Source: Parvularia atlantis
Taxonomy: Eukaryota > Opisthokonta > Rotosphaerida
Length of the DNA: 41,266 bases
Assembly: GCA_943704415.1 (NCBI GenBank)
Contig: CALSCO010000972.1
Location: 1 to 41,266, forward strand
Direction of reading: 5' to 3'
Below are positions 1 to 41,266 of the stretch, in pieces (position 1 is the first letter of the stretch; every line of letters starts with the position of its first letter). A program made the position numbers and the translations under genes. Under the pieces are notes generated by a model. The model had not been told where the DNA came from. It saw only the letters and a list, made by a program, of their open reading frames with translations, and searched no databases.

Positions 1-674
1 CCCCCCCGCAGCAGCCTCAGCTTCCTCTACCCGCTCGACGTGCTCAACCGCGTCAAGCCGATGCTGATCTACGTCAACTCGGTCGTGTTTCTCTACACCT
101 ACTTTTCGCTGTGCATGATCCACGTGCAGCCCGGTGCGCCCGGTGCCCGTGCGCGTCGTGCGGGGCCGCTCACGCCGCGCACAGACTGGGCGTTCCTGCC
201 CGTTGTGATCGGGTCCATGCTCCACGCGATCATCTACTTCACGCTCGGCGCCAACTTCTGGTGCGCGCGCTGTGCGCGTCGCCGTGCTTGTGCGCGCACT
301 GAACGCAGCTGCCTGCACAGGAGCTACGCGCGGCTGTTCTACCCGAGGCCAATACCGCTCACGGGCAGCACGACCGTCCGCGTCGGCACGACCATGCCCG
401 TGCGCGCATCGCCTCGATCAACGCCTGTGCACGACTCACGCACTTCTTGCGTGTGCGGCAGGCCTGGTGGCTGCCGTGGTTCCTGTCGCTGTGCCTGTTT
501 GCGCAGGCCGCGCTGACGGTCCTGCCGCTGTTCTGCATTAACCTGTTCTTCTCGCACTTTATGATCTTCCACAGCTCGTTCATCGTGGCCGAACTCGCGC
601 CGATCGTGCTCATCCTCGGCGTGCTGCAAGAAAGCGCGTCCAACTATTTTGTGACCGCCGCCGCAGCCGCATGA
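1..674 (+). CDS. Multi-pass membrane protein, 3' end only (family not recognised)
   Basis: The open frame enters from the window edge in frame 1, so the N-terminus is missing. At least three strongly hydrophobic segments can be seen: around nt 61-130 (IYVNSVVFLYTYFSLCMI), nt 183-258 (FLPVVIGSMLHAIIYFTLG) and nt 470-650 (a long double segment ending AELAPIVLILGVL). Introns are predicted at 135-182 (GTGCGC...CACAG, joining P to DWAF), near 261-320, and another before nt 462 that restores frame for AWWLPWFLSLCLF. The third intron's exact borders are uncertain. The protein ends with an alanine run and a TGA at 672-674. I do not recognise the family. The alternation of hydrophobic helices and short polar loops says only that it is an integral membrane protein. 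The next gene is convergent, 82 nt away. Confidence 0.5.
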
Positions 675-756
675 CGCGCTCCTTCGCCAGTGTTACCGCT
701 TTGCAATGTACAGCTGCCTGCCTGCCGCATGCGCACAAACGCCCCGGCCCCGGCTC

Positions 757-1495
757 TCACGCATCCGGCGCGCCTGCTTCGACGGCGGCCTTGGCGCTCT
801 GGTACAGCGCGATCTTGCGCCGCAGCTCGCCGGCCGTCTGCTGGAACGGGTTGAGCTTGAGGTCGCGCGCCATCGCCTGCGGTCCGCTGATCAGCACCGG
901 CAGCACACACTGAGACGCAGCGCCACACCTCCACATCGTCGCCGTGCTTGCGCAGCAGCGTCTCGACGAACCCGACCTCGCCGTGCGACATGTGCCGCTC
1001 GGCCGGCGCGTCGTGCGCGGCCAGCTCTTCGAGCTCTGCACACGCGCACGTCAGCGTGGTCGATGCAGAGTGCAGGCGACGCGCAGCACCGTTCAGCAGC
1101 GTCGGGTCGGCCGGTGCGCCGCCGTGGCCCTTGACGACGCTCTTGTTTGGGTCGAGCGCGAGCCCAAGCCGCTCGTAGTTCTCGGTCAGGGTCGCGTGGG
1201 TGTCCCACACGCGCGCGATGTTCTCGTTCGGAATCGTCACCTGCGCGCTCGCCCCCCGAACGCGCGCGTCAGCGCCGCTCACGGCAGCAGCAGACGGGGC
1301 CGTCACCTTGCGCGCCTTGCGGTTCGCCACGTGGCGCGTCGCCTTGAGCCGCGGATTGCGCGTCTTCGCGCTGCGCCGTCGCGATCGCCCACACACGCGC
1401 GTCAGCCACAAGACGATGCAGCGCCGCAGGCCCCCCACACGCCAGGCAGCACAGCCCACGAGCGCGCACCGCTGAGCCGGCGTCTTCTTGCCCAT
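757..1495 (-). CDS. NOP16: Nucleolar protein 16 (NOP16), 60S ribosome biogenesis
   Basis: NOP16 is a nucleolar factor of late pre-60S assembly. The start MGKKTPAQR gives the short basic N-terminus usual for the family; an upstream in-frame ATG at 1525 would add ten residues that look out of place. After an intron that starts GTGCGC right after AQR and holds a CTGAC motif, the basic stretch NPRLKATRHVANRKARK follows. Next come a tryptophan-containing block (ARVWDTHATLTENYERLG, then ALDPNK) and the diagnostic C-terminal core: VGFVETLLRKHGDDVE, an intron, and AMARDLKLNPFQQTAGELRR, which closely matches the KHGDD..AMARDIKLN..Q signature. The intron between E and AMARD is best placed at the GTGTGG donor because this restores the family pattern exactly. 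It is divergent from the complex I gene, with 140 nt between start codons. Confidence 0.85.
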
Positions 1496-1635
1496 CTTGA
1501 GTTGGATGCGCTCGACTGTCGACAAAAGTGTGGCTGGCAGCGCGCATGACGCACCATGGCCAGCGGCGTGGCTGGGAGCGCGTGTTATGCATGGTGGCCG
1601 CTGAGAAACGTGGGTGGAACAGCGTACTTCGCATC

Positions 1636-2830
<1,195 letters not shown>

Positions 2831-2944
2831 GCACGGGCGCGCGGCTGATGAGGCAGTGAGACGACAGATGTGGCGGTGGCACTGAGAAAACGCCTCTCTT
2901 TGCGTGCCGCTTCCTGCCTTGCTGCTGCTTGGCGTCGCTGTGCG

Positions 2945-2986
<42 letters not shown>

Positions 2987-3053
2987 GGTGGCGCATAGAG
3001 AGCCGCGCCGCACGTGACTGACGTGCCGCCACCCAGGGGTCGATAAGCTCACA
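2831..3053. repeat. Spacer with (CTG)13 microsatellite
   Basis: The spacer between the complex I gene and the receptor gene contains an uninterrupted CTG run at 2947-2985 (39 nt, 13 units). The receptor's ATG lies 68 nt downstream, so the repeat probably falls in its promoter or 5' UTR. No other structure was seen. Confidence 0.9.
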
Positions 3054-6000
3054 ATGCCGCTGCGCCTGCCGCTGCTGGTGCTCGCGGCGGCGTGGATCCT
3101 CGCGCTGCTCGCGACGCGGCCGACGGTGCAGACCGCCGCCGCGCGCCCGTGGTGCAGCTGCAGCACGACATGGGCGCCCGGGCGCGCCGTCCGCCCCGAC
3201 AACTTCACCGTGCCACGCGGCGACTTCGCCCCCGTCGCCAACGTGACCGCGAGCCTCTGCGGCGCGGCGGCGTACGGCGCCGACTGCCTCGGTGCGCCGT
3301 GCACCGCGCTTAACAAGCACGCCGGCGCGTGACTAAGTGGGCGCTGTCGCACGTGCCTGCAGCGTGCAGCTGCGACGCGCCGTGCAGCGCTATCGGCGAC
3401 TGCTGCCCCGACTACGCCGCCGTGTGCGAGCAGCCCGTGCCGCCACGTGCGTCGCGTGGTGCTTCGCGCCAATGTCAGGCAGCTGATGATGACGTGACAT
3501 TCGTCGCAGACGCGACGCATCGCCCGGCGCTGCTCGAGACCCTTGCGCCGCTCCACGTCCACATGCCGCTGCCCGCCGTGCTGTTCCAGGCGTACGGCTT
3601 CGTGACGGGGCTCACGCCGTGGCCGCCGGTGCGCCGCCTGCGGATGATTGCGTTATGGTCGCTGACTGACCGCGTTGCGCAGGCCGTGTCGATGAGCGAC
3701 ACGCCGATGTTTGTCTTTGGCGACAGCGACCTGCCCGAGGACGAGAGTGACGAGGGCCTGGTCAGCGCCGAGACTGTGCTCGCGGCCTTCATGACGCAGC
3801 GCGCCGACATCGTCGGCCGCGTGGTGCTGCTCCGCGGCGACATGGCCTTCATCTTCGAGTTCGTGACGCTCGAGCGTCTGGCCACGCACTTGCAGAGCCT
3901 GGGCGCCGTCGCGCTGGTCGTCGCCGGTGCGTGCTGCTGCTGTCCCCTGCACATGCGCGTTTTGTTCTCATCCGCCGCACGCAGCCGAGTCCTTCAACGG
4001 CCTCTGGGACACCCATGCGCCGCATGTCGACTATAGCGACGACGTGACCATCCCTGTCGTGCTCCTGCCGCAGCTGCAGTGCGTCTGCGCGCCGCACGTC
4101 TGCGCGCCGCACGTCTGCTCGCTCGCGTGCACTGTGTAGCTAACATGGCGGCCGTGCAGTCCGCTCGTGGCCGAGAAGAGTGAGGTCTGGAACAACACGT
4201 CGCGCATGCGCATCTCCGAGGGTGCGTGCGGGCTGGCCGTGGGCGACGCGCAGCTGAGTGCGCCCTGTTTGCCAGGCTGCCCGTCGACGTGCCTGCTGCA
4301 GTCGCGCTACCCGCTCGGCTTCCGCCCGACGAGCGTGCTAGAGCCGTTTGTCGACGTCGCGTCGCAGTCGCTCAGCAACATGCTGCTTGACCCGCGTGGC
4401 GACTCGTACTGCAACCCAGAGTGCAACAACGCCGCCTGCGGTGTGCCATGTGCTCTGTGCGGAGAGCCCATGGGCTAACGGTCCCACAGGCTTCGACTGG
4501 GGCGACTGCTGTGAGCGCACTTGCGTCGGCCCTGCGTGCGGCTCGGGCGTGTGCCGCGACCCGCGCTTCTCGACCGCGCAGGGTCCGCTCGTGCCCAGTC
4601 CCCGCGCCTGCTGGGCCTGACGCCGGTTCGACGCAGGGCTGGGCCGCGTCGCCGCGATGAAAAACGACACAACGCAGTGGGCGTACTCGGTGCACGAGGG
4701 CGACCGCACCACAAGCCTCGTGGCCATGGTCGAGGGCACGCTGCTGTACGCGTACACGTCGTCCGAGACGGCGCACGTCGCCAGCAACCACCCGTGCGCA
4801 GAGGCGTTGCGCGCGCAACCACTGCTGGTCGCTCACGCGTGCACCGCAGCTTCGAGCACATGACCATGCTTGGCCCGCCGGACGTGTGGTCGGCAGGCCT
4901 CTCTGTGCACGCGTGGTGCCCCGTCATCGATCCGTCGAGCGAGCGCCAGCTCGCGGAGCTGGCATGGTCAACCGAGGTGCCGGTCAAGCCGAATGCGCTC
5001 ATCGTCGCCACGTCGGACATGCGCCCTCACATCGTCAGCATCGTCGGTGCGCGCACACACGTCCGAGCCGCGCGGTGCTGACCGCGCCGGTGCAGCGTTC
5101 TCCCAGAACGGCACGCGGCACGAGGTGTGGGGCGAGGGCGAAGCCACGTCGGTCTACGGCGCCAAACCGCCCGCCGTCGTGTACCATCTGCGCGACATCG
5201 GCAGGTGCGTGCAGTGCCGAACTGCCTGCGCGGCCGCTGATACGTGTGCGCAGCGTCAAGGCGGGGCGGTTCGTGCTCAAGATCTGGGTCCCGTACGGCG
5301 AGCGCGAGACGTTTATTGGAGCCGGCGGCGTGCGCCACTCGCGCCAGTGCATCGACGCGCTGGGCGTGTCGTCCTCGGCCCGCGCCTGCGAGTCGATGAC
5401 CGAGCCGGTGCGCGCGTGCTCTCGGCTGTGGGTGTGTCTCACCCTCGATGGCGACAGGTGTGCACGCATCCGCTCGTCCGCGTGTTCCCGAACGCGTGCG
5501 CGGCGGAGGACGCCGGCTTCTCCATCTACGGCGACTGCCGCAACGAGGGTGCGAGCGCAGCCATCCACCCCACGCTGCGCTGCTCACGGCCGCGCGCGTG
5601 CGCTCGCAGGACTGTGCTTCTCATCGGCGCAGGCGCTGCTGGGAGTGCAGATCTGCCAGGTCTGGGTGTGGGCGCCAGTCAAGGGGTGGATGCTGACGGC
5701 GGGCTGCGCAGGCCACCGTGCTGGACATGCTCACGCGCAACGGCACGGTGTCGCAACACGCCATCGCCGTGTCGACCGTGACCGTGCCCGTGACAAATGC
5801 CTCGCTCGCGCTGGCCTTCTCGCTGCTCAACAACGACCTCTTCCTGCGCGCGCGATACATCTCGGCCGACTGCGCACGTGCGTGCGCTCGCGCGGCGGCT
5901 GCAGCCAGGCTCACGTCCGCGCGACGCGACGCAGACGTCTTTCAGAACTACACCTGTCGCATCCTCTACCCGATCTGCGGCGTGCCGCCCCAGTGCTTTG

Positions 6001-9000
6001 AGATCGTCTCGCGGACGGTGCAGGCGGCCTGCGGCGCGCGCTTTGCGGCTGAGGTGTTTCTCGAGTCGCTGCCGCTGTGCCACGTGCGTTCGACCGCCCT
6101 GCGGCGCGATTGACGCATCGCCTGACACGCGCGCGCGACGCAGACGGTGTGGACGATCACCCAAACGAGCCTGACGCCGTCGCCCTCTGCGGCCCCGGAG
6201 GCAGGGCGCGACCACGTGCTGGCGGCGGTGCATATCACCGCGATCGTCGTGTCGCCCCTGGCCTTCCTCGCGCTACTCGGCCTGCTCATCATCTGCGGCG
6301 CGCCGTACGTCAAGAAGAGCATTGTGCAGGTGCACGAGCATCTGCGCAACAGCCAACCGGCCCGCAGTGCCGACGTCGAGATGGACGCTGTGACGGTCGA
6401 GAGCGCCTACTGCCTGCGGCTGCAGCAGCTCGAGTCATCGATCGGCCCGGAGGTGTACAGCATGCTGGACGCGACCGGTCTGAGCGTGGCGCACTACGCC
6501 GCGCGCGCGGGCGACGTGTCGACGCTGCTGCTCGTGGCCGCGCGCGGGCACTCGCTGGACGCACCGGACGGCGTGCAGGGCGACACGCCGCTGATGCACG
6601 CCTGCCGCACGGGCCAGGCCAAGGCGGCACAGGTGCTGCTGGACCGGGCCTGCAACACCAACGCGCGCAACGCGCACGACGAGACGCCGCTGCACCTGGC
6701 CCTCGCGGCACGGCACGCGGATGTGGCATCACTGCTGCTCGAGCGCGACGCCGACGTGCGGGCGTGCACGGCGGCGGGCGTGACCGTCCTGCAGACAGCC
6801 GTGCAGAGCGGCATGACGGCACTGATCGAGCCGCTGCTGCGGCGCGGCGCGGACGTCTGCGCAGTTGACGAGGACGGGACCAGCGCGCTCATCGCTGCTT
6901 GTCGGCTGGACGCGGACGCCAGCTTGGCCGCCGTCAAGGCGCTCCTGCCGTACGAGCCGCGCATGGACCCGGTTGACCGCCTCGGCTTTACCGCCCTGCA
7001 TTGGGCCGCCTCGGTCGGCAACACCCGCGCCGCGCAGGCGCTGCTGAGTAAGGGCCAGTGCCATGTCAACGCGCTCAACAACCGCGGCGAGACACCGCTG
7101 CTCCTGGCGCAACGCGAGCAGCGGCGAGAGATGGCCGACTTGCTCCTCGCACTCGGCGGCGAGAGCGACGCGTCGGACACACACGCGCAAGTGCAGCGAC
7201 CCGTACACAAGCGTGCCGACACGAGCAGGGACTCGCCGGCGTACAAGAAGGTGCGAGGCGCACTCATGCGTGCCTGCGCTGCCGCACCTGACGCCGCCGC
7301 GCCGCAGCACCGGGAGGACGAGCTGCGCCAGGACTTGCTTATGCTGGTGACGTGCGGACGACTGGCCAACATGCCCGCCGGCATTCGCCTCGCGCCGAGC
7401 CCGTACCTCGCCGCCGTGCGTGCGATGGTCGAGCGCTGGGGCAGCAGCTCCGTCAATCTTGTGCGTGCTTGCCCTGTCCTGTGCGGCTGCAGGCGGCTGA
7501 AGCGAGCGCCGCGCCAGCTCGACAAACACGGCAACACGATCGCGCACTACGCCGCCGGGCGAGGCGACATCCAGACGCTGGCGTACATCCTGTCGCTGGA
7601 GCTGCATCAGGCGAGCGACGGCGAGCAGACGACGTGCGTGCGTGCGCGCGTGCCACGAGAAGGCTCACGTCGGCGCGCAGCACACCCGCGACCCTCACGA
7701 CCGAGGACTCGCAGGGCAACACGCCGCTGCACGTGGCCGCGAGCTCCGGGCACGAGCACTGCGTCCAGCTGCTCGTCCGCGCCGGCGCACCCGTGAACCA
7801 CACCAACAAGCAGGTGCGGCCCGCAGGCGCAGGTGGCACCACAGCTGACGGCGCGTGATCGCCCGACTAGGCGCAGACGGCGGTGATGCTCGGGGCGGCG
7901 GCCGGGCATACGCAGTGCTGCCTGCTCCTGGCCGAGGCCGGCTCGGCGCTCAACATCCACGACGTGCACTGTTGCGTCGACTGCCCGTTGCGACGCTTTT
8001 GTGCTGACGTGTACACGCCCCCCGCCCCAGCCGCTACCGCGATCGCCTACGCCGCCGGGTCCGGGCGGAGCGAGCTCGTGTCGTTGCTGATCCGTTACGG
8101 CGCCGACGCTGACCTGCGCGACGCGAGCGGGTCCTCGGCGCTGACGATCGCGGCGTGCTTTGGGCACACGGTGCGCTCGCGGTACACGGCCAGCTTTCGC
8201 TGTCGGGCTCACGGCACGGCAGGCAACGGCGCTCGAGCTGCTCGCAGCGCGCGTGAACGTGACGTGCGCCGACGCCAAGGGCTTCACGGCGCTGCACTGG
8301 GCCGTCGCGACCGACAACCGCGACCTTGTCGTGCCGCTGATCACGGCGGTGCGCGCGACGCACGGGGTGTTCGTGTTCTGTCGCTGACGGCCATCGCTGC
8401 CGCAGGGCGCCGACGTCAACGCGCCCAACGCGGCGGGGCTGACCCCGTACGGCATTGCGACCCAGGTCGGCAACCTGCCCATGCGGCAGCTGCTGTTCGA
8501 CACGGCCAGCCAGGCCGGCATCGCAGTGGCCGATGACACGACCTCGATGTCGTCAGGTGGTGCGTCGCGTGTGTGCATGTTATTGCGCGCCAGCAGCGCT
8601 GACATGCGCTGCCGCGCCGCAAGCAGACGACAGGATGGACGCCGACAACGTGCTGGAGGTCGTGCACGAAGCGCGTGCGGCCGCAGCGGCCAAGGGCCCG
8701 CGCAGGAAAGCAGGGTACGCCGCCGCGCCGGCCGGCAAGAAGCGCAGTCCAGCGCGGACAGCCCAGGTGCGAAACGCGCGCGTACACCTGCTTGTCCGCG
8801 GCTGACCGGGGCGGCAGGTCAAGCAAGCGGACGTCGTCATGGTAGCGCCGGCGCCGGCCCTCGCAAGCGCGTCCGACAGCGACTCGTATCGCGTGCGTGC
8901 CTGCCCGGCTGCGGCGGATCGCAGCTGAGAGAAACGCACGCGGCGGGTAGTTTTCGCTCTCGCCACCGTTGTCCGACTCCAGCCACGAGCTCAGCGACGG

Positions 9001-9197
9001 CGCGCCGCACGTGCCGCAGATGGACGCCGCGCAGGACGCCGCATTCCCGTTCCAGGAGGCGACGGCGCAGGACGAGCTGCTGTACTTTGCGCTGGCCGAG
9101 ATTGATGGCATGGTGCGCGGCTGTTGCGGCGCCCGTGCGTGCGTGTGTGTGTGTGCTGACACGGCTCCCGCGTCAGCTCTTCTCCACAGGACCGTGA
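3054..9197 (+). CDS. Notch-like single-pass receptor: SMB - PA - LNR - Cys-rich (Frizzled-like) - TM - ankyrin repeats
   Basis: A gene of many short exons. The ATG opens a signal peptide (MPLRLPLLVLAAAWILALL). After an intron at 3292-3362 comes a somatomedin-B-like knot (CSCDAPCSAIGDCCPDYAAV). Next is a PA domain at about 3700-4200 (GRVVLLRGDMAFIFEF, LGAVALVVAG, SDDVTIPVVLLPQL). An LNR/Notch repeat follows at about 4400-4530, split by the intron at 4441-4489 (CNPECNNAACG + FDWGDCCERTC). The rest of the ectodomain is Cys-containing, with Frizzled-like spacing at about 5790-6090. One membrane helix lies at about 6225-6296, followed by YVKK. The cytoplasmic part has seven ankyrin repeats (about 6471-7160) including TALHWAASVGNTRAAQALL and GETPLLLAQRE, which look like Notch repeats. 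A linker, a second set of about six repeats (about 7510-8500), a basic patch (GPRRKAGYAAAPAGKKR) and a Ser/acidic tail complete it. There are no EGF repeats. It ends 67 nt from a convergent gene. Confidence 0.75.
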
Positions 9198-9264
9198 GCG
9201 GGCCCACACATAAATGCCATTTTTGTTTGCTGTGCCTGATCCTGCAGAACACGCGCGCGCGCCT

Positions 9265-9968
9265 TCACCACTTCTTCTCGGGATGCTGCTTGTACGCCTC
9301 GTACTGGTCGCGGTTGAAGAACGAGACCTCGGTCTCGTTGCCTGCGCCTCCGTCGCGTGAGCCTCGCGCATTCCCGCTGCACCATACCCCGCCCGCGCAC
9401 GCACGGACGCCGTTCTCCCACAGCGACGCGTCGTCGCGCAAGATGTAGTCGTCGTGGTCGCGGTTGACGATAAGGTCGCTCGTCTGGCGCGGGCGGTTGA
9501 GCAGCGCGCACGCGATGCCGCCGATCGCGCACGTGCCTTGGACGCGTGCGCCGTGTGGAAGATCTTGAACGTGTCTGCGGCCGCGCGCGTCCGCGTCAGC
9601 GCGCGCCATCGAACGTGCTCGAAGCTGGCGGACCAAAGCTGTTGGTCTGGTACGGCCTGAGCGCGGGCGTCGCGCTGATCTCTGCCGTGTGCGCGACGGC
9701 GTTCGTGAGCGCGTCGATCGTGCGCGTGCGCGCAGCAGCAGAGGCGGCGCACTCTCCTGCACGAGCCGCCGCAGCTCCATCGGCGTGGCCTGCTCCAGAT
9801 CGACGCCGTGGAGCACGACGTTCTGCCGCAGATCGATTGAGCGGGCACGCGCACGGGACACGCAAGATCGCACGCGCGCACCTTGAACGTGCGGTACTCG
9901 AACGACTTGATCAGGCGCACGGTCACGGTCGCGTCGCGCGCGTGCTGCGCCGTCACCAGGTCGTCCAT
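9265..9968 (-). CDS. UPF0538 family protein (C2orf76-like)
   Basis: A small conserved eukaryotic protein of unknown function. The start MDDLVTAQHARDATVTV continues into RLIKSFEYRTFK, matching the family's VTVRLIRSFEHRNFK opening. After an intron comes NVVLHGVDLEQATPMELRRL, like the family block on V.YHGV.LDQT. Later exons give DTFKIFHTAHASK, then TSDLIVNRDHDDYILRDDA, SLWENGV, and the end NETEVSFFNRDQYEAYK, finishing in HPEKKW; the family ends with SETEIAFF...DYKNYK.NP...W. An in-frame ATG eleven codons upstream (at 10001) is possible but adds residues absent from relatives. Length after splicing is near the usual 125 residues. It is divergent from MED31, with 115 nt between start codons. Confidence 0.83.
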
Positions 9969-10083
9969 GCACGGGCGATGAGCGGGTCTAGAAGAGCACA
10001 TTACCCATCATGGCCGCGGAGTGACGGACGGGACGGACGCTGATCGCGCGCCTCGCTCGGTCACGCGCAGGGCCCACGGCGCA

Positions 10084-10642
10084 ATGAGCGCACCAGCAGC
10101 ACCTGCTGCACCTCCTGCACATCCTGCACCGGCAGGAGCAGCAGGAGCAGCAGCATCGCCTGTGGCGCAGCACGCCGGCGACGGCGAGCGTTTCCTGATC
10201 GAGCTCGAGTTTGTGCAGAGCCTCGCGAACCTGGCGTACCTCGAGTGTGCGTGGCACGCTGCTCGGTGCGCGCACATGCGCGGATGCTCACGCTCGTGCC
10301 CCGTGCAGACCTCGCGCAGGCTGGGTATATGAGGGACCCGGCGTTCGTGCACTACCTGCGGTACCTGACGTACTGGAAGCGGCCCGAGTACGCAAAGTAC
10401 ATCGTGTGCGTGCGCTGCTGCGCTTGCCCTGTGCGCGCGACGCGGCTGACGGAGGTCGCAGGTACCCGTACTGCCTCTACTTCCTCGAGATGCTGCAAGA
10501 CGAGGGCGTGCGGCGGGCGCTGGCGCACCACGAGACGGTGATGCACTTTCACAGCCAGCAGTACTACACGTGGCGGCACCACTACCGCGCGGTCAACGAG
10601 CTGCTGGGCGCGGGCGCCGACGCGGGCGCGATGGAGACGTGA
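10084..10642 (+). CDS. MED31: Mediator complex subunit 31 (MED31/SOH1)
   Basis: MED31 is a small, highly conserved subunit of the Mediator middle module that links transcription factors to RNA polymerase II. After a low-complexity Ala/Pro N-terminus (about 30 residues, unusual for the family), the conserved core begins: RFLIELEFVQSLANLAYLE. An intron at 10247-10308 joins LEY to LAQAGYMRDPAFVHYLRYL, and a second intron joins KYIV to YPYCLYFLEMLQDE. The family pattern FVQCLANP.YL.FLAQ.GY....FV.YL.YL.YWK.PEYAKYL.YP.CL..L.LLQ is complete. The end has HSQQYYTWRHHY and a Gly/Ala tail. The Ala/Pro leader begins at the first in-frame ATG. Confidence 0.93.
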
Positions 10643-11129
10643 GCGGCGCGGCTGTGGATGGAGAAGGCCGTAGCAACCATCGGGTCCGATTAAACACAGG
10701 TGCGACGCGTCTCAGCGTCAGACCGTTGCCATGTGTTTGAGCGGCCCGCATGGCCCCTCCCCGCTGCTGCGCAGTGGGACCGCGCGGCGCCTCCCTCGCG
10801 GGCCTCCCCTGGTCTCCCGTGCCGCACTCGCGCGCCCTCCACCTTCGTCCGTTCTTGACCGAGAAAGAATGCGTTTCACACTGGCATAGAGGGAGCGAAC
10901 CCACTTCGCGGTAGCCTGAGCTCCCTCAGGCTCAATTTTCGCTTTTCCTTTCCAGTTCACCCACCGTCTCCGCCTCGGCCTCCTGGTGCCTCCTGTGCCG
11001 CTCGCCACTGTCTTGTGCCGCCGCGTGCGCCGTCTGCGGGCCGCCGCGCGCTAGACGGGCGCTAGCGGCGCGACTAGCGCGTTGCTCCTTCTATTTCGAG
11101 CCTCACCGTTGCGCGCCGCCGCAGCGAAA
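10643..11129. other. Spacer of 487 nt; small perfect hairpin, no gene recognised
   Basis: No convincing reading frame or known RNA gene was found. A perfect 8-bp hairpin with a CTCC loop lies at 10913-10932 (AGCCTGAG/CTCAGGCT), followed by a T-rich stretch (attttcgcttttcctttcc). The region upstream of the RGS gene is Pro/Ala-codon-like in several frames, but only because it is GC-rich. Stretches near 10690-10720 could be 3' UTR of MED31. Confidence 0.5.
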
Positions 11130-13709
11130 ATGGCCCTCGTGGTCGTTCGCACGGGCGCGCTGGTCGCGCTGGGCGTGTACCTCGTGTTCTGCGTCGTCAC
11201 CAACAGCCTCGTGCTCGCGTACCGGCACACGCTCGTCGTGCGCGAGCGGCTGTACCAGCTGGTGCGGACGACGAGCGAGCGCGCACGGCCGGTCGCTGAC
11301 GTGCGCGGCGTGGCTCTGGCGCCCAGAACATGATCTCCTCGGTCGTGTCGGTGTGGGCGTTCGTCACGCTCGCGGTCGCGGACGCGGTCGACACGAGCAA
11401 CTTCAACTGCAAGGCGCTGCGCTGGCCCATTGGCGTCATCTTCATGCCGCTGTACCTCGGGGTGCGCTGCTCGGCTAAACCGTGGACGCGAACTCACACG
11501 CACGGCGCTCGCTCGCAGCCGCAGCTCGCGCGCGGGTTCAAGATGTACATGTCGTACAAGGTCGCAATGGAACAGATGCGCACCGAGGCCAACCCGCTGC
11601 TGTCGTGGAAGGACGTGTTCCTGCTGCGGTACAAGTGGCTCAACTCGATGCTGTTCGCCTACAGCCTGCCCGTGTTCCTCACCGTTGCCGGCATCATCGT
11701 CGCCGTGCTTATCCTCGTGTTCTGGACCGAGCAGACCTTCCGCCCGGACGAGAACGTGTACGGCGTGTGCCTCGGTCCGATGATCTACAACGTGGGCATC
11801 CAGGGCCTGTTCTTCATGATCGCGATCGTGGCCGTGGGCATCCTCGTGCTCGTGACGCGGTGCGCGGGCAGGGCGCGGCGCGGGCGGGCGGCGGTCTCAC
11901 GCGCGGCGCGCAGCACGTCGTTCCTAATTAAGGAAGAGTTTGCGTTCATCATGCTCGTCGTCGTGCCGCTCGTGCCCATGTGGATCGTCATGCAGTGCGT
12001 GCCCGCGCCCTTCCCCACATCGCAATGCGCGCCGCTCACGCACGCGCGCGCGGTGGCGGCGCAGGTACGCCAGCGGCGGCTCGTGGTTCGGCTTCCGCGA
12101 GGTGCACGTGCTGATGATGATCATGTACGGGCTGCAGGCGGCGACGACGGGCGTGCCGATCGTGCTCGTGCTCTGGCCGTCGCCCTCGAGCGACGGCATC
12201 GCGATCGGCGGGCGGCAGGTGTACGCGGACCAGGCGTCGCTGGCGTCGCTCTTCCGCAAGTGCCTATCGGTGCCGGAGCTGCGCGAGAGCTTCAAGAACT
12301 TTGTGGTCGAGTGCCTCTGCTCCGAGAACTTGATCTTCTACCTACGCGCGGTCGAGTACGAGCGCCTGCTGCCGCACAAGCGCAAGAGCGAGGCCGTGGC
12401 CATGCGCGAGATGTTCCTGATGAACAACTCGGCGTTCGAGATCAACATCGACTACATCACGCGCGAGACCATCCTGCGCCGGATCGAGGCCAGCGACGTG
12501 GACGAGACGCTCTATGCCGCGGCCAAGAAGGTCGTGCTGCAACAGCTCCTGCAGGACCCGTTCCAGCGCTGGCTGCGCTCGCCCGCCTTCCGCAGGACCT
12601 GGGCCATCGTCAGCCGCCACAACAGCGTCCAGACCTGGGCCAGCCACTGGATGCGCCGCGCGTCGATGGTCGAGCCGGGTCTGACGCGGCACATGTCGAG
12701 CTCGAGCACGTCGCTGGCGACGCTGGGCGAGGAGCTGGCCTCGACCGGCGTCATGCTCGACACGTTCGGCGGCGGGGCCCGCAAGCCCTCAGGCTCGTTC
12801 AACTCGACCTCGACCACGGGCACGGGCAGCGACAGCCACCACGACACGGCCTCGGTCACCTCCGTCCCGCCCTCGCCCTCCGAGTACACGGTTGGGCCGT
12901 CCGCGCATCGGCCGCCGTCGCTGGGCGGGCGCAAGCCGAGCCTGTCGACCATCCCTGAGTCGGACGACGACCTGAGCCGGCCGCCGCCGCCGCAGCGCGC
13001 GCGCCCCGCTGCGTCCGCGACCGCGAGCAGCGCCGCGCCCCGCCCGGGCACCCGCCCGCAGTCGCTCGTGCTCCCGCAGTACCCCGCCGCGCCGGTCTCG
13101 CCGGACGAGGCGGCCGCGGCCGCGCTGGCGTACGCGCAGGCGCACGGATCGACCATTGTCGAGCCGGCGGGGAGAGCGCGCGAGGGCCCGAGTGCGGGTG
13201 GCGTGGGCTCGCCGCCGCGCGCACGGCAACGCGACCCGGCGCACGGCCCACCCGACAGCGCGCGCTCAAGGGCCGAGAGCGACAACGAGGCGTACTGGCA
13301 GGCCGAGGCGTCGCGATCGCGCCAGAGCAGCGCACAGCCCCCCGAGCCGACCCGCGCGCGCACCGAGAGCGCGCAGACGTTCGACTCGTCGTCGCGCGCG
13401 CGCACGGACAGTGCGCAGGCGCCCGAGTCGACGCGATCGCGCGAGAGCAGCTCCGCGCCCGAGCCAGCGCTGAACTTTGTGGTCGAGGGCGTGCTTGAGC
13501 CCGAGCCGTCGCCGCTGCCGGCGCCGCGGTCGCTGCTGATCGAGACGCGCGGGAGCCGCTTCGACCTGCGGCGCGAGTCGTCCAAGGGCAGCGAGCTGTT
13601 CCGCTCGCCCACGGAGGAGCTTGAGGCGGCGCTGGCCGAGATCAACGTCGCGGTCGAGGAGGCCGACCGTGCGATCCTGATGCAGTACGACAACAGCCGC
13701 CTAATCTAA
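11130..13709 (+). CDS. Seven-transmembrane RGS protein (GPCR-like/RGS fusion)
   Basis: RGS domains speed GTP hydrolysis by G-alpha subunits; fused to seven helices they act as membrane-bound brakes or receptors of heterotrimeric G-protein signalling. Seven hydrophobic segments are visible across five exons: near the N-terminus (ALVALGVYLVFCVVTNSLVL), ISSVVSVWAFVTLAVADAV, WPIGVIFMPLYLG, LPVFLTVAGIIVAVLILVFW, GLFFMIAIVAVGILVLV, FIMLVVVPLVPMWIVM and LMMIMYGLQAATTGVPIVLV. The RGS domain follows at about 12230-12600 (SLFRKCLSVPELRESFKNF, VECLCSENLIFYLRAVEYE, then DPFQRWLRSPAFR). The last large exon (from about 12070) encodes a long, probably disordered tail rich in Ser, Pro and Arg, with repeated R-A-R-T-[ED]-S-A-Q-like units near 13350-13460. 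The order resembles plant and protist RGS1-type proteins. Confidence 0.85.
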
Positions 13710-13875
13710 GACGCGCGTCCGCGTTGCGTTCGGGTCTGGAAGGGAAGAGGGTCGTCATGGAGGGAGAAAAGGCAAGTTGGATGTGTAGCGCACGGTCATT
13801 CACGAAGACGAGCAGAGAGCAGGCTGTACATACGGCTTTACATGCGCGGCGCACGCACGCAGGCGGCGCGACCGC

Positions 13876-14157
13876 TCACTGGTTTTGCACGTCGCGCCGC
13901 GGGTCGAGGATGCGCCCCTCGCGCAGCTGCGCCAGCGCGAGCTGCCCCTCGTCAATGCCGCACGCGTGCGGGTTGCGGAACTCGCGCGCCAGCGCCTGCA
14001 CGCCCACCCACGCACGCCGTTCACACACACGTGCACACCGATGCGCGCGAGCACGCACCAGTTTGTACAGCTCGCGCTGGCCCAGGCGCGCGAACGTGAG
14101 CGGCAGCTGCCGCAGGAACGCGCGATAGAGGCGCGCGGCCTCCGACGTGGGTGGCAT
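13876..14157 (-). CDS. Small LYR-motif protein
   Basis: LYR proteins are small mitochondrial helical-bundle proteins that bind acyl carrier protein and serve Fe-S delivery or respiratory complex assembly. The N-terminus MPPTSEAARLYRAFLRQLPL carries the LYR tripeptide and a downstream Arg-rich helix. After an intron whose length is a multiple of three (GTGCGT...GTGCAG, starting right after ELYKL), the second exon has ALAREFRNPHACGIDEGQLA, like the family's F+.N...D.......L..G...L..L pattern. Spliced length is about 70 residues. The particular LYRM subtype cannot be told from sequence alone. Its start codon is only 39 nt from the annotated start of ATG101 on the other strand. Confidence 0.62.
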   Translation of the reverse strand: MPPTSEAARLYRAFLRQLPLTFARLGQRELYKLVRARAHRCARVCERRAWVGVQALAREFRNPHACGIDEGQLALAQLREGRILDPRRDVQNQ

Positions 14158-14196
14158 GCGTGTGTCACGCTACTGCTCAAATCAGAAGTGGTGCAT

Positions 14197-15188
14197 ATGG
14201 ATCTGCGCGAGTACAACTTGCGCCTGGTGCGTTCTCGCGGCGGGGCGGGGCGGCGCGGGCGAGCGGCGGGAGTGCGCAGACGTGCACGGCCGTGGCGGGA
14301 TGAAGGACGAGGGCCGATGCGGACGCGCGGCGTGGCACGACATCGCGCTGCCGCGTCACGACCGTTGATTCGCGCTCGCACATCGCGCATCGCAGGACCT
14401 GCAGGCGTACATGGTCCCGGGCGTGCTCAAGGCGCTGCTGCACACGATCGTCTTCCTGCGCGCCGTGGGCAACGTGCAGCCGATCGACGAGACGCTCGAG
14501 TTCCTCGACGTGACCTACGTGCGCCGCGCGGCGTGGGCGCGACCTCCGTTTCCGGTGGGGCGCTGACGATGCGCGGCTCGCGCGGCAGGTGCGCTGCGAC
14601 GACAAGCAGGTCGAGCGCATGGTGGCGTCGCGGGTCGACGTGCTCACGCGCACGTTCCATCAGTCGGGCAGCCACAGCCATCGGGTGCGCGTGGCGCGCG
14701 ATCGCATGGGCACGCGTGGGCAGCGGCCGACGTGCGGCCCGCGCGCAGGCCGTGCTCAAGTTCAGCAAGCGCAACAGCGGCGGGATGATGTCGCGGCCGG
14801 TCGTGTTTGAGCAGTGGTTGATAACGCTCAATTTTCTCGCGTCGCCGACGAGGGGTGCGGGCGCGCGAGACGCGTGGCAGACGCGCGCTGACGCCAATGG
14901 CGACGCAGAGTCGGAGAAGCTGCAGGCCAAGCAGCGCGTCGAGGCGGACCTGCGCAACGCGCTCGTGTACGTGATGACGATGGCGATGCAGGACCGCGCG
15001 CACCTGCCCAACATCGACGACGGGCGACTGACGTGCGTGCTTCGGCCCGGGCGCTGCCGTGCATTGACGCCCGCCGTGCGCCCAGTGTCCCGTTTGACTT
15101 CTCGATCGAGGCGTCGTCTGACGCGCGCGGCGGCAGCGGGTGGGCGAGCACACTCTACAACGTCTTCTCGGCGCCGCCGGGCACGTGA
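14197..15188 (+). CDS. ATG101: Autophagy-related protein 101 (ATG101)
   Basis: ATG101 is a HORMA-fold subunit of the ULK/Atg1 autophagy initiation complex and partner of ATG13. The frame reads MDLREYNLRL, an intron, DLQAYMVPGVLKALLHTIVF and LRAVGNVQPIDETLEFLDVT, then YVRR; this matches the ATG101 pattern VEEAMLAVLHTVLLHRS.G...........DVDFIDFTYVR. Later exons give AVLKFSKRNSGGMMSRPVVF, EQWLITLNF, DLRNALVYVMTMAMQDRAHL, then PNIDDGRL, an intron, and TVPFDFSIEAS. The motif SEVV, which aligns with the conserved N-terminal SEVLEV of relatives, lies just before the annotated ATG with no in-frame ATG upstream. The true start may therefore lie in an unseen 5' exon or be a non-ATG codon. Confidence 0.8.
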
Positions 15189-15342
15189 GCGCTTTTGACG
15201 CCGGGCGTGTGAGGCGACGGCTCGACCGCGCAACTGTACCACCATCTCTGCCTGCGCTGCATGTGTAGGATCCGAGCAGAGCCAAGGCCGGAAGAGCCAA
15301 GACGAGTCCGTCACGCTTCATCTCCGCCAGGCGAGACGCAGC

Positions 15343-16577
15343 ATGGCGGCGCTCGGTCGGCTGCTTGTCGCGGCGCGGCCGTCGGTGGCGCGGGCGGCGG
15401 CCGTGGCGGCCGTGGCGGCGACGGCGCCCGCGCGGGGCCTCGCGTACGTCGAGAAGATGAAGAAGTACCGCCCGACGAGCCCGGGCTTCCGCTGGCGCAA
15501 GATCGTGGACCGGTCGCACCTGTGGAAGGCACGTTGGTCTCGCGCGCGTGGAGGAGCAGAAGCAGCAGCGGCCGCTGAGGCGGTGTGACGCGCAGGGCGA
15601 GCCGTTCCTGCCGCTGACCGAGGGGCTGCGCAAGAAGGGCGGGCGCAACCACCACGGGCGCATCTGCGTGCGTGGGCGGCCGATGTGCTCGGCGCCGTGA
15701 TATCAGTCAGGCTGATGTCGCGGCGACATCGGCGGGCAGGTCTTCACCAAGGGCGGCGGGCACAAGCGGCGCTACCGCCTCGTCGACTTCAAGCGCGCGG
15801 GCGAGGTCACGTGCGACGTGCAGCGGCTCGAGTATGACCCGAACCGCTCGGCGTGGATCGCTCTCGTCAAGGATCGCGCCTCGGGCGAGTACAGCTACAT
15901 CCTGGCCCCGCGCGGCATTGACAAGGGCGACGTGCTCGTGGCCGGCGAGAACGCCGACATCAAGGTGGCGTGCCGCTCTGATGGCTCGGCCGCGCTGATG
16001 GGGCCCTCGGCGCAGCCCGGGAACGCCCTCCCACTCAAGAACATCCCTGTAGGCACGCTCGTGCACAACATCGAGCTGCGCCCGGGCCACGGCGGCAAGC
16101 TCGCGCGCTCGGCCGGCGCGTCGGCGCAGATCATGAAGGCGCGTCCTGCCTCGTCCGTTGGCCCTCCGCTGACTGCGCTCTGTGCAGACCGACTCGACCG
16201 GCTACGCGCAGCTGCGCATGGGCTCGCAGGAGGTCCGCCTCGTGCCGGTGCAGTGCCGCGCGACGATCGGGACGGTGTGCAACCCGCTGCACAAGAACAC
16301 GTACGAGGGCAAGGCCGGCGCGTCGCGGTGGCGCGGGCGGCGGCCGAGCGTGCGCGGCGTGGCCATGAACCCGGTCGACCACCCGCACGGTGGCGGCCAG
16401 GGCAAGACGTCTGGCGGTGCGTACAAGGGGGGTGCGGCGTGCCGTGGGCTCACAAGCGCCCGCGCGTGAACAGGCCGGCCGTCGTCCTCGCCCTGGGGCA
16501 TCTACACGAAGGGCGTGCGCACGCGCAAGAACAAGTTCACCGACCGCTTCCGCGTGCAGCGGCGCAAGGTGCCTTGA
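15343..16577 (+). CDS. MRPL2: Mitochondrial large-subunit ribosomal protein uL2m
   Basis: uL2 helps form the peptidyl-transferase centre. The N-terminus [20 protein letters not shown] is a typical mitochondrial presequence. The family landmarks are in order: [70 protein letters not shown], the middle loop [39 protein letters not shown], and [10 protein letters not shown]. The near-invariant C-terminal motif is [18 protein letters not shown], followed by the ending [18 protein letters not shown]. The bacterial-type order and presequence show that it is the organellar protein. Several short introns interrupt it. It is convergent with the cardiolipin synthase gene, with 38 nt between stop codons. 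Confidence 0.95.
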
Positions 16578-16615
16578 GAGGGGAGGGCGCTGTACACACA
16601 CAGACGCACGGCACG

Positions 16616-17625
16616 CTATGATGGCCCGCGCGGCTTGACAAACACGACGTAGCGGCGCGCGTTGACGATGTAGTCCATGCCCGAGGCGACCGTTGTGGCT
16701 GCTCTCGGCGTGCGCGGGCGAGTGGGTGCAAGCACGCGCAGGCAGGAGCAGGGGCCGCGCGCACCGATCACGAGCGACTCGAGCCCGCGCAGCGCCAGGT
16801 GGCCCTCGAAGCCGAAGACACGCGCGGCGAGCACGCTGGCCAGCAGCGTCAGCTGCAGCGCCGTGTTCCACTTGGAAAGGTTGGACGGCCGCAGGTCGAC
16901 CGAGGGCAGCTTGATGTCAAAGTACCTGTGCACGTGCGCTTGAGTGTGAGCGTGCGGGGACTGAGCACGGTGTGGCACCTGCTCAGCGTCTTGGGCGGCG
17001 GCAGTGACGCGTAACGCAGATAGAAGCCGGCGACGATCATCCCGGCGTCGCGCGTGACGATGAGCAGCGCGACGGGCGGCGACAGGAGGCCTAGGGGGAG
17101 CGTGCCACGCATGAGAGGAGCGAGGCGACAGGGAGGCGCCGCACCGGCTGCCCAGGTGCTCAGCGTGAGCGTGGTCATCAGCAGCTTGTCGGCGAAGGGG
17201 TCGAGCGCGGCGCCGAAGACGGTGCGCTGGTCCCAGGTGCGCGCGATCCAGCCGTCCTGGTGCGCGCGTCAGCAGCGGCAGCACACGCACCCACGCGCAC
17301 GCACGAGCAAGTCGGTCACGCCTGCGGCCACAAACAGCCCGAGCGCGGCCGAGTAGTGCCCGTCGACGACGAGGAAGCCGAGCACGGGCGTGGCGCAGAT
17401 GCGCGAGAGCGAGAGCAGGTTGGGCAGGTTGAGCACGCGCTCGCGCCGCTGTGGCCTCTGCGGCTGCTCCTGCTGCTGCAGCTGATCGTGTTTCGGCTGC
17501 TGCACCGGCTGCTGCTGCTGCTGACGTGGATCCGGCACGCTCGCCACACGCCGCACGAGCGACGGCGCGCCTCGCAGCGGCAGCCGGAGCCGCGGCAGCG
17601 CCGGCACCGTCCTGAGCGCAAACAT
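16616..17625 (-). CDS. CRLS1: Cardiolipin synthase, CDP-alcohol phosphatidyltransferase type (CRLS1)
   Basis: The enzyme joins CDP-diacylglycerol and phosphatidylglycerol to make cardiolipin in the inner mitochondrial membrane. The N-terminus [20 protein letters not shown] is an Arg-rich presequence, followed by a Gln-rich stretch and the conserved opening [20 protein letters not shown]. After an intron within VTDLL comes the full catalytic signature DG(x2)AR(x8)G(x3)D(x3)D, read as [20 protein letters not shown] followed by FAD. All three catalytic/metal-binding Asp residues are present. Downstream are helices [19 protein letters not shown] (with the conserved RD) and the cardiolipin-synthase-type block [20 protein letters not shown], like the family's PS..SK.NT..Q. 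The stop is TAG at 16616-16618. Its start codon is 24 nt from that of MED20 on the other strand. Confidence 0.9.
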
Positions 17626-17649
17626 CGACCCAACTTTTCAGCGTCCGAA

Positions 17650-18560
17650 ATGACATCGGCACCCGGCGCGACCGTCGTGTGGCTGCTCACGACGCGCAAC
17701 ACGGAGATGAAGGACGCCGACGTGGGCACGGTGATCAACGAGCGGCTGCAGGTGCTCGACGCCGCGCTCGTGCAGCGCTGCTCGGCCCAGATCCGGCTCT
17801 ACAAGGCGCGCACACCGTCGTACGGCGCTCGCATCCGTCCCTGCTGACGCCGCGGCACGCACGATGCGCGCGACGCCCAGGAGCCGCAGCAGCGCGGCGG
17901 CGCCCCGCCCAAGTCGCTGTACCTGGCCACGACGTCGCGCGTGCCCAACCGCAGCTTCTGCGTGATCAACGACAGCTGCGTCGAGGGCTCGGGCGACCTC
18001 GAGCTGATCGTCGGCAAGCTGCGCACGATGTACGCGCTGCGGCAGACGATCTCGCTCGCGGTGCGGCGCGCGTGTGGGCGCAGGCGCGGGTGCGCGTGCG
18101 CGTGCGGGGCGGCTGATGCGGACGCGCGCGGGTGCGAAGGGACACGAGTACCTCCTGGGCGACTTTAGCGTGCGGCTTGGCAGCATCGGCGCGTCAACGG
18201 TCACGGCACGGCGCGGCGTGATGCTCGAGGTGCGGGCGGCTGAGTACATCGCGCGCGCGGGAGGCCAAGGCTGACGTGAAGGGGACGCAGATCGAGTACA
18301 AGCCGCTCACGAGCCTCGCCGTGGCCCTGCCCGTGATCAACGACCTGCTGCAGGCGATCGTGCCCGAGGGCGTGCACGCGGCCACGCAGCACATGGCCGA
18401 CCCCGTGCGGGTGCGGACGCCCGCTGGACCGCTGTCGTTTGCGCGTGCTCAACCGGACGACTCGCAGGCACTGGGCGCGTATCGGCTCGGGCCAGCGTAC
18501 TCGCACATGCACACGGTCTGCCAGTACCTCCTCGCGCTGCAGGCCGAGGAGTTTCTATAG
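17650..18560 (+). CDS. MED20: Mediator complex subunit 20 (MED20)
   Basis: MED20 belongs to the Mediator head module and pairs with MED18. The N-terminus ATVVWLLTTRNTEMKDADVG, then VINERLQVLDAA, has the expected VQ..-type strand and helix. Exons then give KSLYLATTSRVPNRSFCVIN and LELIVGKLRTMYALRQTISL. The most diagnostic block is GHEYLLGDFSVRLGSIGAST followed by ARRGVMLEVEY-like sequence, which matches the family's G..Y...DF.V..G.V.......G...EVEY. The last exon carries the C-terminal strand-helix ending HTVCQYLLALQAEEFL. Length is near the usual 210-230 residues. It shares an unusually small promoter with cardiolipin synthase. Confidence 0.8.
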
Positions 18561-18809
18561 TGCGCGGGACGCCAGAAGACGCGCAAGGCGCAACCGCCGC
18601 CTGTGTACAGGAGCCGTTGCGCATCAAGCAGCAGCCGCAGCCCCTACAGCTCGGTCACGCAATCATCACGTGACCGCCTCGTGGCCCCAACTTCCGTCGT
18701 GCTGCGCCTTCGCCTTCCCTTTGCAGCAGCGGCCCCCCCACCGCACGCACGCGCACTGACGCGCAGATCGCTCCCTCCCCTCCCCCGGTCCGCGCCGCGC
18801 GCAGAGAGG
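18561..18809. promoter_or_regulatory. MED20-elongase spacer with palindromic E-box
   Basis: The 249-nt spacer contains TCACGTGA at 18666-18673, a palindromic E-box of the type bound by bHLH-zipper factors, about 137 nt before the elongase ATG. A C/T-rich stretch (18760-18790) lies just before the start codon. Whether the E-box is used is not shown by sequence. Confidence 0.35.
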
Positions 18810-19700
18810 ATGCAGTACTTCCCGCAGTACGACTGGCTCGTCTCGTACGAGGTCATGGGCGCGGCCGCGCTCGGCTACCTGCTGAGCATCGTCGTGCTGC
18901 GCGCGGTGACGGAGCACTTTGACAAGCTCGACCCGAAGCGGTTCATGCAGCTGTACAACACGGCGCAGGTCGCGCTGTGCGCGTACATGGTCGTCGGCTT
19001 CGCCCAGGCCCAGTTTGCGCTCACGAACCCGTACGGGATCAACCACGCGTTCAACGCGGCGACCGAGTGGTTCATGCTTGTGCACTACCTGTCCAAGTAC
19101 CTCGACTTCTTCGACACGTGGATCATGATCGTCAAGAAGAGCGAGCGCCAGCTCAACTTCCTGCACGTGTACCACCACACGTCGATCCTGCTCATCTGGG
19201 GCTTCCTGCTGCACCTGGGCCAGGGCAACGGCACGGCGTACTTTGGCGCGTTCATCAACTCGGTCATCCACCTGATCATGTACTCGCACTACCTCTGGAC
19301 CTCGTTCGGCTACACGAACCCGTTCAAGATGGTCGTCACGCTCGCCCAGCTCGCCCAGTTTTGGATCTGCATTGGGCACTCGCTCATGGCCGTGATCTAC
19401 GAGCGCGTGCTCATGCCCGAGCTGGCGTACCTGCAGTTTGCGTACCACATCACCATGATCGTCCTGTTCAACGACTTCTTCTCCAAGACGTACAAGAAGG
19501 GCGACAAGCGCGACAAAGGCGAGAAGGGCGAGAGGGGCGAGAAGGGCGCGAACGGCGTGGGCGCGAACGGCGTGGGCAAGAAGCACGACAGCGCGAACGG
19601 CGACGGCAGCACGGGCTTGAGCACGGGCATCAGCGCGCACACGCACAGCAACGGCGTGCACCACCGCGACGCGGCCGGGCGCGCGCGGCGCGACCAGTGA
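18810..19700 (+). CDS. ELO-family very-long-chain fatty acid elongase (3-ketoacyl-CoA synthase)
   Basis: Enzymes of this ER family condense malonyl-CoA with a long-chain acyl-CoA. The gene is intronless, which is unusual here, and encodes 296 residues. The landmarks are ordered as in the family: KYLDFFDTWIMIVKKSERQL, the catalytic HVYHHTSILLIWG histidine box, FINSVIHLIMYSHYLWTSFG, and a run of hydrophobic helices (about seven in total). The tail after the last helix (FFSKTYKKGDKRDKG) carries repeated KG[DE]-type units near nt 19490-19560 that look collagen-like, then a Gly/Asn/His-rich end with no clear KKxx retrieval signal. The KYLDFFDTW and HVYHH forms resemble polyunsaturated-acid elongases of protists, but substrate range cannot be assigned. 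The first in-frame ATG at 18810 is used. Confidence 0.9.
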   Translation: MQYFPQYDWLVSYEVMGAAALGYLLSIVVLRAVTEHFDKLDPKRFMQLYNTAQVALCAYMVVGFAQAQFALTNPYGINHAFNAATEWFMLVHYLSKYLDFFDTWIMIVKKSERQLNFLHVYHHTSILLIWGFLLHLGQGNGTAYFGAFINSVIHLIMYSHYLWTSFGYTNPFKMVVTLAQLAQFWICIGHSLMAVIYERVLMPELAYLQFAYHITMIVLFNDFFSKTYKKGDKRDKGEKGERGEKGANGVGANGVGKKHDSANGDGSTGLSTGISAHTHSNGVHHRDAAGRARRDQ

Positions 19701-19785
19701 AGCGCTCTGTGTGCCGTTCCCTGTGTGCGTGTTCAGCCCATCGATGGACATCTGCGTCGCACGCATATCCACGCAGCCGACAGCC

Positions 19786-20287
19786 ATGGCGTCGTACCTG
19801 AGGGGCATCGTCGGTGCGCCGTCTGTCTCTCTCTCGCGCGCGGCCGCCGCCTGCCTCACGCCGCGCCGCCGCCAGCCCCGCTCAAGCCCGCGCTGTACTA
19901 CGCGCGCGTCGGCTGGGAGGTGACCAAGAGCGTGTGGGCCAAGGAGAAGCTCGGTCCGCCCTCGACCGCCGACTGGCCCGCGGCGCAGCGGCAGCTGCAG
20001 CAGGCGCGCGCACAGGACAGGACGGGGACGCGCGGGGACGCTGACGGCGGCGGCGCGCAGATGCTCGGCAACATGAAGCTGTCGTACCTGCTCAACTTGA
20101 GCGTGAAGGACGCGATCAGCAAGAGCCTCGTCGGCTTCCAGGTGCGGCACATGGCGCCTGCCTTCTCCTGGCTGACTTGGTCGCAAAGATCTTCACCTTC
20201 TTCATCGTCGGCGAGATGATCGGCCGCCGCAGCATCATCGGCTATAAGCTTAAGGTGCAGGCGCCGCCGGCCGCCGGCCACCACTAG
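19786..20287 (+). CDS. ATP5MG: Mitochondrial ATP synthase subunit g
   Basis: Subunit g sits at the dimer interface of the F1Fo ATP synthase and helps shape cristae. Exon 1 (MASYLRGIV) joins through a GTGCGC intron to APLKPALYYARVGWEVTKSV. Next are WAKEKLGPPSTADWPAAQRQ, KLSYLLNLSVKDAISKSLVG, and, after an intron with a CTGAC motif, the diagnostic membrane helix IFTFFIVGEMIGRRSIIGY. The last block matches the family's W...GE.IG+R.+.GY with its GxxxG-like dimerisation surface. The stretch around 20005-20060 (QARAQDRTGTRGDADGGGAQ) is in frame but looks intron-like (CTGAC then GCGCAG). It would need a GC donor, so it is left as coding with doubt. Confidence 0.82.
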
Positions 20288-20405
20288 AAGAGACGCATGT
20301 GGACGGACGACCGCGGATGAATGGGGGGAAAGCGTCAACACGAGACACACGGCACGTATGGGGGGAGAAAAGAAGGTCGCGCGCGCGCGGAGGACAACGA
20401 AGCAA

Positions 20406-22045
20406 CTAGGAGCGCAGCGCGCGCGGGCGCTTGTGGCTCAGCATCGGCGACGCGGGCACGGTTAGCGCCTTGGTCGACGGTCGGTACAGGGGGCCCTGCC
20501 CGATCACGCGCGCACGTGAGCGGGGGCCGGGAGGAGCAGGCGGCGACGTCGCGCACACACCTCGAGCAGGAACGTCGGCATCGGCTTGGCCTTGTGCACC
20601 AGGCGCTGCCGCATGGCCTCGACGTCGCGCTTCTCCTGCTCCTGTGGCGCGCGCGCGGGGTGCGTCAGCGGGGTGTGCGATGATCAGGAGCGACGACGCA
20701 CTGCGCGCATCGCCTCGAGCTTTTTCCGCTGCGCCTCTTCCTCCATCTCGCGCCGCTTCTGTGCCGCGTCAAATTTCGCCCGCTCCCTGCGCGTCACCAG
20801 TCAGCGGTGCACGCACGCGCATGCGGGGCGCCGCGCACTTGCTCCGGAAGTCCGAGTGCAGCTTGACGTTGGGGTCGATCGTCGTCAGCGGCTTGTTGGA
20901 CCGCGCGGGCTCAAACGGTGGCTTGTACAGAACGTCGGCCGGGCGCGCGTGGAAGCCCTCGGTGCGTAGCCTGCGCGAGGCTGAGCCTTTGCAAGTGGAC
21001 GCACGTGTCGAGCACCTCTTTGCGCGCTCCTCCTCCTGCAGCTTCGCCTCGAGCGCGGCCCTGTGCAGCGCGCCGCGCTCGTCCGTCGCGAGCGCAAACG
21101 GCTCGGGCTCGGTCACGCGCTTGCGTGGCGCCTGCTGTGCCATCGGCGTCTGCGCCGTCGTGAGCGTCTGCTCGGTGCTCAGCGGTGGGCGCGGCCGCAC
21201 CTCGTCGGCAAACAGGTCGTCGTTGCGGTGCTTGTCGGTATGCGGCGGCGGCTTTGGCGCCTCGTCCCCGCTGTCGCCCTGGTGGCGAGCGGCGAGGCGG
21301 TGGTCCGTGGCGAACTTGAACGGCTGCGCGCGAGGACGTCACTTGACGCGCCATGAGCGTGTGCGCCAGAGAACGCACCTGCGGCTCGGTCAAGCTGTGC
21401 TTCTGCACGCGCGGCACACCCATGTCGCCCGAGCTCTCAAAGATCTGCACAAACGCGCATGCACAAGCTCAGCCCACGGCCACGGCGCGAGTACGGGCCG
21501 TGCACACACCCGCCGGTCCAGCGGCAACGCCTTGAACTTGGGCATGCTCTGGAGCTCCTGCAGCTCGCGCTCCTCGGCCGTGGCCACGGCCGTCTTCGGC
21601 CTGCGTGCGCTCACGTGAAGGACGGCACGACAGCGGATGTGCACGGCAGCGCACTTCAGCTGCGCGCGCACGCGCGTCATGAGCCGCGGCGACTTGGGCA
21701 CGGTCAGCGGGCGCGGCTCGCCGTCGCACGCGGCGTGGTCGACCTCGTCAAACTTGCGCTTCGGCGCCGCGGCCGCCATCGCGTACACGGGCGCGTGCCG
21801 CTGGCTCAGCCGCATCGACCGGCGCGGCTTGCGGACCTCGAGCGCGTCGTACGGCCGCACCTCGCCGGGCGCGACCGTCTCGCGCCGCGTGTCTGCCCTC
21901 AGCGTGAGCGACGCAGCGAGCACAACGAGCCGCGGCGCGCACCGAACCACACGTCGGCCGCAGGGTCAAGCTCCGCGCCCACGCCCGCAAAGTCGTGGTA
22001 GTGCGGCGCCGCGTACTCGAACCGCGCGTCGTCCGGCCCGCTCAT
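20406..22045 (-). CDS. TPX2: TPX2-like spindle assembly factor
   Basis: TPX2 activates Aurora A and nucleates spindle microtubules under Ran control. The start MSGPDDARFEYAAPHYHDFA is acidic and Tyr/Phe-rich, as in the Aurora-binding N-terminus. Later exons carry a basic patch (APKRKFDEVDH), the family block RPLTVPKSPRLMTRVRAQLK, then ELQELQSMPKFKALPLDRR, an intron, and KIFESSGDMGVPRVQKHSLT. The TPX2-type repeats PEPFALATDERGALHRAALE and FHARPADVLYKPPFEPARSN, then KPLTTID, follow. A Glu/Lys/Arg-rich coiled coil and a last exon GPLYRPSTKALTVPASPMLS complete it. The TAG stop is at 20406-20408. Length and order agree with TPX2 rather than with plant WVD2/WDL relatives, which have only the C-terminal repeat. 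Confidence 0.85.
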
Positions 22046-22063
22046 CTCAAGCGCGCGAGATTC

Positions 22064-22072
22064 AAAAATATA
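22064..22072 (-). promoter_or_regulatory. TATA-like element upstream of TPX2
   Basis: TATATTTTT on the minus strand, 19-27 nt before the TPX2 start codon, stands out in a GC-rich region. It lies about 70-100 nt from the three CCAAT boxes on the same strand, a classical CCAAT-TATA spacing. The very short leader it implies is the main reason for doubt. Confidence 0.4.
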
Positions 22073-22140
22073 ACGGTCCGTGCCCCTCAACATTCACTGT
22101 CACACTTTCGACGTTCGAACGCCGATCTGCGGCACCGCCG

Positions 22141-22170
22141 ATCATTGGCGATCATTGGCGATCATTGGCG
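22141..22170 (-). promoter_or_regulatory. Three tandem 10-bp repeats, each with a CCAAT box
   Basis: ATCATTGGCG is repeated three times without a break, and the third copy touches the ATG of the secreted-protein gene. Read on the minus strand each unit contains CCAAT, the NF-Y binding core, spaced one helical turn apart. The array lies 96-125 nt upstream of the TPX2 start codon. It may serve TPX2, the secreted-protein gene, or both. Confidence 0.6.
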
Positions 22171-23096
22171 ATGAGCCCTCTGCGTCTTCTGCTCGTTGCC
22201 GCGGCGCTGGCCGTCGCCGTCGAGCGCGGCGCGGCGCAGGCCCCCGAGGCGCCGGTTTGGCCGGACCAGGTGCGCCGTGCCGCCGTGCGGGCGCCTGCTG
22301 ACGCGGAGGGCGAGCCGGCAGTGGACCGCAATCTTCGCGTTCAATGAGACGTCGGCCGCGGGCGTCGCAACGCCGTGGGAGGCCGGTGCGTGCGGACGGG
22401 CGCGCGTGGACGTGGCCGGGTGCTGATGGCACCATGCAGCCGCCAAGTACTACGACCACACGATCCCCGCGCTGCGCCAGGATCAGATCGTCGAGGGCGC
22501 CGTGACAAAGTCGTTCATCCACATCGGCCCGCGCCTGTACGAGTTTTTCCCGGCGACGGGCGTGTGCGTCTACGTCTTCATGGGTGCGGCGTGCCTCGTA
22601 CGGAGCGACGCAGAACTCAACCCGCGCGTGACGCGCCACTGGCAGGCATCGGCCCGCTCAAGCAGACCTGGCTCGTCGGCGCACCCTACATCGGCGAGTT
22701 CCTGATCAACGACGTGCCGTCGTACGGCTGGGACCAGGGTGCGCCGTCGTGCCGGGCCGCGTGCATATTTTCCCCTCGTGCTCACACGCGCGCGTGCGAT
22801 CGTAGCCGAGCACTACTACTACGCCAGCAAGAACAGCGGCCGCCCTACGCGACTTATCGCGTTCGGCCCGTCGCGCGAGCTGCTCGAGCAGAACTTTGTC
22901 AACTACGTGCGTTTTTTTTGCGCCCTGCTGCGCGTGCTTTGCGCTGACGGGCGCGCAGCTCGAGGGCCCGATCGACCTGCGCAAGTTCGAGGTGCCGGAG
23001 TTTTGCCTGACCAACTCGACGCGCACGGCCACGCTCAAGATCGCCCCGCCGCACTTCATCGTCGACTACTCGGTCCTGTCAAGGTACTACTCGTGA
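22171..23096 (+). CDS. Secreted protein, LolA/ependymin-related-like
   Basis: The ATG opens a signal peptide (MSPLRLLLVAAALAVAVERG, cleavage probably near AAQA). After the introns the exons read WTAIFAFNETSAAGVATPWE, AKYYDHTIPALRQDQIVEGA, FIHIGPRLYEFFPATGVCVY, LKQTWLVGAPYIGEFLINDV, HYYYASKNSGRPTRLIAFGP, NFVNYV, and EGPIDLRKFEVPEFC. The YYD...+.R.D block, the RP.RL..FG strand and the F.NY..GPID...F.VP..C ending recall ependymin-related proteins (LolA-like fold, hydrophobic-ligand binding). The resemblance is in pattern only. Six exons with GTGCG introns can be traced, and the protein has few cysteines. Function is not known. Confidence 0.55.
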
Positions 23097-23142
23097 TCCG
23101 CGCGACGCTGCCGCCGCTCCATGTGAACGCCCTGTCTTGTGT

Positions 23143-23169
23143 CACACACACACACACACACACACACAC
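23143..23169. repeat. (CA)n microsatellite
   Basis: A 27-nt uninterrupted CA run lies in the 92-nt spacer between two convergent genes. It is a plain dinucleotide repeat with no other structure around it. Confidence 0.95.
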
Positions 23170-23188
23170 GCGCTCAGCCAATCTCCCG

Positions 23189-24214
23189 TCACTCCGGCGG
23201 CAGCACGCGGCGCACAAACACCGCGATGTCGGCCAGCTCCTTGTTGTTGACGCTGTGACCAAGGTTGGGGTACATCTTGAACTCTGCGCCGGTTACGCCG
23301 AGCGCCTTGATCGCCTCAAACGACAGCTTTCTGCCGTGTGACGGTCTGAGTACGCGCACAGAGACACACGGGCCACCGCGCACCCCCAGTGTGGTGCAAC
23401 GACCGGGTCCTCCTCGCCGTGGCACATGAGGATCGGCGTGTCTTTGTTGGGGCGCGCCTCGACCTGCTCGCGCGAGAACGTCTTGCCGAGGGGTAGGTAC
23501 CCGCTGAGCGCGAGAATGCCGGCCAACTTGAGGTCGGTCGACAGGCCCGTGTACAGGCTCATCGCCGCGCCCTGAGAGAAGCCCGAGAGCAGCACGCGCT
23601 GCGAGGGGATGCCGGCGTCAACCTCGGCCTGGATCAGCTCGCGGACTGCGCGCGGCGCGTCAGCCACAAGGCACGCACACATGCCGGACGCACTGTACGC
23701 TGCCGACGCGGCGATGCCGGCCTCGTCTTCGCGTGCGCGCGCGTGCAGGTCCACAATGTCGTACCAGCCTGCGGTCAGTGCGCGTGTGAGCGTCGGCACG
23801 GCAGGGGACGGGCGCGCACCGGGCATCGCCATGCCCATGTTGACCGTGATCGGGCGCGTGGGGCTGCCGGGTGTGCGAGCAGTGAGACGTCGAGCGGGCG
23901 GGCACGGCGCGGGCGTCGGCGCACGCTGTCGGCAGCACAAACTTGACGTGCGGCAGACCCGGCGCGAGCATGTCAGCGACGTCGGACCATCCTGTCCGCA
24001 CACGCGCACGACGCGTCGGCTGAGGCGGCACGCGATCGTACGGCACGCGGGCCGCGCACCGTGGCCCGTGTCGCCCAGGCCGTGCAGGATCAGCATCGTC
24101 GCGGTGTGCTTGGCCGTCGGCTGAACGACGATCGGCGCGGTCCTGCGCGGCCGCCTCAGCGCGCGGCACCGATCGCACTCACACAACAACGACGCACGCG
24201 GACTTGCTCGCCAT
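23189..24214 (-). CDS. Acyl-protein thioesterase (APT1/LYPLA type)
   Basis: This cytosolic alpha/beta-hydrolase removes palmitate from S-acylated proteins. The start is MASKSA, joined across a short intron to TAPIVVQPTAKHTATMLILH followed by GLGDTGHG, the family's opening with the oxyanion-hole loop. Later exons give ADMLAPGLPHVKFVLPTA, PITVNMGMAMPGA, GWYDIVDLHARAREDEAGIA, and then the catalytic serine in VLLSGFSQGAAMSLYTGL. The catalytic Asp is in CHGEEDPVVAP and the catalytic His in MYPNLGHSVNNKELADI. Ser, Asp and His are all present in order, so the enzyme looks active. The end is at LPPE. It is divergent from CSN2, with 212 nt between start codons. Confidence 0.9.
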
Positions 24215-24426
24215 GGCACGGTGCAGCAGCAGCAGCAGAACGGACGAGCGCAGGGCCGAGCTGCGCGCGTCGTCAGAGATCGGTGACAGAACGCGCAGCT
24301 GTCACGCAACCGCCACATTGAAAGCGGCGGGCGGATGCGCGCACGGGTGTGGCGACGGAGTGCTGATGCTTCTCTCTCGCGTCTCTCGCGCAGCGCGATC
24401 CGCCCCGCGCGCAGCCCGCCGCCGCG

Positions 24427-26307
24427 ATGGACGCAGACGACTTCATGGACGAGGGCGGCGAGGACTATGGCTTCGAGTACGAGAGCGACGACGGCGAGGA
24501 GCCCGACGTCGACCTCGAGAACCAGTACTACAACGCCAAGGGTGCAATGCGGATGCGGATGCGATCGCGGGGCATGACGTGACGCGCGCGCGGGACGCAG
24601 CGCTCAAGGAGGACGCGCCGCGCGACGCCCTCGCTGCGTTCCAGAAGGTCGTCGCGAGCGAGGCCGAGAAGGGCGACTGGTGCGCGGGCAGCGCGCGCCG
24701 ATGCGTCTACAACGTCTCAACGTCGGCGGCGCAACGGCAGGGGCTTCAAGGCGCACAAGCAGATGGTCAAGCTGCACTTCCGCCTGGGTGACACCAAGGC
24801 GGTGCGCGCGCCGGTACCGCATCGCTGCCCGGCTCAAGAGGCGCGACGCGTCAGTGCCTCGCCACGTACAAGCAGCTGCTGACGTACATCAAGTCGGCCG
24901 TGACGCGCAATTACAGCGAGAAGTCGATCAACTCGATCCTCGACCTCATCTCGGCCTCGCCCGACACCGACTTTCTCGAGCAGTTCTACTCGGCCACGCT
25001 GGCGGTGCTCGAGGACTCGCAGAACGAGGTCGGCACGAACAACCGCTGCGCAGAGGAGTCGTGCTAACGCGCCTGCGGACGCACAGCGGCTGTGGTTCAA
25101 AACCAACGTCAAGCTGGCCAAGCTCTGGCTGGACCGCGGCGAGTACGCGCGCCTCAACAAGATCCTGCGCGCGCTGCATCAGGCGTGCCAGTCGGAGGAC
25201 GGGACGGACGACACAAAGAAGGGCACGCAGCTGCTCGAAATCTACGCGCTCGAGATCCAGATGTACACCGCGACCAAAAACAACAAGAAACTCAAGGTGT
25301 GCGTGGCGGTTGCTGCGCCGTGTTCGAGCGCGCTGACGGCCACCCGGTGCAGGAGTTGTACAACCTGTCGCTGCGCATCAAGTCGGCCATCCCGCACCCG
25401 CGCATCATGGGCATCATCCGCGAGTGCGGCGGCAAGATGCACATGAGCGAAGGTGCGGTGCCGTATGCGTGTGCGCGCTGCGGCTCACGTGCTGGCGTGC
25501 AGGGCAATGGGAGCTCGCGCACAAGGACTTTTTCGAGGCGTTCAAGAACTACGACGAGGCCGGGAGCTCGCGGCGTATCCAGTGCCTCAAGTACCTTGTG
25601 CTGGCGAGCATGATCATGCAATCGCAGATCGACCCCTTCGCTGCGCAGGAGACGAAGCCGTGCGTTTGACCGCTGGGCGCGCGAGGTCTGATCCGCGCGT
25701 GCGCGTGTGTGCAGATACAAGAACGACCCGGAGATCATGGCGATGACGAACCTCAACTCGGCGCACCAGCGCAAGGAGATCCTCGAGTTTGAGAAGATTC
25801 TGCGCGGTACGCCCGGGCGAGCTTTGCGGTCGTCGGCATGCTGAGCGCCCGCACGACGCACAGACAACCGCAAGACGATCATGGACGACCCGTTCATCCG
25901 CGACTACATCGAGGAGCTGCTCAAGTCGATCCGGACGACAGTGCTGATCGCGCTGATCAAGCCGTACACGCGGCTCGACCTGTCGTTTGTGGCTCGCCAG
26001 GTGCGCCGTGCGCCGGACTGCCCGCTTGTCGAGCCTGACGCCCTTGCGCAGCTCAACATCACACCGGCCGAGGTCGAGACGCTCCTCGTCGCGCTCATTC
26101 TCGACGGTCAGATCGACGGGCGCATCGACCAGGTGCGCGCCGGCTGGCCGGCCACCGCGCAAGGGCTCACGTCGCCGCGGGGCGCAGGTCAACCAGCGGC
26201 TCGAACTCAACCAGCACCGGCAGGAGACGCAGCTGTACGGCGCGATGGACAAGTGGTCGCAGCAGCTGCGCGTGCTCGTGGGGCAGGTGGCCGACCGCAT
26301 TTCGTGA
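24427..26307 (+). CDS. CSN2: COP9 signalosome subunit 2 (CSN2)
   Basis: CSN2 is a PCI-domain subunit of the COP9 signalosome, which removes Nedd8 from cullins. The acidic start [20 protein letters not shown], then [19 protein letters not shown], is almost a family fingerprint. Following exons give [58 protein letters not shown], then [30 protein letters not shown], and [20 protein letters not shown]. The PCI part reads [63 protein letters not shown] and [20 protein letters not shown], and the protein ends in a helix finishing [12 protein letters not shown]. At least ten introns are present. The next gene starts 14 nt after its stop codon on the same strand. Confidence 0.95.
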
Positions 26308-26321
26308 CGTTTGTTCTGTAC

Positions 26322-27175
26322 ATGGCGATCGCGTACGAGCCCGAGCCGCTGCCGGTGTCGGTCTTTGTCGAGGTCGTGCGGCTGCTGCGCTGCCCGTGAA
26401 ACGCGTTGCTGACACGCGTACGCGCACGCAACGGCAGCGGTACCTCTCGCGCAACGAGCCGGTCGTGTTTGGCCCGGCGCTGACGGCGCGCTGGCGATCG
26501 CGGCGCGAGTGGGTCGACGCGGCGGGCGAGCCGCGGTGGGACGTGCTGACGGCGCTCTTTGGCGACGCGACGGTGACGGCGACCGACACGGCGCGCGAGG
26601 CGGCGTATGGCGAGGCGCCGCAGCGGACGATGCGGTTGCGCGACTACTTCGCTGAGTGGCGCGCGCCGGGCGGGGCCGGGCGCTGGTACGTCAAGGACTG
26701 GCACCTGCACGTGGCGGCGCCCGGGTACGACGCGTACGAGACGCCGGCCGTCTTTGCGGACGACTGGATCAACGCGTGGTGGGACGCGACCGCGCCGGGC
26801 GACGACTACCGCTTCTGCTACATGGGGCCGGACGGGACGCGCACGCCGCTGCACGTCGACGTGTTCCGGTGCGCCTTGCGCTTGATCACGCCCCGTGCTC
26901 GCTCACTGTGCGCGAGCAGGTCGTACTCGTGGTCGACCAACGTGTGCGGGCGCAAGCGCTGGACGCTGTTCGCGCCCGAGCAGCGCGGGCTGCTGATGCA
27001 CCGGACGCTGCCCAACACGCTCGTGCGCGACGTGCACGCGCCGATCGACGCGGCCGCCTTCCCGCGCGCCACAGAGGCCGTGCCGCGCGTCGTTGAGCAG
27101 CTGCCGGGCGAGACGATCTTCGTGCCGAGCGGGTGGGCGCACCAGGTCGCGAACGTGGTGCGCGCCGCCTGTGTC

Positions 27176-27208
<33 letters not shown>

Positions 27209-29540
27209 TGCTGACGGGTGTGCGCGCCAGGGCGACACGATCTCGATCAACCACAACTGGGGCAACGCGCACAACGTGCACGCGATGTGGGCGCAGCTGC
27301 TCGAGGACCTGGACCTAGTCGAGCACGGTGCGCGCCTCCGTGCGGACGCAAGACACGGGCCGATCGGGCTGCTCACAGCGATCGCCGACGAGCGCGCGAG
27401 CCTCGCCGACGACTGGGCGCCGCACTGCCAGCGCCTGCTGCGCGCCCAGGCCGGGCTGGACCTGGCCGGCTTTGCGCGGTACCTGAGGCACGGGCGCGCG
27501 ATCGTGCTCGCGGGCGCGTCATCGGCCTCGCCGTCGAGCGCCTGGGCGCTGCAGCAGCTGCGCGACGTCGCACGAGGCCTCCGCGAGCGCGCCCCGCTCG
27601 ACGGCGACGTCGCGGCGCTGTGCGACGAGATCCGCAAGGCCGAGGAGGAGCGCATCGCCAAGCAAGTTGCCGAGATCGAGGATGTGCGCACGCTCGAGAT
27701 CGCCCTGCGCAACGGCCTCGACCTGCATGTCATTGGTATGCGCCTCCTTGAGCCGGTCACGGCTGACATGCACGCGCAGACGCCGATAAGCAGAACCTCC
27801 TGCACCTGGCCGTCATGCAGAAGAACAAGTCGCTCGTGCAGGTGCACGACGCACGTGGCTCGCGCTTGACCTCACGCGCGGCCCTCGCAGGCGCTGCTAG
27901 CCAAGGGCCGCGACATCGACGCGCGAACGGTCAAGCGCGAGACGCCCCTGCACTACGCTGCTCGCGCTCAGCACCGCGGCATCTTCGACATCCTCGTGGC
28001 CGCGGGCGCGGATTGTGCCGTCAAGAACTCGGAGGGCAAGACGGCCGAAGATCTGTGGCCGAGCGCGGCCCCTGCACGCCGTGCACCGCAGCCGCCCTCG
28101 CTGGTGTATGTGCGACCGATCAGCGAGCCCGGTGCAGCTGCTCCTGTGGCTGCGCGCGGTACACTGCTTTTGTGCCGGCTAGGTCGATGTGCTGATGTGT
28201 GCGCACGCAGGCTCGTGGTCGTCTGTGGACGACGAGCAGCGCACGAAGGAGATTGAGACGTCACGCCCGCAGCGTGCGTGCTTCGGTGCTTATTTGTGCA
28301 GACGCCTGACCGTGCATTTCGCAGCGGCGCGTGCAAGTGGCGTTGCCGAGGAAGGCGCGATCCCGTTCAAGTTGCTGAAAAAGGGCGCTGAGCTTGGCAG
28401 GGGCGGCATGGGCGTTGTGTTCATGGGCTCGTATCTGGGCTCCGACGTGCGCCCCGTCTTGTGCGCATCAGTCGTGCTGATGTGCGCCTCGTGCAGGTTG
28501 TGATCAAGCAGATCCAGCCTCAGCGCAAGGACCACAAAGCAGAGGCGCAGTTCTTGCGTGAGATTGCGACGCAGAAGTGCGCGTGTGCTGAGCTTGATGC
28601 GCGACTGACAGCGGTATCACAGGGATATGCAGCACAAGCACGTCGTGCAGACGTTTGGTGTGGCGCAGGACGGGGACGCGTGCGTGCCCACTGGCACGTC
28701 GCGCCAGCTGAAGCCGGCATGCACGGCAGGTGGCTGCTGGTAACTGAGTACTGCAAGTTGGGCAGCCTCGGCGATATGATCTACAGCCACGAGCGCAAGG
28801 CGCAGCTGACGTCGGCGCGGCGTTTGGGCATGCTCGCGCAGGTACGTTTGCAGCACAAGTGAGCGCGGCACGACTGAGAGCGGCGTGCAACGCACAGGCG
28901 GCGAGCGGCATGGCGTACCTGCACCGGAGCAAGGTGCTGCACAGCGACCTCAAGCCGGACAACATCCTCGTGAGACAGCGCAGCGTGTGGCGCGGCGCTG
29001 CCTCACCGGTGCGACGCAGGTGACGGACAACTGGACGGTCAAGATCGCCGACTTTGGGCTGTCGATGGTGCTGGGCACGACGATCGGCTACGAGCAGCGC
29101 CCTGGCGGCCTGACGCTGCACTACGCCGCGCCCGAGGTGCGCTCGACTGTTTGCTCGAGGGCCACTCGCTGATGATGACTGTCTGCAGACGCTGCGCGGC
29201 GAGCCCGTGTCGCTCCCGGCGGACGTGTTCAGCTTCGCGATCACGATGTGGGAGGTGTGGACGATGTCGACGCCGTACGCGGACAAGAACCATGTGCCGC
29301 CGCACCTTGTCGCCGGGCTCGTTGCGAGCTATCTCGGCCTGGTGCGTGTTCTCTGGTGCACTTTGGCTCCGCGTTCTGCGCGCTGACCCTGTGGCGCAGT
29401 TCCGCCCGACGATCGACAACAAGATCCCCGAGGCGCTTGCTAAGCTGATGCGTGCGGGCTGGGACAACGACCCGTCCAAGCGCCCGATCTTTGCCGAGCT
29501 GCACGACAAGCTTGCCGAGCTCACGGCGACGCTCGTCTGA
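26322..29540 (+). CDS. JMJD4-type 2-oxoglutarate oxygenase fused to ankyrin repeats and a TKL-type protein kinase
   Basis: The N-terminal half is a JMJD4 homologue (family role: lysyl hydroxylation of release factor eRF1). It reads [33 protein letters not shown], an intron, [17 protein letters not shown], then [17 protein letters not shown], an intron, and [12 protein letters not shown]. The iron ligands HxD (26852-26860) and the distal His (27140) are present. The family C-terminal helices ([26 protein letters not shown]) lie in an exon that has no stop and continues through a Glu/Arg-rich helix into ankyrin repeats ([37 protein letters not shown]). A kinase follows: [50 protein letters not shown] and [14 protein letters not shown]. 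The catalytic loop is HSD, not HRD. It could be two genes only if an unseen stop or start exists. Confidence 0.75.
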
Positions 29541-29567
29541 CGCGCTCGAGTGCTTCGCTTCTCTGTG

Positions 29568-29662
<95 letters not shown>

Positions 29663-29877
29663 CCTGATAGCATGTGCCGTCTACCACCGTCATGACCGTG
29701 TGCGTATGTCATCGAGTGCGTGAGTCATCGAGGGTCAGCTCGCACAGTGTGTTTTGTACAACGGCCACCGCCTCACGCTTGACTTTCCAGTGTGAACCGT
29801 TCTGGCCCTCAAGGCCAAACGCGAAGTTTGACCTGAACACCGCGCACTCACAGCCAACCGCGGCGACTCTTACTTAG
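29541..29877. repeat. Spacer dominated by (CT)45 microsatellite
   Basis: An uninterrupted CT run occupies 29569-29658 (90 nt), beginning 28 nt after the kinase stop codon, so it probably lies in its 3' UTR. The remaining 219 nt before the SDR gene are less GC-rich than the rest of the window and show no reading frame or recognised motif. Confidence 0.95.
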
Positions 29878-31167
29878 ATGGACCGCACACCGCCACGCAC
29901 CGCCCTGCTCGAACGCCTCGCGCCGCACGTACGCGGCACGATATGGGCCGTGACGGGCGGTGCGGGCTTTTTTGGCGGCACGCTCGTGTGCGCGCTGGCG
30001 GCGGCCGGGGCGCGGCGTGTCGTGAGCATCGATCGTGCGCATCGCGACGAGGCGTTCGACGACCGCGTTGTGCGCGTGGCGGCGGACGTGCGCGACCGGG
30101 CGGCGCTCGCGGGCGCGCTGGCCGGGCGGGGCGTGGACGTGGTAGTGCACGCGGCGTCGTTCTTTGGCGAGCCCGCGTTTGGCACGGCGCGGATCCGGCC
30201 CAAGGGCGCGGCGGCGGCGTGGAGCGTCAACGTGGAGGGGACGCGCGCGGTGCTGGCGGCGGCGGGCGAGTGCGGCGTCGGGCGCGTCGTGTACATCTCT
30301 TCGAGCAGCGCGCTTCTTGGCGGCGACGTGCCGTTCGTCGACAAGCCGGAGGACGCGCCGTACCCGGAGCGCTACATCGACGGCTACGGCGAGGCCAAGG
30401 CGGCAGCTGAGCGCCTCGTGCTCGGCTGGGACGGGCTGCGCGCGTGCGTCGTGCGGCCGAGCGGCATCTACGGCATCGGCGAGACGCTGCATGTGCCGCG
30501 CATCCTCACGATCGCCGACCGGCTGGGCGGCCTGGTGCCGTTCTACTTTGCGGACCGCCCGCTGACGGTGTGCGCGCGTGCGCCGTGCTCGTTGCCGTGC
30601 GCAGCTGCTGAGCGCGCCCGCAGGACTGGACGCACGTCGACAACCTCGTGCTCGCGACCGTACTCGCCGCGAGCGCGCTCGTCGGGCCGCAGGCGCGGAC
30701 GCACGGGCAGGTGCTGCACGTGACAGACGGCGTCGCGATCGGTGCGTGCAGCACCGTCCGTCGGCCGTGGCCTCACTGTGCGCTTCCCGCAGAGAACCTC
30801 GAGTTCTTCCGGCCGGTGCTTGAGGCGGTGGGCGCGCGCATCGTGCGGCTCGTGCCGGTGCCGCTGTGGCTGCTGATGCCGCTGGCGTGGCTCGCAGAGC
30901 TGCTTTGCTGGTGCGCCCCCCCCCCCCCCCCCTTTCCTTCGGCACGGCGCTGACCCGGGCCGCAGGTGGCTGCTGGAGCTGACGGGCGTGCGCATCGACC
31001 CGTTCATGACGCAAATCGAGGCGTTCAAGGCGTGCCGCACGCACACGCTCGGCCTTGCACGCACGCGCACGCTCCTGCCCGACCTCTTCCCGCTCGTCGT
31101 GCCGCTCGCGCAGGGCCAGGCCGAGCTCGCGCAGCACTACGGCCGCGCCTGGCGCAAGTCCGTGTGA
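29878..31167 (+). CDS. Extended short-chain dehydrogenase, 3-beta-HSD/sterol-4-carboxylate dehydrogenase type
   Basis: A Rossmann-fold NAD(P) enzyme of the 3-beta-hydroxysteroid dehydrogenase group. Exon 1 covers most of the protein: the nucleotide loop IWAVTGGAGFFGGTLVCALA (GxxGxxG), the acidic residue after the second strand (VVSIDRAHRD), the DVRD motif, VDVVVHAASFFG, the SVNVEGTRAVLAAAGECGV helix, VVYISSSSALLGG with the catalytic Ser, and YGEAKAAAERLVLG with YxxxK. VVRPSGIYGIGETLHVPRIL and, in exon 2, DWTHVDNLVLATVLAAS match the group's VHV+N block. A C-terminal hydrophobic helix pair (RLVPVPLWLLMPLAWLAELL) suggests membrane association, as in NSDHL and SDR42E proteins. Steroid or sterol substrate is inferred from the group only. 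Confidence 0.8.
30911..30965 (+). other. Intron with C17 tract directly after the donor
   Basis: The intron starts GTGCG and runs straight into 17 C residues (30916-30932), then CTGAC and GCCGCAG. It joins CTTTGCTG to GTGGCTGCTGG, giving ELLCWWLLELTG in frame, so the homopolymer is removed from the mRNA. Confidence 0.7.
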
Positions 31168-31208
31168 GCCACGTTCGAGGTGTGTTTCGAGCTGTCATAG
31201 ACCTCGGT

Positions 31209-31225
31209 CACGTGGTCTGACGTCA
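31209..31225. promoter_or_regulatory. E-box and perfect CRE upstream of the bZIP gene
   Basis: CACGTG (31209-31214) and the palindrome TGACGTCA (31218-31225) lie side by side, the latter ending 14 nt before the ATG of an ATF2-type bZIP gene. TGACGTCA is the consensus site of ATF/CREB factors. This suggests self-regulation, although the site lies so close to the ATG that it may be inside the transcript. Confidence 0.5.
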
Positions 31226-31239
31226 CAGCCACTTTGGCG

Positions 31240-32561
31240 ATGTCGGCGCGCCTCACACCGCTCGTGCTGCCGACGCGGACGGGTGCGCGGCGTGCGGCCG
31301 TGAGTGCCGCGTGCACAGCGGTGTTGACGATGCGCGAGTCGCAGCGACGGCCGACGCCGCAGCCGCCGCGCTCGGCGTCCTGCCCACGCCAAACACGTTC
31401 TTCGACCAGCTCAACGGCGTCACCACGCCCGCGCCTGGCGTGCTGCACACCAGCGGTGGCGGCGGCGGCGGCGGCGCGCTGACGTCGACGGTGAGCGCGC
31501 TGGCGGCGGCGGCGGGTGTCACGCTCGAGGCGAATCCGTTTGGTGCGCGGGACAATGCGCGGACGCGACGCGACAACGGTCTGAGGCCTCCGCGCGCAGA
31601 CAGCGTCTTCTCGGCCGCGACGGGGATTCAACAGCTCGCGATGGGCGCCGAGGTGGCACAGCGCGCCGATCAGCAGCAGCAGGCCGCGGGGCGCATCGGG
31701 AGCCGCACGGGGTCGATGCACCTGCTAACGGCCGCGTCGGAGCTCGAGCTGGCCGTGCACGCGAGTTCCGGTGCGCGCAGCCGCCACTGCGTTCGCGGCG
31801 CAACACTCATGGTGCCGCTGCCGTAGAGTTGGCCGGTGACGCCGCGCTCACGGCCCAGGCGCTGCTGTCGACGCTGCCGACGATCCACGTGCCCCGGCCG
31901 CGCGGGACAGCGGACGCAGCGGGCGCGGCGGGTGCGGCGGGCGCGGCGGGCAAGATCGCGACGCGATCGGCCAGTGGTAAGCGGCGCACCAGCCCGCCCG
32001 CTTCCACCGCCGCCGCCGCCGCGCCGTCGTCGTCCCGGGACAGTGCCAAGACCGACTCGGAGGGTGCGCGCCCACATGCTCCTTGCTCGCCTGCCGAGCC
32101 GCTCACCGTCGCGCAGGCGAGACAAGCAGCGAGGTCGACGAGCGGCGCGAGCGGTTCCTCGCGCGCAACCGCATCGCCGCGCAAAAGTGCCGGCGCAAGC
32201 GCAAGGAGCGCCTCAACGACCTCCACACGGCAACGACCGAGCTGCAGAGGTGCGCCATTGATGCGCAGCGTGTGCACCGTGTTGCCGACGCGCAGCGCAG
32301 AGCGAACGAGATGCTGATCAAGGAGATCTCGTTCCTCAAGGACGAAAACTACTACGTGCGCACGCTGCTGCTCGAACACCGCGACTGCGAGGTGCTCAAG
32401 GTGCGCCCCCGTGTGCTGCGCGTGCCGCTCGTACTCACTATGCCGCGCAGGAGAACGGCATGGCCGAGCTGCTCGACTCGGTCACGCGCCCGTCCCTGCC
32501 CAACGCCATCTCGGCGGCGCAGCTGGCGCCGGTCGTCGCGCGGACGTCGTCGCTCAGCTGA
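31240..32561 (+). CDS. bZIP transcription factor, ATF2/Atf1 type
   Basis: A nuclear DNA-binding protein. Its first exon is short (MSARLTPLVLPT). The middle exons are low in complexity but carry possible regulatory motifs: LGVLPTPNTFFDQLNGVTTP, where TPNTFFDQL resembles a proline-directed kinase site region, a Gly run, and Ser/Thr-Pro or Ala-rich stretches. The DNA-binding region reads DERRERFLARNRIAAQKCRR followed by KRKERLNDL; the Asn, two Ala, Cys and Arg residues (NxxAAxKCR) fit ATF2-type basic regions. The zipper continues across an intron with ISFLKDENYYVRTLLLEHRD and ends CEVL, like ATF2's LLL.HKDC.V. The last exon ends ARTSSLS. Such factors respond to stress MAP kinases in opisthokonts. 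The gene has at least six introns. Confidence 0.85.
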
Positions 32562-32630
32562 GGAGAGAGACACCTGTACGATCACGAACGACAAACTAGC
32601 TTGATGGGGGGAAACCGGCAACAGAGGGCA

Positions 32631-34192
32631 TCACGCGGACAGGCTCATGCGGATGTGGTCGGCCATCTTGAGGTTGTTCTCTTTGGCCAGGCGCATCTGC
32701 TTGAGCGTGCCGAGCGCGGTGGCGCTGTCGCGGTCTTTGCCGATGTTTAGGCCGTGCACCTGCCAGGCCGCGCGCGTGCTTGAGCCACCCCGAGGCCGAC
32801 GGCAACACACACGCACCTCGTTCGACTGCACAATCAGGCAGCCGCTGTCGGTCAGCGCCTTCTTCATCTCGGCGATGCCCTCGTGCGTCACGCCCGCGCA
32901 CGCGTCCTCGACCACTATCGTGCGGAAGCCGTGCTCGGCCGCGTGCAGCGCCGTCGAGCCCACGCACACGTCGTACGCGAGCCCGCACACAAACACCTGT
33001 ACGCGCGCGCACGGCTCAGCCCGCCGTCCCTGCGCCGAGTCCGCGCGCACCGTGTTGATCTGCTTCTCCTGCAGCTGCTTGAGCAGCGACGTCTCCGACA
33101 GCTTGGCGTTGTCCCAAAAGGCCGAGTACGAGTCCACGTCGGTCTTGGTGCCCTTGTGCACCATCACGTCCGTCTGCGCCCCAACATCAGCCAACGCCGC
33201 CTGCGTCGCAGCACGCGCCTCCTCATCCACGATCAGGTCCTCGTGCAGCTCCTCGCCGCGCGTGCCCTGGACGCAGTGGCTAGGCCACAGCTTCTGGTCG
33301 ACCGGCGGCGGGCCGCGCAGGCGCACGATGTCAAACAGCTTGGCGTCCGACGCCTTGACCTAGCCGCGCGCCGGTCTGAGCGGGACGCAGTGCACACGAC
33401 ACGCAGGGCGTGCACCGGCGTGTCGTCCGCGAGCGCGTGCTTGTGCACGTTGCTGTGAAAGGAGCAGTGGTCGGCTGGGTGCGAGTCGAGCGTGAACACG
33501 ACGACGTCAAACTTGTTCTCCTTGCGCAGCTTGTTGATCACCGGCACGACCTTGGCGCCATCCTGCGCGCCGATCCGCACCACCCATTAGACGAAGGCCA
33601 CCGCGCGCACTCGGGCGACACGCACGTCTTTGGCGGGGCAGTTGCGCAGCGCGAGCGAGCCCGAGATAAAGTCGTTCTGCACATCGACGACGATGAGCGC
33701 CGTCTTGGGCTGTGCGTGCGCACGCGTGAGCCATCGAGACCGCGCGACAGCATGCGCGCACGTTGTTGAGCGGCGCGACCCAGCGGTTCCAGCAGTTCAC
33801 AAACTCGCTCGCATCGATCGCGCCTGCGCACGGCGGCGTCAGCGGGCTCCCGGGCGGGGCCACTGGCGCGTCACACCGTCGCTGTTGTCGTCGAGCACGT
33901 CAAAGATATGGTCGACCTGCTCGGCGCTGAGCGGGTACGGCTTGCCCGCGGCGTCGACGAGCAGGTCTGTGATGAACGCGTTGAACTCCTTGCGGTTGAC
34001 GACGCCGTCACCGTTCGTGTCGTACTTCTGCTCACGGCAGTGCATGAGCATCCCCCCCCCCCCCCCCCCCCCCTCGCGCGATCGCGTGCAGCCCGCGCGT
34101 GCCTTGACCGTGCGCCGGACCTGCTCCTCGGTCACGACCGGCGCCTCGCCGCGAAGCTTGTCGAAAAAGTTGACCTGGCGCCGTCCGCGCAT
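32631..34192 (-). CDS. EF-hand nicotinamidase (Naam-like)
   Basis: The enzyme hydrolyses nicotinamide to nicotinate in NAD salvage. The N-terminus MRGRRQVNFFDKLRGEAPVV precedes two calcium-binding loops, KYDTNGDGVVNRKEF and VLDDNSDG + AIDASEF, with the usual Asp/Asn/Glu ligands. The isochorismatase-fold domain follows: ALIVVDVQNDFISGSLAL with the catalytic Asp, the metal site DSHPADHCSFH (Asp, His, His), KLWPSHCVQGTRGEELHEDL, the catalytic Lys in VHKGTKTDVDSYSAFWDN, and the catalytic Cys in VCGLAYDVCVGSTALHAAEH. The protein ends KENNLKMADHIRMSLSA. The same EF-hand plus nicotinamidase order is known from Drosophila Naam. An intron between the N-terminus and the first EF-hand contains a 22-nt homopolymer (34052-34073); its donor is either GTCCGG or a GC site. 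Confidence 0.88.
34052..34073. repeat. C22 homopolymer (G22 in the nicotinamidase gene sense)
   Basis: 22 consecutive C on the plus strand lie between the first exon and the first EF-hand exon of the nicotinamidase gene. If it were translated it would give a Gly run, and any length change would shift the frame, so it is more likely intronic. Confidence 0.9.
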
Positions 34193-34353
34193 CAGTCACG
34201 TTCCCCGACCGTCGCCCACCACGCACCGACGCGCTCGGCGACGACACCGCCGAGCCGCTGCTGCTGCTGCCCGCGCCGTCCGCCGACGAGGCGCCCGCAC
34301 CAGAGCCTGTCACGCAAGTCAATAGGCGTATTCCGGGCGGCTTCCGGGCCACG

Positions 34354-34650
34354 TCAGAGAGACGGCTGCTGCGGGCCGCCCCCCTCCGCGGCCCGTCTGC
34401 GCCGCGCGCGCGCGGGCCGCGGGGCGCGTGAAGGGGGTGGAGGAGAGGGCGGAGGCGGGAGAACGCGGGAGCGGCGCGTGCGGATGAGGGGGACGCGACC
34501 TGAGCGCGAGAGCGGGGGGCGCGCGGGCGCGACGATGGGCGGGGGCACGATGGGCTTGGGCATGAAGAGGGCGACGACGGCGGCGAAGACGGCGACGACG
34601 AGGTGGAACAGGCGGCCGACGAGCGTCTCGTGCTGCACGGCCGGCGGCAT
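34354..34650 (-). CDS. Possible small single-helix membrane protein with proline-rich tail
   Basis: An intronless frame of 98 residues. MPPAVQHETLVGRLFHLVVA is followed by VFAAVVALFMPKPIVPPPIV, giving one membrane helix right after a short N-terminus. The tail is rich in Pro, Arg and Ser (SRSGRVPLIRTRRSRVLP) and ends GGGPQQPSL. The layout (short lumenal start, one helix, basic Pro/Gly-rich tail) recalls selenoprotein K and similar small ER proteins, but no diagnostic motif is seen. The helix followed by a basic tail is the only positive evidence, because long open frames are common in this GC-rich DNA. The upstream region in the same frame is repetitive. Confidence 0.35.
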   Translation of the reverse strand: MPPAVQHETLVGRLFHLVVAVFAAVVALFMPKPIVPPPIVAPARPPLSRSGRVPLIRTRRSRVLPPPPSPPPPSRAPRPARARRRRAAEGGGPQQPSL

Positions 34651-34900
34651 GGTTCGAGCGAGCAACGAAAATGGAGCACGAGTTGCCCTTTGAATGGGCA
34701 AGTGGGCAACAGAACGGTACGCAGTCGAGACGAGCGCGAGTTTGCGAGTGCGTGCGTGCAAGGCGGCAAGACAGCAAGACAGCAAGCAGCGACAACAAGC
34801 AAGCAGTAGCAAGACAGCAAGACAGCAGTAGCAAGACAGCAAGACAGCAGCAACAAAGCAGCAAGCAGCAGCAGCAGCAGCCGAAGCAGCGATCAGCACT

Positions 34901-34936
<36 letters not shown>

Positions 34937-35047
34937 GCACAGGCACCGGCGCCGTGCTCGGGCTCGGGCTCAGGCTTGACTTCACTCGGTGCGCGCTCGG
35001 CTGCGGACGGCTTGGCGGCGACGTACGGCGCGGCCTGAGCGCAGTCG
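34651..35047. repeat. Low-complexity region: AGC/AAGACAGC repeats and A33 tract
   Basis: Between about 34765 and 34882 the plus strand is built of degenerate units such as AGCAAGACAGC and AGCAGCAGC. An A33 homopolymer follows at 34903-34935. On the minus strand this reads GTGCG, T33, GCAG, which looks like an extreme intron end joining the previous gene's acidic segment (PSEVKPEPEPEHGAG) to a Leu/Cys-rich frame. The part at 34936-35047 may therefore be the last coding exon of the neighbouring minus-strand gene. Confidence 0.7.
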
Positions 35048-35728
35048 TCAGCTCGCGCCAACACCGCATCCAAGCTTCACGCGCGCCATGGGGCTGATGG
35101 GCGTGGCGAGGCTGATGGTGTGGCGCTTGAGGCCGGCCGGCGTCGAGGCCGCGCGCGGCAGCGTCCCGTACCACCCTGCGTGGCCACCGCCGCCGGCTGC
35201 GCTCACCTGCGGCGAGCCTGACGAGCGGTACAGCTTCGTGGTCGTCTGCACGGCAAACTTGAACTGGCGCGCCGTGCCGGCGTCGCTGCCGGGCGTGGTG
35301 GACGGGCGCAGACCGATGGGCGTGGCGGGCCCGAAGAGGTCGCGCGCGCCGCTCGTAACGATCGCGGCGGGGCGGATAGGCGTCGTGGGCGCGGCCGGCG
35401 TGGCGGGGACGGCGACGGGCGGCTGGCGCGGCACGCGCGACACGGCGACGCTGTTGGCACGCTGCAGCGGCGGCGCGGGCTCAGCCGGCTTGTTGCCGTC
35501 GTACTTGCTGCGCAGGCGCGCGACGAGGCTGCTCGCGCCGTCCGCGCCGCCGCCGTCGCTCGTGACGATGGCCACGGACGCGCGCGACGCTGCTTTGTTG
35601 ACATTGGCGGTGCCGCCGCCCGCCTTGCCGCCCTCACCGCCGCCGCTGGCCGCACCACCGCGCTCGTACCTGGCGCGCACAGCGCTGATGCCGCCGCCGC
35701 TGCTGCCGCCCGTGCTGCTGCTGGCCAT
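35048..35728 (-). CDS. Low-complexity Ser/Gly/Thr-Pro-rich protein, family unknown
   Basis: The frame from MASSSTGGSSGGGISAVRAR is open for about 226 residues with no intron. Two related short motifs stand out: VRARYERGG near the start and LRSKYDGNK about 50 residues later. Many Thr-Pro or Ser-Pro pairs follow (VAVPATPAAPTTPIRPAA, GPATPIGLRPSTTPGS, RAASTPAGLKR, SLATPISPMARV), and a possible folded strand segment, ARQFKFAVQTTTKLYRSSGS. The many proline-directed sites suggest phosphorylation by cyclin-dependent or MAP kinases. The listed stop is at 35048. An intron near 35043-35090 (GTGAAG...CTCAG, with CTGAC) could instead extend it into AAPYVAAKPSAAERAPSEVK. It is divergent from the old yellow enzyme gene, with 77 nt between start codons. 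Confidence 0.5.
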   Translation of the reverse strand: MASSSTGGSSGGGISAVRARYERGGAASGGGEGGKAGGGTANVNKAASRASVAIVTSDGGGADGASSLVARLRSKYDGNKPAEPAPPLQRANSVAVSRVPRQPPVAVPATPAAPTTPIRPAAIVTSGARDLFGPATPIGLRPSTTPGSDAGTARQFKFAVQTTTKLYRSSGSPQVSAAGGGGHAGWYGTLPRAASTPAGLKRHTISLATPISPMARVKLGCGVGAS

Positions 35729-35805
35729 CGAGCGCGAGCGCGAGTTCGACAAACACGCTGGAACCTCGCTCTGACAAAGGCGACGCAGATCCGTTTCAAG
35801 AGCCA

Positions 35806-37231
35806 ATGTTCCAGCCGCTGGTCCTGGGCGACCTGCCGCCGCTGCGCCACCGCGTCGTGCTCGCGCCGCTGACGCGCCAGCGCTCGCCGCAGACGCTGCC
35901 GGGGTGTGGGATGGGTGCCGCACGCCGCCGCTGTGCCTGACGCGCGCGCACAGCCCGCTGCTCGAGGAGTACTACCGGCAGCGCGCGGTCGGCGGCGGCG
36001 GGCTGCTCGTGACCGAGGCGACGTGCGTGTCGCTGCAGGGCACGGGCGTGCTGCACGTGCCGGGCATCTGGAGCGACGAGCAGGCGCGCCGCTGCTGCAG
36101 GAGACGCGCAGATCGGTGTGCTCAACGTGCGCGTCTCGGGCAGGTCGCGCGCTGGTCCGCGATCGTCCGCGCCGTGCACCGTGAGGGCGGCGTGTTCGTG
36201 TGCCAGCTGTGGCACATGGGTGCGCACCGTCGTCCTCGTCGTCGGCGTGCTGCTGACGGCGCCCGGCGCGCAGGCCGCGTGTCGCACGTGAGCATCCACG
36301 GCATCGAGCCCGTCGCGCCCAGCCCTGTCACGTTCAAGGGCAAGACGCTCTCGCCGCAGAAGCAACTGGTCGCGTACGAGACGCCGCGCGCCCTCGACCG
36401 TGCCGGTATCGCCGACGTCGTGCAGCAGTACGCCACGGCCGCGCGCAACGCGATCAGGGCCGGCTTTGACGGCGTCGAGGTGCACGGCGCGAACGGTGCC
36501 GTATCTCTCGCTGCCTTCTTGCTCTCGTTCTTGCTCAACGCGTGCGCCAGGTTACCTGATTGACCAGTTCCTGAACGACACAAGCAACCTGCGCAGTGCG
36601 TGCGCGCGCCCGTGCTGTGCGCTGGTCGCGCTCACGTTGTGCACGCGCAGCGGACGAGTACGGCGGCTCGGTGGCCAACCGCGCCCGCTTCCTGCTCGAG
36701 GTCGTCGACGCGGTCGCCGCGGCCGTCGGCGGCGCCGGCCGCGTCGGCATCCGTCTCTCGCCCGCGTACACCGGCCAGGGCATGGGCGACAGCGACCCCG
36801 TCGCGACGTGGACGTACGTGCTTGAGCAGCTCAACCCACGCGGGCTCTCGTACGTGCACATGGTTGAGCCGCGCACCAACGGCCTGGTCGACTATCCCGA
36901 CGAGACGCGCGACTTCCGCCCGCTCTGGCGCCGCGTCTACCGCGGACGCATCATCACCGCGGGCGGCTACACGCGTGAGTCGGGCATGGAGGCGATCGAG
37001 CAGGTGCCTTTCGCCCACCCGCCCTTAAACCGCTCACACCGCGTCCACGCGCAGGGTCTCGCCGACGGCGTCGCCTATGGCCGCCTTTTCATCGCCAACC
37101 CTGACCTGCCGCGCCGCTTTGAGCACAACCTGCCGCTCAACCCGTACGACCGCACGACGTTCTACCGCGGTGGCCCGCGCGGCTACATCGACTACCCGTT
37201 CGCGGAGGCGGTGGCCAGCAGTAAGCTGTAA
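35806..37231 (+). CDS. Old yellow enzyme family NADH:flavin oxidoreductase
   Basis: An FMN-dependent ene-reductase with a TIM-barrel fold. The start MFQPLVLGDLPPLRHRVVLA, then PLTRQRS, is the FMN-binding first strand. After an intron come LLEEYYRQRAVGGGGLLVTE, then ATCVSLQG, IVRAVHREGGVFVCQLWHMG, VSIHGIEPVAPSPV, and FDGVEVHGANG with the substrate-binding His-x-x-Asn pair. YLIDQFLND, DEYGGSVANRARFLLEVVDA, VGIRLSPAYTG with the conserved Arg, GRIITAGGYTRESG, and ADGVAYGRLFIANPDLPRRF with the FMN phosphate site follow. The C-terminus YDRTTFYRGGPRGYIDYPF is the family ending. It is closest in pattern to 12-oxophytodienoate reductases and fungal OYEs; the natural substrate is not indicated. It is convergent with the next gene, with 41 nt between stop codons. 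Confidence 0.92.
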
Positions 37232-37272
37232 GTACAAGGGAGGGAAAGCAGAAGAAGAAAACCATACACGGG

Positions 37273-38464
37273 TCAGTGGTCGTCGTCCTCGGTGTCGTAG
37301 TGGCCGTGCATCTCGTCGTCCTCGTCGTACTGGCGGGCCTCTGCGCAGCGCGCGGTGCTCACGTGGTGAGCTCTGGGCTGCGCGCGCCACGGGTCGAGCA
37401 CACGCACCGGTCTTGCGCTGGCGGATGTCGTTGAGCACGAGCGGCACGACACCGTGGTCGTCGTCCATCGCGTGCGCGTCGTGCTCGTGCACGCCGTTAG
37501 TCGAGGCCGCCGCCGCCGCACCCAGCACGGGCATCTCGATGACCTCGGTGCCCGCGCCGTTGCCGACGAGCGGCGCGTTGGAGCTGGTGCTGACGGCGTC
37601 GCCGTCATGGCTGTCGAGCAGCGGGCGCCCACGCTTCTTGGCGGCGCGGCGGGCGCGAGCGCGGGCCTTGCGCAGCTCGAGGTCGTGGACCTCGGTCTTG
37701 TGGATCATGAACGACTGGATGAAGATCTGGACGAGGCCGAGTACGCCGACAAAGACGGCAGGGATGACGAAGCAGAGGTAGTCGAGCTCGACGTACGCGA
37801 CGGTGCCGACGAGGCCGCCGGCCCAGTAGCCGACGAGGAGGGGCACGAGCACCTTGAGCTTCCACAGGTCCGAGCGGGTCTCGGTCAGGAGGTTCTGGCC
37901 GATGATGAGGCCGATGTCGGTGACGGTGCCGGTGACGTGGGTCGTGCGGACGATCGCGCCCGAGTAGCCCGAGGTCAGGCCGTTCTGGAGGCCGCAGGCG
38001 AAGGCGGCGACGACGGGGGCGATGTAGTTCTCGGCGTAGAGGCAGAGCGTCGTTGCGGCGAGGGCGAGCGACTCGAGCAGGAGGGCGGCGCCGTAGCGGC
38101 GGGTGAGGCGGAACTTTGACGAGCGGACGATGATGCCGCAGACGAACGAGCCGAAGAGGAAGCCGAAGAGGATGGTGGTCTCGCGCAGGACGTTGTCCCA
38201 CTTGTTCTGGACCATGGTCACGGCCAGGCGCGTCGTCGTCCCCGTCAGGTGCGACACCGTCGTCGTGAACAGGCCGATCATCGTCGCCGCGTTGATGTAC
38301 CCGGCCACCGCCGACAGCAGCGTCCCGCCGATCACCACCGCCCAGAAGTCGCGCTTCTGCAGGTCGGCCATCGTGTTGGCCACCTTGGCCGGCGCGGCGG
38401 ACGTGCCGGGCGGGGGCGGGGCCATAGGAGGATGTCGAGCTGCTTGCTGCTGCGCGTTCGGCAT
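37273..38464 (-). CDS. DUF1275 (YoaK-type) membrane protein
   Basis: An integral membrane protein of unknown function from a family common in bacteria and fungi. After a Pro/Ala-rich start (MPNAQQQAARHPPMAPPPPG) the core reads FWAVVIGGTLLSAVAGYINA and MIGLFTTTVSHLTGTTTRLA, the family's N-terminal signature (GY.DA......F.....S..TGN). Then follow LFGFLFGSFVCGIIV, an ESLALAATTLCLYAE helix, and CGLQNGLTSGYSGAIVRTTH followed by VTGTVTDIG, the second signature (A.G.QN......G..+RT..+TG..TD+G). The C-terminal helices VLVPLLVGYWAGGLVGTVAY and CFVIPAVFVGVLGLVQIF complete six to seven segments. A long soluble tail (basic, then His/Asp-rich) ends, after one intron, in EARQYDEDDEMHGHYDTED. The tail is an addition to the bacterial form. 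Confidence 0.88.
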
Positions 38465-38690
38465 GCGTGTCAGACTCGTGCTGCGTCGTCGTGCGGGGCG
38501 CAGCGAGGGGCAGCAGCGCGAGCGAGCAGCACGAGCGAGGACGAAGCGCGTGCGGGAACAGGTTCGGAGCGGCAGCCGATCTGCGTCCTAGCCACGCGAC
38601 AGAAATGGCCGCGGAGAGATCGCCCCTAATCGATCGCGCGCCCGCACGTCGTCCGCACGTCGTCCGCAAAATTCGGTACAAAAAAAAAGG

Positions 38691-40736
38691 TCAGACGGCC
38701 ACCGCGTGCGGCAGCGGCGACACGCGGATGTCGCTGTACGGCGCGTCCTGCTGCAGCCGCACGCGGTGCGCCGTCTTGAGCTCGAGCAGCTGGTAAAACA
38801 GACCCGCGGCGGCGCGGCGGTCGCGGCGTGACTGCGCGTACGAGCGCGGGTGTCAGGCAGGCGCGCACGCGAGATGGCGCGCGGCGCCGCACCTCGTCGA
38901 TCAGCAGCTGCTGCACGCTCAGCACGTGCGCGCCCGCCTCAAAGTGCCGCGTCAGCAGCACCGCGATCTGCTCCGTCTGCGCCGTCGACGACTGCACCGG
39001 CGGCGCCTCCTCGGCCGGCTCGGCCATCGGCGCGTTCGGCTCTGCGCACGCGCCAGGTGAGGGCGATCACGACCCTTCCGCGCGCACGCACCCACGGTCG
39101 ACAGGTCAAAGTCCGCGCCGCCAAAGGGGTGGTCCGCGAATGAGACGTCGGCTGTGCCAGGCATGGGCGCGTCGTCAAAGCCGCCGCGGTCGTTGAGCAC
39201 AAAGTGGTCGTCGGCGCGCTCGGGCTCCCTTGCTGGCGGCAGCAGCTGCGGCACCCCGTCGTCCTCGGCCGCGGCGGCGGCGGGCACGGGCACGGGTAGC
39301 TGGTACATCGGCACGGCGCGCCGCTTGACGTACGTGGCTCGCGGCGCGAGCAGCGAGACATCGAGCCACCCGGGCGTGCTGAGCACCGAGGGCGCAGCCT
39401 CGTCCTGCAGTGCGGCGGCCGACGGCGCGGGCCGCAGCAGGTCCTCGGGGTTGTCGAGCCATTGCCGGTACGTCGTCTTCTGCAGCGTGACCGACTCGTC
39501 CACAAACAGCGTCGCCGCCTTGCGCTTGCGCGCGGCCGCCGGCGTGACCTGCAGCGAGGGCGGGCTGCGCGAGGGCAGCGTGAACGCGCGTCCCACACAA
39601 GCGGCTCCACACGCACGCAATCACGGGCACCTCAGCGTCCGGCGGCAGCGTGCGGTCGAGGTCCATCGCGGCGTCGTCGGCGCGGCCGTCCAACGCGAGC
39701 AGGTCCGCGCCGCCGGCCGACATGCGCGGCGGCGTCATCGGCGCCTTGTCGTAGTCCCTGTGTGCGTGTGCACGCGCGTCAGCCGCAGCGGTGCCGCCGT
39801 GCTCGCGCAACGCACATGAACGCGTCAGCAAACATGCGCCCGTCGTACTCGGGCACGGCGTCGCCGTCGCGCGGGACCTCGCGGTCGGCGGGCGCGTCAC
39901 GGCCGACCTCGACCGAGGCCTCGGTGCGGTCCATCGTCTGCCGCGCGCGCCGTCAGCACTACAGCCACCACGCACTGGTGGCGCACCTCGTCCACGTCCG
40001 AGAAGCCAAAGCCGCCGGCCTGGACGGACGAGCGCGCGCGCTGCTGCTGCGTCTGCTGCGTCTGCGAGCGCTCGAGCGAGAGCAGCGAGGGGCGGCCGGC
40101 GAGCGTCGCGGGCGTGAGGTTGAGCAGGAGCGACTTTTCGGCCGGGACGGCGGCGAAGGCGGCGAAGCTGCGGTGGCGTCGTCGTCTGAGCGGGCGTAGT
40201 CCCACAGCGGGGGCTCATCGCACCTCGCCTCGGGCGCCTGGACGCGCAGGAGCACGGCGAGGTCGACGCCCGAGTCGGCGCCGGTCATCGTGATGCTTGA
40301 AAAGGCGGCGACGCGGTGCTCGAGCGGGAGGTCGACGTCGCCCTGGCGGAAAGCCTGTGGCGGGAGGTGCGGTGAGCGGCGAGGGCCGATGGGCAAGGGG
40401 AGGGCAGGCGGCGCACGGTCTTGATGCGGTAGACGGCGTCGCCCGCCTCGACCAGCAGGTACTGCGCCTTGCGCTGGTAGATCTTGACGACGCCGAGCAT
40501 GAGGTGCGACGACAGGCGCAGCGCGAGCTTGTCGGTCGGGTTGAGGATGTCGGCTGCCGCGCGCGTGCGCATCAGACGAGGCGCAGAGGGCAAGGCAAGG
40601 AGAGGGGCGCACCGACGGCGTCGGGGATGCGCGTGTTGACGACCTGGGTCTTGCTCAGCTTGCGGTCCATGTGCGCCGCCAGCCACACGTGCGACAGCGG
40701 GCCCTTGCGCGAGAGTATCTCGCTCGCATAGAACAT
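38691..40736 (-). CDS. RAD21: Cohesin kleisin, RAD21/REC8 family
   Basis: The kleisin closes the cohesin ring by bridging the SMC1 and SMC3 heads. The N-terminal SMC3-binding domain is clear: MFYASEILSRKGPLSHVWLA, then AHMDRKLSKTQVVNTRI, an intron, DILNPTDKLALRLSSHLMLG and VVKIYQRKAQYLLVEAGDAV. The middle is poorly conserved, as usual, with acidic and Ser-rich exons (LVLNDRGGFDDA-type sequence), KRKAATLFVDESVTLQKTTY before RQWLDN, and a Pro-rich stretch. The C-terminal winged helix has TEQIAVLLTRHFEAGAHVLS and, in the last exon, LFYQLLELKTAHRVRLQQDA followed by PYSDIRV, matching the SMC1-binding FYELL.LK......+.Q..PY.DI pattern. RAD21 and REC8 cannot be told apart with certainty by eye. Confidence 0.85.
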
Positions 40737-41266
40737 CCTTTATGGCTGGGGCGCGCGCCTGCGGAGGGCTACGACGAGCGACGGTGGCGCAGCAACGACT
40801 TCGCGCGCGCTACCCGGGTAAATGCGCTCCCGCTCTCATTCTCGCTGCCACCCGTTTGACATCATGGACGCATGCATTCTCTTGTACTTGAAATACTACA
40901 GACGTAGGCAAGCCAGGGGCTCACCGCGCGCGCCGTGCTCGTCGCAGTTGCGGCTGCCGGTGTCTGGCAACCAAGTATAGCCGAACCAGATGTGCACCGA
41001 AGGCGAAGCGACTGCACCGCGGCCTGCAGCATGGGTGCGCACTATCTGTGCTGCAATTGACATTGTGTGCAAGATATCTGCCCATCGGATCTGGTCACGT
41101 GTCCACACGGGCGTTGTGACAGCCGCACGCGCCGACATGCGCTCCGTTCATGCCGCCAGATTATCCTCAACTCGGACACCGTGCTGTACAAGCCTGTTGC
41201 TGTGTGATGCTGCCTGCTGCGTGCTGTTCAGAGCGGTGCCGACGACGACGTTGCGGGCGACCGGGG
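40737..41266. other. 530 nt without a recognised gene, less GC-rich
   Basis: After the kleisin start codon the sequence becomes visibly richer in A and T (for example acttgaaatactacagacg near 40888). A minus-strand frame of 80 residues at 40896-41138 resembles no known protein and lacks the intron signals seen elsewhere. The kleisin promoter should lie in the first part; no TATA or CCAAT box stands out. Confidence 0.5.

Follow-up and report, generated by a model that had tools for sequence, protein, structure and literature searches.

The gene on the forward strand at 3054-9213 of the window (the whole stretch of 41,266 nucleotides analysed) is predicted to encode a Notch-shaped type I receptor, and we tentatively favour the reading that its cytoplasmic part would be released to the nucleus by gamma-secretase and that it was assembled independently of animal Notch. 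Judged by its predicted protein, it is not a Notch by definition: there is no EGF repeat, half an LNR stands in place of three, and the RAM motif is missing. As a description, "Notch-type architecture without EGF repeats" is supported by the predicted order of LNR, membrane helix and ankyrin repeats.

We prefer this reading because of the domain order and topology, the single exon shared by the helix and the first ankyrin block, the presenilins, nicastrin and CSL proteins encoded in the same genome, and a soluble relative with the same type of ankyrin block. Counted against it are the non-consensus splice at the LNR, the missing RAM motif, the changed RAM pocket and the mean pLDDT of 49.2 for ankyrin block 1. 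The domains and the helix are read from the predicted sequence, and cleavage, release and nuclear action are what we infer. The somatomedin-B (SMB)/PA-like/half-LNR ectodomain would face outward, with two ankyrin blocks of seven repeats each, a basic cluster of nuclear type and an acidic tail on the cytoplasmic side. On a signal the ectodomain would be shed, gamma-secretase would cut the membrane stub, and the ankyrin part would enter the nucleus by means of its basic cluster, where the ankyrin blocks and the acidic tail might work in a Notch-like manner as a transcription co-regulator. Contact with CSL could be made through the ankyrin blocks, not through RAM. Such a receptor would have arisen in an opisthokont outside the animals, one that seems more fungal- than animal-like, and without common origin with animal Notch. 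A further point against the reading is that presenilin has many other substrates.

Gene structure

The window is one contig of a genome of 16.25 Mb in 616 contigs, with a GC content of about 69%. A single gene had been proposed for 3054-9197, and one long predicted coding path bears this out: the splicing model, run from the ATG at 3054 and corrected by hand, has 27 introns and encodes 1535 residues. The proposed start stands; in our model the stop codon finishes at 9213 instead of 9197, a difference that depends on the last splice. Three corrections were made by hand. The segment 8675-8752, which holds the basic cluster, was retained as an exon because its frame is open (its treatment as an intron in the first automatic model was dropped), an intron was added at 7971-8030, and the last intron was placed at 9113-9189. 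When the automatic model was retrained on the codons of the other genes of the window it again gave 3054-9213, with 28 introns and 1498 residues.

Introns predicted within the gene measure 46-81 bases and are mostly of the form GTGCG...CAG; outside it, the donors GTGCGC, GTGCGT and GTGCGG occur in 78 of 132 predicted introns, a count that the model itself promotes by favouring such donors. The membrane helix and ankyrin block 1 lie in a single uninterrupted exon (6144-7250). The coding score of 4500-6210, under a codon model trained outside the receptor gene, is 131.6; 30 Markov shuffles reach 6.5 at most, and the antisense strand 16.0.

The gene model is convincing as a Notch-shaped one with one weak splice. 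The weakest predicted intron joins the exon of the LNR to the rest of the gene, between the LNR and the membrane helix. Its donor is non-consensus and its 3' end is better than its donor; if it is not removed, the frame runs into a TGA at 4618-4620.

4583-4636, forward strand: weakest of the predicted introns (its donor is GTCCGC, and CTGAC stands 16 nt ahead of the intron end)

Extracellular region and membrane helix

The predicted extracellular features and the helix are as follows.

3054..3143, forward strand: signal peptide (residues 1 to about 30; from hydropathy windows that start at residues 1-7)
3252..3427, forward strand: somatomedin-B domain (residues 67-101, spanning the intron 3292-3362; PF01033)
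3683..4178, forward strand: PA-like region (residues 148-266; PF02225)
4398..4512, forward strand: C-terminal half of one LNR (GDSYCNPECNNAAC, then GFDWGDCC; split by the intron 4441-4489)
4516..6212, forward strand: remaining ectodomain (residues 345-749; no family matched in Pfam; sequons for N-glycosylation)
6213..6299, forward strand: single membrane helix (about residues 750-778, then APYVKKS; hydropathy)

SMB and PA domains are extracellular modules, and the preliminary description had placed both here. The first assignment holds and the second falls short. Somatomedin_B (PF01033, cut-off 23.1) reaches 24.8 bits on residues 1-367, which passes the profile cut-off for membership of the family, 22.4 bits on the whole protein, under the cut-off, and 31.8 bits on the open frame 3314-4036; PA (PF02225) reaches 20.4 bits against a cut-off of 23.9 on residues 1-367 and is unlisted for the whole protein. 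The LNR that had been reported is present only as a C-terminal half. Its match to PF00066 (cut-off 21.2) covers profile positions 15-35 of 36, and its scores are 21.0 bits on residues 1-367, just under the cut-off, 17.2 on the whole protein and 18.6 in the genome search. By eye, the last four cysteines are spaced as in an LNR, and the best match in the PDB is the LNR of Notch1 (1pb5, E 0.069, the first of 8 matches up to E 5). Three tandem LNRs are absent, with one half-LNR stretch matched by Pfam in the 1535 residues. The absence of EGF repeats, as claimed before, is upheld, no EGF family being among the Pfam matches up to E 1 over the 1535 residues. NOD and NODP likewise have no Pfam match up to E 1 over that length; their models are regarded as suspect in PMC6040629.

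Eight of the ten N-glycosylation sequons fall in the ectodomain. No paralogue of the ectodomain is found elsewhere in the genome, since all 11 matches (E up to 10) lie within the receptor gene. A second candidate LNR gene, on contig C419, scores 16.0 bits in the genome profile search, under the cut-off. Hydropathy windows above the threshold are confined to the N-terminus (starts 1-7) and to 750-769, so that the single helix described earlier is indeed the only peak besides the signal peptide, and a single-pass type I topology is predicted.

Cytoplasmic region and a soluble relative

Beyond the helix the following features are predicted.

6306..6461, forward strand: juxtamembrane stretch, without tryptophan
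6471..7178, forward strand: ankyrin block 1 (W), seven repeats (residues 836-1071; Pfam Ank families, repeat comparison)
7518..8498, forward strand: ankyrin block 2 (W2), seven repeats (residues 1147-1382; Pfam; in-order duplicate of block 1)
8695..8757, forward strand: NLS-like basic cluster GPRRKAG...GKKRSPAR (sequence)
8818..9210, forward strand: Ser/acidic tail, with DELLYFALAE near its end (sequence)

There is no tryptophan between the membrane helix and ankyrin block 1, and therefore no RAM motif of the form hydrophobic-Trp-hydrophobic-Pro in that stretch. Ankyrin families match the full receptor protein with E-values down to 1.5e-71 (Pfam). The seven-repeat ankyrin domain after the helix is present and is followed by a second one; the seven repeats described earlier are thus actually 14, and block 2 duplicates block 1 in order. 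When W is compared with W2, the observed sum is attained by four of the 5040 repeat orders, counting the observed order itself (p 0.0014 across all registers). A single-sequence structure prediction of block 1 has a mean pLDDT of 49.2, too poor for a structure search. The basic cluster and the Ser/acidic tail that had been noted are both found in the sequence.

A gene elsewhere in the genome (contig C606; L064 1146-3033, reverse strand) encodes a predicted soluble protein of 514 residues with a seven-repeat ankyrin block of the W type. The N-terminal half of this C606 protein is acidic by eye, and there is no hydrophobic helix beyond a poly-Ala peak; an in-frame stop lies just upstream of the ATG, and the contig ends at 16266. 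In the comparison of W with C606 only one of 5040 orders, the observed order itself, reaches the observed sum (p 0.0004 across all registers), and W2 shows no significant shared order with C606 (p 0.298). The W-type ankyrin block therefore occurs off the membrane too. The segments GTTPLILAATL...GRTALHWASANN...RGRTPLFLAYLEG of C606 are also near Notch repeats 4-6.

Relationship of the ankyrin blocks to Notch

With the ankyrin domain of human NOTCH1 as query, the receptor gene is the top match in the genome (76.6 bits, 39% identity), ahead of the next gene at 47.6; the search lists 30 matches, of which 2 are within the receptor gene. Plain ankyrin similarity was dropped as evidence of kinship with Notch because ankyrin itself scores equally high. 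The Smith-Waterman score of W is 236 with NOTCH1 and 256 and 248 with two ankyrin pieces (NOTCH1 with the ankyrin pieces: 207 and 210). A profile of the Notch pair scores 151.0 on W, 150.9 and 155.0 on the ankyrin pieces, 156.0 on gankyrin and 151.5 on L002, an ankyrin gene of the same genome; lower scores are those of C606 (136.5), W2 (107.1), BCL3 (141.2), IkBa (113.5) and four other genes of the same genome (99.9-114.3). Against W and C606 together the Notch-pair profile gives 187.9, and the W/C606 profile scores 190.3 with Notch and 198.0 and 201.9 with ankyrin. In a PDB search with block 1 the first three whole-sequence matches are ankyrins (ankyrin-1/-2), and the Notch ankyrin domain is missing from the best 60 of 444 matches.

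The order of the repeats weakly favours the Notch register for block 1, with p between 0.01 and 0.12. Repeats W2-W7 of block 1 pair best with Notch repeats 1-6, each repeat W_i with Notch repeat i-1. Out of 5040 permutations, the observed order included, the observed sum is reached by 4 for W and NOTCH1, 84 for W2 and NOTCH1, and 98 for W and fly Notch; for the C606 block the counts are 28 (NOTCH1) and 21 (fly), and for the family mean 10. Once corrected for register, the test gives p 0.011 for W with NOTCH1 and 0.116 with fly (0.0052 and 0.158 in an earlier form of the statistic), 0.120 and 0.653 for W2, and 0.047 and 0.040 for C606. The corrected family means against Notch are p 0.010 for W and C606 and 0.015 with W2, and 14 control arrays tested against the mean of both Notch domains all have p of at least 0.14. 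Against single targets, 1 of 28 control tests falls below 0.05 (ankyrin d2 with fly, p 0.012). When W is compared with six non-Notch arrays, ankyrin d2 gives p 0.008 and the other five at least 0.127. The motifs quoted in the earlier description do stand in the Notch order, but the similarity of block 1 to NOTCH1 does not exceed that to the ankyrin pieces.

The phylogenetic trees, of 15 rows each, disagree. With free alignment, in a register that differs from that of the order test, W, W2 and C606 group together (93/94), apart from Notch; a tree constrained to join them with Notch is 7.65 log units worse (p-AU 0.141), and the blocks fall with two ankyrin pieces on one side of an unsupported branch (56/0). 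With the register fixed by hand, W groups with Notch (82/77), C606 joins them (81/60), and the five rows stand on one side at 77/52. The grouping with Notch that had been put forward as a check of homology is therefore obtained weakly, and in the hand-fixed register only.

Notch-pathway components and host lineage

The genome that encodes the receptor also encodes presenilin and nicastrin. The genome search gives nine exon matches to presenilin, in two genes, and both predicted proteins keep the catalytic motifs (WD or YD, GLGD and PALP); one scores 359.3 bits in Pfam, with part of its predicted N-terminal stretch left out by hand. Nicastrin is matched over the cut-off at one place (50.7 bits against 25). 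There are two genes for CSL proteins of the RBP-J type, one of which has a long N-terminal extension.

L032 1535-4896, reverse strand: CSL (RBP-J type) gene
L033 2022-5601, forward strand: CSL (RBP-J type) gene

They are 43% and 34% identical to RBPJ across 393 and 318 aligned residues. In one, all three CSL domains are over the Pfam cut-off; the other was aligned to RBPJ. The positions of the RAM pocket we take to be F261, V263, A284 and Q333 of mouse RBPJ; against this reference two of the four have no aligned residue because of a gap, and the other two differ in both proteins. With neither RAM motif nor RAM pocket kept, any contact with CSL must therefore differ from that of Notch, and a Notch-type RAM contact between this receptor and CSL is, on sequence grounds, not expected. 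On the contig of one CSL gene, a protein like SUZ12 (by eye) is encoded at L033 6742-8907 on the reverse strand.

EF1A of this genome carries the insertion GWKKLDKKGAEVKGV, which we take to be an opisthokont marker. The genome profile search gave no match to cadherin, none to SH2 (the control genomes gave none either) and one, over the cut-off, to Fungal_trans. Choanoflagellates, by contrast, have both cadherin and SH2. Two CSL proteins together with a retained gamma-secretase would fit an early fungal-line organism. According to PMC1973085, fungi typically have two CSL paralogues of different length, co-regulator residues of the BTD are generally not conserved, and the Notch pathway is lacking; the genome studied here shares with these fungal CSLs the two paralogues of differing length and the changed co-regulator residues. 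The main text of PMC10406608, on fungal CSL/gamma-secretase systems, never uses the word Notch.

Alternative explanations

The TGA at 4618-4620, unless the weak-donor intron removes it, would divide the region into two genes, one, up to 4620, for a secreted SMB-PA-LNR protein and one, from 4657, for a membrane-ankyrin protein, and the best forced split falls exactly there. We consider this unlikely. The single-gene model scores 512.4 against 492.5 for that split, although a fixed penalty for an additional gene makes up 12 of these 20 log units. The CTGAC near the end of the disputed intron speaks for splicing there: 14-26 nt from the end, this motif stands in 15 of the 132 introns outside the gene, and it precedes 3 of 352 exonic CAGs (branch term off). 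The second protein would have no signal peptide, yet sequons lie in the approximately 375 residues before its helix, and the two genes would be spaced by just 36 bases. As one protein, the receptor could quite possibly be an ordinary membrane ankyrin receptor or scaffold, whose ectodomain binds matrix or cell surface and whose ankyrin repeats tie cytoskeletal or signalling partners, with neither cleavage nor a nuclear step. Block 1 is as near the ankyrin pieces as it is to Notch, its repeat order also matches that of ankyrin d2 (p 0.008), the free tree puts the blocks beside two ankyrin pieces, if without support (56/0), and SMB and PA are modules of the extracellular side. Against a scaffold stand the basic cluster and the acidic tail that come after the repeats, the soluble relative with its acidic N-terminal half, and the retention of presenilin and nicastrin.

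Common descent is the other way to account for the likeness to Notch. LNR, helix and ankyrin repeats might come from a gene ancestral to animal Notch as well, EGF repeats, RAM and further LNRs having been gained later or lost here. The first place of the receptor gene in the NOTCH1 search (76.6 bits against 47.6), the pairing of W2-W7 with Notch repeats 1-6 (family p 0.010 and 0.015, 14 controls at 0.14 or more) and the tree with hand-fixed register (77/52) all point this way. The profile scores, however, show no preference for Notch, p is 0.116 for W with fly and 0.120 and 0.653 for W2 while a control, ankyrin d2 with fly, reaches 0.012, and only half an LNR and neither RAM motif nor pocket are retained; we regard a true proto-Notch as rather improbable. 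The preliminary description had left the choice between an early-branching and an independently assembled Notch-type receptor. Independent assembly is the likelier half, and early branching is not borne out: EGF repeats, three LNRs and RAM are wanting and the profile scores are no nearer to Notch. There is a slimmer chance still that an LNR-membrane-ankyrin receptor sharing descent with Notch predates the split of animals and fungi and survives in this organism, placed on the fungal side of the opisthokonts, next to gamma-secretase, CSL and the soluble ankyrin paralogue. On that view Notch would have come from the remodelling of an older receptor, which gained EGF repeats and the RAM contact, and not from a new shuffle at the animal or choanozoan origin.

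Comparison with known systems

With animal Notch (human NOTCH1 and fly) the receptor shares the order of LNR, single helix, seven-repeat ankyrin domain, basic cluster and Ser/acidic tail. Unlike animal Notch it lacks EGF repeats, a NOD/NODP match and a RAM motif, has only half an LNR, and adds a second ankyrin block and the SMB and PA-like regions. Ankyrin-1 and -2 resemble block 1; ankyrins are soluble, 24-repeat adaptors that have neither an ectodomain nor a membrane helix.

Outside animals, Notch of Mylnosiga fluctuans (PMC6040629) and a Notch-like gene of Monosiga (PMC2770060) likewise have the order LNR, helix, ankyrin, but these choanoflagellate receptors have at least one EGF repeat, where the present one has none. 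According to those two papers, the Monosiga gene, with one EGF, two LNRs, a membrane helix and three ankyrin domains, is weakly similar to Notch, and Notch is a metazoan synapomorphy made by domain shuffling (PMC2770060); the order EGF-LNR-membrane-ankyrin is restricted to animals and choanoflagellates in the data set of PMC6040629, where NOD/NODP were found in no sponge or choanoflagellate, again with the models under suspicion. A literature search with most subscription papers outside its scope gave no title on a fungal-side receptor of the LNR-membrane-ankyrin type. Such a receptor in another opisthokont that has gamma-secretase and CSL would mean either repeated invention of this layout or a greater age for it than has been assumed.

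Neighbouring genes

The other genes of the window recognized by Pfam are listed below.

1636-3021, forward strand: thioredoxin-like 2Fe-2S protein (complex I 24-kDa type)
about 10100-10500, forward strand: Med31
22171-26307, forward strand: PCI-domain protein like COPS2
37273-38425, reverse strand: DUF1275
38691-40736, reverse strand: Rad21/Rec8

A run of CTG repeats lies upstream of the receptor gene, at about 2948-2986. After Med31, within a fused prediction at 3054-20287, hydrophobic stretches seen by eye are followed by an RGS domain (56.3 bits), as in 7TM-RGS receptors. The prediction at 26322-33458 on the forward strand holds JmjC/cupin, ankyrin repeats, a tyrosine/TKL-type kinase and 3-beta-HSD, with a bZIP-like stretch (by eye) further on, and is probably several genes fused by the gene finder.
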